This document shows positions 1-64,000 of a DNA stretch of 64,000 bases, in pieces (within the stretch, counting starts at the first letter, position 1; every line of letters begins with the position of its first letter). The notes below the pieces were generated by a model. That model saw only the letters and a list, made by a program, of their open reading frames with translations. It was not told the origin of the DNA and did not search any database. This DNA is from an uncultured Dokdonia sp. GTDB lineage: Bacteria > Bacteroidota > Bacteroidia > Flavobacteriales > Flavobacteriaceae. The DNA lies in NCBI RefSeq assembly GCF_947492535.1, contig NZ_CANLNH010000005.1, positions 62,001 to 126,000 on the forward strand, written 5' to 3'. The position numbers and the translations under genes were made by a program.

Positions 1-260
1 AGGGTAAAAGACAAAAATAATACGATGGTTAATGTGATGGTTTTCATACAAATTGAATTAAAGTTTATATTATTTATAGATCAATAGTTATTCTATTGAA
101 TGGGTCAAAATTAGTTTAAGGCCTTGTAGGAGAAGACAGGTAAAAGCCCCTTTTTTCTATATGAATTCATTGATTTTGTGTGTTTTAGTATTTAAATTGA
201 TTGTTCTTTTGTAAAAGAAATGTGATAAAATATTCAAGATAAAGTGATACTCTTTTTACT
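1..260. other. Intergenic stretch before the ABC-F gene
   Basis: This AT-rich stretch has no convincing open reading frame, tRNA or strong terminator hairpin. It probably holds the end of an upstream transcription unit outside the window and the upstream part of the ABC-F promoter. No clear -33 TTG element is visible at the expected distance from the -7 box. Confidence 0.5.
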
Positions 261-268
261 TATTTTTG
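261..268 (+). promoter_or_regulatory. Bacteroidetes -7 promoter box for the ABC-F gene
   Basis: TATTTTTG fits the Bacteroidetes primary sigma factor -7 consensus TAnnTTTG. It lies 18 bp before the ATG at 287. An in-frame TTG at 266 overlaps this box, so transcription should start downstream of that TTG and it cannot be the start codon. Confidence 0.6.
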
Positions 269-286
269 CACCCTCAAAATAAACCA

Positions 287-1924
287 ATGATTGCAGTAGA
301 TAATTTAGCCGTAGAATTTAGTGGAGATACGTTGTTTAGTAATGTATCCTTTTCTATTAATGAGCAAGATAAGATAGCCTTAATGGGGAAAAATGGCGCT
401 GGAAAGTCTACCATGATGAAGATTATTGCAGGTGTTCAAAAAGCCACTCGCGGAAATGTTCGTACCCCTAAAGATGCTGTCATTGCGTATTTACCACAAC
501 ACCTACTTACCGATGACGATTCTACGGTCATGGAAGAGGCCTCTAAAGCGTTTGCGCATGTATTTGAGATGAAGGCAGAAATGGATCGGTTGAATAAAGA
601 GTTGGAAACACGTACCGATTATGAATCTGATGCCTACATGGATATCATTACAAAGGTGTCTGATCTTGGTGAGAAGTTTTATGCAATAGAAGATACCAAT
701 TATGAGGAAGAGGTAGAAAAGGCACTCAAAGGATTGGGATTTAAAAGAAGTGATTTTAATAGACCTACTAGCGAATTTAGTGGAGGATGGCGTATGCGTA
801 TCGAACTGGCTAAAATCTTACTTCAAAAGCCAGATCTTATTTTGCTAGATGAGCCTACCAATCACGTAGATATCGAATCTGTGATTTGGTTAGAAGACTT
901 CTTATTGAATAAAGCAAAAGCTGTTATTGTGATTTCTCACGATAAAGCATTTATTGATAACATTACCAATCGTACTATTGAAGTAACGATGGGACGTATT
1001 TATGATTATAAAGCGAACTATTCTCATTATTTAGAATTACGCGCAGATCGTCGTACACATCAAATAAAAGCGTATCAGGAACAGCAAAAATTTATTGCTG
1101 ATAATAGAGCGTTTATAGAACGTTTTAAAGGAACCTATTCTAAAACAAATCAAGTGTCTTCACGAGAACGTATGCTTGAAAAGCTTGAAATTATAGAGAT
1201 TGATGAAATAGATACTTCTTCTTTAAAACTTCGATTCCCGCCAGCGATGCGTTCTGGGGATTATCCTGTAAAGGTGGAAGACTTAACAAAAGCATATGAT
1301 GATCATGTGGTGTTTAAAGATGCCAATATGTCTATCGCTCGAGGCGAAAAAGTATCCTTTGTGGGTCGTAATGGAGAAGGGAAGTCTACGATGATTAAAT
1401 CAATCCTTGGTGAGATTGATTATGAAGGATCTTGTGAGTTAGGTCATAATGTAAAAGTAGGCTACTTTGCACAAAACCAAGCAGCATTACTAGATCCAGA
1501 CTTAACCATCTTTCAAACAGTAGATGAGGTTGCAAAAGGAGATGTGCGTACGCAGATTAAAAATATCTTAGGACGTTTTATGTTTGCAGGTGATGATATT
1601 GACAAGAAAGTAAGTGTCTTGTCCGGAGGAGAAAAAACACGTCTGGCGATGGTAAAACTCTTATTAGAACCTGTGAACCTATTAATATTAGATGAGCCTA
1701 CAAACCATCTTGATATAAAATCTAAAGATGTTCTTAAGGAGGCATTACAGAATTTTGATGGCACCTTAATCTTGGTGTCTCACGATCGCGATTTCTTACG
1801 CGGACTTTCTAAGAAGGTATTTGAGTTTAAAGAAAAGCGCGTGATCGAACACTTTGAAACCATCGATGATTTCTTACAACGTAATCGTATTGAAAACCTT
1901 AAGCAAATTAATCTAATGGCTTGA
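287..1924 (+). CDS. ABC-F family ATPase (ribosome-associated, EttA/Uup type)
   Basis: A soluble protein of 545 residues with two ABC ATPase domains and no membrane segments, as in the ABC-F family. Known members act on the ribosome in translation or antibiotic protection. Domain 1 has Walker A GKNGAGKST, signature SGGWRMRIELAK and Walker B LILLDEPTNHVD. Domain 2 has GRNGEGKST, signature LSGGEKTRLAM and LILDEPTNHLD. A charged linker joins the two. The ATG at 287 is preferred because the earlier in-frame TTG (266) lies inside the -7 box. The C-terminus is short, without the long coiled coil of Uup. The exact subfamily, and whether it gives drug resistance, cannot be told from sequence. It appears to be a single-gene unit. 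Confidence 0.95.
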   Translation: MIAVDNLAVEFSGDTLFSNVSFSINEQDKIALMGKNGAGKSTMMKIIAGVQKATRGNVRTPKDAVIAYLPQHLLTDDDSTVMEEASKAFAHVFEMKAEMDRLNKELETRTDYESDAYMDIITKVSDLGEKFYAIEDTNYEEEVEKALKGLGFKRSDFNRPTSEFSGGWRMRIELAKILLQKPDLILLDEPTNHVDIESVIWLEDFLLNKAKAVIVISHDKAFIDNITNRTIEVTMGRIYDYKANYSHYLELRADRRTHQIKAYQEQQKFIADNRAFIERFKGTYSKTNQVSSRERMLEKLEIIEIDEIDTSSLKLRFPPAMRSGDYPVKVEDLTKAYDDHVVFKDANMSIARGEKVSFVGRNGEGKSTMIKSILGEIDYEGSCELGHNVKVGYFAQNQAALLDPDLTIFQTVDEVAKGDVRTQIKNILGRFMFAGDDIDKKVSVLSGGEKTRLAMVKLLLEPVNLLILDEPTNHLDIKSKDVLKEALQNFDGTLILVSHDRDFLRGLSKKVFEFKEKRVIEHFETIDDFLQRNRIENLKQINLMA

Positions 1925-2021
1925 TAGCCTGATTAGATAGCCGTTGTATCTAAGCTTTTATAAAAATACACACTCTTGATGTAAAGATAATTTAGTACAT
2001 TACTAGTCTAAAAATCGAGAT

Positions 2022-3773
2022 ATGGGGGAAAAATTACTCTTTTTTATAGGCTTAGTTTGCTGTTATAATACATTCGGACAGTCTTATTTTGAAAATCAAT
2101 CTGAAGCTCTTGGCGCAAATATTCAATTTGAAGGATATACGTTAGGTGTCGGTATTTCTTTTTATGATTATAATGATGATGGTTTAGATGATATTACATT
2201 AGCAGCTGCAAATGGTGGGGATCATATATTTCTAAAAAATGAAGGAGGCTACTTTGTCGTTGACGATTTAGATATTTCAAATGGTGGAGAACAAGCAAAA
2301 CAAGTGATTTGGGTAGACTATGATAATGACGGGGATGCAGATTTTTTCTCAGCGAGTGATCAAAGTAAATGTCGCTTATTTCGTAATGATGGTGATGGGG
2401 TGTATGTAGAAGTGAGTGAAGAAAGTGGTATTCCAGGAACTGTTTTTGATTTTTTTGGAGCATCATGGGGAGATTATAATAATGATGGTTTTTTAGACAT
2501 ATTCTTAAGTATAAGAGACCCTAATCAGATAGATTATAATCAGTTATATAGAAATAATGGAGACGGTACATTTACAGATGTAACGGTAGAAGCTGGCCTA
2601 GATCTTGAAGGTTTCTTATCGTTTTGTGCTGCCTTTTTTGACTATGACAAAGATGGTTTTCAAGATATCTATGTAGCCAATGATAAGTTTTCTACACCTA
2701 ACTTATTGTATCATAATAACGGAGATGGGACTTTTGAAAGTGTAGGTGAAACTACGGGGACAGGAGTCTATATGGGAGCTATGTCTACGACCATAGATGA
2801 TTATAATAATGATGGTTGGTTAGATATCTATGTAACTAATTTCTACCCACCAGAGGCTGAAGGTGGTGTTGTTGGTAATGCTTTTTTGCGTAATAATGGT
2901 GATGGTACTTTTACCAATATTGCCGAAGAAAATGGAACCCGATTTGATAGTATTGGCTGGGGTGCTGTATTTCTAGATGCAGACAATGATACAGATCATG
3001 ATTTATATGTTAGTGGGAACATAAGTGACCAGAGTGAATTTCTAGAAGCTGCTTTTTATGAAAATCAAGGTGATGACACATTTTTGATTCCAGAAACAGC
3101 TGGATTTGAAGGAGATGTTGGTAGTAGTTATTCAAATGCATTGGGAGATATAGATAATGATGGATACCCAGAAATTATTGTAATGAATAATGGCTTTGAA
3201 GAGATATATCTATGGAAAAATGAAACGCCTCAAGATAATAACTGGCTTAAAGTTAAATTAGAAGGAACAGAAAGTAACCGCATGGGAATAGGCTCTTGGA
3301 TTCGAATAGGTATTAATGGAGAAGAGCAGTATCACTATACACTTTGTGGAGAAGGGTATTTAGGACAAAATAGTGCCTATGAATTTTTTGGACTTGGTGA
3401 CGCTACGACCGTAGATTTTATAGAAGTTACTTGGTTAAGCGGACAGGTAGATTATCATGAAAATATAGAGGCTAACGTATCTCTGACAATTATAGAAGGA
3501 GAAGAACTCTTGAGTGTAGCAGAAACTTCCATTACTAATGATTTTAATGTGTTCCCGAATCCAGTAGATGCTAACGGTATCTTATTCTTTAAAAGTAAAA
3601 ATGCAATAGAAGGAGACCTTACTCTGTACGATACAACAGGAAAAGAAGTTGTAAAATCTACAATTAATGGAGATACGGGACAACTTCAAGTACAAAATGT
3701 ATCTTCAGGATTCTATATCCTTAACGTTGAAACTCAAAATAGTATCGAATCTTTAAAGGTGATCATTAAGTAA
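2022..3773 (+). CDS. Secreted FG-GAP/VCBS repeat protein with ASPIC/UnbV region and T9SS sorting domain
   Basis: 583 residues. An N-terminal signal peptide (about residues 1-19, ending FGQ) is followed by several FG-GAP/VCBS repeats with Asp/Asn-rich loops of the type DYNNDGWLDIYV. These probably form a calcium-binding beta-propeller. At roughly 400-490 is an ASPIC/UnbV-like region (NNWLKVKLEG, then GYLGQNSAYEFFGLG). The last ~75 residues are a type A T9SS sorting domain (FNVFPNPV to the end). It should be exported and attached to or released from the cell surface by T9SS. The ligand is unknown. A paralogue of the same architecture lies at 4903-6627 on the opposite strand. Confidence 0.88.
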   Translation: MGEKLLFFIGLVCCYNTFGQSYFENQSEALGANIQFEGYTLGVGISFYDYNDDGLDDITLAAANGGDHIFLKNEGGYFVVDDLDISNGGEQAKQVIWVDYDNDGDADFFSASDQSKCRLFRNDGDGVYVEVSEESGIPGTVFDFFGASWGDYNNDGFLDIFLSIRDPNQIDYNQLYRNNGDGTFTDVTVEAGLDLEGFLSFCAAFFDYDKDGFQDIYVANDKFSTPNLLYHNNGDGTFESVGETTGTGVYMGAMSTTIDDYNNDGWLDIYVTNFYPPEAEGGVVGNAFLRNNGDGTFTNIAEENGTRFDSIGWGAVFLDADNDTDHDLYVSGNISDQSEFLEAAFYENQGDDTFLIPETAGFEGDVGSSYSNALGDIDNDGYPEIIVMNNGFEEIYLWKNETPQDNNWLKVKLEGTESNRMGIGSWIRIGINGEEQYHYTLCGEGYLGQNSAYEFFGLGDATTVDFIEVTWLSGQVDYHENIEANVSLTIIEGEELLSVAETSITNDFNVFPNPVDANGILFFKSKNAIEGDLTLYDTTGKEVVKSTINGDTGQLQVQNVSSGFYILNVETQNSIESLKVIIK

Positions 3774-3790
3774 AAGAAGAATAAAAAAAT

Positions 3791-3931
3791 AAAAGAGACT
3801 GTCTAAAAAGGAATTTAATACGTCATTCTGAATTCATTTCAGGACCTTATCAAATTAGTTGTCAATCTAATGAGAAACGGAGACATGTTCAGTTTGACGA
3901 AAATTATATCTTTTTAGACAGCCTCTTTTTT
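3791..3931. repeat. Long inverted repeat between convergent genes (MITE-like, possible bidirectional terminator)
   Basis: The left arm AAAAGAGACTGTCTAAAAAG (3791-3810) pairs almost fully with the right arm CTTTTTAGACAGCCTCTTTT (3910-3929), leaving about 100 bp between them. The arms end in A and T runs, so the element could stop transcription in both directions. It fills the gap between two convergent genes. The interior contains a smaller imperfect palindrome around 3827-3844 (TCTGAATTCATTTCAGGA). There is no coding potential inside. The size and structure suggest a small non-autonomous repeat, but no second copy is present in the window. Confidence 0.6.
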
Positions 3932-3933
3932 AT

Positions 3934-4428
3934 TTATGATTCAAAAGGTTTCTCTGTATTTCGTAAATAAACTTGATCTTCTGAGTTTATAGGAATGGCA
4001 CTTTCTATTTTTTCTTTTGTAGGAATCAGTGTAAATAAAATAAGTAAAGCGAGTACTGCAATGAGTAGAAAGAGTAGGTTCTTAGAACCCGAGTATGTAA
4101 CAGCTGCAAAAAGACCAATTCCTTCAACAGGAGCAATACGAATAATATGTGCTGTCTGATATATCCCTAGTTTTTGCTGTAATGATTGATCTTTATTGAC
4201 TTTACTAAGGATAGTTTTAGAAATGAAATTGCCTATAAAGACAGCTCCAATAAGTAAAGCTGGAATCAAAAATTCAAAAGGTTGTTGTGTAAATGATAGT
4301 GTTCCCATTTCTTTTGATGTAGTAATTATAAAAACAGAAAAAATAAGAAGGCCACTCATCATAGCTAGATGAATTATAGATAATGTTCTTAAAAATGCTT
4401 TGAAGTTTGTAGCTGGCTGTTGTTGCAT
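3934..4428 (-). CDS. Hypothetical four-helix membrane protein
   Basis: 164 residues with four probable transmembrane helices (about 14-38, 50-72, 95-113 and 116-136) and a charged C-terminal tail. I recognise no family motif. It starts 6 bp after the stop codon of the VOC gene and is the last gene of an apparent operon running M20 amidohydrolase, FG-GAP protein, VOC protein, this gene. The function is unknown. Confidence 0.7.
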   Translation of the reverse strand: MQQQPATNFKAFLRTLSIIHLAMMSGLLIFSVFIITTSKEMGTLSFTQQPFEFLIPALLIGAVFIGNFISKTILSKVNKDQSLQQKLGIYQTAHIIRIAPVEGIGLFAAVTYSGSKNLLFLLIAVLALLILFTLIPTKEKIESAIPINSEDQVYLRNTEKPFES

Positions 4429-4434
4429 TACTGA

Positions 4435-4902
4435 TTATTTAAAACGTTTTTCTCCATCATTGATTTCTACCCAATATCCATCTGGATCTTGAATATATAT
4501 CTGTTCTATAGTATCAGGTCGTATAGAAACCGCTCCTTTTTTTCCTGGCCAGTCGTAATAGGGAATTTCTAAGGTATTTAAATGATTAATAAATACAGAT
4601 AGATTTGCTGTCGTTAATGCAATATGGACTCCTTTAGGAATTTGCAATTGGAGTTTCTCTACACTGATAATATGTAACTCTTGTTGCTCACCTAATCGAA
4701 ACCATTTAATATGGTCGAGTTGTGTCCCGTTATAAATTTCTTTGAGTCCAAATACAGACTGGTAAAAATCAACGCTACGTTGTAAATCAGTAACATTAAT
4801 AGCATAATGATCAATAGAAAATTTCATATCGCTATTTTTTTCTTGCCCATAAGATGTAGCTGTACAGCTTATGAGCAAGATGAAAAGATATATTTTATTC
4901 AT
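4435..4902 (-). CDS. Exported VOC (glyoxalase/bleomycin-resistance fold) protein
   Basis: 155 residues. An N-terminal signal peptide (about 1-19, ending SYGQ) precedes a single vicinal-oxygen-chelate domain: IDHYAINVTDLQRSVDFYQ, then the HI and HIALT strands, and the closing IQDPDGYWVEIND. VOC proteins are metal-dependent lyases, dioxygenases or resistance proteins. Possible metal ligands are the His of IDH, the His of GVH and the Glu of WVEI. Export to the periplasm is unusual for a glyoxalase I, so the substrate should not be guessed. Its start codon directly abuts the stop codon of the upstream FG-GAP gene, so the two are surely co-transcribed. Confidence 0.85.
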   Translation of the reverse strand: MNKIYLFILLISCTATSYGQEKNSDMKFSIDHYAINVTDLQRSVDFYQSVFGLKEIYNGTQLDHIKWFRLGEQQELHIISVEKLQLQIPKGVHIALTTANLSVFINHLNTLEIPYYDWPGKKGAVSIRPDTIEQIYIQDPDGYWVEINDGEKRFK

Positions 4903-6627
4903 TTATTTTTTGATAAATTTTTGAACAGTATCTCCTATAGAAACAAAGTATACGCCGGCGGTAAGATTTGATATATCTATAGATTGTATTCCTGTTGCTT
5001 GTATGTTTTGTGTACGTACTTTTTGTCCTAATATATCGTATACGTAAATAGTATTTACTTGTATATTAGGAGTGGTCGTAAAACTTATTTGTGTTGTTGC
5101 TGGGTTAGGGAATAAACCAGATACTCCAGAAGCGTCTGTTACATCCTCAAGTCCTAATACACCTTCACCTTCTCTAACGGTGATTGTGATATTACCGTTT
5201 ATATTTTCAGCAGTGTCTACAGTTCCTGATGGCCAAGTCACAGTAATTGTTTCTATCTCATCTGCAGTCCCTAATCCAAAATGAGTGATTAGTGAGTTTT
5301 GAGTACCGTAGCTTTCACCTGCACGTACTTCACGTACTTGCGACCCCCATAGTCCTTCTATTTCTACACGAGCGCCAATACCATTACTATTACTCTCAAC
5401 ACCTTCTAATGCTATTTTGATCCAGTTATTATCATTTCCATCATTCATAAATACTTGATCTGCTACACCAGATGGGTTATTAAATCCATTTGCATATCCA
5501 GCAATCAAATCAACAAAACCGTCATTATTCAAATCTCCTACGGCAGCACTTTGTATTTGATCGTTAGCATTTGGAAATGGGTTTGAAACAGCAGTAAATG
5601 TTAAATCTCCATCATTTAATAATAATTGATGTGTGCCATCTGTAGTTGTTAAGACAACATCAATAAATGTATCATTATTAAAATCTTCCATGGCTACTTG
5701 AATCCCAAAACCTAATGCATCCATTGCTGGTGCAACGCCAGATGTTGTCGTGATATCTGTAAATGTACCATCACCATTATTCTCATAAATCTGACTTCTT
5801 GTGTAGTGATTTACCATCACCACATCAAAATCACCATCATTATCAATATCTTCAAAATTGGTGGCCCATGTTTGTGCCATGGGACGTAAACCTGCTGTTT
5901 CAGCTACTTCTGTAAAGTTATTTGATCCATCATTTTGATATAATACATTTAAACGACGCGGATCTGTTGGATCTCCTTGTGCTTGTATTCTACATTTAGA
6001 TATAAAGAGATCTAAATCTCCATCATTATCATAATCTGTCCAGATAGAACCGTAGTTTCCTGAATTATCAGATTCACCGGCACTCACTGCATTAATCATA
6101 TCTAGGTTGTATGTGAAATTTCCATTTCCATCATTTTCATAAGGAGAAGAAATACCATCATCATGACATGCAAAATAATCAATAGCTCCATCGTTATTGA
6201 TGTCTACAAAATTGGTGTTTTGTACAAAGATATTTGGACCTCCAAGTGTGGATAAAGAAAAATCGGTACCATCATCATTTGCGGTAAGTAGTCTTAATCC
6301 GTCATAAGCACCGCCAACAATAATGTCATTGAATCCGTTTTCATCTACATCGGCAATAGAAATTCCCCAAGGACTCGCAACATTCCCAACTTGTACCCTT
6401 TGATAGGTCCCGTCAGCTTGTTGGTATTCTATTTGAAGATTAATTCCATCATCAATTCTGATAATATCATCAAGTCTATCATTATTCAAATCTGTAACGG
6501 CCATAGCAACGCCACTAGATAAGGTTGTGTTTTCAAGAATACTAGTAGATTCTGTAAAAGTTATTTGCGCTTTCGCGAAAGCGGACACCAAAATAATTGC
6601 TGCCAGCGAACATAATTTTCTTTTCAT
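4903..6627 (-). CDS. Secreted FG-GAP/VCBS repeat protein with ASPIC/UnbV region and T9SS sorting domain
   Basis: 574 residues with the same architecture as the protein at 2022-3773: signal peptide (1-20), repeated FG-GAP/VCBS blades with DNDGDLDLFI-type Asp loops, an ASPIC/UnbV region at about 400-485 (NNWIKIALEG, then GESYGTQNSLITHFGLG), and a type A sorting domain of about 75 residues (LFPNPATTQ to FIKK). It is predicted to be T9SS-secreted. The palindrome CGCTTTCGCGAAAGCG at 6568-6583 lies in the signal peptide and encodes its end: AFAKAQ, with cleavage expected after the last Ala. It sits in an operon downstream of the M20 gene (33 bp gap). Confidence 0.88.
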   Translation of the reverse strand: MKRKLCSLAAIILVSAFAKAQITFTESTSILENTTLSSGVAMAVTDLNNDRLDDIIRIDDGINLQIEYQQADGTYQRVQVGNVASPWGISIADVDENGFNDIIVGGAYDGLRLLTANDDGTDFSLSTLGGPNIFVQNTNFVDINNDGAIDYFACHDDGISSPYENDGNGNFTYNLDMINAVSAGESDNSGNYGSIWTDYDNDGDLDLFISKCRIQAQGDPTDPRRLNVLYQNDGSNNFTEVAETAGLRPMAQTWATNFEDIDNDGDFDVVMVNHYTRSQIYENNGDGTFTDITTTSGVAPAMDALGFGIQVAMEDFNNDTFIDVVLTTTDGTHQLLLNDGDLTFTAVSNPFPNANDQIQSAAVGDLNNDGFVDLIAGYANGFNNPSGVADQVFMNDGNDNNWIKIALEGVESNSNGIGARVEIEGLWGSQVREVRAGESYGTQNSLITHFGLGTADEIETITVTWPSGTVDTAENINGNITITVREGEGVLGLEDVTDASGVSGLFPNPATTQISFTTTPNIQVNTIYVYDILGQKVRTQNIQATGIQSIDISNLTAGVYFVSIGDTVQKFIKK

Positions 6628-6660
6628 AGTATAGGATTTAATAGATAGTTTATTTGATTG

Positions 6661-8091
6661 TTAATTTCCATTGATTGGTGGTGGTCCTGAAGGAACGATG
6701 GCTTCATATACAGCATCTCCTTTACGTTCTTTATATTCGTCTTTTACATTTTGTAATAATGTAGGGTCTTCAAAGAGATCAAGCATGGTCATTCCCATCG
6801 CTTTACTAGCGTATGCCATTCCTTTATGTCCAATAGACATACCGCCACAAGCAACGACTGCCCATGAGTGCCACGGAGTGTCTTTAGGAGCTGTGGTTAC
6901 GCCTAAATTAATATTAGGCACATTCCAACTTACATCACCTACATCCGTACTTCCGCCACCGGGATGTTCTTTAGTCGCTTCGAGTGGATTGATGTCACTA
7001 TCCATTCCAACTTGAGGCTTTCCAGTGACTTCTTGTATCTTTTTTCCGAAAGCTTCTTCCTCTGGTGTATATGTAATAGGTCCTAATAATTCTAAGTTCT
7101 TTTGCATGGCTTCTCCACCAGATCTATTGACAAGTACTTCATAAATACCAGAAATAAGGGATACTTTATAATCTACATTGGCCATAATCGCTGCACCTTC
7201 TGCCATTTTTTGAACACGTTCATATACAGGCATCATCCCTTCACGTTTAGTGTCACGTACACGCATCCATAAACGAGCATAATCAGGTACGACATTGACT
7301 ACCTGACCTCCATCTTGAATGTGATAGTGCATACGAACGGTAGGCTTTACATGTTCTCTATAGTAATTAATTCCAGTAGTATATAATTCTAAGGCATCAG
7401 AAGCACTACGACCATTCCAAGGATCGGCACTGGCGTGTGCTGCCTGTCCATAAAATTCTATTTTAAAATCTACAAGCGCAAGTGAACTTTGCACATCTGC
7501 TTTTGTAGATGCAGATGGGTGCCAAGAAACATTAGCATCTACACCGTCCCAAACTCCTTCGCGAACCATCCATATCTTTCCAAAGAATTTTTCTTCCGAT
7601 GGGGTTCCCATAAATTTTACAGTTCCTTTGATTTTTCCTGCTTCGATTAATTCTTTAATCGCAATGGCAGCACCAAGACTTCCCGCACCAAAAAGATTAT
7701 GTCCGCAACCGTGACCTGCCGCACCGTCATTCAGTGCTTCTTTAGTAGGTTGTGCTTTTTGAGAAATCCCAGGTAAGGCATCAAATTCTCCGAGTACACT
7801 AATCACCGGACTCCCAGAACCATAAGTAGCCACAAAAGCGGTTGGCATACCAGCCACACCTCTTTCTACATTGAATCCTTGTTTCTCGGCATAATCAGCT
7901 AATATTTTACTGGATTGTGTCTCTTCAAAAGCAGTTTCGGCGAGTGCCCAGATATTATTTGATATTTCAATAAGTGCTTGCTCGTGTTTCTCAACAGAAG
8001 CAATAATAGCTTTTTTGTTTTTAGATAGTTTCTGTGCAGAGACTCCAAAAGAGATAAAGAGTGCACAAATTACAATGTAAATGTGTTTCAT
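6661..8091 (-). CDS. Exported M20-family amidohydrolase (AbgB-like)
   Basis: 476 residues. A signal peptide (1-19, ending VSAQ) is followed by a metallopeptidase M20 domain of the amidohydrolase/aminobenzoyl-glutamate hydrolase B type. Visible metal and catalytic motifs are VLGEFDALPG, HGCGHN and GTPSEE; the dimerisation domain contains GQAAHAS, and a late GGGSTDVGDVSW motif is typical of this group. It probably hydrolyses an amide bond of an N-acyl or p-aminobenzoyl-type substrate in the periplasm. It appears to be the first gene of a four-gene operon that also encodes an FG-GAP surface protein, a VOC protein and a membrane protein. The substrate is unknown. Confidence 0.9.
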   Translation of the reverse strand: MKHIYIVICALFISFGVSAQKLSKNKKAIIASVEKHEQALIEISNNIWALAETAFEETQSSKILADYAEKQGFNVERGVAGMPTAFVATYGSGSPVISVLGEFDALPGISQKAQPTKEALNDGAAGHGCGHNLFGAGSLGAAIAIKELIEAGKIKGTVKFMGTPSEEKFFGKIWMVREGVWDGVDANVSWHPSASTKADVQSSLALVDFKIEFYGQAAHASADPWNGRSASDALELYTTGINYYREHVKPTVRMHYHIQDGGQVVNVVPDYARLWMRVRDTKREGMMPVYERVQKMAEGAAIMANVDYKVSLISGIYEVLVNRSGGEAMQKNLELLGPITYTPEEEAFGKKIQEVTGKPQVGMDSDINPLEATKEHPGGGSTDVGDVSWNVPNINLGVTTAPKDTPWHSWAVVACGGMSIGHKGMAYASKAMGMTMLDLFEDPTLLQNVKDEYKERKGDAVYEAIVPSGPPPINGN

Positions 8092-8297
8092 AAGAAGCTT
8101 GAGTTAATAGTGGCTTCTAAGATAAGGAAAAGCTAGGAGTAATTAGGTATTGCTTTATCATAGCAATACAGGAATGATATTGATTTTTAATAATATGTCA
8201 AAGTATAATTTCTCATTCCTTCTTCAGGTGGATCTAAAAGAAATGATTTCTATTGTAGTGATCATCTGATTATCAAAATTATAAATATATTTAGTAG

Positions 8298-8789
8298 TCA
8301 TCTATTCTTTATAAAACCTAAATTTTTAAACCAATTCATAATAGAACGATGTGTATAGTCAATGTGATGTTCTGTTAGAAAGTTTTTGAGCTGGGTTAAA
8401 TCATCTTGACTTAATTCAATGATTTCTTCAAATAGCGGTGTCGCTTTTATAGTATACTGCTTTCTATCTCCTCCTGTAATCTTTATGGTATTAATATCTG
8501 ATACTGAAAATTCAGAACGAATATCATTTTTAATGACTATAATCTTTTCATTTTCAAAAGAGATATGTCCTATTCTAGTAAAAAGTGCGCCATTTAATAG
8601 TATAAGAATGAAAGATAAGATAATGATGATGGATGCAACTGTTTCTAACGTTTTACTTTCAAAAGGTAGATTAATGTCAAAAATTTTTAAAACCTGTAGA
8701 ATAAAAGCTGCCCCAAGAATAATGAGGTAATATGGGGAAAACCATTTATTGTTGGTTATATAACTTGTTTGTATGATGTCAAATGTCAT
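8298..8789 (-). CDS. Hypothetical membrane protein with a PH-like cytoplasmic domain
   Basis: 163 residues. Two hydrophobic helices (about 17-38 and 48-70) are followed by a soluble segment resembling small bacterial PH-like domains: alternating beta strands (GHISFENEKIIVI, FSVSDINTIKITG, QYTIKATPL) and a final helix (SQDDLTQLKNFLTEH). This family pattern is common in flavobacteria but I cannot name it with certainty. It lies 64 bp downstream of the signal peptidase gene on the same strand. Confidence 0.65.
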   Translation of the reverse strand: MTFDIIQTSYITNNKWFSPYYLIILGAAFILQVLKIFDINLPFESKTLETVASIIIILSFILILLNGALFTRIGHISFENEKIIVIKNDIRSEFSVSDINTIKITGGDRKQYTIKATPLFEEIIELSQDDLTQLKNFLTEHHIDYTHRSIMNWFKNLGFIKNR

Positions 8790-8853
8790 TAATATTCTAA
8801 ATTTTGATTTGATGATGAGCTCAATATTCTAATGCCTTACTTCAGAGATACTA

Positions 8854-9369
8854 TTAAAAACTAACTCTTTTGAGTTGTCTCTTTTTAATTTCAAATAGTA
8901 TAGAATTTAATAAGATCAAAAGAGTTCCTACAACGACAGAAACATCTGCCATATTAAAAATGCCCGTGTGCAAACCTCCAACTTCTACATACATAAAATC
9001 TGTCACAGAGTTATATAAAATTCTATCATATATATTGCCTATGCCTCCTCCAATGATGAATGAGAAAGCGATGAAATTAGACCTAGATGTTTTTTCTTTT
9101 ATGATATATAGAAAGAGTAGAAGTAGTACTAATAAGGGTAAGACTTGCAAGAATACAATTTTCAATCCAGGATTTAAATTTTCACCTAAGCTCATTGCTG
9201 CTCCCGTATTTTCTACATTAGTGAGAATGAAATTATCATCAATAACCTTGATCGTTTCATTTTTAGAAATTTCTTCTCTTACTTTTTCTTTCGTTAGTTG
9301 ATCACAACTTATATTAGATACGATTACGACTAGAGCAAAGAATATTTTAATCAGTCTATTTGTTTTCAT
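8854..9369 (-). CDS. lspA: Lipoprotein signal peptidase II
   Basis: 171 residues from the ATG at 9369; an earlier in-frame TTG at 9396 would overlap the upstream gene and is less likely. The protein has the LspA motifs in order: CDQLTKEKVR, NTGAAMSL, GGGIGNIYDRI with one catalytic Asp, and FNMADVSVVVG with the second. Four hydrophobic helices fit this inner-membrane aspartyl protease, which removes signal peptides from diacylglyceryl-modified prolipoproteins. The gene follows a predicted lipoprotein gene by 16 bp. No ileS or dksA-like gene is nearby, so it may be a second, specialised LspA; the rest of the genome would have to be checked. Confidence 0.88.
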   Translation of the reverse strand: MKTNRLIKIFFALVVIVSNISCDQLTKEKVREEISKNETIKVIDDNFILTNVENTGAAMSLGENLNPGLKIVFLQVLPLLVLLLLFLYIIKEKTSRSNFIAFSFIIGGGIGNIYDRILYNSVTDFMYVEVGGLHTGIFNMADVSVVVGTLLILLNSILFEIKKRQLKRVSF

Positions 9370-9385
9370 GATGCTTTCAATAGTT

Positions 9386-10225
9386 TTAGTTCGCAATTTC
9401 TTTTAATAATGTTGCTGTTTCGGGCTCAATAGTTCCATTATAATTTAAAGCAGAGGCTTTTTTATCTGTGAGCATTTGGTAAAATATACAAGCATTTAAA
9501 AAAGCTCCGTATTTATTAGGGTGACTATTATCTTCGTAAAGCTCGATTTTAGGATACTTTGTTAGGATTTCAACATATTTGGTTCCATTATCCGATTTGA
9601 TGAGGTTATTTTTTTGAGCCACTAACTCATAAGAATTATTAATTATTTGTAATTCTTGTTCTAAGCTCTGAAGAATAGGTGAACAGCATGTATCCTTTTC
9701 TATAGAAGTATCAATTAATCTAGATGGATAGCAATACCGTTCAGGATATTCGTGTATCGATGGCCAAGTATTGAAAAGTATAAACTTACATTTTGGATTA
9801 GCAACCAATTCTTTAATTTTAGAAATGGCTGGATTTACTTTTAATTCACGATTTTCTGGAATTAAAACACTAACAGCTCCAGTTTGTAAAATCACGACAT
9901 CCCATTTTCTTTCAGCAATTTTAATTTCTGTTTCTGTTTTTTCTCCCTCTTCTTTGAGTCTAGTACGAATTCCGTTTTCTGTTCTTGAGGTTATGATATT
10001 TGATAAATGCCCTGACAATGATTGACTCGGAAAGGTAATTTGCTCAATATGAATATTTGGATTTGTTTCATTGAGCATTTCCTGAACCGTTTGAGGCATT
10101 TCATGAAAGTATGTCAAACTATTTCCAATAAATAAGACATATGTTTCATCTGCTGTTTCTTTACTTTTAGATAGACAACCTGTAATGACCAGTAGAGTTA
10201 ATAATAACAAGATGTTTTTCATCAT
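9386..10225 (-). CDS. SGNH/GDSL-type hydrolase, predicted lipoprotein
   Basis: 279 residues. The N-terminus is a lipoprotein signal with lipobox VITGC (Cys at about 17). The mature part begins with the SGNH block I motif FIGNSLT, has VVILQTGA in the middle, and closes with DNSHPNKYG, supplying the Asp-x-x-His pair. Such enzymes are esterases, acyl hydrolases or carbohydrate deacetylases. It should be anchored in the inner or outer membrane. Two adjacent ATGs (10225 and 10222) are possible starts. It is paired with a lipoprotein signal peptidase gene downstream, which could process it. The substrate is unknown. Confidence 0.82.
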   Translation of the reverse strand: MMKNILLLLTLLVITGCLSKSKETADETYVLFIGNSLTYFHEMPQTVQEMLNETNPNIHIEQITFPSQSLSGHLSNIITSRTENGIRTRLKEEGEKTETEIKIAERKWDVVILQTGAVSVLIPENRELKVNPAISKIKELVANPKCKFILFNTWPSIHEYPERYCYPSRLIDTSIEKDTCCSPILQSLEQELQIINNSYELVAQKNNLIKSDNGTKYVEILTKYPKIELYEDNSHPNKYGAFLNACIFYQMLTDKKASALNYNGTIEPETATLLKEIAN

Positions 10226-10290
10226 TTAGATATAACATGGATATTAATTACCTCTAAAGTACAATCTTTATAAGTTTTAAAAGAATAATA

Positions 10291-11598
10291 TCACCCCACA
10301 GCTTCTTTATACACCTTTAAACAACGCTCGCGAGCCATTTTATGATCTACCATCATAGGTGGGTAGGTGAGTTCTTGTAGTTCAGGAACCCACATGTTGA
10401 TATACTCTTTTTGCTTGTCAAACTTATCAATCTGAGTGATAGGGTTAAAGATTCTAAAATACGGAGCTGCATCTACCCCAGAACCAGCAGCCCATTGCCA
10501 GTTGCCTACATTGGCACTCATATCATAATCTAATAACTTCTCAGCAAAATACGCTTCGCCCCATCGCCAATCAATAAGCAGATGTTTACATAAGAAACTC
10601 GCTACGAGCATACGTACGCGATTATGCATAAAGCCTGTGGTATTCAATTCTCGCATGCCTGCATCTACAAAGGCATACCCTGTAGTACCAGTACACCATT
10701 TTTTAAATTCTTCTTCATTATTACGCCATTCGATACGATCGTATTTTGGTTTAAAAGCCTTGTCTTTCGTAAGCGGAAAATGCCAAAGAATTTGCATAAA
10801 GAATTCTCGCCATATGAGTTCGCTCCAGAAGACCTCATTTTCTTGTGCAATCGCCTTTTTGACCATTTGACGTACACTTACAGTGCCAAAACGTAGGTGC
10901 GGTCCTAGTCTGGAAGTTCCGTTTTCTATAGCAGGAAAATTACGTGTGGCTTCATAATTTTCGATAAGTGCTTCTGTCACTGTATAGGAAGGTACTTTGA
11001 TAGTTGCCTCTTCAAATCCCATATCTTTTAGTGTCAGATTAGGTACGTCTTTATCCTGTATGAGATTTCCTAAATGTGGAGTAGGATTGTATTCTTTTAG
11101 ATCTATTTCGGGGTTAAAGCGTTCTTTCCATTTATTTTTATAAGGTGTGTATACGACATATGGTAACCCATCATTTTTTACGATTTCCTCTTTTTCAAAA
11201 ATAACTTGATCTTTATATGTTTTAAAAGGTATACGCTTTCGCGAAAGCAAACTCTTTATCTCTTCGTCTCTTTCCAACGCATAGGGTTCGTAATCATGAT
11301 TTGTATAAACATCTTGTACCTCATAGGTTGTAGATAGTTTTTCAAATACAGCTTCAGGTGAGTCATAATAGAATGCTATTGCGCTTTGATGTTGTTCTTG
11401 AAGTTGTTGACGAAGCTGTTGGAGTGTTTCAAAAATAAATGTCACTCTAGGGTCGTCTTTAGGAAGCTTATCTAAAATGGTTTTATCAAAAATAAAGATA
11501 GGAAGTACGGGGAAATCAGATTGTAAGGCATGATATAAACCTACATTGTCATCCAATCGTAAATCGCGTCGAAACCAGAAGATGGTTACTTTTTTCAT
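10291..11598 (-). CDS. phrB: Deoxyribodipyrimidine photolyase
   Basis: 435 residues, a typical length for a class I CPD photolyase. The N-terminal photolyase domain starts FWFRRDLRLDDN. The C-terminal FAD-binding domain has RLGPHLRFGTVSVRQ, ELIWREFFMQILW, GYAFVDAGMREL, TGFMHNRVRMLVASFL and GNWQWAAGSG, all hallmark segments. It repairs UV-induced cyclobutane pyrimidine dimers using blue light. A copy of the palindrome CGCTTTCGCGAAAGC (11234-11248) is coding here, read as LSRKR in a frame different from the other genic copies. Downstream-oriented SDR and SRPBCC genes occupy the same strand upstream, suggesting a light-stress group. Confidence 0.95.
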   Translation of the reverse strand: MKKVTIFWFRRDLRLDDNVGLYHALQSDFPVLPIFIFDKTILDKLPKDDPRVTFIFETLQQLRQQLQEQHQSAIAFYYDSPEAVFEKLSTTYEVQDVYTNHDYEPYALERDEEIKSLLSRKRIPFKTYKDQVIFEKEEIVKNDGLPYVVYTPYKNKWKERFNPEIDLKEYNPTPHLGNLIQDKDVPNLTLKDMGFEEATIKVPSYTVTEALIENYEATRNFPAIENGTSRLGPHLRFGTVSVRQMVKKAIAQENEVFWSELIWREFFMQILWHFPLTKDKAFKPKYDRIEWRNNEEEFKKWCTGTTGYAFVDAGMRELNTTGFMHNRVRMLVASFLCKHLLIDWRWGEAYFAEKLLDYDMSANVGNWQWAAGSGVDAAPYFRIFNPITQIDKFDKQKEYINMWVPELQELTYPPMMVDHKMARERCLKVYKEAVG

Positions 11599-11898
11599 TA
11601 GGTTTTTCTTATTTCATTTCCGCACTTCGACTTTGCTCAGTATAAACTCCAACGGAAATCTTATTTAGTGTTTTTTTATGCATTCAGCGTATGCTTTATC
11701 GCTTCGCTCTCCCTTTGGTCGTGAATCTCGCAAGCTCGATTTCGCACTTCTACTTTACACTTCGACGAGCTCAGTGTGACATTCAAAATATACTTTTGCT
11801 TACCTGCCTCAATAGTTGCAGTATGATATTTCGCACTTCGGCTTTGCTCAGTATAAACTTCTGCGTCACAATGTTCCTTGAAAGCGTACCAAGCATCA
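11599..11898. repeat. Intergenic region with short dispersed repeats
   Basis: The 300 bp between the photolyase and SDR genes have no plausible gene. Two near-identical 30-bp blocks lie at 11621-11648 and 11832-11859, each with the core CTTTGCTCAGTATAAACT preceded by CGCACTTCG. A third, more diverged block (CTTCGACGAGCTCAGTGTGA) lies near 11760-11780. They look like dispersed intergenic repeats, not regulatory sites of one gene. Confidence 0.6.
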
Positions 11899-12597
11899 TT
11901 AATTTACATTTAGCGTACTCATTCCACCATCAACGCCTAGTACTTGCCCAGTAATCCAACTACTCTCATCACTTAGTAAAAAGGAAGCAACATTGGCAAT
12001 ATCTTCAGTAGTTCCTACACGTTTCATAGGGTGCCTGGCATCCATCATCTCTTTTTTCTTATCATTACTTAAAAGACGTTTCGCCAGTGGTGTGTCTGTA
12101 AGTGAAGGTGCTATGACATTGACACGTAGTTTTGGAGCACATTCAGCCGCCAGCGCTTTTGCAAATCCTTCTATAGCTCCTTTTGCAGCAGCAACACTTG
12201 TATGATACGGCATTCCTACTTTTACTGCTACCGTACTAAAAAAGACAAGACTGGCTTGTTCAGAATTTTGAAGGTGATTCATTATTTGATGCACCGTTTT
12301 AACCATACTTAAAAAGTTAAGTTCCATATCACTTCTAAATACTTCGGTAGAAAGCATTTTGAAAGGTTTTAGGTTAATTGTACCAGGACAATATACAAAT
12401 CCGTCTATGTGATCTGGTAATGCGCTTAGGTCTAATTCGTCGTTTTCTGCATCATATGGGATATAGTTGACATCTAGGTTTCCTAGGTTTTCATTAGTTC
12501 TGGATGCAACGTATACAGTATGTTGGGTATGTAGTTTTTGAGCAATTTCAAAACCAATTCCGTGGCTACCGCCTATAAGAAGTATATTTTTTGACAT
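11899..12597 (-). CDS. Short-chain dehydrogenase/reductase (SDR)
   Basis: 232 residues, a classical SDR length. The NAD(P) Rossmann motif is GGSHGIGFEIA near the N-terminus; catalytic residues are visible in the Ser of VFFSTVAV and the YHTSVAAAKGA motif (Tyr-x-x-x-Lys spacing is expanded: Y-H-T-S-V-A-A-A-K). The C-terminus ends with ITGQVLGVDGGM, usual for the family. The odd spacing between Tyr and Lys, with HTSVAAAK where YxxxK is expected, may mean altered activity. It is 8 bp downstream of the SRPBCC gene and co-transcribed with it. The substrate is unknown; pairing with a photolyase is common in flavobacteria. Confidence 0.85.
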   Translation of the reverse strand: MSKNILLIGGSHGIGFEIAQKLHTQHTVYVASRTNENLGNLDVNYIPYDAENDELDLSALPDHIDGFVYCPGTINLKPFKMLSTEVFRSDMELNFLSMVKTVHQIMNHLQNSEQASLVFFSTVAVKVGMPYHTSVAAAKGAIEGFAKALAAECAPKLRVNVIAPSLTDTPLAKRLLSNDKKKEMMDARHPMKRVGTTEDIANVASFLLSDESSWITGQVLGVDGGMSTLNVN

Positions 12598-12605
12598 GTC
12601 TTTTT

Positions 12606-13091
12606 CTATTTAAATGATGAGGTAGGAGCTTTAAATTCTCCATAGAGTTCTATTAATTTCTTTTTTCTGTATTCAAAGATTTCGTTGAGTTTTGGCTTTA
12701 CCAAAATAGGATGTACAAGCTGTCCTAAAATACCCATAGGCACTTTATAATCTACAATATCTTCCATCTCTACACCGCCAGGAATTTCTTTTATAAAATG
12801 CTTGTGATGCCATAAAGCATATGGGCCAAAGCGTTGTTCATCTACAAAATAGGAGCGATCTTGTACATGTGTGATTTCTGTCACCCATTTGGTTTTAATG
12901 CCTAATACGGGCGTTACAATATATTGAATAATCTGGCCAGGATACATAGGTCTATCAGCTCCTGATAGGATTTCAAATCCCATATAATCGGGCGTAATGG
13001 TCTTTAAGTTTTTAGGATCAGAAAGTAAACTCCATGCTTCATCAATAGTGATAGGGAGGTTTTGCTTTGCATGTAATGTATATATTTTCAT
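12606..13091 (-). CDS. SRPBCC-family ligand-binding protein
   Basis: 161 residues with the START/SRPBCC-like pattern of a helix-grip fold: an N-terminal strand with PITIDEAWSLLSDPKNLKTITP, a central sheet (GQIIQYIVTPVLGIKTKWVTEI, then FVDEQRFGPYALWHHKHF) and a long final helix. The family binds hydrophobic ligands. The PYALWHHKH segment is typical of the subgroup found beside photolyase and SDR genes. It is the first gene of a two-gene unit with the SDR. An inverted repeat overlaps its start codon and could control its expression. Confidence 0.8.
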   Translation of the reverse strand: MKIYTLHAKQNLPITIDEAWSLLSDPKNLKTITPDYMGFEILSGADRPMYPGQIIQYIVTPVLGIKTKWVTEITHVQDRSYFVDEQRFGPYALWHHKHFIKEIPGGVEMEDIVDYKVPMGILGQLVHPILVKPKLNEIFEYRKKKLIELYGEFKAPTSSFK

Positions 13092-13113
13092 AGTCTATCT
13101 GATAATAGACTAT
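13090..13113 (-). promoter_or_regulatory. Perfect 9-bp inverted repeat at the SRPBCC start codon
   Basis: ATAGTCTAT, a 6-bp spacer, then ATAGACTAT: a perfect dyad whose downstream arm overlaps the ATG at 13091. It could be an operator for a dimeric regulator or an mRNA hairpin that hides the start codon. A near -7 box (TACATTTA on the minus strand) lies just upstream. Confidence 0.45.
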
Positions 13114-13180
13114 AAATGTATTGCTATTTTGTTTAATAATAAAACGTATTTGGTTAAACAAAGTTTAAAATTCATTTAAA

Positions 13181-14293
13181 TTATAAATTCAATGCTATTT
13201 TTTTACCCCCTTCTTTGATGGATTGGTAGATAGCTTCTACAATTTTAAGATCTCTTAATCCCATACTTCCAGGGACTTTATTAGGAAGTCCTTGTGTGAT
13301 ATGTAATGCAAAGTCATCCATTTGTAAAGCTTGTTGTCTTTTATGCGGAAATGTGATTTCATTTCCTTTTGAAGTACGCCCGTGTAATGGGCCATAGGTA
13401 TAGGCAACATCGAGTTCAAACCATCCTTTATCACAAGAGGCATATAGGCGATCTGCTCTAGCATTGTGGGACGTAAATATAGAACCTACAGCACCGCTTG
13501 GGAATTCAAATTGTGCTGTAATCGTCTCATCGGTATCTTTAAAATAGTCGGGTTTTGTACTAAATTCTTGTGCGGTTACTGAGATAGGATTTTCTCCTGT
13601 TCCATAAAGTGCTCCTTGGATAGCATACACGCCCATATTCATTAGAGCACCACCTCCAGATAAGGCTCTATTTAATCGCCATTGGTCTGGATCTGGATTT
13701 CCATACGAGGGATATCCTGCTTCTGTAGTAATAAAATTAATCTTGCCAAACTCTTTTTCTTTGACTATGCGTTGTATTTCTTGCGTATGTGGTTCTGAAT
13801 GTAATCGATAGCCAACACTTAGTTTTACGTCTGCTTTTGCACAAGCATCAATAATCGCTTGACATTCTGCAACACTAACTGCCATGGGTTTTTCGCAGAT
13901 CACATGTTTACCCGCTTTGGCAGCTCGGATACAAAAATCGGCATGCATGGCATTGGGTAATACTACATATACAATGTCAATACTATCATTGTTTATGATG
14001 GTATCAAAGTTGTCATAGTTGTATATATTCTCTTTAGGGATGTTATATTTTTCAGCCCAGATCTTTTCCTTTGCAGGTGTACCTGTTACGATACCTGCAA
14101 GATGACAATGTTTGGTTTCTAATAAGGAAGGAGCTAATTCATAAGTACTATAGGTTCCTAGACCAACTAAGGCAATACCTAAACTTTTTTTGTTTTCTGA
14201 GGACTCGAAAGCACATGCTAGTGGAATGTTACTTAGTAAAGCAACACCTCCTACTGCTTTTGATAATTTTGAGTTAAATGTTCTTCTATTCAT
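13181..14293 (-). CDS. Gfo/Idh/MocA oxidoreductase, predicted Tat substrate
   Basis: 370 residues. The N-terminus MNRRTFNSKLSKAVGG has a twin-arginine motif and a hydrophobic stretch ending near ACAF, predicting Tat export, as in glucose-fructose oxidoreductase. The Rossmann fold (ALVGLGTYS) and the conserved CEKP motif (HVICEKPMA) identify the Gfo/Idh/MocA family; the C-terminal half contains GGGALMNMGVYAIQGALY. It probably oxidises or reduces a sugar or cyclitol in the periplasm with a tightly bound NAD(P). It is separate from the other family member at 16611-17588, which has no signal peptide. Confidence 0.88.
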   Translation of the reverse strand: MNRRTFNSKLSKAVGGVALLSNIPLACAFESSENKKSLGIALVGLGTYSTYELAPSLLETKHCHLAGIVTGTPAKEKIWAEKYNIPKENIYNYDNFDTIINNDSIDIVYVVLPNAMHADFCIRAAKAGKHVICEKPMAVSVAECQAIIDACAKADVKLSVGYRLHSEPHTQEIQRIVKEKEFGKINFITTEAGYPSYGNPDPDQWRLNRALSGGGALMNMGVYAIQGALYGTGENPISVTAQEFSTKPDYFKDTDETITAQFEFPSGAVGSIFTSHNARADRLYASCDKGWFELDVAYTYGPLHGRTSKGNEITFPHKRQQALQMDDFALHITQGLPNKVPGSMGLRDLKIVEAIYQSIKEGGKKIALNL

Positions 14294-14398
14294 ATCGTAT
14301 CCTTTTAAAAACCTTTAGAAAGTTAGGTAATTCTTTTGTAAAAGATAGGTCGGTATGATTAGAGATACATAACGGTAATGAATTATAAGAAAACTATT

Positions 14399-15061
14399 TT
14401 AACAATCATCATCACAGCATTGCTCATCTTTTACAAGTTTACAACTTACAACAGCGAGGAACGCTCCTATAAATGGCGCTGTCACGTATAACCACATAGG
14501 CTCCCATTTTCCAGAAAAGATAGCAGGTCCAATAGAACGTGCAGGATTCATAGAGGCATTAGTCATAGGTCCAGCAAACATAGCTTCAAGTAATACAATA
14601 CCACCAATAGCAATTCCTGCAATAACGCCTATTTCTTTAGATCCTGTAGATACATTTATGATAACGAGCATTAAGAAGAACGTGAGTAAAATTTCCAATA
14701 CAAATGCTTTGTAATGATCAAAAGAGGGAACTGTACTCCCTAAAAATTCACTTTCAGGAAATAAAAACCAAAGCATCGCTCCTGCGAGTGTCGCTCCTAG
14801 AATTTGTGCAATAATATACTTTGGTACTTCGCGCCAAGAGAATTTTTTCGCGTAAGCAAAAGCTACCGTAACAGCAGGGTTAAAATGAGCTCCAGAAATA
14901 TCTCCAAAAGCATAAATCATTCCCATGACGATGAGTCCCCAAGTAATTGCAATACCTGGATGTGTTACCGCTCCATTTGTAATTTCATTAATGGTCATGG
15001 CTCCACAACCACAAAAAACCATTGAAAATGTTCCTATTGTTTCGGCGATATATCGCTTCAT
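14399..15061 (-). CDS. aqpZ: Aquaporin / MIP-family channel
   Basis: 220 residues from the ATG at 15061. It has six membrane helices and the two half-helix NPA motifs: HFNPAVTVAFAYAK and NASMNPARSIGPAI. It conducts water or small neutral solutes across the inner membrane. The open frame can be extended to a GTG at 15079, but that codon coincides with the last base of the -7 promoter box, so the internal ATG (MKRYIAETIG) is preferred. The C-terminus ends in a short Cys/Asp-rich tail (CCDDDC), unusual and possibly metal- or redox-sensitive. Water versus glycerol selectivity is not settled. Confidence 0.88.
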   Translation of the reverse strand: MKRYIAETIGTFSMVFCGCGAMTINEITNGAVTHPGIAITWGLIVMGMIYAFGDISGAHFNPAVTVAFAYAKKFSWREVPKYIIAQILGATLAGAMLWFLFPESEFLGSTVPSFDHYKAFVLEILLTFFLMLVIINVSTGSKEIGVIAGIAIGGIVLLEAMFAGPMTNASMNPARSIGPAIFSGKWEPMWLYVTAPFIGAFLAVVSCKLVKDEQCCDDDC

Positions 15062-15078
15062 GTATGTTTCATTTTTCA

Positions 15079-15086
15079 CAAAGATA
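15079..15086 (-). promoter_or_regulatory. -7 promoter box for the aquaporin gene
   Basis: Reverse strand TATCTTTG matches TAnnTTTG. It lies 18 bp before the ATG at 15061 and overlaps the alternative GTG start, which argues against that GTG. No TTG is seen at the -33 position. Confidence 0.5.
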
Positions 15087-15116
15087 CGCCTTGTGATATT
15101 AAGATTTTGTTAACGT

Positions 15117-15144
15117 TTGATAGGTGAGGGAAGTAGTATTTTTG
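15117..15144 (+). promoter_or_regulatory. Full promoter (-33 TTG and -7 TATTTTTG) for the DUF2911 gene
   Basis: TTG at 15117-15119, a 17-bp spacer, then TATTTTTG at 15137-15144. This is the clearest Bacteroidetes promoter in the window. It predicts a leader of about 80 nt before the ATG at 15233. It is divergent from the aquaporin promoter. Confidence 0.7.
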
Positions 15145-15232
15145 TGAATGCATTAACAATACGAAAATGTTTAGTCTTTTTTAGAACAGAAAACGTATAA
15201 ACCATATAACTCTTTTTAAAACTAAAATTATT

Positions 15233-16078
15233 ATGAAAAAATTACTCCTTATTGCAGCAATGGCTCTATTTACAGTAGGATCATATGCTCAAATTGATAC
15301 ACCAGCACCTAGCCCGTTTGCAAAGATGGAACAAGTTGTAGGGTTAACAGAAGTTAGCTTAGAGTACTCAAGACCAGCAATGCGTGGAAGAACTATTTTT
15401 GGAAACCTTGTTCCTTATGGTAAAATCTGGAGAACTGGAGCAAACCAAAGAACGAAGATCACATTTTCTACTGATTTTACAGTAGGAGGTAAAGAACTAA
15501 AAGCTGGAACGTATGCCATCTTTACAAAGCCACAAGCTACTGAATGGGAAGTTTATTTTTATACAGAATATCAAGGAGGTGGAGCGCCAAGAGAATGGGA
15601 TGATTCAAAAGTGGCTGCAATGGTAAACGTACCTGTACAAAAAATGCCTATGGATATTGAGTCATTTACAATCACTTTTGATGATCTTAAAAGTGACGGA
15701 GCAAACTTAGGGATCCTATGGGAAAACTCATATGTGGGAGTACCTTTTGGAGTACCAACTGATAAGACCGTATCTGCTCAAATAGAAAAAGTAATGGCAG
15801 GTCCTGGTGCTGGAGATTATTACGCAGCTGCAGTATACATGGCTGAAAATGGAAAAGATATTAATAAGGCAAAAGAGTACATGGATAAAGCAATGTCTAT
15901 GATTGAAACTCCACGTTTCTGGCAATTACGTCAGCAATCACTTATTCTTGCAAAAACAGGAGATAAGAAAGGTGCAATCAAAGCAGCTAAAGCATCACTT
16001 GTAGATGCTAAAGCTTCTAATAATGCAGATTATATAAAGTTAAACACAGACTCACTAAAAGAGTGGGGTGGACTATAA
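15233..16078 (+). CDS. Exported DUF2911 protein
   Basis: 281 residues. A signal peptide (1-19, GSYAQ) precedes a DUF2911 domain: RPAMRGRTIFGNLVPYGKIWRTGANQ is the family's signature region, followed by TFTVGGKELKAGTYAIFTKP-like strands. The C-terminal 90 residues form helices resembling a TPR-like repeat (YYAAAVYMAENGKDINKAKEYMDKA). DUF2911 proteins are common in Bacteroidetes; no biochemical role is established. It has its own promoter and a strong terminator and appears monocistronic. Confidence 0.9.
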   Translation: MKKLLLIAAMALFTVGSYAQIDTPAPSPFAKMEQVVGLTEVSLEYSRPAMRGRTIFGNLVPYGKIWRTGANQRTKITFSTDFTVGGKELKAGTYAIFTKPQATEWEVYFYTEYQGGGAPREWDDSKVAAMVNVPVQKMPMDIESFTITFDDLKSDGANLGILWENSYVGVPFGVPTDKTVSAQIEKVMAGPGAGDYYAAAVYMAENGKDINKAKEYMDKAMSMIETPRFWQLRQQSLILAKTGDKKGAIKAAKASLVDAKASNNADYIKLNTDSLKEWGGL

Positions 16079-16105
16079 GACCTTATAATTCATATAAAAT
16101 AAAGG

Positions 16106-16137
16106 AAACGCCTTCAAAATTTTTGAAGGCGTTTTTT
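16106..16137. terminator. Rho-independent terminator after the DUF2911 gene
   Basis: A stem of AACGCCTTCAAAA pairing with TTTTTGAAGGCGTT is followed by a T run. It lies between convergent genes and has flanking A residues on the other side, so it may serve both. Confidence 0.85.
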
Positions 16138-16141
16138 GTTT

Positions 16142-16618
16142 TTACATCTTGTCTTTTTGAATTTCTTTTAAGATCGTAATGATTTGCTCTCCGTTTTTAG
16201 TGCCCACAAAAAACTCAGTATTTCTATTCTTTGTTTTAATTAATAATGCAGCACCAGGTCTTGTGTTAAAAAAAGTACCCTTACTATTGATACGATATCC
16301 CACACCAGCATACCATGGAAGACGTACAATCTCTGCTGTAGAGAGGTCAAGATCTTGTATGGGTATTTTTCTTTGTAACCATCCTATTCCAAATTTGACA
16401 CTAGCTACTTCTAAGTCTATTATAATCTTCATGTTATAAAAGGCAAGTATCGGAAGTATATTGATAACAATTAAAGGAAGGGCAAAGAGCCATGAGGTGA
16501 TTGGTTTACTTCCCCATTGGAAATAGGTAGCTAATAGTATAAAAATAGTTATAAATACAAATAGGCCTACAAACCAATACATTGATTGTGTTTCTGTATA
16601 TCGTATTTGCTTACTCAT
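16142..16618 (-). CDS. Hypothetical membrane protein with PH-like domain
   Basis: 158 residues. Two membrane helices (about 13-32 and 40-61) are followed by a soluble domain with strands (IIIDLEVASVKFGIGWLQRKIPIQDL, NSKGTFFNTRPGAALLIKTK) that resemble bacterial PH-like domains. No precise family is assigned. Its start overlaps the end of the upstream oxidoreductase by 8 bp, indicating translational coupling. Confidence 0.7.
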   Translation of the reverse strand: MSKQIRYTETQSMYWFVGLFVFITIFILLATYFQWGSKPITSWLFALPLIVINILPILAFYNMKIIIDLEVASVKFGIGWLQRKIPIQDLDLSTAEIVRLPWYAGVGYRINSKGTFFNTRPGAALLIKTKNRNTEFFVGTKNGEQIITILKEIQKDKM

Positions 16619-17588
16619 ATACTAAACCAATTTCTTTACGGATAGTATCTAGCAGTGTAATTAACTGTATGCTTTTTTCAAAAGTCATTATCGTACTTTC
16701 TTTTCTCCCTTGTGCGAGCATTTCTTGGCAGTGTAAAATCTCATAATGATAGCCGTGTACGCTGTCAGGGAAATTAATAGTTTCTGTACTACCATTTTTA
16801 GTTATGGTAATAGAAATCCCTGCAGGGTCATGGAAACGACTATTGATCACTAGGGTCCCTTTTTCTAATTCGATATGGCAGGTAGTGGCTGTTTTTGTAT
16901 CGATTGCTGAAAATAAGTGTGCTTTTACTTGATTAGCGTAGGTGAATTCTATCTCACAATTTAAGTCTATCTCGTTAGTATCTAATGTGGCTTTGGCTTC
17001 AATTTTTTCAGGAATTCCTGTTAATGTCATAGCAGCAAATACGGGGTATATACCTACATCTAATAAGCTTCCGCCTCCTAAGCTTTTGTTGTATAATCGA
17101 TGCGTTGGATCTTTAGGTACATCAATGCCAAAATCTGCTTTTATACTTTTAATAGCTCCTAATTCGCCTGCGTGTACCGTTTGTAAAGTAAATTGATAGT
17201 GGGGTAAAAAATACGTCCATAAGGCCTCCATTAAGAAGGTTTGTTTCGCTTTCGCGAAAGCGATCATAGCTTCAACCTCTTTGTGATTCATGGCAAAAGG
17301 TTTCTCACACAGCACTGCTTTTCCATGGTCTAAACAAAGCATGGTAACTTCTTTGTGAAAGACATGAGGTGTAGCGATATATACAATAGCCACTTCAGGG
17401 TCTTTAACGAGCTCTTCATATGATGCATACGCTTTATGAGCGTTATGTTGTTGCTTGAAATTTTCTGCTTTTTCTAGATGACGACTCCCTACAGCATAGA
17501 GTGTTGCTCCTTCGGTTGCTAGCAGATCTTCTGCAAATTTATGAGCGATATGGCCACATCCTAAAATAGCCCAGTTGGTGTTATGCAT
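16611..17588 (-). CDS. Gfo/Idh/MocA-family oxidoreductase (cytosolic)
   Basis: 325 residues with no signal peptide. The Rossmann motif is AILGCGHIAHKFAEDL and the conserved motif is AVLCEKPFAMN. The pattern of a short N-terminal domain and GGGSLLDVGIYPVFAA is close to trans-dihydrodiol dehydrogenase-like members. It probably acts on a sugar or cyclic diol with NAD(P). The palindrome CGCTTTCGCGAAAGCG (17247-17262) is inside the gene and encodes AFAKA in an alpha helix of MIAFAKAKQTF. It is coupled to a small membrane protein downstream. Confidence 0.88.
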   Translation of the reverse strand: MHNTNWAILGCGHIAHKFAEDLLATEGATLYAVGSRHLEKAENFKQQHNAHKAYASYEELVKDPEVAIVYIATPHVFHKEVTMLCLDHGKAVLCEKPFAMNHKEVEAMIAFAKAKQTFLMEALWTYFLPHYQFTLQTVHAGELGAIKSIKADFGIDVPKDPTHRLYNKSLGGGSLLDVGIYPVFAAMTLTGIPEKIEAKATLDTNEIDLNCEIEFTYANQVKAHLFSAIDTKTATTCHIELEKGTLVINSRFHDPAGISITITKNGSTETINFPDSVHGYHYEILHCQEMLAQGRKESTIMTFEKSIQLITLLDTIRKEIGLVYE

Positions 17589-17643
17589 TTTTCTTTTTTA
17601 TACGAGTTATGTGTATCACAAGTAATACGATATAAATGTATAG

Positions 17644-17673
17644 AAAAAAAGCAAGCTATGACAGCTTGCTTTT
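17644..17673 (-). terminator. Rho-independent terminator after the YHS gene
   Basis: Read on the minus strand: AAAAGCAAGCTGTCATAGCTTGCTTTTTTT begins as AAGCAAGCTG, loop, then AGCTTGCTT with a T run. It lies 30 bp after the YHS stop codon. Confidence 0.8.
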
Positions 17674-17702
17674 AACACGATTATGTATTTGGATTTAAAA
17701 CA

Positions 17703-18173
17703 TTAGTTATGTGTTTTACTTAATTTGCTCCAGTTTTTGTCTGCAACACTTTTTAATTTTTTGTGATTGTTTTCTGCTAACCATAATTGTTTTGCATCTA
17801 ACTCTACATTATTTAGGAATAAATAGTATTTACCATCTTTTACAATAAATTTGTTTGGATCTACTCTGAATTTTGCTCCTGCATATGTTCCAAAAGCACA
17901 ATACCCTCCGTATTGTGGTACATAGTTAGCTGGACTTTTGTCGAAAGCTGCTTTTTGATCAGCAGACGTAAAGTAGTATACTACTTTTTCATACTCAGAT
18001 TTATACGCTTTATTCCCTTTTTGTGCTAGACCTAAATCTAAGTAAGATACAGGGCTATATCCTTGAAGTGCGATATTACTATTATCTACGTTGTTTGCCA
18101 TTTTGTCTTGTGCAAATACGGATGTAGCTACAAATAATGCTACGATGGCTAGGGTGGATTTAATTAATTTCAT
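17703..18173 (-). CDS. Exported YHS-domain protein
   Basis: 156 residues. A signal peptide (1-21, SVFAQ) leads to a YHS domain: ALQGYSPVSYLD, KVVYYFTSADQKAAFDKSP, then YGGYCAFGTYAG with the conserved Cys. YHS domains are associated with metal (often copper or iron) binding. The YxxVSYxD and GGYCA motifs are intact. It follows the SnoaL-like gene by 39 bp in the same transcription unit, and the adjacent AraC-type regulator may control both. Confidence 0.88.
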   Translation of the reverse strand: MKLIKSTLAIVALFVATSVFAQDKMANNVDNSNIALQGYSPVSYLDLGLAQKGNKAYKSEYEKVVYYFTSADQKAAFDKSPANYVPQYGGYCAFGTYAGAKFRVDPNKFIVKDGKYYLFLNNVELDAKQLWLAENNHKKLKSVADKNWSKLSKTHN

Positions 18174-18212
18174 TTTTCTTTTTTTTATTATTTATGTTAC
18201 TGTTATTTATGC

Positions 18213-18566
18213 TTAAGCTGCGTTAAAGTATTCTTCTTGAATTACTTGTCCTTGTTCATTCCATACTCTGCGAATGATTTCGTGCCAGTATATTTTACTT
18301 CCGTCTTTCATATCAAAATCGAATGTAAATTCTGATGCTGAGACATTTCCATCAACAATAGAGTAGTGGTGAGTGATTCCATTTACAGCAGCAATGGCTC
18401 CTGCAAATCCTTCCATTTTAGTAATCATTTCTGCTTTTCCATTTGTGCCTCCATTTCCATAATCAGAAGTGGTTGCATTGTCTGCAAAAAATTCTTTTAC
18501 TGCGTCTACAATAGCTCCTTGACCTACTATAGCGTCCATTTTAGTTACTTGGTCTTTAATGTTCAT
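18213..18566 (-). CDS. SnoaL-like / NTF2-fold protein
   Basis: 117 residues with the alpha+beta cone pattern of the NTF2/SnoaL fold: an N-terminal helix (VDAVKEFFADNATTSDYG), a central helix with MEGFAGAIAAVNG, and the C-terminal strands (SEFTFDFDMKDGSKIYWHEIIRRVW, VIQEEYFN). These domains bind or isomerise small ligands. No signal peptide. It is the first gene before the YHS protein. The substrate is unknown. Confidence 0.78.
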   Translation of the reverse strand: MNIKDQVTKMDAIVGQGAIVDAVKEFFADNATTSDYGNGGTNGKAEMITKMEGFAGAIAAVNGITHHYSIVDGNVSASEFTFDFDMKDGSKIYWHEIIRRVWNEQGQVIQEEYFNAA

Positions 18567-18648
18567 CTTTATTTTTGTTTGTGTGTTATTTACTAATTAC
18601 ACTGCAAAGATGAAGTAAAAGGGGAGGGAGGATGCTACAAAAAAAGGA

Positions 18649-19704
18649 CTAAGAATTGTACTTTGCTATTTTGAAATCTGTAGGTGTACTTCCAGAATAA
18701 TGTTTAAAGAAACTTGAGAAGTGATTTGGTTCTTCAAAACCTAATTGAGCCGAAATGGAAACGATAGATTGACCTTCTAGTAACATTAACTTAGCAGTAT
18801 TAATAAGCTCTAGACGGATTAATTGCCCTAAAGAAGCGTTCATTTTTAATTGAACTTTTTTTGACAATGTTTTGATAGAAAGGTTCATTTTATCAGCATA
18901 AAAGTCTAAGTTCCTTTCTTGTGTATGGTATTCTTGAAGGAGTTCTAAAATATCTTGTGTAAACTGATCTCTTTGTTTAAAATCAAAGTTTTCTCTAAAC
19001 TGACGAGGTGTAACACCTGTCGCATTTTTAAATACACGATTAAAATAAGCATCGTCTTTAAAACCAAGATCATAAGAGATTTCTTGGATATTTTTTTCTG
19101 TAAAGGCGATTTCTTTTTTACTCTCTTTTAATCTTTTTGCACCTAATAAATGTTTGACAGATAGTCCCACTTTATCTTTAATTAATGTTTGTGCATTATA
19201 ACCTCTATCATTAATCAAGCTTACTAAGTCTGCACTAGAAAGATGGTGTGCATATTCTTGATCTATGATTTCTTTGGTGTCAAAAATAATTTGATATTCT
19301 TCCTTATTAGCCTTGAATGGATTTTGCCAATACCATTGTTTCGAAGAAACATCTATAATCGTAGCAGAGTCTTCTGTCAGTGTAGATTTTGAAAGAAATG
19401 CTTGACATTCTTCACATTCCATCAGATCGATATATCCTAGAGATATGAGATGTTTGAAAAGTACTCTTACGTCGTCATTGTAAAATTTTGATTTATCAGC
19501 AAACTCTATTTTTCGTACTGTAAAGTCATTAGATAAAAACTTGATGTACTGCCCTTTTTCTAGGAAAATAGCTTTTTCTTGCCAATCATAATAATTTTCA
19601 AAATCAACCTGTATGCTTCCTTTTCCAGAAAGCACATGAATAAGTGTATGCTTTTCTATAAAGTATACTTTATTGATTTCTGGAGAAAACTTTTCTACGT
19701 TCAA
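18649..19704 (-). CDS. AraC-family regulator with two DNA-binding domains
   Basis: 351 residues. Residues 1-85 resemble a cupin-like ligand domain (SGKGSIQVDFENYYDWQEKAIFLEKGQYIKF). Two AraC-type helix-turn-helix domains follow: the first about 160-245 (IQEISYDLGFKDDAYFNRVFKNATGVTP, GVTPRQFREN) and the second about 262-348 (SIVSISAQLGFEEPNHFSSFFKHYSGSTPTDF). Each carries the family's closing G-x-TP motif. Tandem AraC domains in one chain are unusual. The only usable start is a TTG at 19704, and an in-frame stop lies shortly upstream. It lies just upstream of the SnoaL/YHS genes on the same strand and may regulate them. Confidence 0.85.
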   Translation of the reverse strand: MNVEKFSPEINKVYFIEKHTLIHVLSGKGSIQVDFENYYDWQEKAIFLEKGQYIKFLSNDFTVRKIEFADKSKFYNDDVRVLFKHLISLGYIDLMECEECQAFLSKSTLTEDSATIIDVSSKQWYWQNPFKANKEEYQIIFDTKEIIDQEYAHHLSSADLVSLINDRGYNAQTLIKDKVGLSVKHLLGAKRLKESKKEIAFTEKNIQEISYDLGFKDDAYFNRVFKNATGVTPRQFRENFDFKQRDQFTQDILELLQEYHTQERNLDFYADKMNLSIKTLSKKVQLKMNASLGQLIRLELINTAKLMLLEGQSIVSISAQLGFEEPNHFSSFFKHYSGSTPTDFKIAKYNS

Positions 19705-19770
19705 TGGTTTGTTGATTACGATAAAATAGAATGCAATATACTATTTTGATACGATCTGTCGTAAAACCCT

Positions 19771-21483
19771 CTATGAGTTTTCAATAGATGGTGTACTTGT
19801 CGTAGATCTGAATATTGTTTCTATAATAATTGCAATTCCCATCACTAAAATACAACCAAATAAATTTAACCATAAATAAGGCATCCAATCTCCAAAATAT
19901 CCTATAAGTACGATTACTTGAGTAATTAGTGCCGCAATAAATACGGCATTACTACGTACATATTTTACAAAAAATGCAAGAAGGAAAATCCCTAGAATAT
20001 TTCCATAAAAAATGGATCCTATGATGTTTACTAATTGAATTAAGTTTTCAAAAAGACTTGCGGTGCAGGCAACAATAATGGCAAGTATTCCCCAACCAAG
20101 CGTAAATAGTTTTGTGGCATTTACATAATGTTGCTCATCTTTTTCTTCACGTACATTCCGCTTGTATAAATCTATAGAGGTCGTGGCTCCTAGTGCATTT
20201 AATTCAGAGGCAGTAGAAGACATAGCTGCAGATAAAATCACGGCGAGTAATAGGCCTATTAAGCCTTTAGGGAGATTATTTAAAATGAAATGGATAAAGA
20301 CATAATCTTTATCATTACTTTCTACATCACTACTTGCCTTTTTTATAAGTTCTTTAGCTTCTGCTCGTAATTTCTTATCTACTCCTTCAAATTTAGCGAT
20401 ATAAGACAATTGCTCTCCATGTTCCTGATAAACATCATTTGCAGGATCTTTTGCAAAATTATAGGCAGCTCCTTTTTGATACCGTTGATTATTTTCTAAT
20501 CGCTTTTCTATCGCTTTATATTCGTCTGCATATTCAGAAGCGTACACAGCTTCTGTGGCTGTAGGATTAAAATTGAGTGGCGTAGCATTAAATTGATAAA
20601 ATACAAACACCATCACTCCTACCAGAAGAATGAAAAATTGCATTGGTATTTTTAGTAAGCCATTAAAAACAAGACCCATACGCATTTCTCTGATGTTTTT
20701 TCCAGATAAATAACGTTGTACTTGACTTTGATCAGTTCCAAAATAAGAAAGCATTAAAAATGTACCTCCTATAAGACCACTCCAAACCGTATATCTATTA
20801 TTAAAATCAAAAGAAAAATCAAGTAACTCCATTCGATCTCCAGCTCCTGCAATACTTAATGCATCAGAAAAAGAAACCTCTTCGGGTAAGTAATCTAAGA
20901 TTAAAAAGAAAGCAATAAACATCCCGATAAAGATGACAGCCATTTGTTGTTTTTGAGTAACGCTTACCGCTTTAGTTCCTCCAGAAACAGTATACGCAAT
21001 AACGATTACTCCAATAACAATGTTTAAGGTAGTAAGATCCCACCCTAATACAGCTGATAAGATAATAGCAGGTGCATAAATGGTAATTCCAGCCGCAAGA
21101 CTACGTTGTATTAAAAATAGGATAGCCGCAAGAGATCTGGTTTTTAAGTCAAACCTACTTTCTAAATATTCGTAGGCAGTAAAGACTTTAAGTTTATGAT
21201 ATAGTGGAATAAATACCAGACATATAATCACCATGGCAATAGGAAGTCCAAAATAAAACTGAACAAATCCCATTCCACTATAAAACCCTTGGCCCGTTGT
21301 AGATAAGAATGTAATAGCACTGGCTTGTGTCGCCATCACAGATAGACCTACCGTCCACCATTTTGAAGTGTTTCCTCCGCGTATGTAATCTTCTACATTT
21401 TTGCTTCCTTGTGTTTTGTATACTCCATAAAGAACAATAAATACCAGTGTTGCCCCGAGAACAATCCAATCAATAATTTCCAT
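19771..21483 (-). CDS. Sodium:solute symporter (SSS family)
   Basis: 570 residues with about 13-14 membrane helices in the SSS/SLC5 fold. Diagnostic segments are DYIRGGNTSKWWTVGLSVMAT near the N-terminus, AYEYLESRFDLKTRSLAA, and the sodium-site helix AVILSAAMSSTASELNALG. A long hydrophilic insertion (about 300-390) separates two helix groups. It should import a small organic solute with sodium at the inner membrane. It follows a 35-residue membrane peptide gene with a 1-bp gap and a PIG-L deacetylase, so the imported compound may be a sugar derivative released by that enzyme. Confidence 0.92.
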   Translation of the reverse strand: MEIIDWIVLGATLVFIVLYGVYKTQGSKNVEDYIRGGNTSKWWTVGLSVMATQASAITFLSTTGQGFYSGMGFVQFYFGLPIAMVIICLVFIPLYHKLKVFTAYEYLESRFDLKTRSLAAILFLIQRSLAAGITIYAPAIILSAVLGWDLTTLNIVIGVIVIAYTVSGGTKAVSVTQKQQMAVIFIGMFIAFFLILDYLPEEVSFSDALSIAGAGDRMELLDFSFDFNNRYTVWSGLIGGTFLMLSYFGTDQSQVQRYLSGKNIREMRMGLVFNGLLKIPMQFFILLVGVMVFVFYQFNATPLNFNPTATEAVYASEYADEYKAIEKRLENNQRYQKGAAYNFAKDPANDVYQEHGEQLSYIAKFEGVDKKLRAEAKELIKKASSDVESNDKDYVFIHFILNNLPKGLIGLLLAVILSAAMSSTASELNALGATTSIDLYKRNVREEKDEQHYVNATKLFTLGWGILAIIVACTASLFENLIQLVNIIGSIFYGNILGIFLLAFFVKYVRSNAVFIAALITQVIVLIGYFGDWMPYLWLNLFGCILVMGIAIIIETIFRSTTSTPSIENS

Positions 21484-21484
21484 A

Positions 21485-21592
21485 CTAAGCGTATTGTTTC
21501 ATTAAAAAGAAAAATAAAATAAAATACACCAGATTAGCTATAAGAACTACAGTGTAGGATTTTTTCCAAACGTATTTAGGTTCTTTACTCAT
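21485..21592 (-). CDS. Small single-helix membrane peptide upstream of the symporter
   Basis: 35 residues: MSKEPKYVWKKSYTVVLIAN begins it, followed by a hydrophobic helix ending FFFLMKQYA. It starts at the ATG at 21592, 5 bp after the PIG-L stop codon, and ends 1 bp before the symporter ATG, so it is tightly packed in an operon. A positively charged N-terminus and one helix suggest an inner-membrane subunit or stabiliser of the symporter. I cannot name a family. Short genes like this escape automatic calling. Confidence 0.75.
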   Translation of the reverse strand: MSKEPKYVWKKSYTVVLIANLVYFILFFFLMKQYA

Positions 21593-21596
21593 AAGG

Positions 21597-24146
21597 TTAT
21601 CCTTTTACTTTTTTAGGTTTTTCTTTTCCTATAGAGAGCATATTTGAAAAAAGACGATACGCTCCAGAAACTCCTGCAGGAAGTTCTCTAAAAAAGCTTA
21701 GCCCTGTATAAATATAATGCCCTTCTCCATAAGGAGCAACGAGTAAACTACCTTCTTTAGCATTTTCACCTTTATCTTGCATAGATAATATTGGTGTGTA
21801 TTCATCAGACCATTCATTAGGAAAATAGAGGCCACGCTCTTGTGTCCAACCTTCAAAATCTTTTTGAGTGATTTTATTAGGGAAGTTCATAAGCGGATGG
21901 TCTTTAGCAAGTACCTTTACATCACTATATTCATCTGTTACGCGGTCACGAGAAAGTTTCATAGGATACGGGGCCCCTATTTTTGTATTTCCCCATCGAC
22001 CACTTGTATTGTATTGCGCAATCAACGTTCCGCCTTCTTTTACATACTCTAAAAGGGTAGGTTGTTTACTTTGTAGTTCTTCTACCACATTATAAGCACG
22101 TATTCCTACAACAACTGCATCAAATTGTGCTAAGCGTTCTTTTGTGATTTCTTCAGGTTTGATAATAGCCACCTGATATCCTATTTGTTCTAGGTTTTGA
22201 GGGACAGCATCTCCTGCTCCTTGAATGTACCCTATATAATCTCCTCTACGTTCTATATCGAGTCGTACTACTTTTGCTTGCGCAGGAAGAAATAACGATT
22301 GCAACGGAATATGACTATAATCAATCTTAACCAATTCCTTATCATAGGTAGTGTTTCCTATAGTCACTTTGGGAATGATGATGCCTTCATTTTGATTTGA
22401 AGGTGGCGTTACTGTAAAATTAATAATTTGTTGCTCCCCTTTAGTTGCTATAGTTACAGGAACACTTTTTGGAGATACATTCCAACCAGTAGGAATATCA
22501 AGTTGCACTGTTCCAGAAAGCGCATCTTTATGCGCAGTTACTGTCACTGGAATTTGTTTTGCATCTGCATTGGCAAAAATGAGGACTTTATCTTTTATAC
22601 CGGCTGATACTTCAGGAACGATCTCAAATGGCTCATACACTTCTCCTTTTACACGATCATTATATTTATAGACAATGGGTTTGTCAAAGATAAAACCAAC
22701 GCCATCAATACTAATTTCAAAAGAAGCGACATGTGTTCTTGGTGTTTCGGGTTTTCCGATGAGTCTGCGGTCATCCACACGATACATTCCTAATGTACCT
22801 GGGTTTTCTAACCAATAGGCATTGGTAGAGGTTAATCCTTTAGTAACCGTAAACTTATCTTCTCCTCGATATCTATCGTTGTTAGCGAGTTTTTTAGATT
22901 TAAGTTCTTTATCTGCAATAGGTAAACTTGTTTTAGTAGGAACTCTGATGCTGCTTAATGTCATATCGACATCACTTCTATTAATTGCTTCAAGTCTTAA
23001 TGTTACCTCTTCTCCTAAGGTTGCTGTTTGCGTATTGGCAACTGCTTCTATATATAAGCCAGAACAAGCTGCAATTAATTCTTGGAGTTCTTTACTTTTT
23101 ATGGTTTTCCAGTGTTGATCTTCTAATTTTTGAAGTTCTGCATAGGCTTGTACTAATTCAGGAACACTTTTTTCTGGATGGGCATGATCAAAATTAGCTT
23201 CAACAGACGCTAATAAAGAAGCTACCTTTTCACTTCCTTTTACACGTCCCCATGAAGTATCGATCCCTTGGAAAACATCATTATTTGTTGGCATTTCACC
23301 ACGTAACAATTCAAAGTAGGTGTCACTGCTTCCGCGGGTACCTGTATTTCCAAACCCTTGCGATTTATGCTGACTACGACTTAGTGAAGAGATTTCGGTG
23401 TTAGAAAGTCCGTAACCAGGATAATAGGTGCCTACATCTACTTTTACGAGATTGGATTTGTCCGCTTTCGCGAAAGCGTCCCTGCTCCCATAAAACCACC
23501 AGCTGGTATTGAAAAATTGGCGTTGCGGCTGCCATACTTCTGTATACTTTAATTGATCTGAATATTTAGTAGGATCGTTTACAAGGTCGAAAGCCTCAAC
23601 ACTTAACATTGCACTTGAGGTATGATGACCATGTGTAGACCCTGGCGATCTATGATCAAAACGATTAATGATCACATCGGGTTTGAAGGTACGCATTGCC
23701 CAAACTACATCGCTCAAGACCTCATCTTTATTCCAAATAGCAAGGGTCTCGTCGGGATGTTTTGAATAGCCAAAATCATTAGCTCTTGTAAATCGTTGTT
23801 CTCCGCCATCGGTGGCACGCGCAGCAAGGAGTTCTTGAGTACGAATCACACCTAGAAGTTCGCGTAACTCAGGCCCTATAATATTTTGACCTCCATCACC
23901 TCTAGTAAGTGATAAATAGGCGGTACGTGCTTTTACCGTATTTGCAAAATAGGAAATAGCAGTGGTGTTTTCGTCATCGGGATGTGCCGCTACATATAAA
24001 ACAGAGCCTAAGAAGTTGAGTTTCTTAATGTCTTCATAAATGGCTGAAGCACCTGGTTTCTTAGGTTTAATTGTAATTCCTTGAGCGTTTGTTTTCGCGT
24101 AAAGCGAACAAAAAAGGAGTGCAAATACAAAAGTGATAGTACGCAT
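21597..24146 (-). CDS. Exported PIG-L/LmbE deacetylase with C-terminal glutamine-amidotransferase-like domain
   Basis: 849 residues from the ATG at 24146 (signal peptide MRTITFVFALLFCSLYAKTN, cleaved after NAQ). A longer frame starting at 24263 adds 39 residues with no signal function, and the -7 box at 24171-24178 lies within it, so the shorter form is correct. The N-terminal PIG-L domain shows AAHPDDENTT and HGHH (metal ligands); the middle is a beta-sandwich (NEW3-like); the C-terminus resembles a ThuA/amidotransferase-like fold (VVVGIRAYNVV, GGTLIAQYNTSGRW). It probably deacetylates an N-acetylated sugar in the periplasm. The palindrome at 23463-23478 is coding (DAFAKADKS). Confidence 0.9.
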   Translation of the reverse strand: MRTITFVFALLFCSLYAKTNAQGITIKPKKPGASAIYEDIKKLNFLGSVLYVAAHPDDENTTAISYFANTVKARTAYLSLTRGDGGQNIIGPELRELLGVIRTQELLAARATDGGEQRFTRANDFGYSKHPDETLAIWNKDEVLSDVVWAMRTFKPDVIINRFDHRSPGSTHGHHTSSAMLSVEAFDLVNDPTKYSDQLKYTEVWQPQRQFFNTSWWFYGSRDAFAKADKSNLVKVDVGTYYPGYGLSNTEISSLSRSQHKSQGFGNTGTRGSSDTYFELLRGEMPTNNDVFQGIDTSWGRVKGSEKVASLLASVEANFDHAHPEKSVPELVQAYAELQKLEDQHWKTIKSKELQELIAACSGLYIEAVANTQTATLGEEVTLRLEAINRSDVDMTLSSIRVPTKTSLPIADKELKSKKLANNDRYRGEDKFTVTKGLTSTNAYWLENPGTLGMYRVDDRRLIGKPETPRTHVASFEISIDGVGFIFDKPIVYKYNDRVKGEVYEPFEIVPEVSAGIKDKVLIFANADAKQIPVTVTAHKDALSGTVQLDIPTGWNVSPKSVPVTIATKGEQQIINFTVTPPSNQNEGIIIPKVTIGNTTYDKELVKIDYSHIPLQSLFLPAQAKVVRLDIERRGDYIGYIQGAGDAVPQNLEQIGYQVAIIKPEEITKERLAQFDAVVVGIRAYNVVEELQSKQPTLLEYVKEGGTLIAQYNTSGRWGNTKIGAPYPMKLSRDRVTDEYSDVKVLAKDHPLMNFPNKITQKDFEGWTQERGLYFPNEWSDEYTPILSMQDKGENAKEGSLLVAPYGEGHYIYTGLSFFRELPAGVSGAYRLFSNMLSIGKEKPKKVKG

Positions 24147-24170
24147 TATGTGTGGTGTATTGAGTCTTTT

Positions 24171-24178
24171 CAAATATA
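24171..24178 (-). promoter_or_regulatory. -7 promoter box for the PIG-L/symporter operon
   Basis: Minus-strand TATATTTG fits TAnnTTTG and lies 24 bp before the ATG at 24146. No -33 TTG is seen at the right spacing. Confidence 0.5.
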
Positions 24179-24361
24179 ACCAAAATGACTGCGAGCAGAA
24201 ATCCTTTACGTTTTCTTTAACAAAAAGGAAGATTTGAATCTTAATCACCATTAGAGATGCCATTTTTAAAGAATAGATTACGTGTTATTTATGAAGGGTT
24301 TGAATTATTTAAATGTATAAGTTATTTATAAGCTGAAACTTTAAAATCATCGATTAAATGC

Positions 24362-24369
24362 TATTTTTG
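24362..24369 (+). promoter_or_regulatory. -7 promoter box for the hybrid histidine kinase
   Basis: TATTTTTG ends 9 bp before the kinase ATG at 24379, predicting a nearly leaderless transcript. Alternatively the true start is a downstream non-ATG codon; a second weaker box (TATTTTTTG) lies at 24383. Confidence 0.45.
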
Positions 24370-24378
24370 GTCGATTAA

Positions 24379-26586
24379 ATGGTATTTTTTGTATTTTGCT
24401 TTTTCAAATTAAAGTTATTGAACAGTAGATATTATATTTTTTTGTTTTTTTTATGCACACACTTTCAGGTGTATGCACAAGTGTCAGAACAACAAGAGGT
24501 TGAGCAAGACTCTATAACGGAAGAGGTTATGAGAGCCTTTAATTTATTTGAAAAGAGTCAGTATGGTGAGGCTGTTGAGTTGTACACGAAAATCTTGCAG
24601 TACGCTCAAGAAACTGGAGATAAAATTTTAGAAGGTAGGTGTTATTCTGGCTTGGGTAATTGTAATTATTATATAAATAAGGACTCGTTAAGTTTTTATT
24701 ATTTATTTAAGGCTAAAGATGTTTTTGAACAAGAGAAAGATACTTTTAATCTTGTTTTGGCTTATAATGATATTGGAGTTAATTACAAAGATTTTGATAG
24801 TATCGATAAATCAAATGTTTTTTTTGATAAAACAATACGACTTGCCAAAGCTGGAGGTTACCTAAGTGATCAAATTTATCCATTATCTAATAAAGCAGAT
24901 AATGAAATTCATTATAATGATGTTTTTGATGGAATTAGACATTCTCATGAAGTATTAGCTATCATAGATAGTGTAGGTGGATATTATCCTACATATAGTG
25001 TTGTAGGGAAAACGTATCAGCAATTAGCGTATGGTTATTTTAAGATAGGGGATAAAGAAAATCATCTTTTGTATTTTAATAAAAGTGTAGATTTTGCAAC
25101 AAAAAATAATTATTTAGGCGCATTATTGGACGTATATCAAGAAAATGCTCTTTTATATGCAGAATATGGGGAGGTTGATAAAACATATGATCTAGTAAAA
25201 AAGACTTTAATCTTAAAAGACTCACTTTATAAAATTAAAGAGTTTGAAAAGGCCAAACAAATAGAGGCTACTAATTTTCTAAAAGAGAATAAAGAAAAAT
25301 TGCTTTTAGTCGAAAAAGAAAAAGAGTATCAGGAAGCTATCATTAAACGAACGAATACATATAATACAGTAGTTACTCTTTTTGTTTTTGGACTTTTATT
25401 GAGTTTGTATTTTTTATTTAAGAAAAATAAAGAACTCAATGTGTCTAAAGAAAAAGCTGAGCAATTATCAAAAGTTAAGAGCCATTTTTATTCAGAAATT
25501 AGTCATGAACTTCGAACACCTTTATATGCTGTAATAGAACTTTCAAAATTACTGTTAAATGAAAATGTAAATAGTAAACATAAAGAATACCTAGAATCTC
25601 TTAATTTTTCAGGAAATCACTTATTGTCATTAATCAATAATGTTCTTGAAATTAACAAAGTAGAGTCAGGTACGATGAAATTGGAACTGTTAGAATTTAA
25701 ACTTAAAAATTTAATAGATAATATTATTGAGAGTCTTGAGTTTGCGCTTCGGAATAGTCATAATAAAATTCAAGTGTCTTATGATGAAAATATTCCAATA
25801 TCACTATTGGGTGATTCTTTAAAATTATCACAAGTTTTCATTAATTTAATTTCTAATGCAATCAAGTTTACCAAAAATGGGACGATCAGTATAGCAGCAA
25901 AGCTTATTGAAAATTCTGACGATACTGTTAAAATATTTTTTGAGATAAAAGATAATGGAATCGGAATTTCTAAAGAAAAACAAGTTAAAATTTTTGAAGA
26001 ATTTTATCAAGAGTATTCTGAAAAAGAAAATTCCTATAAAGGATCAGGTTTAGGGCTTTCTATTGTTAAAAGGATATTAACTACTATGGGTAGTAAAATT
26101 TCCATTGAGAGTGAATTAAATAATGGTTCGACTTTTAGTTTTGAGTTAGTGTTCTCGAAAAATAAAGCGTCTATATCTAAGAAACAAACGAATGAAGCAC
26201 TTGTTAAGAACTTAGTAGATAAGCATATTCTTATAGTGGATGACAATAAAATTAATCAGTTAGTCACTAAGAAAATTCTTGATCAAATGGGTATAAAATC
26301 TACAGTAGTAGATTCTGGTTATAAGGCAATAGATCTAGTTAGAAATGAGTGTTTTGATTGTGTTTTAATGGACTTACATATGCCAGGTTTAAACGGATAT
26401 GAAGCAACAACTCTTATTAGAGAATTTGATAAAGAGATCGCTATTGTAGCACTAACGGCTGCATCATCAGAAGAGGTAGAGAAGAAAATTAATAGTTATA
26501 AAATGGATGGATATATTATGAAACCATTTATTACATCAGAGTTTATTGAAACTATACATGCTTCAATTATAAATAAGTCTATCTAA
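24379..26586 (+). CDS. Hybrid histidine kinase with TPR sensor region
   Basis: 735 residues. A signal-like hydrophobic N-terminus (about 10-34, ending VYAQ) leads into TPR-like helices (about 45-280; for example EAVELYTKILQYAQETGD), a coiled coil, one membrane helix (about 330-350), a HisKA domain with the phospho-acceptor His376 in EISHELRTPL, a HATPase domain (NLISNAIKFTKNG, DNGIGIS, GSGLGLSIV) and a receiver domain with the phospho-acceptor Asp665 in VLMDLHMPG. It should sense a periplasmic state and relay phosphate internally. No output DNA-binding domain is present. Its stop codon (26584-26586) overlaps the first base pairs of the tandem repeat array, so its C-terminus may have been shaped by that array. 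Confidence 0.92.
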   Translation: MVFFVFCFFKLKLLNSRYYIFLFFLCTHFQVYAQVSEQQEVEQDSITEEVMRAFNLFEKSQYGEAVELYTKILQYAQETGDKILEGRCYSGLGNCNYYINKDSLSFYYLFKAKDVFEQEKDTFNLVLAYNDIGVNYKDFDSIDKSNVFFDKTIRLAKAGGYLSDQIYPLSNKADNEIHYNDVFDGIRHSHEVLAIIDSVGGYYPTYSVVGKTYQQLAYGYFKIGDKENHLLYFNKSVDFATKNNYLGALLDVYQENALLYAEYGEVDKTYDLVKKTLILKDSLYKIKEFEKAKQIEATNFLKENKEKLLLVEKEKEYQEAIIKRTNTYNTVVTLFVFGLLLSLYFLFKKNKELNVSKEKAEQLSKVKSHFYSEISHELRTPLYAVIELSKLLLNENVNSKHKEYLESLNFSGNHLLSLINNVLEINKVESGTMKLELLEFKLKNLIDNIIESLEFALRNSHNKIQVSYDENIPISLLGDSLKLSQVFINLISNAIKFTKNGTISIAAKLIENSDDTVKIFFEIKDNGIGISKEKQVKIFEEFYQEYSEKENSYKGSGLGLSIVKRILTTMGSKISIESELNNGSTFSFELVFSKNKASISKKQTNEALVKNLVDKHILIVDDNKINQLVTKKILDQMGIKSTVVDSGYKAIDLVRNECFDCVLMDLHMPGLNGYEATTLIREFDKEIAIVALTAASSEEVEKKINSYKMDGYIMKPFITSEFIETIHASIINKSI

Positions 26587-27728
26587 TCCAAGTTCCGTAC
26601 GTAAACCAGCATCTGCGTTATGGAGTATGTGAACGCAAAGTTTTCATTTTTTTGTTTTGGAAAAAGAAACAAAAATCATGGGTGTGTATTACGGAAAGTT
26701 TTGATTTTTTGTATTGAAAAAATTACAAAAAGCTTAAAACAACCACCCCTTATATTAGATCAAAAATCAGCAATCAACAATCGTTAATCTCCAATCTATA
26801 TTATTCCAATCCGAGTTCCGTACGTAAACCAGCATCTGCGTTATGGAGTATGTGAACGCAAAGTTTTCATTTTTTGTATTGAAAAAATTACAAAAAGCTC
26901 AAAACAACCACCCCTTATATTAGATCAAAAATCAGCAATCGTTAATCTCAAATCTATATTATTCCAATCCGAGTTCCGTACGTAAACCAGCATCTGCATT
27001 ATGAAGTATGTGAACGCAAAGTTTTGATTTTTTTGTTTTGGAAAAAGAAACAAAAATCATGGGTGTGTATTACGGAAAGTTTTCATTTTTTTGTTTTGGA
27101 AAAAGAAACAAAAAACCTGAAAACAACCACCCCTTATATTAGATCAAAAATCAGCAATCAACAATCGTTAATCTCCAATCTATATTATTCCAATCCAAGT
27201 TCCGTACGTAAACCAGCATCTGCATTATGAAGTATGTGAACGCAAAGTTTTGATTTTTTGAATTGAAAAAATTACAAAAAGCTCAAAACAACCACCCCGC
27301 TATTAGATCAAAAATCAGCAATCAACAATCGTTAATCTCCAATCTATATTATTCCAATCCAAGTTCCGTACGTAAACCAGCATCTGCATTATGAAGTATG
27401 TGAACGCAAAGTTTTGATTTTTTGTATTGAAAAAATTACAAAAAGCTCAAAACAACCACCCCTTATATTAGATCAAAAATCAGCAATCAACAATCAGCAA
27501 TCAGCAATCGTTAATCTCCAATCTATATTATTCCAATCCGAGTTCCGTACGTAAACCAGCATCTGCGTTATGGAGTATGTGAACGCAAAGTTTTCATTTT
27601 TTGTATTGAAAAAATTACAAAAAGCTCAAAACAACCACCCCTTATATTAGATCAAAAATCAGCAATCGTTAATCTCAAATCTATATTATTCCAATCCGAG
27701 TTCCGTACGTAAACCAGCATCTGCGTTA
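26585..27728. repeat. Tandem array of 3'-gene-end duplications (seven copies, 158-226 bp spacing)
   Basis: The block AGTTCCGTACGTAAACCAGC occurs seven times; the copies begin (AATCC) at 26585, 26808, 26966, 27192, 27356, 27535 and 27693, spaced 223, 158, 226, 164, 179 and 158 bp. The last copy is inside the gene at 27686-28645 and encodes its last 13 residues plus stop; the other six reproduce that coding tail followed by about 120 bp of downstream DNA. Each unit also has an inverted repeat, TTTTTGTA ... TACAAAAA, or TTTTTGTTT ... AAACAAAAA in longer units. Two linked variants exist (AATCCA or AATCCG; GCATTATGA or GCGTTATGG), the first silent in the coding copy. The array fills the gap between the kinase and this convergent gene. 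Confidence 0.9.
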
Positions 27729-28645
27729 CTATTTTTTCCCCAATAGGCGCTTTTGATGGTTTTGATGCGAGTCGCTTTGGTGGTGAGTTCTTTGGCGCGT
27801 GCTCCATATCCATCTACAAAAGTTTCTTCCCAACCTTCAATCGTATACGGAAAAGAACCAGAGAAGTTAATAGTTAAAGAACGATTTAGGTCTGGATATT
27901 CTAGAGTGTATGACGTAGCGGTTAATGTTCCTTTTGCATTATATGCTTTTATAGGAACATGTTTCATACGTGTAAATGAAAAATCAGGAATGGCTTTAAA
28001 ATTACCTGTAGGTAATGCTGTTGGATCAATACGTAATTGTGCCCATAATTCGTTTTCTAATGTAGTTTTCGGAATAGAAAAGTTTTTATCTGCTTCACCT
28101 TCAAAATAGGAATGCGAGTTTACCTCAAACTGCTCTCTATTATTAATTTGGGCATATTGATGTCCGCACCATTCTTGCATACTTTGGGATACTTTAATGG
28201 CATGCTTTTCTTCAAAAACAGGGTAGAAGGTACTTGACATTACAGAATATGGATAGATTCCTGTATTAAAATTTTTAGTTGCATTTACCTTTAGTACAGG
28301 GACGTTAGTATCGTTTTGACGATCTGCTTTTACTTGGACTTCAGGGAGGAAATCTTCCGTCACAAAAATTAGCGCTGCAGTACCGTCACGTAATTCTCCA
28401 TAACGTGCTTGCTCCAATTTGTAGGAAGAGATCTCTGCTTTTCCTGCATACCAATAGTCTTTAAACTCTTGAGAAATGTTTCTATTCTTTGTCGCATCTA
28501 GCGTGCTATTTGCAACAGGCATTTCCTGTATAGTAGTTGATTCTGTGTTTCCTTTACAATTGACAAATAAAGCAACAAGCGCAACAGTAACCATTAGAAA
28601 AAATAATGTACGTTCTAATCTGAATATCTTTGTGGGAAATGACAT
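27686..28645 (-). CDS. Hypothetical exported protein with duplicated 3' end
   Basis: 319 residues. An N-terminal hydrophobic segment (about 11-30) ends in FVNCKG, a possible lipoprotein signal. The remainder is a beta-rich soluble domain with EWCGHQYAQINNR and an Arg/Lys-rich end. I recognise no enzymatic motif. It is common beside Maf in flavobacteria and lies 33 bp downstream of Maf on the same strand. The last 13 codons plus stop are repeated six more times downstream (see array). A perfect 18-bp palindrome lies directly in front of its ATG. Confidence 0.75.
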   Translation of the reverse strand: MSFPTKIFRLERTLFFLMVTVALVALFVNCKGNTESTTIQEMPVANSTLDATKNRNISQEFKDYWYAGKAEISSYKLEQARYGELRDGTAALIFVTEDFLPEVQVKADRQNDTNVPVLKVNATKNFNTGIYPYSVMSSTFYPVFEEKHAIKVSQSMQEWCGHQYAQINNREQFEVNSHSYFEGEADKNFSIPKTTLENELWAQLRIDPTALPTGNFKAIPDFSFTRMKHVPIKAYNAKGTLTATSYTLEYPDLNRSLTINFSGSFPYTIEGWEETFVDGYGARAKELTTKATRIKTIKSAYWGKNSNADAGLRTELGLE

Positions 28646-28663
28646 AGCTTAAAATTTTAAGCT
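28646..28663 (-). promoter_or_regulatory. Perfect 18-bp palindrome before the 319-residue protein gene
   Basis: AGCTTAAAATTTTAAGCT reads the same on both strands and touches the ATG at 28645. It may be a regulator-binding site, or a hairpin in the mRNA leader between Maf and this gene. Confidence 0.4.
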
Positions 28664-28678
28664 AAAATTACTAAAAAC

Positions 28679-29266
28679 TTAAGAGTCGGCAAGCTGTATT
28701 AACGTTTCATAAACTTTATGAGTAGGTAATCCCATCACATTAAAATAGGATCCTTCTAATCGAGTTACTGCAATATATCCAAACCATTCTTGTATACCAT
28801 AACCACCCGCTTTGTCATACGGTTGGTAGTTATCTATATAATGATTGATCTCTTCTTCTGTAAGTGTTTTAAAAGTGACCTTTGTCGTATCGTTAATGGT
28901 AACCTGTTTATTTGGAGAAGTAAAACAAACACTTGTCATTACTTCATGCGTATTCCCAGAAAGACTTGAAATCATCTCAAATGCTTGATCTCTATTTTCA
29001 GGCTTGTTAAGTGCTTTATCTTGATGCCACACAATAGTATCACTGGTAATAAGAATGTCATTTTCTTGTAAATCAGTAAATGCAGCAGCTTTTAATTGTG
29101 CAAGGTAATCTGTAATTTCAGTTCCTTTATAATGTTCTGGAAAGATTTCATCAATAGGCTTGAGTAGGATGGTAAAATCTAAATCAAGTTCTTTGAAAAA
29201 AAGTTGTCTGCGAGGAGAACCAGAAGCAAGGATGATGTTTTTGTGCTGTAATCGTTTAGATAGCAT
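28679..29266 (-). CDS. maf: Maf-family nucleotide pyrophosphatase
   Basis: 195 residues from the ATG at 29266 (a TTG six bases earlier is possible). The N-terminal motif LASGSPRRQLF, the SDTIVWHQDKALNKP region with its catalytic Asp, and the YDKAGGYGIQEW segment are standard Maf signatures. Maf proteins hydrolyse non-canonical nucleoside triphosphates or dTTP/UTP to monophosphates and are linked to septation. The gene overlaps the end of the UbiA gene by 11 bp, indicating coupling. The exact nucleotide specificity is not determined here. Confidence 0.95.
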   Translation of the reverse strand: MLSKRLQHKNIILASGSPRRQLFFKELDLDFTILLKPIDEIFPEHYKGTEITDYLAQLKAAAFTDLQENDILITSDTIVWHQDKALNKPENRDQAFEMISSLSGNTHEVMTSVCFTSPNKQVTINDTTKVTFKTLTEEEINHYIDNYQPYDKAGGYGIQEWFGYIAVTRLEGSYFNVMGLPTHKVYETLIQLADS

Positions 29267-30176
29267 CTGCAATAGTCTGTGATATTAATGGAATCGTTAG
29301 GATACCTATAAACATGATTACTTTTAAGATAAGTGAAAGTCTTGTGAAATGACTTTTTTTATCATCTTCCCATAATCGTGTAGCTACATATCCTAGAGGC
29401 GCAATAACTCCAAAAAACAGTACAGCAACTGTTAGTTTATGGTCGTATAGAAAAGTAAATGTATACCAAGATATAAGCGTAAGTGTGATAAGGCATAAAA
29501 TAGAGGCGATACGAGCAGTTCTTTGTGCACCTAAAATAATAGGCAATGTACGATACCTAGCCACATGATCCCCTTGAATGTCTTCTATATCTTTAACAAT
29601 TTCTCGAATAAGGTTAATTAAAAAAGCAGCTATTGAAATATTCAAAATAATATCTAAAAGAAAAGCTTTTAATTCATTATCATAATAACCATCGATAGAA
29701 AATAATTCAAATATGCCTACAATCATTATGGATAAGGCCACTGTAAGGCTCACCAAAAGATTACCTACAAATGCTATTTTTCTTAGAAACCTAGAATACA
29801 AATAAAGTAAGAAAGCAATTCCTGGAAAAATCAAGAAATATAAAGGTTCTTTTAATACTGCGGTAATCACAAACCCAAAACCAACTCCAACATAAGTGAA
29901 TATATAATAAAAGAATTTTGCACGTCTAGGATCTATAGAAACACCTATAATTCTTTTTTTAGGTTTGTTAATCTTGTCAGCAGTAACATCTATTATATCA
30001 TTAATAATATATCCACCAGCAGCTATAAATACAGTAGCTATTACAAGAAACGTAAAGCCTAACGAACTTAAGGATAGTTCAATGTCAAAAGGTTTGAAAA
30101 ATCCAAACATAATAATGCATTGCATCACAATCACCATGATTAAGTTAGGAAATCGAATGAGACGTAAATAGTTCAC
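29256..30176 (-). CDS. Geranylgeranylglycerol-phosphate geranylgeranyltransferase-like UbiA prenyltransferase
   Basis: 306 residues with about eight or nine membrane helices. The prenyl-diphosphate binding motif NDIIDVTADKINKPKKRI lies near residues 60-80 and a second Asp-rich motif (REIVKDIEDIQGDHVARYRTLP) near 190-215, both typical of UbiA enzymes. In Bacteroidetes this member is annotated as a geranylgeranylglycerol-phosphate transferase; the natural product here is unverified. The start is a GTG. A 12-kb block of unrelated genes begins about 100 bp upstream of it. Confidence 0.85.
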   Translation of the reverse strand: MNYLRLIRFPNLIMVIVMQCIIMFGFFKPFDIELSLSSLGFTFLVIATVFIAAGGYIINDIIDVTADKINKPKKRIIGVSIDPRRAKFFYYIFTYVGVGFGFVITAVLKEPLYFLIFPGIAFLLYLYSRFLRKIAFVGNLLVSLTVALSIMIVGIFELFSIDGYYDNELKAFLLDIILNISIAAFLINLIREIVKDIEDIQGDHVARYRTLPIILGAQRTARIASILCLITLTLISWYTFTFLYDHKLTVAVLFFGVIAPLGYVATRLWEDDKKSHFTRLSLILKVIMFIGILTIPLISQTIADAI

Positions 30177-30274
30177 TTTAGTTTGTTCTGTGTGGTGTAT
30201 TTAGAACAAAATACTATAAATTAATTAGAGTATAAAAGAAACTAATAATTTTTAACTACTATTTGTATGCGTAA

Positions 30275-31993
30275 TTAATTTTCATGTTGCAAAGAATCTT
30301 TTACAACTTCTTTAATCTCAGTAATAATAGAGTCTGTTTTTGTTTCTACGGTTTCTTGTATGGTGTTTTGAGTAGCTTCTATAATTGTTGTAAGATCTCT
30401 AGCCCCTTCGATGTCTATTTCGTTTCTAGAAGGATATAAATCTTCATCAGTAAGTCCTTCAGAAGTTTTCCAAGTCTCTCCTAATTGCTCAAGAATGGTA
30501 CTTTCCCATTGTGATGGATGTTTAGCATCTACCCAGATCACATCTTTATATTCTACATCAATAAGTGCAAGATCTGGTGTTGCAGCACCATCAAATTTCT
30601 TACTATCATCACGTTTTGCAGCAATAGTACTTATCATAAACATACGCTTACGACCGCCTACTTCTTTAATAAAAGGTCTAAATTCTACAGGTTTATTGAC
30701 AGACCAATCATACTCCTTACGAGATTCAACTACTTTTAATGGCATTGCTGAAACTCCAGCCAGTCCTTCTTTTTTAGCAGCATGGTCGTAGTAATATAAT
30801 TTATCTGTACCATCACCAGGAATAAGAACACTAAATGATAAGCTCGTACGCTCTTCACCTATAGGCTCTAACCCAAACCAATGATATAAACCACTATACG
30901 CTTGTGTCTCGATACCACTCCAGTTAAAATCAGTGACAAATGGTTGCTGATTTTCATCATCTTCTAGGTCTGGAATTTTTACTGCTGTTTCCATATTCCA
31001 TGGTAACGGATCTGTAAAGCCTCCTAAAAATTGGAGTGACTTTGCTTGTAGTCTAGAAACTTCTTCACTTAGTGTATTTTGCTTCGTTAAAAAGGGATAA
31101 TCCTGCGTTTTGGATGGAGGAACATAGGTTCCTTTTCCAATCGTAACGCGTTCTAGGTAATCAGCAACAGAGTGTTCTCCAGATTCAATAATCATAACAC
31201 CACCATAGGACGGATATGGAAAAAAGAATCCTTTCCACTTAATTAAGTTAACTACCTGTACCCATTTCCCATCGTCATTTTTCATATAATATACCTGACT
31301 AGGTTCAAGTGTAAATAGTTGGAAAAAATTAAAACGTTGCACAACTGCATTATAGGTATTCCTACTAAACGCGAGAGATTCCCCTATAGCAAATGTAACA
31401 GGCACTCTATTTTCATTAGCAAAACGAGGAAAAGGAGAAGTGCTTTCTACGGTAAAAAGCTCTTCGGTATTGTTACTCATACGTTGAAACGAATACTCTT
31501 TTGATGGCTGTACCGCCATGGTCCATTGATTGACAGTATCAATACGTACCAATTGTGGAGGCGATACTTCTAGTGTTTCTCCAATAGATTCATATGCCAT
31601 GGTTACAATATTATTGTACGGCTGGATACGTTCATTTTGCGTTAATGGAAGTTCGTGTATTTCGACAAGATTTAGATTGTTGTATACATTATACGTTTGC
31701 ATATATTGATACAATCCTGTTTTCCATCCTGCGAACCATAAAACCCCAAAAAAAGCAGCAATCCCCACTAGGTATAAAATACGCTTTCCTATTTGTGCGC
31801 TTGCGCGAAATTTTCTCAACATAAACCACAAGAACAAACTACTGATCAGTATGATAAAAATATACTTACGTACAAACAATAATGCAGGCTGATAGTCATC
31901 TCGTAAGAAGAATAATAACAAGATCAGCACAATCGCACTGATTACGACAATACGTTTTTGTTTTCCGCCTTTTTTCCAATAGGATTTTATCAT
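30275..31993 (-). CDS. Large membrane-anchored hypothetical protein (last gene of the 12-kb unit)
   Basis: 572 residues. Three N-terminal membrane helices (about 16-30, 40-57 and 70-87) are followed by a 480-residue soluble region with no motif I recognise. Some segments look like a beta-rich domain (WVQVVNLIKWKGFFFPYPSYGGVMII; LSFSVLIPGDGTDKLYYYDHA). The last 30 residues are acidic/charged helix. It is the last gene of the operon that starts with the coiled-coil protein at 41117, and is separated from the 85-residue gene by a spacer carrying the palindrome at 32037-32060. The role is unknown. Confidence 0.6.
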   Translation of the reverse strand: MIKSYWKKGGKQKRIVVISAIVLILLLFFLRDDYQPALLFVRKYIFIILISSLFLWFMLRKFRASAQIGKRILYLVGIAAFFGVLWFAGWKTGLYQYMQTYNVYNNLNLVEIHELPLTQNERIQPYNNIVTMAYESIGETLEVSPPQLVRIDTVNQWTMAVQPSKEYSFQRMSNNTEELFTVESTSPFPRFANENRVPVTFAIGESLAFSRNTYNAVVQRFNFFQLFTLEPSQVYYMKNDDGKWVQVVNLIKWKGFFFPYPSYGGVMIIESGEHSVADYLERVTIGKGTYVPPSKTQDYPFLTKQNTLSEEVSRLQAKSLQFLGGFTDPLPWNMETAVKIPDLEDDENQQPFVTDFNWSGIETQAYSGLYHWFGLEPIGEERTSLSFSVLIPGDGTDKLYYYDHAAKKEGLAGVSAMPLKVVESRKEYDWSVNKPVEFRPFIKEVGGRKRMFMISTIAAKRDDSKKFDGAATPDLALIDVEYKDVIWVDAKHPSQWESTILEQLGETWKTSEGLTDEDLYPSRNEIDIEGARDLTTIIEATQNTIQETVETKTDSIITEIKEVVKDSLQHEN

Positions 31994-32036
31994 GGGTTGT
32001 TTGTTTTGATTGGTTGTTAGTTTTTAATTCTTCAAT

Positions 32037-32060
32037 TATACGCTTTCGCGAAAGCGTATA
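32037..32060. repeat. Palindrome copy, full 24-bp form, intergenic
   Basis: CGCTTTCGCGAAAGCG (32041-32056) extended on both sides to a perfect palindrome with TATA flanks. It lies in the spacer between two operon genes. No terminator-like T run follows it. Confidence 0.9.
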
Positions 32061-32065
32061 CTTAT

Positions 32066-32323
32066 TTATGATACTCCGTCAAATATACCAGCTATAAATT
32101 CTCCTACGCCTTCTAATATACTTCCAAATACTTCTCCAAAATCTAACCAAGAAGCATCAATGTCTATGTCAGGAATAGATAACCAATCTACCGATGTAAT
32201 AGCCGAAGCGGTAGAGGTTGTGATACCTCCTAATATTTCAGTTTTCATGGCTATATAATCGCAAACCTCTCCAGTAGCTGCATGATATGCATCAAAATCT
32301 GAATGAGAAGAAAACGTACACAT
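32066..32323 (-). CDS. Small hypothetical protein (85 residues)
   Basis: 85 residues, acidic, with Trp/Ile-rich short repeats (SVDWLSIPDIDIDASWLDFGEVFGS) and a hydrophobic C-terminal helix (ILEGVGEFIAGIFDGVS). I recognise no family. It could bind a membrane or a partner through its amphipathic end. It is in the unit with the AAA+ gene, 41 bp after the 49-residue ORF. Whether it is expressed is unproven. Confidence 0.5.
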   Translation of the reverse strand: MCTFSSHSDFDAYHAATGEVCDYIAMKTEILGGITTSTASAITSVDWLSIPDIDIDASWLDFGEVFGSILEGVGEFIAGIFDGVS

Positions 32324-32363
32324 AGCCCAGCAATGCCAATCTATACCACTCGATTCATAATAC

Positions 32364-32513
32364 TTAGATTGCTTTTGAAGCTTTTTTCACCTCTTCAGGT
32401 TTATAATACTTCTTTTTTCCATGTTCCTTAACTAATATACTACCTATTTCAGAAATATATTCTTTTTTATTTATAGGTGCTGATGGACAGTTTTTACTCA
32501 TACTTTCTTTCAT
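32364..32513 (-). CDS. Small hypothetical lysine-rich protein (49 residues)
   Basis: Begins MKESMSKNCPSAPINKKEYI and ends EEVKKASKAI. Start at the ATG at 32513, stop TAA at 32364-32366. Basic, soluble and helical by composition. It lies directly between two operon genes on the same strand, which supports its being real, but no homologue is recognised. It is too short for most automatic callers. Confidence 0.5.
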   Translation of the reverse strand: MKESMSKNCPSAPINKKEYISEIGSILVKEHGKKKYYKPEEVKKASKAI

Positions 32514-32771
32514 ACCCACCCTTTAAGTATCATTCAGGATACACTCTGGTGGGTATCTTATCATTATTAATTCTACTCTTTCTTAATACGCTTTCGCGAA
32601 AGCGTAGTTATTCTCTTTTAAAATAAAGTAATACGCTATTTTAAGTCTATGTTCTATTCTCTATATTCTTTTGCTTCCAGTATTCGGTAATTTCGATATT
32701 ATTTTCGCGAAAAGCGAAAATCACTCAATCACCTTACTTTATTTTTTACTTCAACAATCTCCAATCGTTAA
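32514..32771. repeat. Operon spacer with composite repeats
   Basis: This spacer, between the 175-residue gene and the 49-residue ORF, contains in order a GGGTATCTTAT module (32546-32556), the palindrome CGCTTTCGCGAAAGCG (32589-32604), a diverged AAAATAAAGTA...CGCTATTTTA hairpin (32619-32643) and the block CGGTAATTTCGATATTATTT (32685-32704) ending CACTCAATC. The same modules in the same order, without the palindrome, recur at 36030-36166 after the AAA+ gene. Confidence 0.65.
32589..32604. repeat. Palindrome copy, intergenic
   Basis: CGCTTTCGCGAAAGCG, flanked by TA on both sides to make a perfect 20-bp palindrome. In the operon spacer after the 175-residue gene. Confidence 0.9.
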
Positions 32772-33299
32772 TCACTTAATCATTCCTTTATCTTTAAAAC
32801 GATCTCTAGCGCTTTTTTTCTTAGGAGCTTCTTCTGTAGGTGTTTCCTTGGTTTCTGGAGTTGGCTGTTCTTTTGCGTCAAAATGCTCTTTTACATCTTC
32901 TGCAAACTCTTGAACTGCTTCTTTTCCTTTGTCAAATACTTTCTCAAGATTTTCTTTTTTACTACTATCACGTGCAAATAAAAATGCCGAAGCGATATAC
33001 GTTCCAATCATAACGCCAACAATAGCCGATACAAAATACTGTACAAAAAATGCATTGATGGGGGTAACAAAACGCACAATAATAGCGCTTATGACAAATA
33101 GTAATGTGACATATACAAGCCGCATTAAAAACGGTTGTAGATATAAAAAACCTTTACGATTATCGGGTTTCATTTGGAGTTCATCATTATGTGTAAGCTT
33201 ATTGATGAAACGATACACCGCATTACTTTTAGACTCTCTCCAATAGAGCACAATGCCTAAAAGAATAGCAAGAACGAATATGATGATTTCTAGTGTCAT
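32772..33299 (-). CDS. Hypothetical membrane protein (175 residues)
   Basis: An N-terminal helix (1-18), two further membrane helices (about 62-80 and 87-107) and a long charged cytoplasmic tail rich in Lys, Glu and Pro (KEQPTPETKETPTEEAPKKK). No recognised motif. The tail may contact other operon products. It belongs to the 12-kb unit, between the 412-residue gene and two small ORFs. Confidence 0.6.
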   Translation of the reverse strand: MTLEIIIFVLAILLGIVLYWRESKSNAVYRFINKLTHNDELQMKPDNRKGFLYLQPFLMRLVYVTLLFVISAIIVRFVTPINAFFVQYFVSAIVGVMIGTYIASAFLFARDSSKKENLEKVFDKGKEAVQEFAEDVKEHFDAKEQPTPETKETPTEEAPKKKSARDRFKDKGMIK

Positions 33300-33412
33300 G
33301 GTTATATGGTGTCTTTAGTTATATGTAGCGTTTATGCAGGTTATGTTACAATAGTATGATTCATATTAGGAGTGCTAAAAGCGATGTTTCAAACATAAAT
33401 GTTTATGAGTGA

Positions 33413-33482
33413 CACACCCCTTAATCCCCTCTTCCTAGAGGGGAAACTCTTCTTTTTATATCCGCGAAGGCGGATATCTTAT
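33413..33482. repeat. Operon spacer repeat copy 1: two hairpins
   Basis: A 70-bp block: hairpin 1 CCCCTC-TTCCTA-GAGGGG, then AAACTCTTCTTTT, then hairpin 2 ATCCGC-GAAG-GCGGAT, then ATCTTA. A near-identical copy is at 35932-36000 and a diverged copy of hairpin 2 is at 34771-34797. All lie in spacers of the same operon. Confidence 0.75.
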
Positions 33483-33524
33483 TATATATTCTCTTCTCTC
33501 TGTTCTCTTTTCTCTTCTCTATTA

Positions 33525-34763
33525 TCATTCATTCTCCTCTAAAATCAACGTAATCACCCAATCTTGATACGTTTCTGGCCATGTTTGATACGTATCATAA
33601 AACTGTGCTTTGTCATACCAATATAAGTGCAACGGATCATTGGGTTGGATTTTAATAAGGAGCTTCCAAATTAAATCAGCTTGCTCTTCCTCCAGTGATG
33701 AATGTGGTTGATGCAATGCTTTGTAATACGCAGTATCAATATAATCTTCCTGTTTTATTTCTTTATTAATGATACTTTTCTGGAAGAATAACTCGACACC
33801 ATTCAGTTGTTTTTGTATGTCTATGTCAAGACCCGTAATGTATTTTTTAAATAAAAAATGACTGTCTAGAATTTCAATAAAAGAATGTGTTACCTCCTTA
33901 GAATGTTCTACAAATCGATGTTTTTTAATACGGTCAAAACGTTTTGACTTTGATGCTTTTTTAAGATCACCGTCTATGATAAAATCGTTCACCAATTTAT
34001 CAATAAGCTCATCATGATCTTTATGAAATAAAGCCACCTCATGTCCTGTATCTGCAATCGCTTTATCAAATACCGCTTTGTCTTCAAAGATCATAATGTC
34101 ATTAATAAAATCTTTTAAGACAAACACACCACCAAAAGCTCTCGTATAGAACGAACTCACTTTAAGCGGTAGTGGATCAATATTCAATTTACGATGGCGT
34201 AAATCTCCATATTCTTTAGCGTTCTCGATGATCTTTTTATGAAGCTCACGATTGATAAAATTGTTTCCTTCCTGAAATTCCTTAATCAATTCGTTTTGCT
34301 CTGCTTGTTTTTGATCTAACTGATTAAGAATTTCAAAGGTAACGGTAATGGTATCGTATCGTAATAAGTCAAACGGTTCATAAAAGGCATCAATCTGCTG
34401 ATCAATATGAACACAAATAGCTGAGTCTTTAGTAATATCTCGTATGATTCTGCTATTGGCAGCAAAAACGGCTTCCATCAAATCCCGATCAAAACTATGA
34501 CTAGGCATTTGTACAGGTTTATACCGTTGTTCTGGCGAAATAATAATCGCATTCGTGTTTGCTTCTCCAATGTTGAGGTAATAATTTTCTTTTTTCTCGA
34601 GCGCAATTTCGGGACTCCACCCCATAGCATCTATCGCAAAGCTAGTTAATGCAGTGGGTGCAACACCTAACATCGCAAGACACTCGTTATAACGCTGTGC
34701 TAACGATCCTGATACAGGCACCAACGCACCTCCATATAACCCTGCTTCTTTTAATTTTTTCAT
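33525..34763 (-). CDS. Unrecognised 412-residue protein of the 12-kb unit (perhaps DUF6638)
   Basis: A soluble protein that starts MKKLKEAGLYGGALVPVSGS and contains AIDAMGWSPEIALEKKENYYL and ANTNAIIISPEQRY; the C-terminal half is helical. From memory it resembles the Bacteroidetes family DUF6638, but I cannot confirm this. No enzyme motif is visible. It lies immediately downstream of the inserted 331-residue gene, and the same-strand order suggests it works with the AAA+ ATPase and its partner. Confidence 0.6.
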   Translation of the reverse strand: MKKLKEAGLYGGALVPVSGSLAQRYNECLAMLGVAPTALTSFAIDAMGWSPEIALEKKENYYLNIGEANTNAIIISPEQRYKPVQMPSHSFDRDLMEAVFAANSRIIRDITKDSAICVHIDQQIDAFYEPFDLLRYDTITVTFEILNQLDQKQAEQNELIKEFQEGNNFINRELHKKIIENAKEYGDLRHRKLNIDPLPLKVSSFYTRAFGGVFVLKDFINDIMIFEDKAVFDKAIADTGHEVALFHKDHDELIDKLVNDFIIDGDLKKASKSKRFDRIKKHRFVEHSKEVTHSFIEILDSHFLFKKYITGLDIDIQKQLNGVELFFQKSIINKEIKQEDYIDTAYYKALHQPHSSLEEEQADLIWKLLIKIQPNDPLHLYWYDKAQFYDTYQTWPETYQDWVITLILEENE

Positions 34764-34770
34764 CTTTTAG

Positions 34771-34797
34771 TATCCACGAAGATGGGTGTCTGATTAT
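34771..34797. repeat. Diverged copy of the operon-spacer hairpin
   Basis: TATCCACGAAGATGGGTGTC, then TGATTAT, aligns with the second hairpin of the blocks at 33413 and 35932 (TATCCGCGAAGGCGGATATC, then TCATTAT) with several substitutions. It fills the short gap between the 412- and 331-residue genes. Confidence 0.5.
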
Positions 34798-34799
34798 TG

Positions 34800-35795
34800 T
34801 TAGTTTATAATATGATATACTAAGTCTAAGAATATAAATATTAAGAATATATCAGTAAATAGAAGTCCTATAATTGCTAGTATTGATTTATAAGTTTTAA
34901 CCTCATTAATCCCGACAGTAGTATTTGGATATTTCTCTCCGTGAAATTTTTCCCAAAAATCTTCAATTAGCATAGAACTAGGATTGTTTTTGTAAATTAA
35001 TTTATCAATATCTAAGTCTATTTTATCTTTGTTAGGGTATTGAGTACTATTAAAATAATTATCTACTAATAAATTATATTCTAATAAGTTTTTATTCTTC
35101 CATTTAATATCTTTAGCTAATGAAAATGGGAATAAAAAAACAATTATTGTGAAAATGATTATTAAAATAAGTATAATAATACTTAATATAATACTACCTA
35201 TAAGTTTTATTTCTTTAGGAATAAAACCACTTGTTTCTTTTTTGTTAGGTTTTGGAATTTGATTAGTAAATATAATATCACCGTCAATTATTTGTCTAAA
35301 ATTTGGCTGTGAAAATAATAATGTATCTGCTATATTTATACCTGTTTTAACATAAAAAGAATATTCTAAGATTTCATCAGGTCTCCATTGTTCAAATGCA
35401 ATTTTTACATTAGTGCTATCTACAATAAGATTATTATTAAAATCTGATATTACTTTTTTATAATCAAGAACAGTATAATTTTTTTTTAATAATAAAGTGA
35501 AGTCATCCATTAATATATTTTTTTGAGCTCCACGACCTATTACTGTTTTATCAGAATTATTTTTAAATTGAATACTGTATTTCCATAAATTTTGTATTTC
35601 TACTCCTTTATATCTATAATCTACTTTAAAATTTGGTTCACCATCTCCAGGAGTTTGTGTAAGACGTTCTACATTTTGGGTATTTACTACTATCTCTATA
35701 TTTTCATTATTTGGAAGAAAAATATAAACCACAGAAGCTATGGACGCTATTGAACCTATAATTCCAAACCATTTAAGTAAATTTTTATTATTCAT
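34800..35795 (-). CDS. Hypothetical membrane protein inserted in the operon (331 residues)
   Basis: One N-terminal helix (about 9-27), an extracytoplasmic domain (30-190) with PGDGEPNFKVDYRYKG and NSDKTVIGRG, then two or three helices (about 198-225 and 308-330). No family motif. Its codons are more AT-rich and Asn/Ile/Lys-rich than neighbouring operon genes, and repeat blocks border it on both sides. It may be a later insertion into the operon. Confidence 0.6.
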   Translation of the reverse strand: MNNKNLLKWFGIIGSIASIASVVYIFLPNNENIEIVVNTQNVERLTQTPGDGEPNFKVDYRYKGVEIQNLWKYSIQFKNNSDKTVIGRGAQKNILMDDFTLLLKKNYTVLDYKKVISDFNNNLIVDSTNVKIAFEQWRPDEILEYSFYVKTGINIADTLLFSQPNFRQIIDGDIIFTNQIPKPNKKETSGFIPKEIKLIGSIILSIIILILIIIFTIIVFLFPFSLAKDIKWKNKNLLEYNLLVDNYFNSTQYPNKDKIDLDIDKLIYKNNPSSMLIEDFWEKFHGEKYPNTTVGINEVKTYKSILAIIGLLFTDIFLIFIFLDLVYHIIN

Positions 35796-35876
35796 ATACT
35801 TTTTAAATCAGTTTTAAAGTCTCAAAATAATCAATTAGATACTGATTTAATAATCTAGTTGTTAGTTTGTTATTAA

Positions 35877-35890
35877 CTTTCGCGAAAGCG
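35877..35890. repeat. Palindrome copy (partial), intergenic
   Basis: CTTTCGCGAAAGCG: the left CG of the full 16-mer is replaced by AA. In the spacer between the AAA+ gene and the 331-residue gene. Confidence 0.75.
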
Positions 35891-35931
35891 TATTTAATAT
35901 ATTTCAAATTCAAAAGCTCACTCAGCTTTAA

Positions 35932-36000
35932 CACACCTCTTAATCCCCTCTTTCTAGAGGGGAAACTCTTCTTTTCATATCCGCGAAGGCGGATATCTCA
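35932..36000. repeat. Operon spacer repeat copy 2: two hairpins
   Basis: The second copy of the block at 33413: CCCCTC-TTTCTA-GAGGGG, AAACTCTTCTTTT, ATCCGC-GAAG-GCGGAT, then ATCTCA. Differences from copy 1 are few and mostly T/C changes. Confidence 0.75.
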
Positions 36001-36171
36001 TTATTATCATATGTCTGCCCTTCGACTATCTCTAAGGGTAAACTCTAGCGGGTATCTCATAATTCTTCTCCAATCATTCAAAATAGAGTAACGCTCTATT
36101 TTTATTTTCATAGTCGGTAATTTCGATACTATTTTCACGAAGGCGAAAAATCACTCAATCCCCTTGCTAGG
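36001..36171. repeat. Composite repeat downstream of the AAA+ gene
   Basis: This part of the spacer repeats the modules of 32514-32771 in the same order: GCGGGTATCTCATAATT, the perfect hairpin AAATAGAG-TAACG-CTCTATTT (36081-36101), and CGGTAATTTCGATACTATTT followed by a CACTCAATC tail (36115-36161). It directly follows the AAA+ stop codon. Confidence 0.65.
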
Positions 36172-38133
36172 TTATTCTCCACTTTCAAAACGACGTCTTG
36201 CTTCTAGTTGTACATTCATATCATGTATGCGTCCATCTACTTTACGTTTAAAATCAGTATCAGCAATAGTAGCGACATTATCTAAGTAACGCACTACTTC
36301 CTGACGACGAATATCTGAGAAGTTCAAGCCTTTCATATTTTGCTTCATCAAGTCTTGTAATAGCACGAGTTTGCTGTCATAGTCTTTTTTGAAATACGCC
36401 GATGGGTCTTCAAACCACTGTTCAGGTAAATCAAAATCGGTGAGACGTAATGAGATAGCACTTTGAATATTTCGAATATCTCGCGAAGAGAAAAACGGAA
36501 ATGCTTTTTGAATCTCTTTATATAACTCGGCAAAAAATAAGTGCTCTGTTTGTTTGTGTTTAGAAGCTACTTGCTCATATATTTCTAGGACTTTAGCTTC
36601 TGTAGGTTTCTCGCTTTGATTTAAGATTTCTCCTAAGTTTTTAGCAAGTCCTTGTTCGCTTAAGAATTCATATTTCTCTGGATTTGTCATATTGACAAAG
36701 TCAGGCATCGACTTTTCTAGTTTATTCCACCAGATGTAATCTTGATCTATAAAATCAGGGATGGTACGCGCACCATCTATTTTAAAACGTCCCTGAACAC
36801 GTGAGATCACCGCTTTATCCAACATTTCTGGAAGGTTGGTAAACAATCCAATAGAACTATTACCATAGTTAATCGCATAGGCTCCTTCTGTATATCGTAA
36901 GAAAACACCAATCACTTCTTTTACTCCCGCCGAAACTCCTTGTGCGGTACGCTCTTGTAAGTTGTTTTCTGCATCATCAATAGGAGCAAAGATCAACTTT
37001 GAAGGATCTTGCATGGGCTTCATCCATTGTACCATTTTTTCTGCCGATCCTCCTTGGAAGGTAGAGATCAGTGTGTCTGGCATGGGATGAAATAAAAATG
37101 GAATATCTAGATGGTCACAATGTTCTTTTAGTCGTGTAGCAATCGCAGCAATAAGCATTGATTTTCCAGTTCCTGGAATTCCATACCCCATAAAAACAGG
37201 CATAAAACCACCCAATTCTTGAAACGGGTTTTTCTTTGCTTCAAAATCATAACTCAGCATGCGCTCTGTCAATCGGCGTGCGAAATGCTTGGCATCACGG
37301 TTTCCTACAATTTCTTCAAATTGTATTTTATTAAACTCCACACTTACCGCCGTACCTTCAAATACGTTTTCCCAACCAGAAACGGCAAATTCGCTTTTTT
37401 CTAGTTTGTACGTTCTATCTGTAATGGTGTCTGTATATTCTAGCGAACCAATACGCTGTTGGATTTCGCTAATAATAGCTTCAAAAAAGACAACAGTAAA
37501 GTCTAAAACATCATCATCCGATTTTATAATGTCTGGATGACTTAAATATTTGTCATAGTAAAAAAGCATACAGGAAATTCCTTTCAGCGGACTCATAAAT
37601 GAGAGTTCAGGAATGCCTGCAAATTTGTTTTTCATGACACTCAAATCATCTGAAGCTGCTTCTTTAATATCAAATAAAATTCGATATGCTGTACCATACA
37701 ACATAAAAGCGGTAGCCGTATGCATTTTTGATTCGTACTCACGTCTTCCGCTAGTATCTAATGTTGATTTACGTTCATTAAGAATCGATAATCCAGAGGC
37801 ATCAAAATAACTATCCTTCAGCCAAATCCCAGTCGTGATTCCTTCCTGTAATGCATATAATGCTTGATTTAAATGCAACGGAATGGCGACAGAGTCGGGG
37901 AGGAGTCTCTTTTTAAGAGCGAGTATCGTTTTAGATACTGACGTGACATCACTACCACCTCCGTTTGTCGCTTTAGAAAGGTATAATAAGATGGATTCGT
38001 CTTTTTGATTTTTATCACGGCGTTGTGCTTTGCTTCCTTGTTCCCATTGTACTCCTTTAAGATAAGAAGTCGCTTCATCACGTAAGGTGGCAAGTTCGCT
38101 TAATTTTATAGGGAAGGTTGTATTGTGTTCCAT
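36172..38133 (-). CDS. AAA+ ATPase of the 12-kb unit
   Basis: 653 residues. A 300-residue N-terminal region with no known motif precedes an AAA+ domain: Walker A GIPGTGKS (about 318-325), a Walker B-like LIFAPIDDAEN in which the usual Asp-Glu is Asp-Asp, a sensor region (YGNSSIGLFTNLPE) and the arginine-finger helix LDKAVISRVQGRF. A C-terminal helical region follows. Probably a ring ATPase that remodels a protein or membrane complex. It ends with only 3 bp between it and the upstream partner gene, so both are made together. Asp-Asp in Walker B may reduce hydrolysis or reflect a distinct subfamily. Confidence 0.85.
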   Translation of the reverse strand: MEHNTTFPIKLSELATLRDEATSYLKGVQWEQGSKAQRRDKNQKDESILLYLSKATNGGGSDVTSVSKTILALKKRLLPDSVAIPLHLNQALYALQEGITTGIWLKDSYFDASGLSILNERKSTLDTSGRREYESKMHTATAFMLYGTAYRILFDIKEAASDDLSVMKNKFAGIPELSFMSPLKGISCMLFYYDKYLSHPDIIKSDDDVLDFTVVFFEAIISEIQQRIGSLEYTDTITDRTYKLEKSEFAVSGWENVFEGTAVSVEFNKIQFEEIVGNRDAKHFARRLTERMLSYDFEAKKNPFQELGGFMPVFMGYGIPGTGKSMLIAAIATRLKEHCDHLDIPFLFHPMPDTLISTFQGGSAEKMVQWMKPMQDPSKLIFAPIDDAENNLQERTAQGVSAGVKEVIGVFLRYTEGAYAINYGNSSIGLFTNLPEMLDKAVISRVQGRFKIDGARTIPDFIDQDYIWWNKLEKSMPDFVNMTNPEKYEFLSEQGLAKNLGEILNQSEKPTEAKVLEIYEQVASKHKQTEHLFFAELYKEIQKAFPFFSSRDIRNIQSAISLRLTDFDLPEQWFEDPSAYFKKDYDSKLVLLQDLMKQNMKGLNFSDIRRQEVVRYLDNVATIADTDFKRKVDGRIHDMNVQLEARRRFESGE

Positions 38134-38136
38134 AAG

Positions 38137-39189
38137 TTATAGTTTAAGTGTTGCAATTTCGATAGGGTCTCTGGTGAGTCCGTAGACTTTATCAGGAATT
38201 TTATCGTAGAGTAATTGCATCACTCGGTGTGATGTAAATAAATAATTTTCAGGTCTTTTATTTTCCCAGACCTGAAGGTGTTGTTTGTTAAAAATGCTTC
38301 CTTCTAGAATACTATCTTTAGAAAATGTTTCATTGATAGTAATTGATACGGCATAGGCAGAAAGATCTAGACTTTTATCAACGATAGATTGTAAGATCGC
38401 ATGTGTCACTTGTAATTCATCTTTGGCAAATACACTATGGATCGGACCCAAATCTATTTTCTTTATTCTTTTAGGTAATAGATTTGGCAACTTTTTATCA
38501 ATCGCATAGGCCATACTATCTAAGGTGATACTACGATCTGCAGTGGCTTCCAGTACTTTGTAGATGTCTTCAATATACTCTTCCATATCTACTTTATGCA
38601 AATCGAAATACATAAAGCAAATAAAAGGTCTGTTGACACCTACATCATAAAATGCCCAGCTTACCATAAATTCTGTAGGTGCCGAAGGTGCCGTTTTAAT
38701 TACTTTTCCTTGTACAAAACGTTTGAATAAGTATTTACTTTCTACTGACGTATAATAGACAATAGAAGAGGCTTGGTGTAATTTCTTATCAGAAATAGGC
38801 TCTTTGTATTTTAGGAGTGTTTCTAGAAACTCATCCTTTAAAGTTTCTATCGCGGGAAGTTTTTGAATGTATTCATTTTTAAGCTCCATATCATTCACGA
38901 GATATCGAAACTCCGAATAATTTGGAAGTCCAGATTCAGTAAGATCTACTTTCATCTTTTCTTCGTCATCAAAGAGATATTTTACTCTAAAGGCTTCTAA
39001 AGTATAGGTGAGTAAATCACAATACTGCTTGATATAGGTAGTTTCAGAAGGCGTGCATAACTGTTCTTCTTTAAGTGCTTTGACAAGCTCCTCAAACGCG
39101 TGTTTGACAATTTTAAAATACACCTTGTATTGCTCCTTGTTTTCTAAAGTAGCACTATCTAATGGTGTTATGATTTCGTTTATGGGCAT
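38137..39189 (-). CDS. AAA+ partner protein, unrecognised (350 residues)
   Basis: A soluble alpha/beta protein that starts MPINEIITPLDSATLENKEQ. The middle has FMVSWAFYDVGVNRPFICFMYFDL and the C-terminus VWENKRPENYLFTSHRVMQLLYDKIPD. No motif I recognise. Its stop codon lies 3 bp before the AAA+ ATG, so the two are translationally linked and probably form a complex. It is a candidate substrate adaptor or regulator of the ATPase. Confidence 0.7.
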   Translation of the reverse strand: MPINEIITPLDSATLENKEQYKVYFKIVKHAFEELVKALKEEQLCTPSETTYIKQYCDLLTYTLEAFRVKYLFDDEEKMKVDLTESGLPNYSEFRYLVNDMELKNEYIQKLPAIETLKDEFLETLLKYKEPISDKKLHQASSIVYYTSVESKYLFKRFVQGKVIKTAPSAPTEFMVSWAFYDVGVNRPFICFMYFDLHKVDMEEYIEDIYKVLEATADRSITLDSMAYAIDKKLPNLLPKRIKKIDLGPIHSVFAKDELQVTHAILQSIVDKSLDLSAYAVSITINETFSKDSILEGSIFNKQHLQVWENKRPENYLFTSHRVMQLLYDKIPDKVYGLTRDPIEIATLKL

Positions 39190-39197
39190 TTAAGATA

Positions 39198-39617
39198 TTA
39201 CTTGTTATATAAATTTAAGATACTGTCTCTCATTTTGCGACCTTCTCTTTTGGATATAGGCTCTGTAATTAGAAGTTGAGAATTATTTGTGTTCTGCTCA
39301 TCATAACCTACATAATAATATGTTCCTTTCCTAAGGTCTACTTGGTCTATATACTTATTTTCTATTGTGCGTTTTTTTCTTTTCCATTCCCCTTCAATCA
39401 AATATTGGTACGTTATAGTGCTACTACTTTTTCTATATCCATCTGTTTTTTTTACTTGTAATATCCAACCTAATGTTTTTGTTTCATACTTTACAGGAAG
39501 ATCATAGACAGTTTCCTTTGGCATCTTGTATTTTTGATGATACATGATAAAAGCCCCAACTACAATAAATAAAATTACTTTGGTAACCTTAACTTTTGGA
39601 TCTTCATGAGTAGACAT
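39198..39617 (-). CDS. Small membrane-anchored hypothetical protein (139 residues)
   Basis: One N-terminal membrane helix (about 11-26) and a soluble beta-rich domain (YETKTLGWILQVKKTDGY; TYQYLIEGEWKRKKRTIENKY; KGTYYYVGYDEQN). No known family. It is 8 bp upstream of the AAA+ partner gene, in the same unit. The topology suggests the soluble part is on the outer face. Confidence 0.65.
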   Translation of the reverse strand: MSTHEDPKVKVTKVILFIVVGAFIMYHQKYKMPKETVYDLPVKYETKTLGWILQVKKTDGYRKSSSTITYQYLIEGEWKRKKRTIENKYIDQVDLRKGTYYYVGYDEQNTNNSQLLITEPISKREGRKMRDSILNLYNK

Positions 39618-39687
39618 GGTTTATTACTAGTATTCTTTTAAGTGAAAGTGAAATTTTAATAATTAAAAAACGTTCACCATATCTCAT

Positions 39688-39760
39688 ATTCCCCCTCTTG
39701 TTTGAAGGGGAAGTTTATAATGAGATTGTATAGGTGTTGTATATGCTTTCGCGAAAGCGT
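39688..39760. repeat. Spacer with a diverged CCCCTC hairpin and a palindrome copy
   Basis: CCCCCTC...GAAGGGGAAGTTT (39691-39716) resembles hairpin 1 of the operon repeats, and GCTTTCGCGAAAGCG (39745-39759) is a copy of the 16-bp palindrome lacking its first C. Both lie between the coiled-coil gene and the 139-residue gene. Confidence 0.6.
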
Positions 39761-39770
39761 ATTTATAAAA

Positions 39771-41117
39771 TTATCCTAAAAGATCATCATCTCCAGCATC
39801 ATCTTTCTTTTCTGGAGTAGGTTCACCGTCACCAGTAGGTGCATCGCCATCAGTTGCATAATATTCTTCAAAAATTTCTTTCATGTCAATTCCGTAACGG
39901 TTGGCAAAATCTTTCTGAATATTTGCATCTTTTTCACGAATTTCTTGCAATGACTCGGCATAACTGCTGTATACTCCTTGCATTACTTTTTCGTGTACTG
40001 GGATGTTGTCCATCATATCCTGACGTGCTTTAGAACTAGCAGTATGCATAGCCGCTAATGTCTGCCCAATATGCTCATCAGTCTTCACACCTAGGTGTTC
40101 TAAGATCGCAGCAAATTCCTGATCGGTACGTGCTTTTAAAGCAACCACATAACCATCATAATACTTTAAACGCTCATCAGTATCACTTTTTAGCTTTGCT
40201 CTGTGCGTTTGTAAATTACTACGTAACGAAGTCAATACTTTGATCGTTAAATTATGCTTGTGTACAAAGCTGTCTTTACTCGCAGCTAATGTCGTGTAGG
40301 CATTTTTAAGACCTTCTAGTTCTTCTACTTTCTGCTCTAAAATGGTGATTTTTGAAATTGCCTCAGAATAGTCAGTAGATTGCTTATCTGTAACTTCTTC
40401 CAATGCTTGACGTGCTTGTTTTAAAAGCGCATATTGCTCTTCAAGTTTATCTTCTGTTTCCTTTTTCTTTTCAAGCGCTTTGTTATGATTTTTACTTGCT
40501 TCAACAATCGCTACTTGTAGTTTGTCTTCTACCTCTTTGATTTCTACTTCACGATTTTTAAGACGCGTCACAGCTGCTTGCGACTTATACGAAAGCTCAT
40601 TTAAAAGAGTCTGTATATCTGCCGACTCAATACGCTCTTGAAACATTTGCTTTGCTTTTAAATCTGCACCATCACGTATTTTTTGCTTAGCGGCAAGTTC
40701 TTCTACTTTCTTTTGGATTTTTGCTTTACGCCCCCAAAGATTATTCCACCAGCTATCTTTTACATTTTGGGCATCTTCAAGTTCCATCTTTGCACGCTCT
40801 AAGGCTTTTTGAGCATCGTCTATTACTTTTTGCTCATTAGCATTTAGGGTAGAGAATTTCTCAAAGATAATCCCTACTTCGTCTTGATAATCGGTAAGGT
40901 CTTTGATTGCATCTAGTAGCGATGATCTGTCTTTTTCTGCCATTCCTACCACATCATCTAGTGTTGCGTTTAGGATTTTTTGGCGCATTTCAGGATCATC
41001 TTCCTGAGCAAGCTTGGATTTCATTGTATCTACAGCTTTTCCCCAGTTAACATCTACTTTTTCAGTTTTTTCTTGAGACGCGTCATTGGTTTCTAATAAG
41101 TCAAAATCATCAGACAT
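39771..41117 (-). CDS. Long coiled-coil protein, first gene of the 12-kb unit
   Basis: 448 residues, soluble, acidic, mostly coiled coil (about 90-350) with heptads rich in Glu, Lys, Ala and Leu, for example DKLEEQYALLKQARQALEEV. The N-terminus (MSDDFDLLETNDASQEKTEK) and the C-terminal tail (PTGDGEPTPEKKDDAGDDDL) are disordered and acidic. It resembles in plan, but not clearly in sequence, scaffolding coiled-coil proteins of the TelA type. As first gene it may scaffold the ATPase complex. The function is unknown. Confidence 0.7.
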   Translation of the reverse strand: MSDDFDLLETNDASQEKTEKVDVNWGKAVDTMKSKLAQEDDPEMRQKILNATLDDVVGMAEKDRSSLLDAIKDLTDYQDEVGIIFEKFSTLNANEQKVIDDAQKALERAKMELEDAQNVKDSWWNNLWGRKAKIQKKVEELAAKQKIRDGADLKAKQMFQERIESADIQTLLNELSYKSQAAVTRLKNREVEIKEVEDKLQVAIVEASKNHNKALEKKKETEDKLEEQYALLKQARQALEEVTDKQSTDYSEAISKITILEQKVEELEGLKNAYTTLAASKDSFVHKHNLTIKVLTSLRSNLQTHRAKLKSDTDERLKYYDGYVVALKARTDQEFAAILEHLGVKTDEHIGQTLAAMHTASSKARQDMMDNIPVHEKVMQGVYSSYAESLQEIREKDANIQKDFANRYGIDMKEIFEEYYATDGDAPTGDGEPTPEKKDDAGDDDLLG

Positions 41118-41338
41118 AGGTATGGATCGTTTTTAATGTTGTACGTAATTTAAATGGATGTTCAATTTCGGTAAAAAAATTGATTTAAGGAACTCCTTTT
41201 TCAAGAAGGTTATTATATCAGTCTCAAAAAGTGAAAAATGTTACACTATAGTAGTGATAGTAGTCAATTAGCGTCTTTTTTAAACATTAATAGGGAGCTG
41301 TATTACAGTGTTGGTAATTAAGGGGTTGTGGTTTTGTG

Positions 41339-41354
41339 CGCTTTCGCGAAAGCG
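41339..41354. repeat. Palindrome copy, intergenic
   Basis: CGCTTTCGCGAAAGCG in the 277-bp gap between the coiled-coil gene and the 154-residue gene. It is not followed by a T run in either direction. Confidence 0.9.
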
Positions 41355-41394
41355 GGATCAATACTATTTATAGATTATAATGTGTGTATCTACT

Positions 41395-41859
41395 TTATAA
41401 TCCTGTCTTTTTTATCCACTGATTTAAAGGAATAGGTATTGGTTTTTCATTGGTTGTATCCCACGTTGCCCATAACTGAATTAAATTTCCTGTCTCTAAA
41501 ATGATTTTTGAATCAGATATAACTCTTTTTTTAGTAAAATAGTCAGGAGGTTTCGATAGATTGCTTGCCCAATTCCATACATCATATTCTATATTGTCTT
41601 GCCAATTTGAAGCATAGACATCTTGACTAAATTGGCTTAAAAGCGCTATGATTAGTTGTTCTTTTTGAAGTGATGTATATGAATCAATAGCATTCGGATA
41701 ATGTAATAGTATTAATGCTTCTATAATTGCAATGCCTCTATCTCTTGCTAGTTTACTGTAGGTTTCTAATTCTTCATTAGTTAGATTTTGACCAGAAGTA
41801 AGGTAGTATATGATTTTTTTTAAATCACCCTGAATAATACTACTTGAAAATCCTTCCAT
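41395..41859 (-). CDS. Hypothetical protein (154 residues)
   Basis: A soluble helical protein beginning MEGFSSSIIQGDLKKIIYYL, with many Trp residues near the C-terminus (VWNWASNLSKPPDYF; LIQLWATWDT). The size and composition would fit an immunity-type protein, but no toxin gene is adjacent. It lies 15 bp downstream of the 108-residue gene. The function is unknown. Confidence 0.6.
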   Translation of the reverse strand: MEGFSSSIIQGDLKKIIYYLTSGQNLTNEELETYSKLARDRGIAIIEALILLHYPNAIDSYTSLQKEQLIIALLSQFSQDVYASNWQDNIEYDVWNWASNLSKPPDYFTKKRVISDSKIILETGNLIQLWATWDTTNEKPIPIPLNQWIKKTGL

Positions 41860-41874
41860 ACTTTAAGTGAAATA

Positions 41875-42201
41875 TTAACCGATATATGTCTGTATATATA
41901 CTAGAGCTGTCTGGAGTATAAGTATAGGGAACACTATGATGGACGTGTAATATTGATAATTTTTCTTTTCTTTATTTGAAATACTTAAAATTGTTAGTAT
42001 CATTCCTGTGATCAATGAAATGTTACTAATGGTTCCAAATATATTTAACATCAAAACGAGTATTTCTATTTCAATAGTAGTAGAAATACTAAGTAGTACA
42101 GCGGTACTGGCTATCCATAACAAAATACAGATGATACATAGAATAAAAGCCCATTTCTTATAATTTGTTTTCTTAGGACGATCAGTTTTTATGGTATCCA
42201 T
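41875..42201 (-). CDS. Hypothetical three-helix membrane protein (108 residues)
   Basis: A basic N-terminus (MDTIKTDRPKKTNYKK), then three hydrophobic segments (about 17-39, 44-69 and 82-104). No family recognised. It is 58 bp downstream of KdsC and forms a pair with the 154-residue gene. Confidence 0.6.
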   Translation of the reverse strand: MDTIKTDRPKKTNYKKWAFILCIICILLWIASTAVLLSISTTIEIEILVLMLNIFGTISNISLITGMILTILSISNKEKKNYQYYTSIIVFPILILQTALVYIQTYIG

Positions 42202-42259
42202 TTGATTTTGATGATTATAAATAGGTATGTTAAATATTTTTTTAATTAAAGGCTACCAG

Positions 42260-42787
42260 TTAATGACTCCCTGCATCAAACTCGCGCATCCATTTACCTT
42301 GTACTTTAAGTACTTGTTCAATAACATCACGTACACAGCCTTTTCCGCCATTTTTATGTGAGATGTATTTTGAAACTTCTTTAATTTCTTTAACGGCATC
42401 TTGCGGACAGGCAGGTAATCCCACCATTTTCATCACAGGATAATCAGGAATGTCGTCTCCCATGTATAGAATGTTTTCTGTTTGGATACCGTGTTCTTGT
42501 ATATATTCTGTAAGTTGATTCACCTTTTGATGCGCTCCCAAATAGACATTTTTAATACCTAATCCTTGTAAACGATGACGTACACCTTCATCGGTGCCGC
42601 CAGAAATGATACATACATTATAGCCTTCATTAAGCGCTGTTTTTAAGGCATATCCATCTTTTACATTCATCTCTCGATGCATTTGTCCGTCGGTAGTGAT
42701 CTTTAAGGTTCCGTCAGTAAGGACACCGTCTACGTCAAAAATAAAGGTGGTGATTTGGTGAAGGTATTCTTTATAACTCTTTTCCAT
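42260..42787 (-). CDS. kdsC: KDO 8-phosphate phosphatase (HAD superfamily)
   Basis: 175 residues, HAD type IIIA. Motif I is FIFDVDGVLTDG, motif II is the Ser of IISGG, and motif III/IV is MGDDIPDYPVM. Residues around LPACPQDA fit KdsC, which removes phosphate from KDO-8-P in lipopolysaccharide core synthesis. It overlaps the end of the DUF2520 gene by 17 bp, so the two are coupled. Confidence 0.92.
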   Translation of the reverse strand: MEKSYKEYLHQITTFIFDVDGVLTDGTLKITTDGQMHREMNVKDGYALKTALNEGYNVCIISGGTDEGVRHRLQGLGIKNVYLGAHQKVNQLTEYIQEHGIQTENILYMGDDIPDYPVMKMVGLPACPQDAVKEIKEVSKYISHKNGGKGCVRDVIEQVLKVQGKWMREFDAGSH

Positions 42788-43532
42788 AATGTGCTATAAT
42801 AGATGCTGTGAGGGTTTGGTATATTGATTTATGATCGTCTTCTTGAAGCATGTCTACATGCGCTGCGATGACATTTGTGTCATTGCGTTTTGCAGGTCCC
42901 GTTTGTACATCACTAGGGGAGTGGTCTATCGCTTTTTGTGCTGTTTTTTCTAGTAATGCGTGTAGTAATTCAAATGGAAGTTGATGTGTGTCACATAATT
43001 CTTGAGCAATGGTGTAACAGTGATTTGCGAAATTATTGACAAATACGGCAGCAAGATGTGCTTGTTTTCGTTGCTGACTATTTATGTGATATACTTTTGA
43101 ACTTAAAAATAGGGCTAGCTTTTGTAATGTTTCAAGGTCTTCTTGGGTCGTTGCTTCAATACAAATAGGAATGTTTGTAAAGTCTATGGTATCCTTTTTA
43201 GAAAAACTCTGTAATGGATAAAAAACGCCTTTACGGTCTTGCGGAATTGTTTCTAAGGGTATACTTCCTGATGTATGTACTACTAGAGTGTCTTGGTAAG
43301 GTAGTAGACTAGCTACGTTTTCTATACTAGTATCTGATACGGCAATGATCGTGATAGTTGCTGGTTTTAAAGATGTTATCGTAGTAACTTCTTCTGCTAA
43401 ATGGCTGAATTCTTCTCCTTTTTTTAAAGAACGTCCTGCTATTTGTTGTAAGGTACACTCAGGAATCTTAGCCAATTGATTTGCCAAATGCCAAGCTACG
43501 TTTCCTGTTCCGATAAGATTGATCGTCATCAT
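42771..43532 (-). CDS. Rossmann-like DUF2520 protein
   Basis: 253 residues. An N-terminal nucleotide-binding motif LIGTGNVAWHLANQL and a DUF2520 C-terminal region (AHLAAVFVNNFANHCY; SDVQTGPAKRNDTNVIAAH), related to proline/6-phosphogluconate dehydrogenase folds. The reaction is unknown. Two adjacent ATGs (43532 and 43529) could start it. It is divergent from the CcsBA gene and coupled to KdsC. Confidence 0.9.
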   Translation of the reverse strand: MMTINLIGTGNVAWHLANQLAKIPECTLQQIAGRSLKKGEEFSHLAEEVTTITSLKPATITIIAVSDTSIENVASLLPYQDTLVVHTSGSIPLETIPQDRKGVFYPLQSFSKKDTIDFTNIPICIEATTQEDLETLQKLALFLSSKVYHINSQQRKQAHLAAVFVNNFANHCYTIAQELCDTHQLPFELLHALLEKTAQKAIDHSPSDVQTGPAKRNDTNVIAAHVDMLQEDDHKSIYQTLTASIIAHYGKEL

Positions 43533-43672
43533 CGTGGTAAAAATAGGGCTTTTGTTGGTATTATGCTATTTGTGAGAATGGGTATTTGGGAAGTCAATCA
43601 TGACAATAAAGCAATCTATTTCTTAACGAATATTAACAGGGGCAGTTATACGGTTATTTGCCTTCTGTGGGT

Positions 43673-43680
43673 TATCTTTG
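43673..43680 (+). promoter_or_regulatory. -7 promoter box for the CcsBA gene
   Basis: TATCTTTG matches TAnnTTTG and lies 24 bp before the ATG at 43705. A TTG at 43658-43660 is 12 bp upstream, shorter than usual. Confidence 0.5.
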
Positions 43681-43704
43681 CACTCGGAAAATTAGCCCAA
43701 CGCT

Positions 43705-46700
43705 ATGCAAAAGAAAATTGTAAATTTTTTGTTCTCAACTCGATTGATGGGAATGCTTTTTATAACCTACTTTGTCGCGATGGCAGTAGGTACTTTTTTA
43801 GACCGCGGACAAGAAACGTCTCCTACACCTTATTCACGAGTTTGGATCTATAATTCTTGGTGGTTTACATTAATACACATTCTATTCGTCATTAATTTCT
43901 TAGGAAATATTGCTCGATTTAAGCTCTTGCGAAAAGAGAAAATCACTACTTTAATTTTTCATATTTCTTTTATTCTTATCCTTGTAGGTGCTGGTATTAC
44001 ACGATATATAAGTTTTGAAGGGGTAATGCCTATTTCAGAAGGCGAGACGGAAAATACGTTTTTAAGTGAAAAAACGTATTTAGAAGTACTAGTGCAGGGA
44101 GAGATTGATGGGCAGCCTATGCAAAGAACCTTGGATAAAGAATTAATGCTTTCACCGAGACTCAGTAATACGTTTACTTGGAATACCGATTTTAATAAAG
44201 ACCCTATAAAAATAAAATATAATAAATTCATAGACGGTGCAGAAGATGGATTTATAGAAGATGAAGCAGGAGCCTTACACCTTAAAGTTGTAGAGACTGG
44301 AGATGGAGGTGGAAGGCATGAGCATTATCTTAAAGAAGGCGAACTTGTGAGTATGCACAATGTATTGTATGCATTTAATAAACCAACAGATGGTGCTATC
44401 AATATAGGGTTTGATGGAGAAAATTATACGGTACAATCTCCTTTTGAAGGAGAATATAAAGTGATGGCAACGCAAACAGATTATACGTTTGTAAAAGATA
44501 GTGTGCAACCGCTACAATTACGATCACTATATAATCTACAAGGCATCTTATTTGTAATACCAGAACCTGCTGTAAAAGGAAGATCTGGAATTATAGAAAA
44601 AGAGTTTAAAGAAAAAAACCAGCAAGATGCTTTATTTGTTGATGTAACAGCAAATGGTGAGACAAAAACAATAGGATTACTTGGTGGAAAAGGATATAGT
44701 AATAATAAAAAAGAAATTGAAGTAGGGGGCTATAAGATGTATTTATCTTATGGCAGTAAATCTTTAGAACTTCCTTTTGCGATTAAATTAAAAGATTTTA
44801 TTGCAAAAAAATATCCTGGAACACAAAACAGTTATGAATCTTTCACGAGTAAAATTACAGTAGAAAGTGATGAAACCTTTGACTATGATATTTATATGAA
44901 TCATGTGTTAGACCACAAAGGGTATCGTTTTTTTCAAGCGAGTTTTAAGGATGAAGAGCGTACCACCATTCTATCGGTAAGCCATGATTTCTGGGGAACT
45001 TGGGTTACCTACATTGGGTATTTCTTACTGTATTTAGGGATGATGCTTATTTTATTTGATAAAGGGTCTCGTTTTGGTGACTTAAAAAGATCATTGGATA
45101 AGATCAAAGCTAAAAAAGCAAAACTTACCGTACTTATTCTTTTATTCGCTTTCGCGAAAGCGGAAACAGCATTTTCACAAGATATCAATACCTCTGCTGT
45201 TGTAATTCAAGATACGATTACACCTTTAGAAGAAAAAGAAGAGCCAGTACTTCCAATATTATCTTCAGGAGATGAACATGGAAACCATACAAATGAAGAA
45301 GCTACAAAAACGCAAATAGATTCGGCTATTGTAGCAAATGCAGTACCTGCAGAACATGCGGCTAAGTTTGGGCGTATGATTATTCAGGATGATGGAGGGC
45401 GTATGATGCCTATCAATACGTATGCAAGTATGCTCTTACGTAAAATAAGTCGTACCGATCATTATGCGGGATTAAATGCAGATCAGGTAATGATCTCTAT
45501 GATGGAGAATCCTATTATATGGAATTACGTAGATATCTTGCATCTTAAAAAAGGAAACGATAGTATCCGTAATGTTATTGGAGTGCCTAGTGATGTGAAG
45601 AAATTTAGAGTTATGGATTTCTTTACAGACGATTTAAAATACAAGTTAGAACCTTATTTAGCACAAGCCTTTAGTGAAGGAACTCCTACTATAATTGATA
45701 AAGAATTTAGAGATGTTGCCTTACGATTAGGGTTGTTAGATAGAACGCTATCTAAAAAGATTTTAAAAATTCTTCCTAAGCCTAATGATCCTAATAATTT
45801 ATGGCTTTCTCCTATTGCAGCAGGAGATGGTGGGTATCGCGCTACCGATTCTGTAGTAGCACATCAAATTTTCCCAGCCTATTTATTGAGTCTTCGAAAG
45901 GCAAGAGTAGACGGAGATTATTCGGATGCTGATAAGATTTTGGAAGGAATTGAACGATTCCAAAGAAGACTAGGAGGAGATATTATGCCTACTGCAGAGC
46001 GGATTGATGCGGAAATCTTGTATAATAATAATGACCCCTTTAAAAAACTATATTGGTTGTACATGCTTGTCGCATTATTTATGATGACGTTTGTGATCAC
46101 AGAGATTTTTAGCCCTAGTAAATTTGTTTCTTTGATGGTGAAGATTGGAGCATTTCTAGTAACCATTTTATTTTTATTGCATACAGGTTCATTAATTTGG
46201 CGTTGGTACATTTCAGGACATGCACCATGGTCTGATGCGTATGAATCTGTATTGTATGTAGCTTGGGCTACGATGTTTTTTGGGCTTGCAATATCCATTC
46301 AGAATTGGACAGTAACAGAAAAAATATACAGTTTAAAGAATGTTAATAAAGCACTTACTCCTGTTGCTATTATCGGCGCTGGATTAGGAGGTTTAATAGA
46401 TATATTGACAGTTAGAAAAAGTTCAAGTTTAACAATTGCAAGTACTGCTTTTGTAACAGGATTTATCTTATGGGCTGCAAGTATGAACTGGATGAATCCA
46501 GAAATAGCAAACCTACAAGCGGTACTGAATAGCTACTGGCTAATGATACACACAGCTGTCATTGTAGCAAGTTACGGCCCTTTTACACTAGGTGCTATTT
46601 TAGGAATTGTATCTCTATTCTTAATGATCTTTACAACAAAAGAAAATAAGACGAAGATGGATCTTAATATAAAGGAGCTTACTGTTATTAACGAAATGGC

Positions 46701-47079
46701 ACTTACCGTAGGTATGGTGTTACTTGCTATTGGAACGTTCTTGGGAGGTCAATGGGCTAATGAGAGTTGGGGACGTTACTGGGGTTGGGATCCTAAAGAG
46801 ACATGGGCATTAATATCTTTAATTGTATATGCTTTTGTTATTCATATGCGACTCATTCCTGGATTACGCGGGAGATGGTTCTTTAGTCTATGTTCTATTA
46901 TTGCTTTAGGAAGTATCCTCTTTACGTACTTTGGTGTAAATTTCTATCTGTCAGGATTACATGCGTATCAAAGTGGCGGAGATATTGCTAATGAAAAAAT
47001 TATCATATCTGCAGCAGTTATCGCTATTATTGGGTTCTTGTCGTACAGAAAGTACGCTAAGTATTATAAGAAAGCCTAA
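43705..47079 (+). CDS. ccsA: Cytochrome c biogenesis protein, ResB-CcsA fusion (CcsBA)
   Basis: 1124 residues. The N-terminal half is ResB-like with membrane helices near 13-30, 54-70, 81-97 and about 430-450. The C-terminal half is CcsA-like with the haem-handling WWD motif (GGQWANESWGRYWGWDPKET) and multiple helices. It exports haem and attaches it to apocytochrome c. The palindrome at 45147-45162 encodes AFAKA in a hydrophobic segment (LLFAFAKAETAFSQ) resembling a signal peptide, about residue 482, where the long periplasmic linker starts. Its stop codon overlaps the convergent regulator's stop. Confidence 0.95.
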   Translation: MQKKIVNFLFSTRLMGMLFITYFVAMAVGTFLDRGQETSPTPYSRVWIYNSWWFTLIHILFVINFLGNIARFKLLRKEKITTLIFHISFILILVGAGITRYISFEGVMPISEGETENTFLSEKTYLEVLVQGEIDGQPMQRTLDKELMLSPRLSNTFTWNTDFNKDPIKIKYNKFIDGAEDGFIEDEAGALHLKVVETGDGGGRHEHYLKEGELVSMHNVLYAFNKPTDGAINIGFDGENYTVQSPFEGEYKVMATQTDYTFVKDSVQPLQLRSLYNLQGILFVIPEPAVKGRSGIIEKEFKEKNQQDALFVDVTANGETKTIGLLGGKGYSNNKKEIEVGGYKMYLSYGSKSLELPFAIKLKDFIAKKYPGTQNSYESFTSKITVESDETFDYDIYMNHVLDHKGYRFFQASFKDEERTTILSVSHDFWGTWVTYIGYFLLYLGMMLILFDKGSRFGDLKRSLDKIKAKKAKLTVLILLFAFAKAETAFSQDINTSAVVIQDTITPLEEKEEPVLPILSSGDEHGNHTNEEATKTQIDSAIVANAVPAEHAAKFGRMIIQDDGGRMMPINTYASMLLRKISRTDHYAGLNADQVMISMMENPIIWNYVDILHLKKGNDSIRNVIGVPSDVKKFRVMDFFTDDLKYKLEPYLAQAFSEGTPTIIDKEFRDVALRLGLLDRTLSKKILKILPKPNDPNNLWLSPIAAGDGGYRATDSVVAHQIFPAYLLSLRKARVDGDYSDADKILEGIERFQRRLGGDIMPTAERIDAEILYNNNDPFKKLYWLYMLVALFMMTFVITEIFSPSKFVSLMVKIGAFLVTILFLLHTGSLIWRWYISGHAPWSDAYESVLYVAWATMFFGLAISIQNWTVTEKIYSLKNVNKALTPVAIIGAGLGGLIDILTVRKSSSLTIASTAFVTGFILWAASMNWMNPEIANLQAVLNSYWLMIHTAVIVASYGPFTLGAILGIVSLFLMIFTTKENKTKMDLNIKELTVINEMALTVGMVLLAIGTFLGGQWANESWGRYWGWDPKETWALISLIVYAFVIHMRLIPGLRGRWFFSLCSIIALGSILFTYFGVNFYLSGLHAYQSGGDIANEKIIISAAVIAIIGFLSYRKYAKYYKKA

Positions 47080-48422
47080 CTCATAAAAAGCGTAGTTGCA
47101 TCTTGATCTGATTCAATGCCTAATTTTTGGTATAAATTAGAAGTTACTGTTTTTAGTTTTTCAATAGAAAGATTGTGCTTGGTTGCGATACGTTCGTTTG
47201 TCATTCCTTTAGAAATACCATCGAGTACCTTAATTTCAATATTCTCTAGTTCAAATTGATGAATAAGTGATTCTAAATATTGATCATTAGAATCTTGCAC
47301 GTTTTTATAGCTATCTAATTGTGTAAGGCGTTCTAAATGCATCTTTATTTGATGCTTCATAATCACCGTTTTACCTTGTAATTTTCTAAAACTAAATATT
47401 AATGCAAGTGCGATTAATGTAAAATTAACTAAGGAAACAATACTGAGGTGTAATGAAGAAAAATTAAAGACACTCATGCCTAGACCATGTAGTAAAAACG
47501 CATCTGTCATCACTATAATATCTAAGGTATAAATAGCAATCATGATGAGAAGATATTTTGTGTTTTTTGCATTATAGAGTGTTAGTGACCATAATAATAA
47601 AACACTTAATATGGTTGTAAAGTCAGTTAATAAAAAGCTCCAATGCGTATTTGAAATCCAATAAATACATAAAGAAATAAATGAAATACTACTAATCACA
47701 ACAAATATAGACTGTATAAGCTTTTTGTTGTTTTTGAGCTTTAGATATCTAAATACATACCCGGTGGCACAAAGCCCTACTAGAAAATGTCCAAATAATT
47801 CAATACTACTAATAATGCTTGGTTTTGCATTAAAGAAGTATAAAATATTATCTCTTGTCATAATAGAGATACAGACAGCAGCAATGAGAATCCCGTAAAA
47901 AAGGAATTGTGTGTTTTTTGTAGTAATAAGAAATATTAATGTTGCTAATAACAGCGCAAGTGCAGTTCCATAGAAGAAACCAATCCCTAAAAAGCTGTTT
48001 TTTTCATGTTTAGCAAATGCTTGTTCATCTAGAATATCAATTAGAAAATGAGCTTCTAAGGGGAATTCAGCTTTGAGATATAATGGATATTGTACAGTCT
48101 TATTTATGACAAAAAAAGATGGATATCGAGTTGCATCCATCAATCCAACTTCATCTCCATTAGCATCATATAAAGATACCTCCTTAATATGGGAAGTATG
48201 TAATTCTATGATAGAACGAGGTAAGTCAATAGCATCTATTTTAAACCAATAGATGCCATTGTCTGTTCCAAGATTTATATCCTCTATGTTAGAGAATTCT
48301 ATTTCTTTTAATTCTGATATTGTATTCTGGTGATCTGTAGTTGTCTTGTAATAGGAAATTGATTCCTGTGACACCCCCGTAATCACAAAGAATACACTAA
48401 TGATAAAAAACATCAACCGCAT
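47076..48422 (-). CDS. Membrane-bound LuxR-type regulator with 7TM-DISM sensor
   Basis: 448 residues from the ATG at 48422 (a GTG two codons earlier is possible). A signal peptide (to about VSQ) leads into a 7TMR-DISM extracellular domain (about 20-135), seven membrane helices (about 142-355), a short coiled linker, and a C-terminal LuxR-type helix-turn-helix (LENIEIKVLDGISKGMTNER; NLSIEKLKTVTSNLYQKLGI). It would bind DNA while staying in the membrane. It ends convergently with CcsBA, sharing four bases (47076-47079), with no terminator between. Confidence 0.85.
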   Translation of the reverse strand: MRLMFFIISVFFVITGVSQESISYYKTTTDHQNTISELKEIEFSNIEDINLGTDNGIYWFKIDAIDLPRSIIELHTSHIKEVSLYDANGDEVGLMDATRYPSFFVINKTVQYPLYLKAEFPLEAHFLIDILDEQAFAKHEKNSFLGIGFFYGTALALLLATLIFLITTKNTQFLFYGILIAAVCISIMTRDNILYFFNAKPSIISSIELFGHFLVGLCATGYVFRYLKLKNNKKLIQSIFVVISSISFISLCIYWISNTHWSFLLTDFTTILSVLLLWSLTLYNAKNTKYLLIMIAIYTLDIIVMTDAFLLHGLGMSVFNFSSLHLSIVSLVNFTLIALALIFSFRKLQGKTVIMKHQIKMHLERLTQLDSYKNVQDSNDQYLESLIHQFELENIEIKVLDGISKGMTNERIATKHNLSIEKLKTVTSNLYQKLGIESDQDATTLFMS

Positions 48423-48529
48423 TAGCACATAATTCTAGGGTGCTAATATAGGAATATATATTTATAAATTAGTATTTAATCGGTGATTTTGTGTATTTTG
48501 TCTATACTTGTGTATCTTTTGTAAGAATC

Positions 48530-49924
48530 TTAAAGCTCTCCCACCATATCTTCAGGTTTTACCCATTCATCAAACTCTTCAGGTGTTACATAGCCTAAGT
48601 TTACAGCTTCCTCTCGTAATGTTGTACCATTTGCGTGAGCAGTATTCGCAATTTCAGCTGCTTTATAGTATCCTATCTTCGTATTAAGTGCAGTAACTAG
48701 CATTAGAGAATTATCAAGTAATTCTTTAATTCGTTTTTCATTAGGCTGTATTCCTGATGCGCAATGGTCTGAAAATGAAATGCATGCATCTCCAATAAGT
48801 TGTGCGGATTGAAGTAAATTTGAAGCCATGACTGGTTTAAATACATTTAGTTCATAATGACCTTGTAAACCTCCAACACTGATAGCAACATCATTTCCAA
48901 TTACTTGGGCACAAACCATCGTTAATGCTTCACATTGTGTAGGATTAACTTTACCAGGCATGATAGATGATCCAGGTTCATTAGCAGGAATGGTAATTTC
49001 TCCAATTCCGCTACGAGGTCCTGAAGCCATAAGGCGGATATCGTTTGCTATTTTATTTAAAGAAACAGCTAATTGTTTTAGCGCTCCGTGTGTTTCTACA
49101 ATAGCATCATGTGCAGCTAATGCCTCAAACTTATTATCGGCAGTACGAAATGGGAAACCAGAAAACTGAGCCATATATTCAGAAACACGTTTGGCATACC
49201 CTTTAGGAGTATTAAGTCCTGTACCTACTGCAGTCCCTCCTAATGCAAGTTCTGCAAGGTGGTCTAATGTATTTTCTAATGCTTTTATACCATGATCTAA
49301 TTGCGATACATATCCAGAAAACTCTTGTCCTAATGTTAAAGGAGTAGCATCCATAAGATGTGTACGTCCTATCTTAACTACATTTTTAAATGCTGTTGCT
49401 TTTTCTTTTAAGGTATCTCTTAACTTTTGTACTCCAGGTAATGTTGTCTCTACAATCTTCTTATAACCTGCAATATGCATTCCAGTAGGGAAGGTGTCAT
49501 TAGAAGATTGTGATTTGTTTACATCATCATTAGGTTGTAATGTTTTTTCTCCTTCACCAATCACTTTCCCTGCTAGTTGATGCGCACGATTAGCAATTAC
49601 TTCATTTACGTTCATGTTACTTTGTGTACCAGAACCTGTTTGCCATATAACTAACGGAAACTGATCATCGTGTTTTCCTTCTAAGATTTCATCACATGCC
49701 TGAGCAATAAGATCTCTCTTTTCAATAGGAAGACCTCCTAGCTCACAATTGGTATATGCTGCCGCTTTTTTAAGAATAGCAAAACCATATATAATTTCTA
49801 AAGGCATAGAAGCTGGAGCTCCTATTTTAAAATTATTACGAGATCGTTCTGTTTGAGCACCCCATAATTTATCTGCGGGAACTTTAACTTCCCCCATTGT
49901 GTCTTTCTCAATTCTATATTCCAT
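48530..49924 (-). CDS. fumC: Fumarate hydratase, class II
   Basis: 464 residues, full length for the family. It has the superfamily signature [16 protein letters not shown], the [13 protein letters not shown] and [14 protein letters not shown] segments and the [16 protein letters not shown]-terminus. It converts fumarate to L-malate in the citric acid cycle. It is monocistronic by position. Two tandem -7 boxes lie in front of it. Confidence 0.96.
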
Positions 49925-49946
49925 TTGTGAGTTTATTTTTAAATAG

Positions 49947-49962
49947 CAAATTTACAAATTTA
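49947..49962 (-). promoter_or_regulatory. Two tandem -7 boxes before fumC
   Basis: On the minus strand TAAATTTG occurs twice in direct succession (49962-49955 and 49954-49947). Either fits TAnnTTTG. They may give two start sites 8 bp apart, 20-30 bp before the ATG. Confidence 0.5.
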
Positions 49963-50034
49963 GGTTTCAATTTTACTGTCAATAACCTGTCAATAAATCT
50001 GAAATTTCTGTTGTGAAAATAGAATTTAATACGG

Positions 50035-50042
50035 TATCTTTG
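50035..50042 (+). promoter_or_regulatory. -7 promoter box for the 57-residue gene
   Basis: TATCTTTG matches TAnnTTTG; a TTG at 50011-50013 lies 21 bp upstream, and the ATG at 50070 is 27 bp downstream. The full arrangement supports expression of the small gene. Confidence 0.55.
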
Positions 50043-50069
50043 ACCAAAATTTAGAAAACACAATTACTC

Positions 50070-50243
50070 ATGTTTGATTTTGATCAATATTTAGGATTTC
50101 TTGCATTCTTAACGATATTAACTATTGGTTTTTGGTTAATGATATTCTTATTAACATTTGTGATCCCTTACTGGGTAGGAGGATCTATTGTAGAAATGGT
50201 AAAAGAAAAAATAGAAGCTCGTAAAGCTAAAAGAGAAGCTTAA
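50070..50243 (+). CDS. Small membrane protein (57 residues)
   Basis: Begins MFDFDQYLGFLAFLTILTIG, with one long hydrophobic segment (about 8-40), then VEMVKEKIEARKAKREA, a basic cytoplasmic helix. It has a promoter and a strong terminator, so it is an independent short transcript. No family recognised. It lies between fumC (divergent) and a lipoprotein gene. Confidence 0.8.
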   Translation: MFDFDQYLGFLAFLTILTIGFWLMIFLLTFVIPYWVGGSIVEMVKEKIEARKAKREA

Positions 50244-50266
50244 TCAATACATTATATATATTATTT

Positions 50267-50297
50267 AAAAGACTAACAATATTGTTAGTCTTTTTTT
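50267..50297 (+). terminator. Terminator after the 57-residue gene
   Basis: AAAAGACTAACAAT pairs with ATTGTTAGTCTTTT, followed by a T run. Confidence 0.85.
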
Positions 50298-50384
50298 ATG
50301 CGTATTGTTTTCTTATAGCACGCAACCTTTTTAATGGATGGGCGATATATAAATAGATGATCAAAAATAATAGTTTGATTTCTG

Positions 50385-50408
50385 TATACGCTTTCGCGAA
50401 AGCATATA
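50385..50408. repeat. Palindrome copy, near-full 24-bp form, intergenic
   Basis: CGCTTTCGCGAAAGC with TATA and ATATA flanks: one base (G to A) departs from the perfect 24-bp form. In the gap before the lipoprotein gene. Confidence 0.85.
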
Positions 50409-50458
50409 CTTAAGAATAGAAAAACAAATGGTTTTGATCCTAAAATAATAGCCTAATT

Positions 50459-51568
50459 ATGAATAACTCCTTTTTTATGAAATGTAGAAACCTCCTTTTG
50501 TGTATACCTATCCTTTTTTGTTTAGTAAGCTGTGGTAATGAAGACTTAGATGATTTATTTCAAGTCACAGAAGCCGATCTTATTGCAGAAGATTCTGAAT
50601 TGTTTTCTTTGTTAGGTCGTGTCACAACAGATGATCCTGCTGCAACAAATGTTACCTGTATTGATTTTTTATACTCATTTACAGTTGTCATTTATAATGA
50701 AAATATTGATATTCAATCGACCGTTATTGTGACTGACGATGCACAATTTAGTGATGTGCTTGGCATGGTATCAGAAGGACAGTATATTAATGTTAGCTTT
50801 CCTATATCTAGCGTACTAGATGATGGGACTTCACTTGTTATTAATGATAAAGATGAGCTTAGAGCAGCAATAGATGCTTGTATAGAAGAAGAGCAACAAG
50901 AAACGATAGGGAATGGAACTTCCATATTAGTAGAATGTGTGTGGGAAGTTCAACTTCCTGATGATATAGGATATAGTATATATACAGACGCTGTTTTTCA
51001 AGTAGCTAATGATGGAATTGTTGTTTTTTATTACAGAGGTGAAGCGTATAATGGTACTTGGATTTTATATTTTATTGAAGATGAGCTTCATATAAATATC
51101 AATCTTGATACTGAAGAAGAAGTAGGAGAAGATTGGAATTTTGATTGGAAAGTAAATGAGATAACCAATCAAGTAATTGATATTGAAATTGACGAGGAAA
51201 CACATTTTATCCTTGAAAAAGAATGTGAGCCTAATGCATATTGTACAACGCTAGTTTTTGAAGAATGTGAAGAAGAAGATACACCAGAAGAAGCATTTTT
51301 TACATTAGAAAATTATATAGATTGTATCATTGTAATAGCTGCTCCGCAACCAGAAGTAGATGTTATGGGAGAATTACCAGATCCTATAAATTGGCAAGTT
51401 ACTTTCTATACTTCAGAAGCAAATGCAAATGCAGGTACAAACCCTATTGCTACAGACACAGCAATTCTTACAAACGTAAGAGAACTCTATGTGCGTATAG
51501 AAAACCCTCAAACAATGGAATTTATAACAAGAATTATTACGTTACAACCCGTAATCTGCGAAGAGTAA
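50459..51568 (+). CDS. Hypothetical lipoprotein (369 residues)
   Basis: An N-terminal lipoprotein signal (FCLVSCGNEDL; Cys about 25) with Asp/Glu-rich mature sequence. Many acidic stretches (EEEQQ, DTEEEVGEDW, EECEEEDTPEE) could bind cations. The middle (GEAYNGTWILYFIEDELHINI) looks like a lipocalin-like strand set, and the C-terminus resembles a gliding-motility-type repeat (INWQVTFYTSEANANAGT). An alternative ATG lies at 50477. The function is unknown. Confidence 0.75.
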   Translation: MNNSFFMKCRNLLLCIPILFCLVSCGNEDLDDLFQVTEADLIAEDSELFSLLGRVTTDDPAATNVTCIDFLYSFTVVIYNENIDIQSTVIVTDDAQFSDVLGMVSEGQYINVSFPISSVLDDGTSLVINDKDELRAAIDACIEEEQQETIGNGTSILVECVWEVQLPDDIGYSIYTDAVFQVANDGIVVFYYRGEAYNGTWILYFIEDELHININLDTEEEVGEDWNFDWKVNEITNQVIDIEIDEETHFILEKECEPNAYCTTLVFEECEEEDTPEEAFFTLENYIDCIIVIAAPQPEVDVMGELPDPINWQVTFYTSEANANAGTNPIATDTAILTNVRELYVRIENPQTMEFITRIITLQPVICEE

Positions 51569-51598
51569 TTCCTATTAAGAATTAGCCTTTATGTATAA

Positions 51599-51635
51599 TG
51601 AGCATACTGTATTTATATAGTATGCTCATTTTTTA
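51599..51635 (+). terminator. Terminator after the lipoprotein gene
   Basis: ATGAGCATACT pairs with AGTATGCTCAT around a 10-base loop, followed by six T. Confidence 0.85.
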
Positions 51636-51713
51636 TAGACATATTTATAAAAAATTATAGTTCTAAGACTAGAATCCCTTGCGTCACGACTATGTATATA
51701 TGCTTCAAATCAT

Positions 51714-51721
51714 TAAATTTG
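51714..51721 (+). promoter_or_regulatory. -7 promoter box for ffh
   Basis: TAAATTTG matches TAnnTTTG; the ATG is 47 bp downstream. The -33 element is unclear. Confidence 0.5.
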
Positions 51722-51768
51722 CAACCTCGATAATCAAATATCGAAGTTCAATTTTTCAGTAGTAAGAT

Positions 51769-53100
51769 ATGTTTGATAATTTAAGTGATAAGTTAGATAA
51801 AGCCCTCCACGTACTCAAAGGACACGGGAGTATTACAGAAGTAAATGTTGCAGAGACACTTAAAGAAGTGCGACGAGCACTCATAGATGCCGATGTAAAC
51901 TTTAAAATAGCAAAAGACTTTACCAATAGAGTTAAAGACAAAGCTCTTGGAGAAAATGTACTTACGACCTTACAACCTGGCCAGCTTATGGTTAAGATTG
52001 TAAAAGATGAGCTCACGGAACTTATGGGAGGTGATGCTTCTGGAATAAATCTTTCGGGGAATCCAAGTGTTATTTTAATGTCCGGACTTCAGGGGTCTGG
52101 TAAGACAACATTTTCTGGTAAGTTAGCTAACTTCCTTAAAACGAAGAAAACAAAGAAGCCATTATTAGTAGCCTGTGACGTATATCGTCCAGCGGCGATA
52201 GATCAGTTACATGTTGTTGGAGATGCGATTAAAGTAGATGTCTTTTCAGATAGAGATAATCAAGATCCAGTAGCAATTGCTGAAGCTGGTGTTGCTTTCG
52301 CGAAAGCAAACGGACATAATGTAGTGATTGTCGATACGGCAGGTCGTCTTGCGGTTGATACTGAAATGATGGATGAGATTGCAAATATCCATAAGGCAAT
52401 TCAACCACAAGAAACATTATTTGTTGTAGACTCTATGACAGGTCAAGATGCAGTAAATACTGCCAAAGCCTTTAATGATATTCTAAATTTTGATGGTGTT
52501 ATCTTAACAAAATTAGATGGGGATACACGTGGTGGAGCTGCGATTTCTATTAAATCTGTAGTAGACAAGCCTATCAAGTTTATAGGTACTGGAGAAAAAA
52601 TGGAAGCGATAGATGTATTCTATCCTTCTCGTATGGCAGATCGTATCTTAGGGATGGGAGATGTTGTTTCTCTTGTAGAGCGTGCACAAGAACAATTTGA
52701 TGAAGAAGAAGCACGTAAACTTCAAAAGAAAATTGCTAAAAATCAATTCGGATTTGATGATTTCTTAAAGCAAATCCAGCAGGTGAAGAAGATGGGTAAT
52801 ATGAAAGACCTTATGGGGATGATACCTGGTGCTGGAAAAATGCTAAAAGGAGTAGATATTGATGATGATGCTTTCAAACATATAGAAGCTATTATTCACT
52901 CAATGACACCAGACGAGCGTACAAATCCATCTGTGATTAATTCTAGTCGTAAGAAACGAATAGGAAAAGGATCTGGAACTTCTGTGCAACAAGTAAATCA
53001 ATTACTCAAGCAGTTTAATCAAATGAGTAAAATGATGAAAATGATGCAAGGGGGCGGAGGCCGTAAGATGATGCAAGCAATGAGTAGAATGCAGAAATAA
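51769..53100 (+). CDS. ffh: Signal recognition particle protein Ffh
   Basis: 443 residues, full length. The N domain is followed by the GTPase G domain with GLQGSGKTTFSGKLA (G1), DTAGRLA (G3) and TKLDGDTRGG (G4). The C-terminal M domain is methionine-rich (MSKMMKMMQGGGGRKMMQAM). It binds signal peptides at the ribosome and targets them to FtsY. The palindrome core GCTTTCGCGAAAGC (52294-52307) is coding here, read as AFAKA in VAFAKANGHNV. Confidence 0.97.
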   Translation: MFDNLSDKLDKALHVLKGHGSITEVNVAETLKEVRRALIDADVNFKIAKDFTNRVKDKALGENVLTTLQPGQLMVKIVKDELTELMGGDASGINLSGNPSVILMSGLQGSGKTTFSGKLANFLKTKKTKKPLLVACDVYRPAAIDQLHVVGDAIKVDVFSDRDNQDPVAIAEAGVAFAKANGHNVVIVDTAGRLAVDTEMMDEIANIHKAIQPQETLFVVDSMTGQDAVNTAKAFNDILNFDGVILTKLDGDTRGGAAISIKSVVDKPIKFIGTGEKMEAIDVFYPSRMADRILGMGDVVSLVERAQEQFDEEEARKLQKKIAKNQFGFDDFLKQIQQVKKMGNMKDLMGMIPGAGKMLKGVDIDDDAFKHIEAIIHSMTPDERTNPSVINSSRKKRIGKGSGTSVQQVNQLLKQFNQMSKMMKMMQGGGGRKMMQAMSRMQK

Positions 53101-53166
53101 GCTATGCCGACTAGTAAGCAGTATTCAGTTGCAGTAAGCAGTTTTAAATAGTAATAATTTGAAGAT
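53101..53166. repeat. Left flank of the four-helix-bundle gene
   Basis: Contains AAGCAGTATTCAGTTGCAGT followed by AAGCAGT, whose reverse complement (TACTGCAACTGAATACTG core) matches the right-flank block TACTGAAAACTAAATACT at 53551-53568 with a few changes. The flanks thus form an imperfect inverted repeat around the gene. Confidence 0.5.
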
Positions 53167-53529
53167 ATGAGTTTTAAATCTCTTTTGGCTTATGAACGTA
53201 GTTTTATACTCGCCATGGATATTTTTGAAACTTCTAAGTTATTTCCGAAAGAAGAGAAATATTCTTTAACAGATCAAATAAGGAGAAGTTCAAGATCTGT
53301 ATGTGCTAATATAGCTGAGGCTTACAGAAAACGTCGTTTTGAAAAGCACTTCATTAGTAAACTTACTGATAGTGATTCTGAAAATAGTGAAACTCAAGTT
53401 TGGTTACAGTTTGCAAAAGAATGTAAATACATAACTGTAGCGCAAGAAAACGCCCTTATGATAAAGAGCTTAGAAGTAGGGAAGCTCTTAAACTATATGA
53501 TTAATAACCCAGCAAAATTCGGAGTGTAG
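53167..53529 (+). CDS. Four-helix-bundle protein of the 23S rRNA intervening-sequence family
   Basis: 120 residues with the family pattern: SLLAYERSFILAMDIFETSK, then YSLTDQIRRSSRSVCANIAE, then the fourth helix LMIKSLEVGKLLNYMI. The function is not known; some relatives sit in intervening sequences of rRNA genes, others between ordinary genes. Here it lies between ffh and folD on the same strand, with imperfect inverted-repeat flanks, suggesting a small inserted unit. Confidence 0.88.
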   Translation: MSFKSLLAYERSFILAMDIFETSKLFPKEEKYSLTDQIRRSSRSVCANIAEAYRKRRFEKHFISKLTDSDSENSETQVWLQFAKECKYITVAQENALMIKSLEVGKLLNYMINNPAKFGV

Positions 53530-53573
53530 TACTGTATACTGCGAGTGTTTACTGAAAACTAAATACTAAAAAT

Positions 53574-54461
53574 ATGACAATCCTTGACGGTAAGAAAACT
53601 TCAAACGACATCAAAAATGAAATCAAAGTAGAAGTTGATAAGATGAAAGCCAATGGAGAGAAAGTACCTCATTTGGCTGCTGTGATTGTTGGTAACGATG
53701 GAGCAAGTCTTACCTATGTAGGAAGCAAAGTACGTGCATGTGAGCGTGTAGGTTTTGAATCTACACTTGTAAAAATGTCTAGCACTACGAGTGAAATTGA
53801 ATTACTTGATAAAATTGAAGAGCTTAATCAGGATACTGATATTGATGGTTTTATTGTACAATTACCTTTACCTCCTCAAATAGATACACAAAAAGTACTC
53901 CTAGCGGTAGATCCCGATAAAGATGTAGATGGGTTTCATCCTACCAATTTTGGAAAAATGGCACTAGATATGAGTACATTTATTCCTGCAACTCCTTTTG
54001 GAATTTTAGAATTATTAGAACGTTATGATGTATCAACGAAAGGAAAGCATACGGTTGTTATAGGACGTAGTCATATTGTAGGTCGTCCTATGAGTATCTT
54101 AATGGGACGTAAAGGATTTCCTGGAAATTCTACTGTGACACTTACGCACAGTCACACTAAAAATATTACACAAATCACTTCTCAAGCAGATATTATTATT
54201 ACAGCACTAGGTGTTCCAGGATTCTTAAAAGCAGAAATGGTAAAAGATGATGCAGTGATTATAGATGTTGGGATTACACGAGTTCCTGACGAAGCAAGAG
54301 AACGTGGATATTATATTACAGGAGATGTAGATTACGATGCAGTAAGTAAAAAAGCATCCTATATTACACCAGTTCCAGGAGGCGTAGGACCTATGACGAT
54401 TGCTATGCTTCTTAAGAACACACTCTTAGCAAGAGAGCGTCATAGAGCAATGCGTAAATAA
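53574..54461 (+). CDS. folD: Methylenetetrahydrofolate dehydrogenase / cyclohydrolase
   Basis: 295 residues. It has the FolD signatures DGFIVQLPLPPQ, the NAD(P) loop VIGRSHIVGRPMSILM and TPVPGGVGPMTIAML. The catalytic Lys is in TYVGSKVRAC. It converts 5,10-methylene-THF to 10-formyl-THF. It lies 44 bp after the four-helix-bundle gene and is followed by a strong terminator. Confidence 0.97.
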   Translation: MTILDGKKTSNDIKNEIKVEVDKMKANGEKVPHLAAVIVGNDGASLTYVGSKVRACERVGFESTLVKMSSTTSEIELLDKIEELNQDTDIDGFIVQLPLPPQIDTQKVLLAVDPDKDVDGFHPTNFGKMALDMSTFIPATPFGILELLERYDVSTKGKHTVVIGRSHIVGRPMSILMGRKGFPGNSTVTLTHSHTKNITQITSQADIIITALGVPGFLKAEMVKDDAVIIDVGITRVPDEARERGYYITGDVDYDAVSKKASYITPVPGGVGPMTIAMLLKNTLLARERHRAMRK

Positions 54462-54480
54462 TTATACTATAGATATATTA

Positions 54481-54511
54481 AAAACGGATCAAGAGATTGA
54501 TCCGTTTTTTT
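54481..54511. terminator. Terminator after folD
   Basis: AAACGGATCAA pairs with TTGATCCGTTT, followed by a T run; A residues on the other side may allow it to act also for the convergent kinase gene. Confidence 0.85.
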
Positions 54512-54612
54512 ATTAGTGAAACTCAATTTTGAGAAGTCTGTATGACATAATCAAAATGGTAAGTTGATTTAATCTCACTTTTTTCAGTGGGATCTTGGTT
54601 TATTCCTTTTTA

Positions 54613-55353
54613 TTATTCAGATGCTTCCATAGCTGCAAAAGCAGCACCAATTAAACCTGCATGGTTTCTCGTTTTTGCAGCAACAAGAGGTACATTTGTT
54701 GTGAGTACATGTTTAAATGTATCAATATGTTTACTAATGCCTCCCCCTATGATGTAGTAATCTGGGGTACACACAAGCTCTACTTGTTTTAAGAAAAAGT
54801 CAAAACGTGCTGCCCATTCTTCATAAGAAAGTTCTTCTCTTTTTCTAGCAGAATTAGCTGCGTAAAATTCAATAGGTTTCTTCTTATACTGTATACGTCC
54901 TAGTTCAAAATTAGGGATTAGTTGTCCGTTATAAAATAAACCACTACCTATACCAGTACCCACAGTAATAACCGCAACTAGTCCTTTTTTTCCTTTCCCA
55001 TTACCGAAGCGCATTTCAGCAAGTCCTGCAGCATCCGCATCATTTATAACGGTACATGGTAATCCAGTTTTCTCTTCAAATAGTTTGTCTATTTGTACAT
55101 TAAGCCAGCTTTTGTCCATGTTTCCGTAAGCCTTAGCTTGCCCGTTTACAATCACCGTTGGAAACCCAACACCTACAGGACCTTTCCAATTAAAATGATT
55201 AATAATCTCTTGGACACACTCTGCAACTGCATCAGGAGTAGCTGGTTTTGGAGTGGGAATTCTAAAGCGTTCCCCTAGATAATCTTCTTTTTCTAAATCT
55301 ACAGGAGCTCCTTTAATTCCAGTTCCTCCTATATCGATGCCTAAAATTTGCAT
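54613..55353 (-). CDS. ppgK: Polyphosphate glucokinase-like ROK kinase
   Basis: 246 residues from the ATG at 55353; a TTG eight codons earlier (55377) is less likely. The phosphate-binding motif [15 protein letters not shown], the [10 protein letters not shown] and [10 protein letters not shown] motifs and the short length fit the ROK-type polyphosphate glucokinase group, which phosphorylates glucose with polyphosphate or ATP. It lacks the longer ROK zinc-binding insertion. The phosphate donor cannot be decided from sequence. A near -7 box, TATCTTCG, lies upstream. Confidence 0.88.
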
Positions 55354-55493
55354 AGAGTTCGTAACTTTTTTTGTCAACTAGCCGAAGATAACTATTTTCA
55401 ATAATATGAATAAAATATCAGCGAGATTTCAACAAATAAAATATATAATGAGTTTGTTGTTAGGTAATTATTTTTATTTGAAAAACGTAAAAG

Positions 55494-55517
55494 TATACGC
55501 TTTCGCGAAAGCGTATA
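55494..55517. repeat. Palindrome copy, full 24-bp form, intergenic
   Basis: CGCTTTCGCGAAAGCG (55498-55513) with TATA on both sides, a perfect 24-bp palindrome. It lies just after the LytTR gene end, upstream of ppgK (same strand). Confidence 0.9.
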
Positions 55518-55564
55518 GAATTTACATCTCGTTCTTCAATAAAACCAGTACTACACAGTACTAT

Positions 55565-56713
55565 TTACAAGTCTAGCCATTGTTTAAATGCTGCGGCTTT
55601 ATTTTTTCCGATGATAATATCTATTTCTGATGTTGGATTTACTTGTATTTTAAGTTTACTGTTTCCAAATTTAGTAATCGTCTCAATAGCAGAAATAGCA
55701 ACAATAATTTGTCTATTAGCTCTAAAAAATGATTTCTCATCTAAATAGGAATAAATTAAATCTAGACTCTCACTGGTCGTAGAACGTTTACCATCTTTAC
55801 GTACAATATATGTAATCGTGTTTTCTACATATATATAGGAAATATCTTCTGTTGCTATAGGAAGTAACTCATTACGTACATAGGTGAGAATACGTTGTTT
55901 TGTAGTAGTTTTTGATATTTTGGTTTCTTCGGTGGTGACTGTTTTTTCTACTTGTTCTTCAACAGGTTTTTGATCTTCTTCACGTTCTCGTTTAAAATCA
56001 GATAAGTTTTTCTGATAATTTTCTAAAGAAGCATTAAGTTTTGATAAATTAAGGACCCCATCTTCAAGTTTTGTGTTTTTTAGAGCAAGTTGCTTTTCAT
56101 AATAACTACTTATAATGCGTATAGATCCTAAAAAGAATACGAGCGTAATAAGGCCAATAATTATAAATGCAATATAGATTTGACTGCGAATTGTACTCGC
56201 TTGATTAATTACCTTTTCTTTATTAATATGGCTAGCAATGATCCAATCAGAATCTGTAACATAGGTTAGCCTAATGATTTCTGAAGAAACTATAGAATCT
56301 GTTTTTTTAAAAATCATATCATATAATCCTTCTCCTGTAAGTTCATTTTGCTTACCAGAGATGAGCGCATCACTTTGAGAAGGTGCACTTCCTATACTTT
56401 TTTTATCGGGATAACAAATATATTTTCCAGACCAATCTAATACAGAATTAAAAATATTATTAGAATTGGTTCCTGAAATACTTTTCTGAATGCGATTTGT
56501 TAACTCTTGGAGTTTTACTTTATCAGATTTTATAGTAATCCCCTCGCTCATAGTGGCAATAATATGAGCTTCTTGTTGTGCAGCTTCGATATCATTAGAT
56601 AAGGCATTATTCATACTTAGACGCATAAAGAATGGAGTCGCTATAAGTATTATAATAATATATAATACAGACAGGCTTAATGCTGTGTACAAATAATATG
56701 GATGATACTTCAT
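55565..56713 (-). CDS. Membrane-bound LytTR regulator with Cache-like sensor
   Basis: 382 residues. Two membrane helices (about 9-30 and 176-200) enclose an extracytoplasmic domain with Cache-like features (MSEGITIKSDKVKLQELTNRI; GKYICYPDKKSIGSAPSQ; TYVTDSDWIIASHINKEKV). A coiled coil (200-255) leads to a C-terminal LytTR DNA-binding domain (DISYIYVENTITYIVRKDGK; SFFRANRQIIVAISAIETI). There is no kinase or receiver domain: a one-component membrane regulator. It is divergent from the OB-fold/YceI/DUF5777 operon, its likely target. Confidence 0.85.
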   Translation of the reverse strand: MKYHPYYLYTALSLSVLYIIIILIATPFFMRLSMNNALSNDIEAAQQEAHIIATMSEGITIKSDKVKLQELTNRIQKSISGTNSNNIFNSVLDWSGKYICYPDKKSIGSAPSQSDALISGKQNELTGEGLYDMIFKKTDSIVSSEIIRLTYVTDSDWIIASHINKEKVINQASTIRSQIYIAFIIIGLITLVFFLGSIRIISSYYEKQLALKNTKLEDGVLNLSKLNASLENYQKNLSDFKREREEDQKPVEEQVEKTVTTEETKISKTTTKQRILTYVRNELLPIATEDISYIYVENTITYIVRKDGKRSTTSESLDLIYSYLDEKSFFRANRQIIVAISAIETITKFGNSKLKIQVNPTSEIDIIIGKNKAAAFKQWLDL

Positions 56714-56864
56714 TAAAAAGTGTGTTAATTTATGATATAGCTAAAATAATACATTGTTGTAGATGTAGCAGTTTTTTGAGGTTTTGAGATTCCTTTTTAA
56801 TGGTAAAATTTCCGTTTAAGCTATTTTACCCCTTTAAAATAGGGGAATACTAGACTAGGTGCGT

Positions 56865-56872
56865 TACATTTG
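56865..56872 (+). promoter_or_regulatory. -7 promoter box for the OB-fold/YceI operon
   Basis: TACATTTG matches TAnnTTTG and lies 72 bp before the TTG start at 56945. It is in the divergent region shared with the LytTR gene. Confidence 0.5.
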
Positions 56873-56944
56873 TGATAGAAATAATGAATATAGGCTTTAT
56901 TGTTTTTCTATTAAAGAAAGCAATTTTTTAGAATAATTAAAGAC

Positions 56945-57379
56945 TTGAAAAAGAACTCATATATTAAAATAAGTATAATTACTATCATATGCATTGCAGG
57001 ATTGATAGGGATATACGCTATTTTTAATTATGATGGAATTGATACTAGGGAGGCAAAAACAGAAATTAGAATTACAACCAGTGAGTTATTTGAAAATTTT
57101 AATAATGAAAAAGAAACTTCTTTTGATCAATATATAGAGAAAGCTCTTGAAATAAAAGGAACATTATATCAAATCACATATAGAGATCAGAAATACTCAT
57201 TACTGTTAAGAGGTGATCAAATAGATCAACTCGTATTATGTGAAATGCAAGTAGATCAAGCTCCTATCATTGAGTCACTCAAAATAGGAGATGAAGTAAA
57301 AGTAAAAGGGATACTTAAAGGTTTTTTAATGGATGCAATTTTATTAAATTGTATCGTCATAGAAGAAGTCAATGAATAA
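56945..57379 (+). CDS. Membrane-anchored OB-fold protein (tRNA_anti-like)
   Basis: 144 residues. One N-terminal helix (about 7-27) precedes an OB-fold of the tRNA_anti-like lipoprotein family: YIEKALEIKGTLYQITYRDQ, KYSLLLRGDQIDQLVLCEM, IGDEVKVKGILKGFLMD, ILLNCIVIEE. Such domains bind small ligands or other proteins. The start is TTG. It overlaps the YceI ATG by 8 bp and begins a three-gene operon. Confidence 0.78.
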   Translation: MKKNSYIKISIITIICIAGLIGIYAIFNYDGIDTREAKTEIRITTSELFENFNNEKETSFDQYIEKALEIKGTLYQITYRDQKYSLLLRGDQIDQLVLCEMQVDQAPIIESLKIGDEVKVKGILKGFLMDAILLNCIVIEEVNE

Positions 57380-57923
57380 ATTATTACTATTATTTTTTGC
57401 AATTTATGGGATTGGTTTTGTAAATGCACAAGATCAATATATTACGAGACAGGGGGAGATTACATTCTTTTCATACACCTCTGTGGAAAATATACAGGCG
57501 ACCAATAATCAGGTACTGAGTATCTTGTATCCTTCGTCTAAGAAAGTAGGAGTGCAGATTCTAATGCGTGCTTTTACATTCGAAAAATCATTAATGTACG
57601 AACACTTTAATGAAAGTTATATAGAGTCAGACTTATATCCTAAGGCTACATTTGAAGGTGATATTGTTGATTTTGATCCTAATCAAAAAGGGCCGCAAAC
57701 TAGGATCATAAATGGGGAGTTTACATTAAGAGGTATTACAAAACCTGTAGAGGTTAAAGTAACAATAATTAATACAGACGGAGTATACAGTATTAATGGA
57801 ACATTAGAGGTGTCTATTAAAGATTATGAAATCAAAGTTCCTCCTATATTATCTCCCAATATTGCTAAAAATATTCAAGTATCTTTTAAATTTCAATATG
57901 TACCTAATGATAATCAAAAATAA
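57372..57923 (+). CDS. YceI-family protein
   Basis: 183 residues. A signal peptide (1-19, VNAQ) precedes a YceI lipocalin-like domain: GEITFFSYTSVENIQATNNQ, FEKSLMYEHFNESYIESDLYP, PKATFEGDIVDFDP, GEFTLRGITKPVEV. YceI proteins bind isoprenoids or amphiphiles in the periplasm. It is in an operon with the OB-fold and DUF5777 genes. Confidence 0.92.
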   Translation: MNKLLLLFFAIYGIGFVNAQDQYITRQGEITFFSYTSVENIQATNNQVLSILYPSSKKVGVQILMRAFTFEKSLMYEHFNESYIESDLYPKATFEGDIVDFDPNQKGPQTRIINGEFTLRGITKPVEVKVTIINTDGVYSINGTLEVSIKDYEIKVPPILSPNIAKNIQVSFKFQYVPNDNQK

Positions 57924-58830
57924 ATTTCTTTACACGCTGTTGTTTTTGAGCATGGTTCACATGACGCATGCACAAGATATTTTAAAGGATTTGGAAGCGG
58001 CATCTGTTGAAGATTCCCAACCTACAATAGCCACCTTTAAAGGCACGCATATTTCTATAGGACACTCTGTAGAGACTCGTAAAAAAGGAGTATTAGAAAT
58101 TTCTTCTATGAATCGTTTTTGGAATAGACCTATTCCAGACTCAGAGCGTGTACAAACATTTGCAGCCGATAAATGGAATAGTAGAATAGGTGTAGATTAT
58201 GGGATTTCAGATCGCTTAACTGTTGGAGCTGGATATGGAACCGGATATAGATCTATAGATGTATATGGAAAATATCGTTTATTTTATCAAAGAGACTCAG
58301 GATCTAAATTTCCATTCAGTATCACGTTATTTCAAGGAGGCGTTTATAGAAATAAATCTTCTTTTAAAAGAATACTATCTGATGTAAATGATCCCACTTC
58401 GACTATAGAAATACGATCAGAAAATAAGTTTGCAGCTACAACACAATTGCTCATTGCTAGGAAGTTTTCTAGAAACTTTTCGTTTCAAATCGCACCAACA
58501 TATATCTATAGAGCAGAAGATAAACTTGTAGATGGAGCAAACCCTAATCATTTTGCATTAGGTTTTGGAGCGAGATATAAAGTAAGTAATCATGTTTCTA
58601 TTATATCAGAATATTATTATGTGGCAAATCCTGTAGATTTTGTAGATACTTACGGTCCATTTAGCTTAGGAGCTAATTGGGAAGTCTCTGATTTGCTATT
58701 ACAATTTAAACTTACCAATGCTAGGAATCTTGTAGAAGATAAATTCATTATTAAAACAGAAAATAATTTCAACTTTAGAGATGGTAATCTTCACTTTGGA
58801 TTTCATGCCACCTACTTTATTCAATTATAA
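57907..58830 (+). CDS. DUF5777 beta-barrel protein
   Basis: 307 residues from the ATG at 57907, overlapping YceI by 17 bp; a longer frame from 57826 lies inside YceI and is unlikely. A signal peptide (ending THAQ) precedes a region with alternating strands of an outer-membrane barrel: HISIGHSVETRKKGVLEISS, VGYGTGYRS-like, FSLGANWEVSDLLLQFKLT, ending HFGFHATYFIQL. DUF5777 proteins are common in Bacteroidetes; the role is unproven. It is the last gene of the operon. Confidence 0.85.
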   Translation: MIIKNKFLYTLLFLSMVHMTHAQDILKDLEAASVEDSQPTIATFKGTHISIGHSVETRKKGVLEISSMNRFWNRPIPDSERVQTFAADKWNSRIGVDYGISDRLTVGAGYGTGYRSIDVYGKYRLFYQRDSGSKFPFSITLFQGGVYRNKSSFKRILSDVNDPTSTIEIRSENKFAATTQLLIARKFSRNFSFQIAPTYIYRAEDKLVDGANPNHFALGFGARYKVSNHVSIISEYYYVANPVDFVDTYGPFSLGANWEVSDLLLQFKLTNARNLVEDKFIIKTENNFNFRDGNLHFGFHATYFIQL

Positions 58831-58854
58831 ACAGACACAATACTAAATAATGAG

Positions 58855-58884
58855 AAAGGGATACAGTTTTGTGTCCCTTTTTTT
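58855..58884 (+). terminator. Terminator after the DUF5777 gene
   Basis: AAAGGGATACA pairs with TGTGTCCCTTT, followed by a T run. Confidence 0.85.
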
Positions 58885-58990
58885 ATTCATATATAGAATA
58901 GCCTTACTTTTCTTCATAAATCTTCCTTTAATATAATGAGATATCCATAGTATAAGAGTTGATATTCATTTTTAAATAAGAAATAGACAT

Positions 58991-59014
58991 TATACGCTTT
59001 CGCGAAAGCGTATA
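58991..59014. repeat. Palindrome copy, full 24-bp form, intergenic
   Basis: CGCTTTCGCGAAAGCG (58995-59010) with TATA on both sides, a perfect 24-bp palindrome. Confidence 0.9.
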
Positions 59015-59371
59015 AAACAAACGTTAAAGCTTCCTAATATAATTTTATAAGAAGTAAGAGCATCTCCCGTAGAATGGACCTTTCTTTGCGGGTTTTTGAA
59101 GTGAATCCTTTGTAACCCTATGTATATAAAGGCTTGCGAGAATTCCTTTTTAAAGCCATTTTTTCCACATCACACATATTTACTTGTAATAAGGGGCTTT
59201 CTGATAGTTTATTTGCATCAGAAAAAGAAAACGAAAAAATTCAAAATGAAAATTATTATAAGTAGCCATATTGATTATAACGGAAATAGAAAACCAATAA
59301 TTCCTTTTAATCAAATTACGCTTTAAAGATAGTTAGTGTTTGCGTTAGCTAAATTGATTTGTTGATTTGAA

Positions 59372-59412
59372 AATAACTGCCTGATGATGTGCTATGATCA
59401 TGGGCAGTTATT
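59372..59412. promoter_or_regulatory. Hairpin in the leader of the large repeat protein
   Basis: AATAACTGCC (59372-59381) can pair with GGGCAGTTATT (59402-59412), giving a 10-bp stem with a 20-base loop, about 100 bp before the ATG. It lacks a T run, so it is not an obvious terminator. It may be a protein-binding site or an mRNA structure. Confidence 0.4.
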
Positions 59413-59510
59413 CATCAAAGTAAATCACTTAAATAATGTAAGTGCTATTTAATTACCAATGTTTAATCAAATAAATTTTTTAAAACTACTATTAAAAAAA
59501 ATTACTTGTC

Positions 59511-62500
59511 ATGAAAAAAAAACTATTTAATGTAAGTCTCTGGCTTATTATGGTATTATTTACCATAAGTGTCAATGCACAGGCAGATCCTGTGTTTACA
59601 AGCTTAGAGCCAAGTGCGCAAGCAGTAACAATTACCAATGCAGGTGATACAACGGTTGATATAGGAAGTTATCAATTATGTACTAATGGATTTAGATATG
59701 ATTCTGTAGGGTCATTAACTACAGAGAGTACGATGCTAGCAGCTGGTGCTTCTATTACGGTAACGTGGAATGATATTCCAACAAATGGAAGTGGTACTTT
59801 AATGTTATTTACAAATTCTAGCTTTAGTTCTAGTAACCCTAACATTCTTAGAGATTATGTACGTTGGGGAACAGGTGCTGGTTTTAGACTAGCTCAAGGA
59901 GTAAATTCAGGAAGATGGAGTCGTTCGACTGCATCAGTTTCATTTACATGTCCTCCATCTGATGTATCAGGAATTATTAATACTGGTGGAACTAGAGGAG
60001 GTAGCCCAGGAGCTTGGGGAGATGCTGATGCAGGTGTCATAAGTCTTGATGTAAATGCTACAAATGCTGCAGGTGGAAACACTACTCGAATCCAAGGAGA
60101 GTTTGAAGTAAGTATCTGTGTAGATGGAAATCCAGATCCTGTAGTTGTAAATCATGTAACAGATGCAACACGTTCATATTTATATGTAATTACAGATGAT
60201 AGTGAAGAAGAGACAATTCTTAATATTGTTGCTACAAATGAAATTAGTTTAGATGGAGCTGGTGTTGGCAATTGCCAAATATGGGGTTGGAGTTACTCTG
60301 GTCTTGGCGGACAAGCTGGAGCTCTTGCTACATTTGGTGGAGGTCCATTACAAGCGTTAAGAGATGCTGATTGTTCTGATATATCTCAAGAATCTATTAC
60401 TGTAATTAGAGAAGCAGCTAATGCAGGAACTATAGGAATTGATGTAGCAGCAACAGAAGCTGCAGGTGGAAACACAACAAGAATCACTGGAGAGTTTGAT
60501 GTAAATATCTGTGTGGACGGAAACCCTGATCCAATCGTAGTATTTCATGATACACCTTCAGTAAACTTATCATATAACTATGTAATTACAGATGCAACTA
60601 CAGATGACGATACGATTTTAGCAATCGTTGCTACTAACGAGATTAGTTTAGACGGAGCTGGTGTTGGTGTTTGTGATATCTGGGGATGGTCTTATAGAGG
60701 ACTTGACAACGATAGTTTTATCGGAATGCCATTACAATCGTTAAGAGATGCTGATTGTTCAGATATCTCAGCAGATAGAATTCGTGTAACTCGTGAAGAG
60801 GCAGACGCAGGAACTATCGGAATTGATGTAGCAGCAACAGAAGCTGCAGGCGGAAACACAACAAGAATCACTGGAGAGTTTGATGTAAATATCTGTGTGG
60901 ACGGAAATCCTGATCCAATCGTAGTATTCCATGATACACCTTCAGTAAACTTATCATATAACTATGTAATTACAGATGCAACTACAGATGACGATACGAT
61001 TTTAGCAATCGTTGCTACTAATGAGATTAGTTTAGATGGAGCTGGTGTTGGTGTTTGTGATATCTGGGGATGGTCTTATAGAGGACTTGATAATGATAGT
61101 TTTATCGGAATGCCATTACAATCTTTAAGAGATGCTGATTGTTCAGATATCTCAGCAGATAGAATTCGTGTAACTCGTGAAGAGGCAGATGCAGGAACTA
61201 TAGGAATTGATGTAGAGGCAACAGAAGCTGCGGGAGGAAATACAGTACGTATTGACGGAGACTTTGATGTAAGTATTTGTGTGGATGGTAATCCTGATCC
61301 AATCGTAGTATTCCATGATACACCTTCAGTAAACTTATCATATAACTATGTAATTACAGATGCAACTACAGATGACGATACGATTTTAGCAATCGTTGCT
61401 ACTAATGAGATTAGTTTAGATGGAGCTGGTGTTGGTGTTTGTGATATCTGGGGATGGTCTTACAGAGGACTTGACAATGATAGTTTTATCGGAATGCCAT
61501 TACAATCTTTAAGAGATGCTGATTGTTCAGATATCTCAGCAGATAGAATTCGTGTAACTCGTGAAGAGGCAGATGCAGGAACTATAGGAATTGATGTAGA
61601 GGCAACAGAAGCTGCGGGAGGAAATACAGTACGTATTGACGGAGACTTTGATGTAAGTATTTGTGTGGATGGTAATCCTGATCCAATCGTAGTATTCCAT
61701 GAGACACCTTCAGTAAACTTATCATATAACTATGTAATTACAGATGCAACTACAGATAATGAGACAATTTTAGCAATCGTTGCTACTAATGAGATTAGTT
61801 TAGATGGCGCTGGCGTTGGTGTTTGTGATATCTGGGGATGGTCTTACAGAGGACTTGACAATGATAGTTTTATTGGAATGCCATTACAATCATTAAGAGA
61901 TGCTGATTGTTCAGATATCTCAGAAGATAGAATCCGTGTAACTCGTGAAGAGGCAGACGCAGGAATCATCGGAATTGATGTAGAAGCAACAGAAGCTGCG
62001 GGAGGAAATACAGTACGTATCGACGGAGACTTTGATGTAAGTATCTGTGTAGATGGTAATCCTGATCCAATTGTAGTGTTCCATGAGACACCAGCAGAGA
62101 ATTTATCATATAACTATGTAATTACAGATGCAACTACAGATAATGAGACAATTTTAGCAATCGTTGCTACTAATGAGATTAGTTTAGACGGCGCTGGTGT
62201 AGGTGTATGTGATATCTGGGGATGGTCTTACAGAGGACTTGACAATGATAGTTTTATCGGAATGCCATTACAGGCGTTAAGAGATGCTGATTGTTCAGAT
62301 ATCTCAGAAGATAGAATCCGTGTAACTCGTGAAGAGGCAGATGCAGGAATCATCGGAATTGATGTAGAGGCAACAGAAGCTGCGGGAGGAAATACAGTAC
62401 GTATTGACGGAGACTTTGATGTAAGTATTTGTGTGGATGGAAATCCTGATCCAATTGTAGTGTTCCATGAGACACCAGCAGAGAATTTATCATATAACTA

Positions 62501-64000
62501 TGTAATTACAGATGCAACTACAGATAATGAGACAATTTTAGCAATCGTTGCTACTAATGAGATTAGTTTAGATGGCGCTGGCGTAGGTGTATGTGATATC
62601 TGGGGATGGTCTTACAGAGGACTTGACAATGATAGTTTTATCGGAATGCCATTACAGGCGTTAAGAGATGCTGATTGTTCAGATATCTCAGAAGATAGAA
62701 TCCGTGTAACTCGTGAAGAGGCAGATGCAGGAATCATCGGAATTGATGTAGAGGCAACAGAAGCTGCGGGAGGAAATACAGTACGTATCGACGGAGACTT
62801 TGATGTAAGTATCTGTGTAGATGGTAATCCTGATCCAATTGTAGTGTTCCATGAGACACCAGCAGAGAATTTATCGTATAACTACGTAATTACAGATGCA
62901 ACTACAGACGATGATACGATTTTAGCAATCGTTGCTACTAACGAGATTAGTTTAGACGGAGCTGGAGTTGGTGTTTGTGATATCTGGGGATGGTCTTATA
63001 GAGGACTTGACAATGATAGTTTTATCGGAATGCCATTACAGGCGTTAAGAGATGCTGATTGTTCAGATATCTCAGAAGATAGAATCCGTGTAACTCGTGA
63101 AGCTGCAGATGTAGATTCTACAATCTCTATAGATTTAGAAGCGACAGGAAATCCAAATGGTACAACTACGTTTGAAGATGATTTTGTAGCGATCATATGT
63201 GGAGATACACAAGCAGATCCATTAGTTATAGATGTAGACACTACAGGATCAGAATTACCTTATTATTTGTTAGTATTTAATTTTGAGACTTCTTTAATTG
63301 AAGATATCATTTTAACAACAGATAATAGTAGTGTTGTAGATTTGAATGGAATAACTAATTCAGAATTCGAAATTTTCGGATTATCAGGAGTATTACCAAA
63401 CGATGGTCAGGATATTATAGGCCAGGAGTTTGATGTTATTTTTGAATTTGTAGATAGCGGTTGTTTAGCTCTTTCATTAAATTCAGTATTTGTACTGAGA
63501 GAAGTTGCTGATGGAGGAACTGTAGCCATTGATTTAGAAGCAACAGGAAATCCAAATGGAACAACGACTTTTAATGGAGATACAGAAGCTGTCATCTGTT
63601 TAGATTCACAAGCAGATCCAATAGTTGTCGTACACGAGAATGATTCTCCAAACTTATCATACCGTTATGTAATTACAGACGCTGAGACAGGATTAATCTT
63701 AAATGTAGTTGCTACTAACAGTATTGATTTAAATGCAGTAGAAGCCGGAACTTGCGAAATCTGGGGATGGTCTTATAGAGGTGTCCCAGGAAATGGATTA
63801 GATCAAATTGGAGAGCCATTATCAGCTCTTGATGATTTAGATTGTTCAGATATATCTGACAATGCAATAACGGTTATTAGAGAAGCTGCAGATGGAGGAA
63901 CAGTAAGTGTTGACATAGATGCTACAGAAACAATTGGAGAAAATACAACGATCGTTACAGGAGATAACTCTGTGACAATCTTAGTAGGTGACGGTATACC
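59511..64000 (+). CDS. Giant secreted repeat protein (3' end outside the window)
   Basis: The frame is open from the ATG at 59511 to the window end, about 1,496 codons, and continues. A signal peptide (MKKKLFNVSLWLIMVLFTIS then VNAQ) leads into a lamin-tail-like N-terminal domain (about 27-190; FTSLEPSAQAVTITNAGDTT, WNDIPTNGSGTLMLFTNSS). Repeats follow: one 131-residue unit (from 60138), seven units of 384 bp (60531 to 63218), a diverged unit of 133 residues (63219-63617) and a further unit. Each unit carries VVFHDTPSVNLSYNYVITDA, then ISLDGAGVGVCDIWGWSYRG, then LRDADCSDIS, giving three Cys. Sortase or T9SS domain is not seen because the end is missing. It is probably a large surface adhesin-like protein. 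Confidence 0.92.
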   Translation, partial: MKKKLFNVSLWLIMVLFTISVNAQADPVFTSLEPSAQAVTITNAGDTTVDIGSYQLCTNGFRYDSVGSLTTESTMLAAGASITVTWNDIPTNGSGTLMLFTNSSFSSSNPNILRDYVRWGTGAGFRLAQGVNSGRWSRSTASVSFTCPPSDVSGIINTGGTRGGSPGAWGDADAGVISLDVNATNAAGGNTTRIQGEFEVSICVDGNPDPVVVNHVTDATRSYLYVITDDSEEETILNIVATNEISLDGAGVGNCQIWGWSYSGLGGQAGALATFGGGPLQALRDADCSDISQESITVIREAANAGTIGIDVAATEAAGGNTTRITGEFDVNICVDGNPDPIVVFHDTPSVNLSYNYVITDATTDDDTILAIVATNEISLDGAGVGVCDIWGWSYRGLDNDSFIGMPLQSLRDADCSDISADRIRVTREEADAGTIGIDVAATEAAGGNTTRITGEFDVNICVDGNPDPIVVFHDTPSVNLSYNYVITDATTDDDTILAIVATNEISLDGAGVGVCDIWGWSYRGLDNDSFIGMPLQSLRDADCSDISADRIRVTREEADAGTIGIDVEATEAAGGNTVRIDGDFDVSICVDGNPDPIVVFHDTPSVNLSYNYVITDATTDDDTILAIVATNEISLDGAGVGVCDIWGWSYRGLDNDSFIGMPLQSLRDADCSDISADRIRVTREEADAGTIGIDVEATEAAGGNTVRIDGDFDVSICVDGNPDPIVVFHETPSVNLSYNYVITDATTDNETILAIVATNEISLDGAGVGVCDIWGWSYRGLDNDSFIGMPLQSLRDADCSDISEDRIRVTREEADAGIIGIDVEATEAAGGNTVRIDGDFDVSICVDGNPDPIVVFHETPAENLSYNYVITDATTDNETILAIVATNEISLDGAGVGVCDIWGWSYRGLDNDSFIGMPLQALRDADCSDISEDRIRVTREEADAGIIGIDVEATEAAGGNTVRIDGDFDVSICVDGNPDPIVVFHETPAENLSYNYVITDATTDNETILAIVATNEISLDGAGVGVCDIWGWSYRGLDNDSFIGMPLQALRDADCSDISEDRIRVTREEADAGIIGIDVEATEAAGGNTVRIDGDFDVSICVDGNPDPIVVFHETPAENLSYNYVITDATTDDDTILAIVATNEISLDGAGVGVCDIWGWSYRGLDNDSFIGMPLQALRDADCSDISEDRIRVTREAADVDSTISIDLEATGNPNGTTTFEDDFVAIICGDTQADPLVIDVDTTGSELPYYLLVFNFETSLIEDIILTTDNSSVVDLNGITNSEFEIFGLSGVLPNDGQDIIGQEFDVIFEFVDSGCLALSLNSVFVLREVADGGTVAIDLEATGNPNGTTTFNGDTEAVICLDSQADPIVVVHENDSPNLSYRYVITDAETGLILNVVATNSIDLNAVEAGTCEIWGWSYRGVPGNGLDQIGEPLSALDDLDCSDISDNAITVIREAADGGTVSVDIDATETIGENTTIVTGDNSVTILVGDGI
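60531..63218 (+). repeat. Seven tandem 384-bp coding repeats
   Basis: The word CCAAT(C/T)GTAGT starts units at 60531, 60915, 61299, 61683, 62067 and 62451 and 62835, each exactly 384 bp apart, that is 128 codons. The next homologous point (63219) is again 384 bp on, although the last third of that unit has diverged. Differences between units are few; variants such as TCAGTAAAC or GCAGAGAAT and GACGATACG or AATGAGACA are shared in changing combinations, pointing to recent shuffling. Confidence 0.95.

Follow-up and report, generated by a model that had tools for sequence, protein, structure and literature searches.

A six-gene unit around a classical AAA ATPase and a coiled-coil protein, inserted between KdsC and UbiA in Dokdonia: a putative remodelling machine

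Introduction

What separates KdsC from UbiA in this uncultured Dokdonia sp., and do the intervening genes belong together? An earlier, sequence-only reading described DUF2520, KdsC, UbiA and Maf as neighbours in flavobacteria, noted ~12 kb between KdsC and UbiA with all listed genes on one strand, and proposed an undescribed system there. KdsC and UbiA are called here by the names that this reading gave them. Within the window (the whole 64,000 nt stretch of DNA analysed) the spacing is indeed 12,083 bases. Eleven ORFs lie inside, all on the minus strand; every gene listed earlier is present, and the 350-residue gene does lie 3 bp from the AAA+ gene (Table 1).

Table 1. Features of the KdsC–UbiA interval. 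Positions are those of the whole 64,000 nt window; all genes of the unit are on the minus strand.
Feature	Position	Strand	Description
KdsC	42260-42787	-	Host gene flanking the insertion on one side
108-aa membrane ORF	41875-42201	-	Accessory; GC 0.29
154-aa ORF	41395-41859	-	Accessory; GC 0.31
cc448	39771-41117	-	Core gene 1; 448 aa, coiled-coil protein without TM segment
139-aa anchored ORF	39198-39617	-	Accessory; GC 0.30
g350	38137-39189	-	Core gene 2; 350 aa, no Pfam family
AAA653	36172-38133	-	Core gene 3; 653 aa, classical AAA ATPase
331-aa membrane ORF	34800-35795	-	Accessory; GC 0.23
g412	33525-34763	-	Core gene 4; 412 aa, DUF6638 (PF20343)
g175	32772-33299	-	Flavobacterial core gene 5; 175 aa, membrane protein
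85-aa ORF	32066-32323	-	Accessory, or not a gene
g572	30275-31993	-	Flavobacterial core gene 6; 572 aa, membrane protein, N-terminal hydrophobic segments
UbiA	29256-30176	-	Host gene flanking the insertion on the other side

Gene order and genomic context

True KdsC (≥68 % identity) was found in 15 of 18 Dokdonia genomes, and these 15 were used for the KdsC–UbiA comparison. UbiA starts within ~100 bp of KdsC in eight of them, so the adjacency described earlier holds and, in Dokdonia, the unit described below is an insertion between the two genes. UbiA lies ~0.6–1.0 kb from KdsC in two further genomes and is absent from the 1.5 kb examined beside KdsC in one; the unit occupies the interval in four.

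Six of the eleven ORFs make up this unit, in the order cc448, g350, AAA653, g412 (DUF6638), g175 and g572. Of 80 flavobacterial loci, 73 show the same order (72 scored by script plus L039, in which a spurious antisense ORF covers the last two genes), and the remaining seven loci reach a contig end. Such collinearity places the linkage beyond chance. Flanks vary: by clustered flank content, the commonest flanking gene family occurs in 27/80 loci. The sequence-only reading had treated the whole 12 kb as one set and looked to co-occurrence across genomes as a check. The linkage it saw between the ATPase, the coiled-coil gene and membrane-protein genes stands, narrowed to six collinear genes, and none of the loci examined has these genes single and unlinked. 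For the other five ORFs (139, 331, 85, 154 and 108 aa), BLASTP at E 1e-3 against the ORFs of 80 + 10 related loci matched nothing, and four of the five are GC-poor, at 0.23–0.31 vs 0.34–0.38 for the six unit genes.

The pairwise identities of the six proteins covary (r 0.75–0.94, 66 loci), a pattern that shared ancestry alone would also give. The slowest-evolving are cc448 (mean identity 84.5 %) and AAA653 (80.6 %), the other four standing at 54–71 %. The gap between the coiled-coil gene and g350 is ≤50 bp in only 4/66 loci and the flavobacterial promoter motif is not enriched upstream of the six genes; thus, a single transcript is unsupported. Sigma-70-like sites numbered 66, vs 64.8 expected.

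Distribution

The unit is present in 9/18 Dokdonia genomes and 76/249 Flavobacteriaceae genomes, and this patchiness indicates that it is dispensable. A core of four genes is also shared across phyla. Six distant loci were scanned with the flavobacterial profiles: one on a Vibrio replicon (~0.9 Mb), four on rhizobial replicons and one on a 359-kb contig that IMG/VR classes as viral. All six keep the coiled-coil, g350, AAA and DUF6638 genes in the flavobacterial order. Profile E-values are ≤2e-60 for the AAA, ≤1e-22 for DUF6638, ≤1e-13 for g350 and 1e-9 to 5e-3 for the coiled coil, the match to three rhizobial proteins being weak (E 0.002–0.006; hhalign 67 %). The viral label is worded in this way because the terminase profile PF03237 has no match on the contig and the PHROG matches of ten of its proteins are mostly of unknown function; the unit proteins themselves give AAA-level PHROG matches only. 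The distant loci are without g175 and g572 and carry DUF2333 instead where tested. One can regard the genes as chance neighbours without a common function, several being single genes without known function, yet an order kept in 73/80 loci with changing flanks, and again in the six distant loci, refutes this and leaves it a negligible probability.

A conflict system, anti-phage or anti-plasmid, would also fit the patchy presence. In such a system the AAA ATPase would sense or remodel a component of the invader and its partners would be effectors. The insertion between housekeeping genes, the occurrence on the Vibrio and rhizobial replicons and the contig classed as viral, the variable small ORFs inserted within the unit and a weak similarity of the AAA to IetA are all in keeping with it. 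However, no full system in PADLOC-DB 2.0.0 was matched with confidence: the similarity found was weak and confined to the AAA domain or the coiled coil, the best E of 1.4e-4 concerning the AAA domain alone. Pfam scans of the unit proteins revealed neither a nuclease nor a protease nor any other effector domain, and the coiled coil and AAA are strongly conserved rather than diversifying. A conflict role is considered unlikely, though its probability is more than negligible.

The AAA ATPase

AAA653 scores above the curated cut-off of Pfam AAA (PF00004; 37.2 vs 21.2 bits, E 4.7e-9). Its motifs are a Walker A GIPGTGKS (K324), a pore loop F359-Q-G, a Walker B D386-D387, a sensor-1 N433 and arginines R445/R449. 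K324, S/T325, F/Y359-Q-G, D386-D387, N433, R445 and R449 are kept in all 86 relatives, so that the Walker A lysine, sensor-1 asparagine, two arginine fingers and aromatic pore loop of the class are present throughout (86/86). Walker B in classical AAA ATPases is normally D-E, whereas it is D-D in 86/86 relatives. Judged by its sequence, this is a motif variant inside the AAA family, and the Pfam score stands; an aspartate in place of the usual glutamate as second acid may make hydrolysis by AAA653 slow. In PDB profile searches VCP/Cdc48 came first (2.9e-10), followed by proteasomal ATPases and Vps4/SKD1. These matches came from a wide alignment (151 matches), the flavobacterial alignment alone giving none at 0.01. 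Neither the ~300-residue N-terminal part nor the C-terminal part has a Pfam match.

The coiled-coil protein

The AlphaFold2 model of cc448 has long helices at 168–241 and 248–328 but is poor (mean pLDDT 65.5). Foldseek with this model gave no match at E≤0.001; the best 50 of 600 matches were generic coiled coils, with PspA and ESCRT-III not among them, and the PDB profile search was likewise unconvincing. The tail DDLL(G/S) is conserved in 66/74 homologues behind a variable linker.

The pairing of a classical AAA with a coiled coil and membrane proteins raises the possibility of a true member of the PspA/ESCRT-III and Vps4 family. CdvC (NF041006) is the best NCBIfam model for AAA653, although its score of 21.8 falls far short of the 650 set as cut-off. 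A relationship between cc448 and PspA was rejected: the hhalign probability is 0.1 %, no better than 150 decoys (up to 1.6 %). No coiled-coil protein of the unit has a Snf7/PspA domain match in the Pfam scans (window, Vibrio and rhizobial), and no PspA_IM30 match passes 0.001 in this genome. No Dokdonia genome has both the unit (9/18) and PspA (7/18), and across the family the two meet in 1/249 genomes vs 5.8 expected (hypergeometric 0.007). This statistic takes no account of phylogeny, so the pattern may reflect clade membership; since, in addition, one genome, G607, carries both, the exclusion was rejected as proof of substitution. Membership of this family is accordingly rated very improbable.

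A TelA/Ter-type stress system would likewise bring in a coiled-coil protein beneath the membrane, namely TelA. TelA is absent from the Pfam scans, its profile has no match in 38/39 relatives (this genome included), and cc448 as a TelA homologue was rejected at an hhalign probability of 0.1 % (decoys up to 1.6 %). The probability of such a system is put at only a few in a hundred.

Partner proteins

Homologues of g350 are found in Vibrio, rhizobia and the contig classed as viral. Its PDB profile matches to 6nyr (1.3e-4) and 6tug (0.0028) span 60–70 residues and were taken as chance; for 6nyr no stretch passes alone. The sequence-only reading recognised no function for any gene of the set; g412 can be placed in a named family, scoring 97.9 bits against the DUF6638 curated cut-off of 27. 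Its counterparts in Vibrio, in rhizobia and on the viral-classed contig are DUF6638 members as well. The predicted model of g412 is confident (pLDDT 90.3, pTM 0.86), and its fold has no match in the PDB at E≤0.001 (best 2.7) or in BFVD (best 0.68); the DUF6638 PDB profile search gave no convincing solved relative.

Hydrophobic segments are predicted in g175 and g572 and in none of the coiled-coil, g350, AAA and DUF6638 proteins. Because these four have no predicted TM segment, a membrane location rests on g175, g572 and DUF2333. The g175 C-terminal peptide SARxRxKDKG is conserved in 66/73 homologues, again behind a variable linker; both this and the cc448 tail look as expected of docking peptides. 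Equating g572 with DUF2333 (PF10095) was rejected (hhalign 0.5 %). DUF2333 is absent from 5/5 flavobacterial genomes searched, and PDB profile searches with g572 and DUF2333 gave nothing convincing.

A constant set of partners, adjoining membrane proteins and a DUF6638 predicted to fold confidently as a discrete unit would also suit a dedicated, MoxR-like AAA chaperone that assembles one complex. In that case g350 and DUF6638 would be assembly factors, and cc448 would be a scaffold rather than a substrate. The usual partner of MoxR is a vWA domain protein, and Pfam scans of ten window ORFs and of ten Vibrio and Sinorhizobium proteins found no vWA; moreover, AAA653 matches classical AAAs, not MoxR. 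A chaperone of this kind is considered unlikely, to the same degree as a conflict role.

Proposed function

The preferred reading, given a probability of about one half, is that the six-gene cassette specifies an inner-membrane machine in which an AAA motor remodels protein, with cc448 as its target. A role in protein or membrane remodelling would be in line with the motifs of AAA653 and with its having membrane proteins as partners. AAA653 would be the motor, forming a ring and pulling substrate through its pore, as the invariant Walker, pore-loop and arginine-finger residues imply. The most likely substrate would be cc448, which may self-assemble and then be dismantled or reshaped by AAA653. 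As g350 and DUF6638 both accompany the motor in 6/6 distant loci scanned, they are probably dedicated partners, either adaptors or regulators. Lineage-specific membrane proteins may tether the machine, g175 and g572 in Flavobacteriaceae and DUF2333 elsewhere. Its purpose can be guessed at as envelope maintenance or stress protection.

A broader version is offered tentatively and is held to be rather unlikely. It holds that this would be an undescribed ATP-driven membrane-remodelling system, in which a D-D AAA motor works on its own polymer-forming coiled-coil family, aided by g350 and DUF6638 (families without known relatives), spread among Bacteroidota, Alpha- and Gammaproteobacteria and large mobile replicons or phages, with a swapped membrane anchor (g175/g572 or DUF2333), and replacing PspA where that is missing. 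The earlier claim of an undescribed system agrees with the literature searched, in which no paper describing the unit was found.

If the remodelling reading is true, the unit would be a further bacterial AAA and coiled-coil membrane machine whose parts are unrelated to PspA/ESCRT-III, carried by ~30 % of sampled Flavobacteriaceae (76/249) as well as by distant hosts and large replicons, and it would provide a function for DUF6638 and possibly DUF2333. The compact sets of four core genes would then be convenient for biochemistry.

Comparison with known systems

DUF6638 (PF20343), of which g412 is a member, is a family without function; its constant partners are apparently missing from the family description, and no paper on it was found in the literature searched. 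The IetAS anti-phage system (PADLOC) shares an AAA ATPase with the unit, at a weak similarity of 19.4 bits; however, the Pfam scan of the unit found no protease or other partner resembling IetS. VCP/Cdc48, proteasomal ATPases and Vps4/SKD1 share the Walker A, sensor-1 asparagine, arginine fingers and aromatic pore loop with AAA653, and differ in having a D-E Walker B, which is D-D in the 86 relatives.

TelA/Ter neighbourhoods, jumbo phages included (PMC7824862), resemble the unit in having a coiled-coil protein thought to act under the membrane and in being carried by large phages too; the unit shows no TelA homology by profile search or hhalign, and the Pfam scans found no other Ter family in it. 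The PSP (PspA) and archaeal Cdv/ESCRT systems with Vps4-like ATPases differ in that cc448 has no detectable PspA homology and AAA653 lies far under the CdvC cut-off. They are like the unit in bringing together a coiled coil, a classical AAA and membrane partners in one neighbourhood (PMC11237479).

Conservation of the six-gene unit

The six-gene unit of the window, encoding a coiled-coil protein (cc448), g350, an AAA ATPase (AAA653), a DUF6638 (PF20343) protein (g412) and two membrane proteins (g175 and g572), is a real and conserved gene set. A search for the AAA gene in 39 genomes (E ≤ 0.001) gave matches in 13, of which 11 were near full length and two weak and partial. Ten loci around the 11 near-full-length matches were examined, the window included; 8 carried the complete set in the order cc448-g350-AAA653-g412-g175-g572, with the other two cut by contig ends. 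A contig scan of genomes found 340 relatives, the best 80 of which were retained. The six genes were collinear by script in 72 of these 80 loci; L039 also has all six, hidden by a spurious antisense ORF, giving 73, and in the remaining 7 a contig end was reached before the set was complete. In one locus (L058) the contig start truncates the set, and two other ORFs lie upstream of g350. Co-occurrence of the set across genomes, proposed in the sequence-only reading as a check, was borne out, with no counter-example in the 80 closest loci of 340.

The same reading had treated the whole 12 kb as one unit. This held for the six genes, which are collinear in relatives, and failed for the other five ORFs (139, 331, 85, 154 and 108 aa), for which BLASTP gave no match at 1e-3 against ORFs from the 80 + 10 loci. 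GC content is 0.23–0.31 in four of these five versus 0.34–0.38 in the six unit genes. At other loci, different additional ORFs are interspersed among the six genes. The commonest is a protein of ~196 aa encoded between the AAA and DUF6638 genes (23/80 loci). Gaps between the six genes in the window are filled with dispersed short repeats, which may be entry points of the accessory ORFs.

Repeats in the window and an insertion within a distant core
Feature	Record	Positions	Remark
Repeat pair	Window	33412–33485 / 35931–36004	
Repeat pair	Window	32681–32738 / 36111–36168	
Palindrome TACGCTTTCGCGAAAGCGTA	Window	32039, 32587, 39742	Further copies at 50387, 55496, 58993
Repeated stretch	Window	33400–33500	28 matches in the same genome at E ≤ 0.001
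ISRm16 transposase and endonuclease-domain gene	Sinorhizobium meliloti Ak57 (L111)	13959–15704	Separate AAA and DUF6638

Genomic location

KdsC and UbiA lie 12,083 bases apart in the window, and all gene-like ORFs between them are on the − strand. The ORFs previously listed for this interval are all present, and the 154- and 108-aa ORFs adjoining KdsC are additional to them; no insertion enzyme was seen inside the interval. KdsC was matched at 1e-20 in 16 of 18 Dokdonia genomes, one match being a 29% paralogue that was dropped (n = 15). The adjacency of the two host genes described in the sequence-only reading was found in 8 of the 15, where UbiA starts no more than ~100 bp from KdsC. The gap is ~0.6–1.0 kb in two genomes, the unit follows KdsC in four, and in one UbiA lies outside the stretch examined beside KdsC. 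One of the eight close-gap genomes (G001) and one of the two with the intermediate gap (G017) have the unit at another site. Thus, with the KdsC-UbiA interval closed in some Dokdonia and the unit elsewhere in these two, the unit is a discrete insertion whose site varies among strains. Across the 80 loci, KdsC or UbiA adjoins the unit in only 2, and the commonest flanking gene family occurs at 27.

Distribution and the core of four

The AAA profile matched 5 of 395 genomes sampled across the Bacteroidota, all five within this same family, the Flavobacteriaceae, 76 of 249 Flavobacteriaceae genomes (71/235 genera) and 9 of 18 Dokdonia genomes. DUF6638 was found in 4 of 296 genomes from the phylum and in none of 14 controls. 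The 72,556 plasmid records searched gave ten with an AAA match, and DUF6638 matched in these same ten (four Sinorhizobium, four Vibrio, one Shinella, one Rhizobium). In 50,697 phage records AAA gave nothing above a weak partial match, and one IMG/VR contig of 359 kb matched.

Six distant loci (the viral-class contig and five of the ten plasmid records; 563 ORFs in total) were screened with profiles made solely from flavobacterial proteins. The order cc, g350, AAA, DUF6638 was recovered in all six, with E-values of 3e-77 to 2e-60 for AAA, 3e-49 to 1e-22 for DUF6638 and 2e-23 to 1.5e-13 for g350. For cc they were 1e-9 (viral contig), 1e-8 (Vibrio) and 1e-5 (Rhizobium), and weaker (0.002–0.006) for Sinorhizobium and Shinella. 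No match to g175 or g572 was found among these ORFs (best E 0.24). DUF2333, sought on the Sinorhizobium, Shinella, Vibrio and viral-class records, follows DUF6638 in the first two, precedes cc in the viral-class contig and lies ~350 kb from the core on the Vibrio replicon; five flavobacterial genomes searched for it gave no match. We take g175/g572 and DUF2333, which hhalign did not support as homologues, to be putative alternative membrane partners.

The contig (L120, IMGVR_UViG_3300035698_035310) carries DUF2333, cc, g350, AAA and DUF6638, as well as a ClpA-like protease ATPase (PHROG 4871). By eye, neighbouring ORFs resemble SmpB, DnaJ, peptide deformylase and a spanin pair. It is a putative virus, being classed as viral by IMG/VR. 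Three Vibrio parahaemolyticus/V. vulnificus records of ~0.9 Mb labelled plasmids (L110; L205, NZ_CP062152.1; L206, NZ_CP015514.1) carry an mfd gene and share almost the same arrangement of genes around the core.

Protein features

AAA653 matches Pfam AAA at 37.2 bits (cut-off 21.2). All 86 relatives surveyed (80 flavobacterial, 6 distant) share the Walker A lysine, the sensor-1 N, two arginines and an aromatic-Q-G pore loop, with F in the 80 and Y in the 6; in AAA653 this loop was presumptively assigned by its position in the classical AAA pattern of Vps4-type ATPases. Walker B is D-D in AAA653 (D386-D387) and all 86 relatives, a diagnostic oddity.

No TM segment is predicted in cc448, whose model (mean pLDDT 65.5) contains helices of up to 81 residues and has no Foldseek match at 0.001. 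Homology to PspA (29-sequence alignment) or TelA (one sequence) was rejected, hhalign giving 0.1%, inside the range of 150 decoys. The DUF6638 model is confident (mean pLDDT 90.3, pTM 0.86) and its best matches are E 2.7 in PDB and 0.68 in BFVD; therefore it looks like a fold for which Foldseek finds no PDB counterpart. Of 74 cc proteins, 66 have the C-terminal peptide DDLL(G/S) and 71 carry DFDLLE close to the N-terminus; SARxRxKDKG forms the C-terminus of 66 of 73 g175 homologues. At a guess, the conserved cc and g175 tails resemble docking peptides.

Comparison with known systems

In the non-subscription literature searched, no paper named DUF6638, PF20343 or PF10095. In passages of three papers, DUF2333 appears next to a T6SS hcp gene (PMC5256989, the one paper found to name it), PspA/Snf7 neighbourhoods with classical AAA ATPases are described (PMC11237479), as is Ter/TelA in jumbo phages (PMC7824862); the six-gene set is not named in those passages. 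The suggestion of an undescribed system thus stands as far as this literature was searched.

PspA gave 19 strong matches (E ≤ 6e-39) in 249 family genomes, with 25 at 0.001 and 20 above the cut-off. The unit (76 genomes) and strong PspA (19) occur together in one (G607) versus 5.8 expected (hypergeometric 0.007, kinship ignored). Likewise, of the 18 Dokdonia genomes, PspA is present in seven and the unit in nine; none has both and two have neither. This rare co-occurrence is a lead only, since relatedness was left uncorrected.

The favoured mechanism, with a probability of about one half, is AAA-driven remodelling, in which AAA653 would act on cc448 at the inner membrane; that the unit is instead a conflict system or an assembly chaperone is less likely, each to the same degree. 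Including distant homologues, the AAA profile matched 151 PDB sequences at 0.01. Among the best 60 of these 151, VCP/Cdc48 proteins are the top matches, followed by proteasomal ATPases and Vps4/SKD1.
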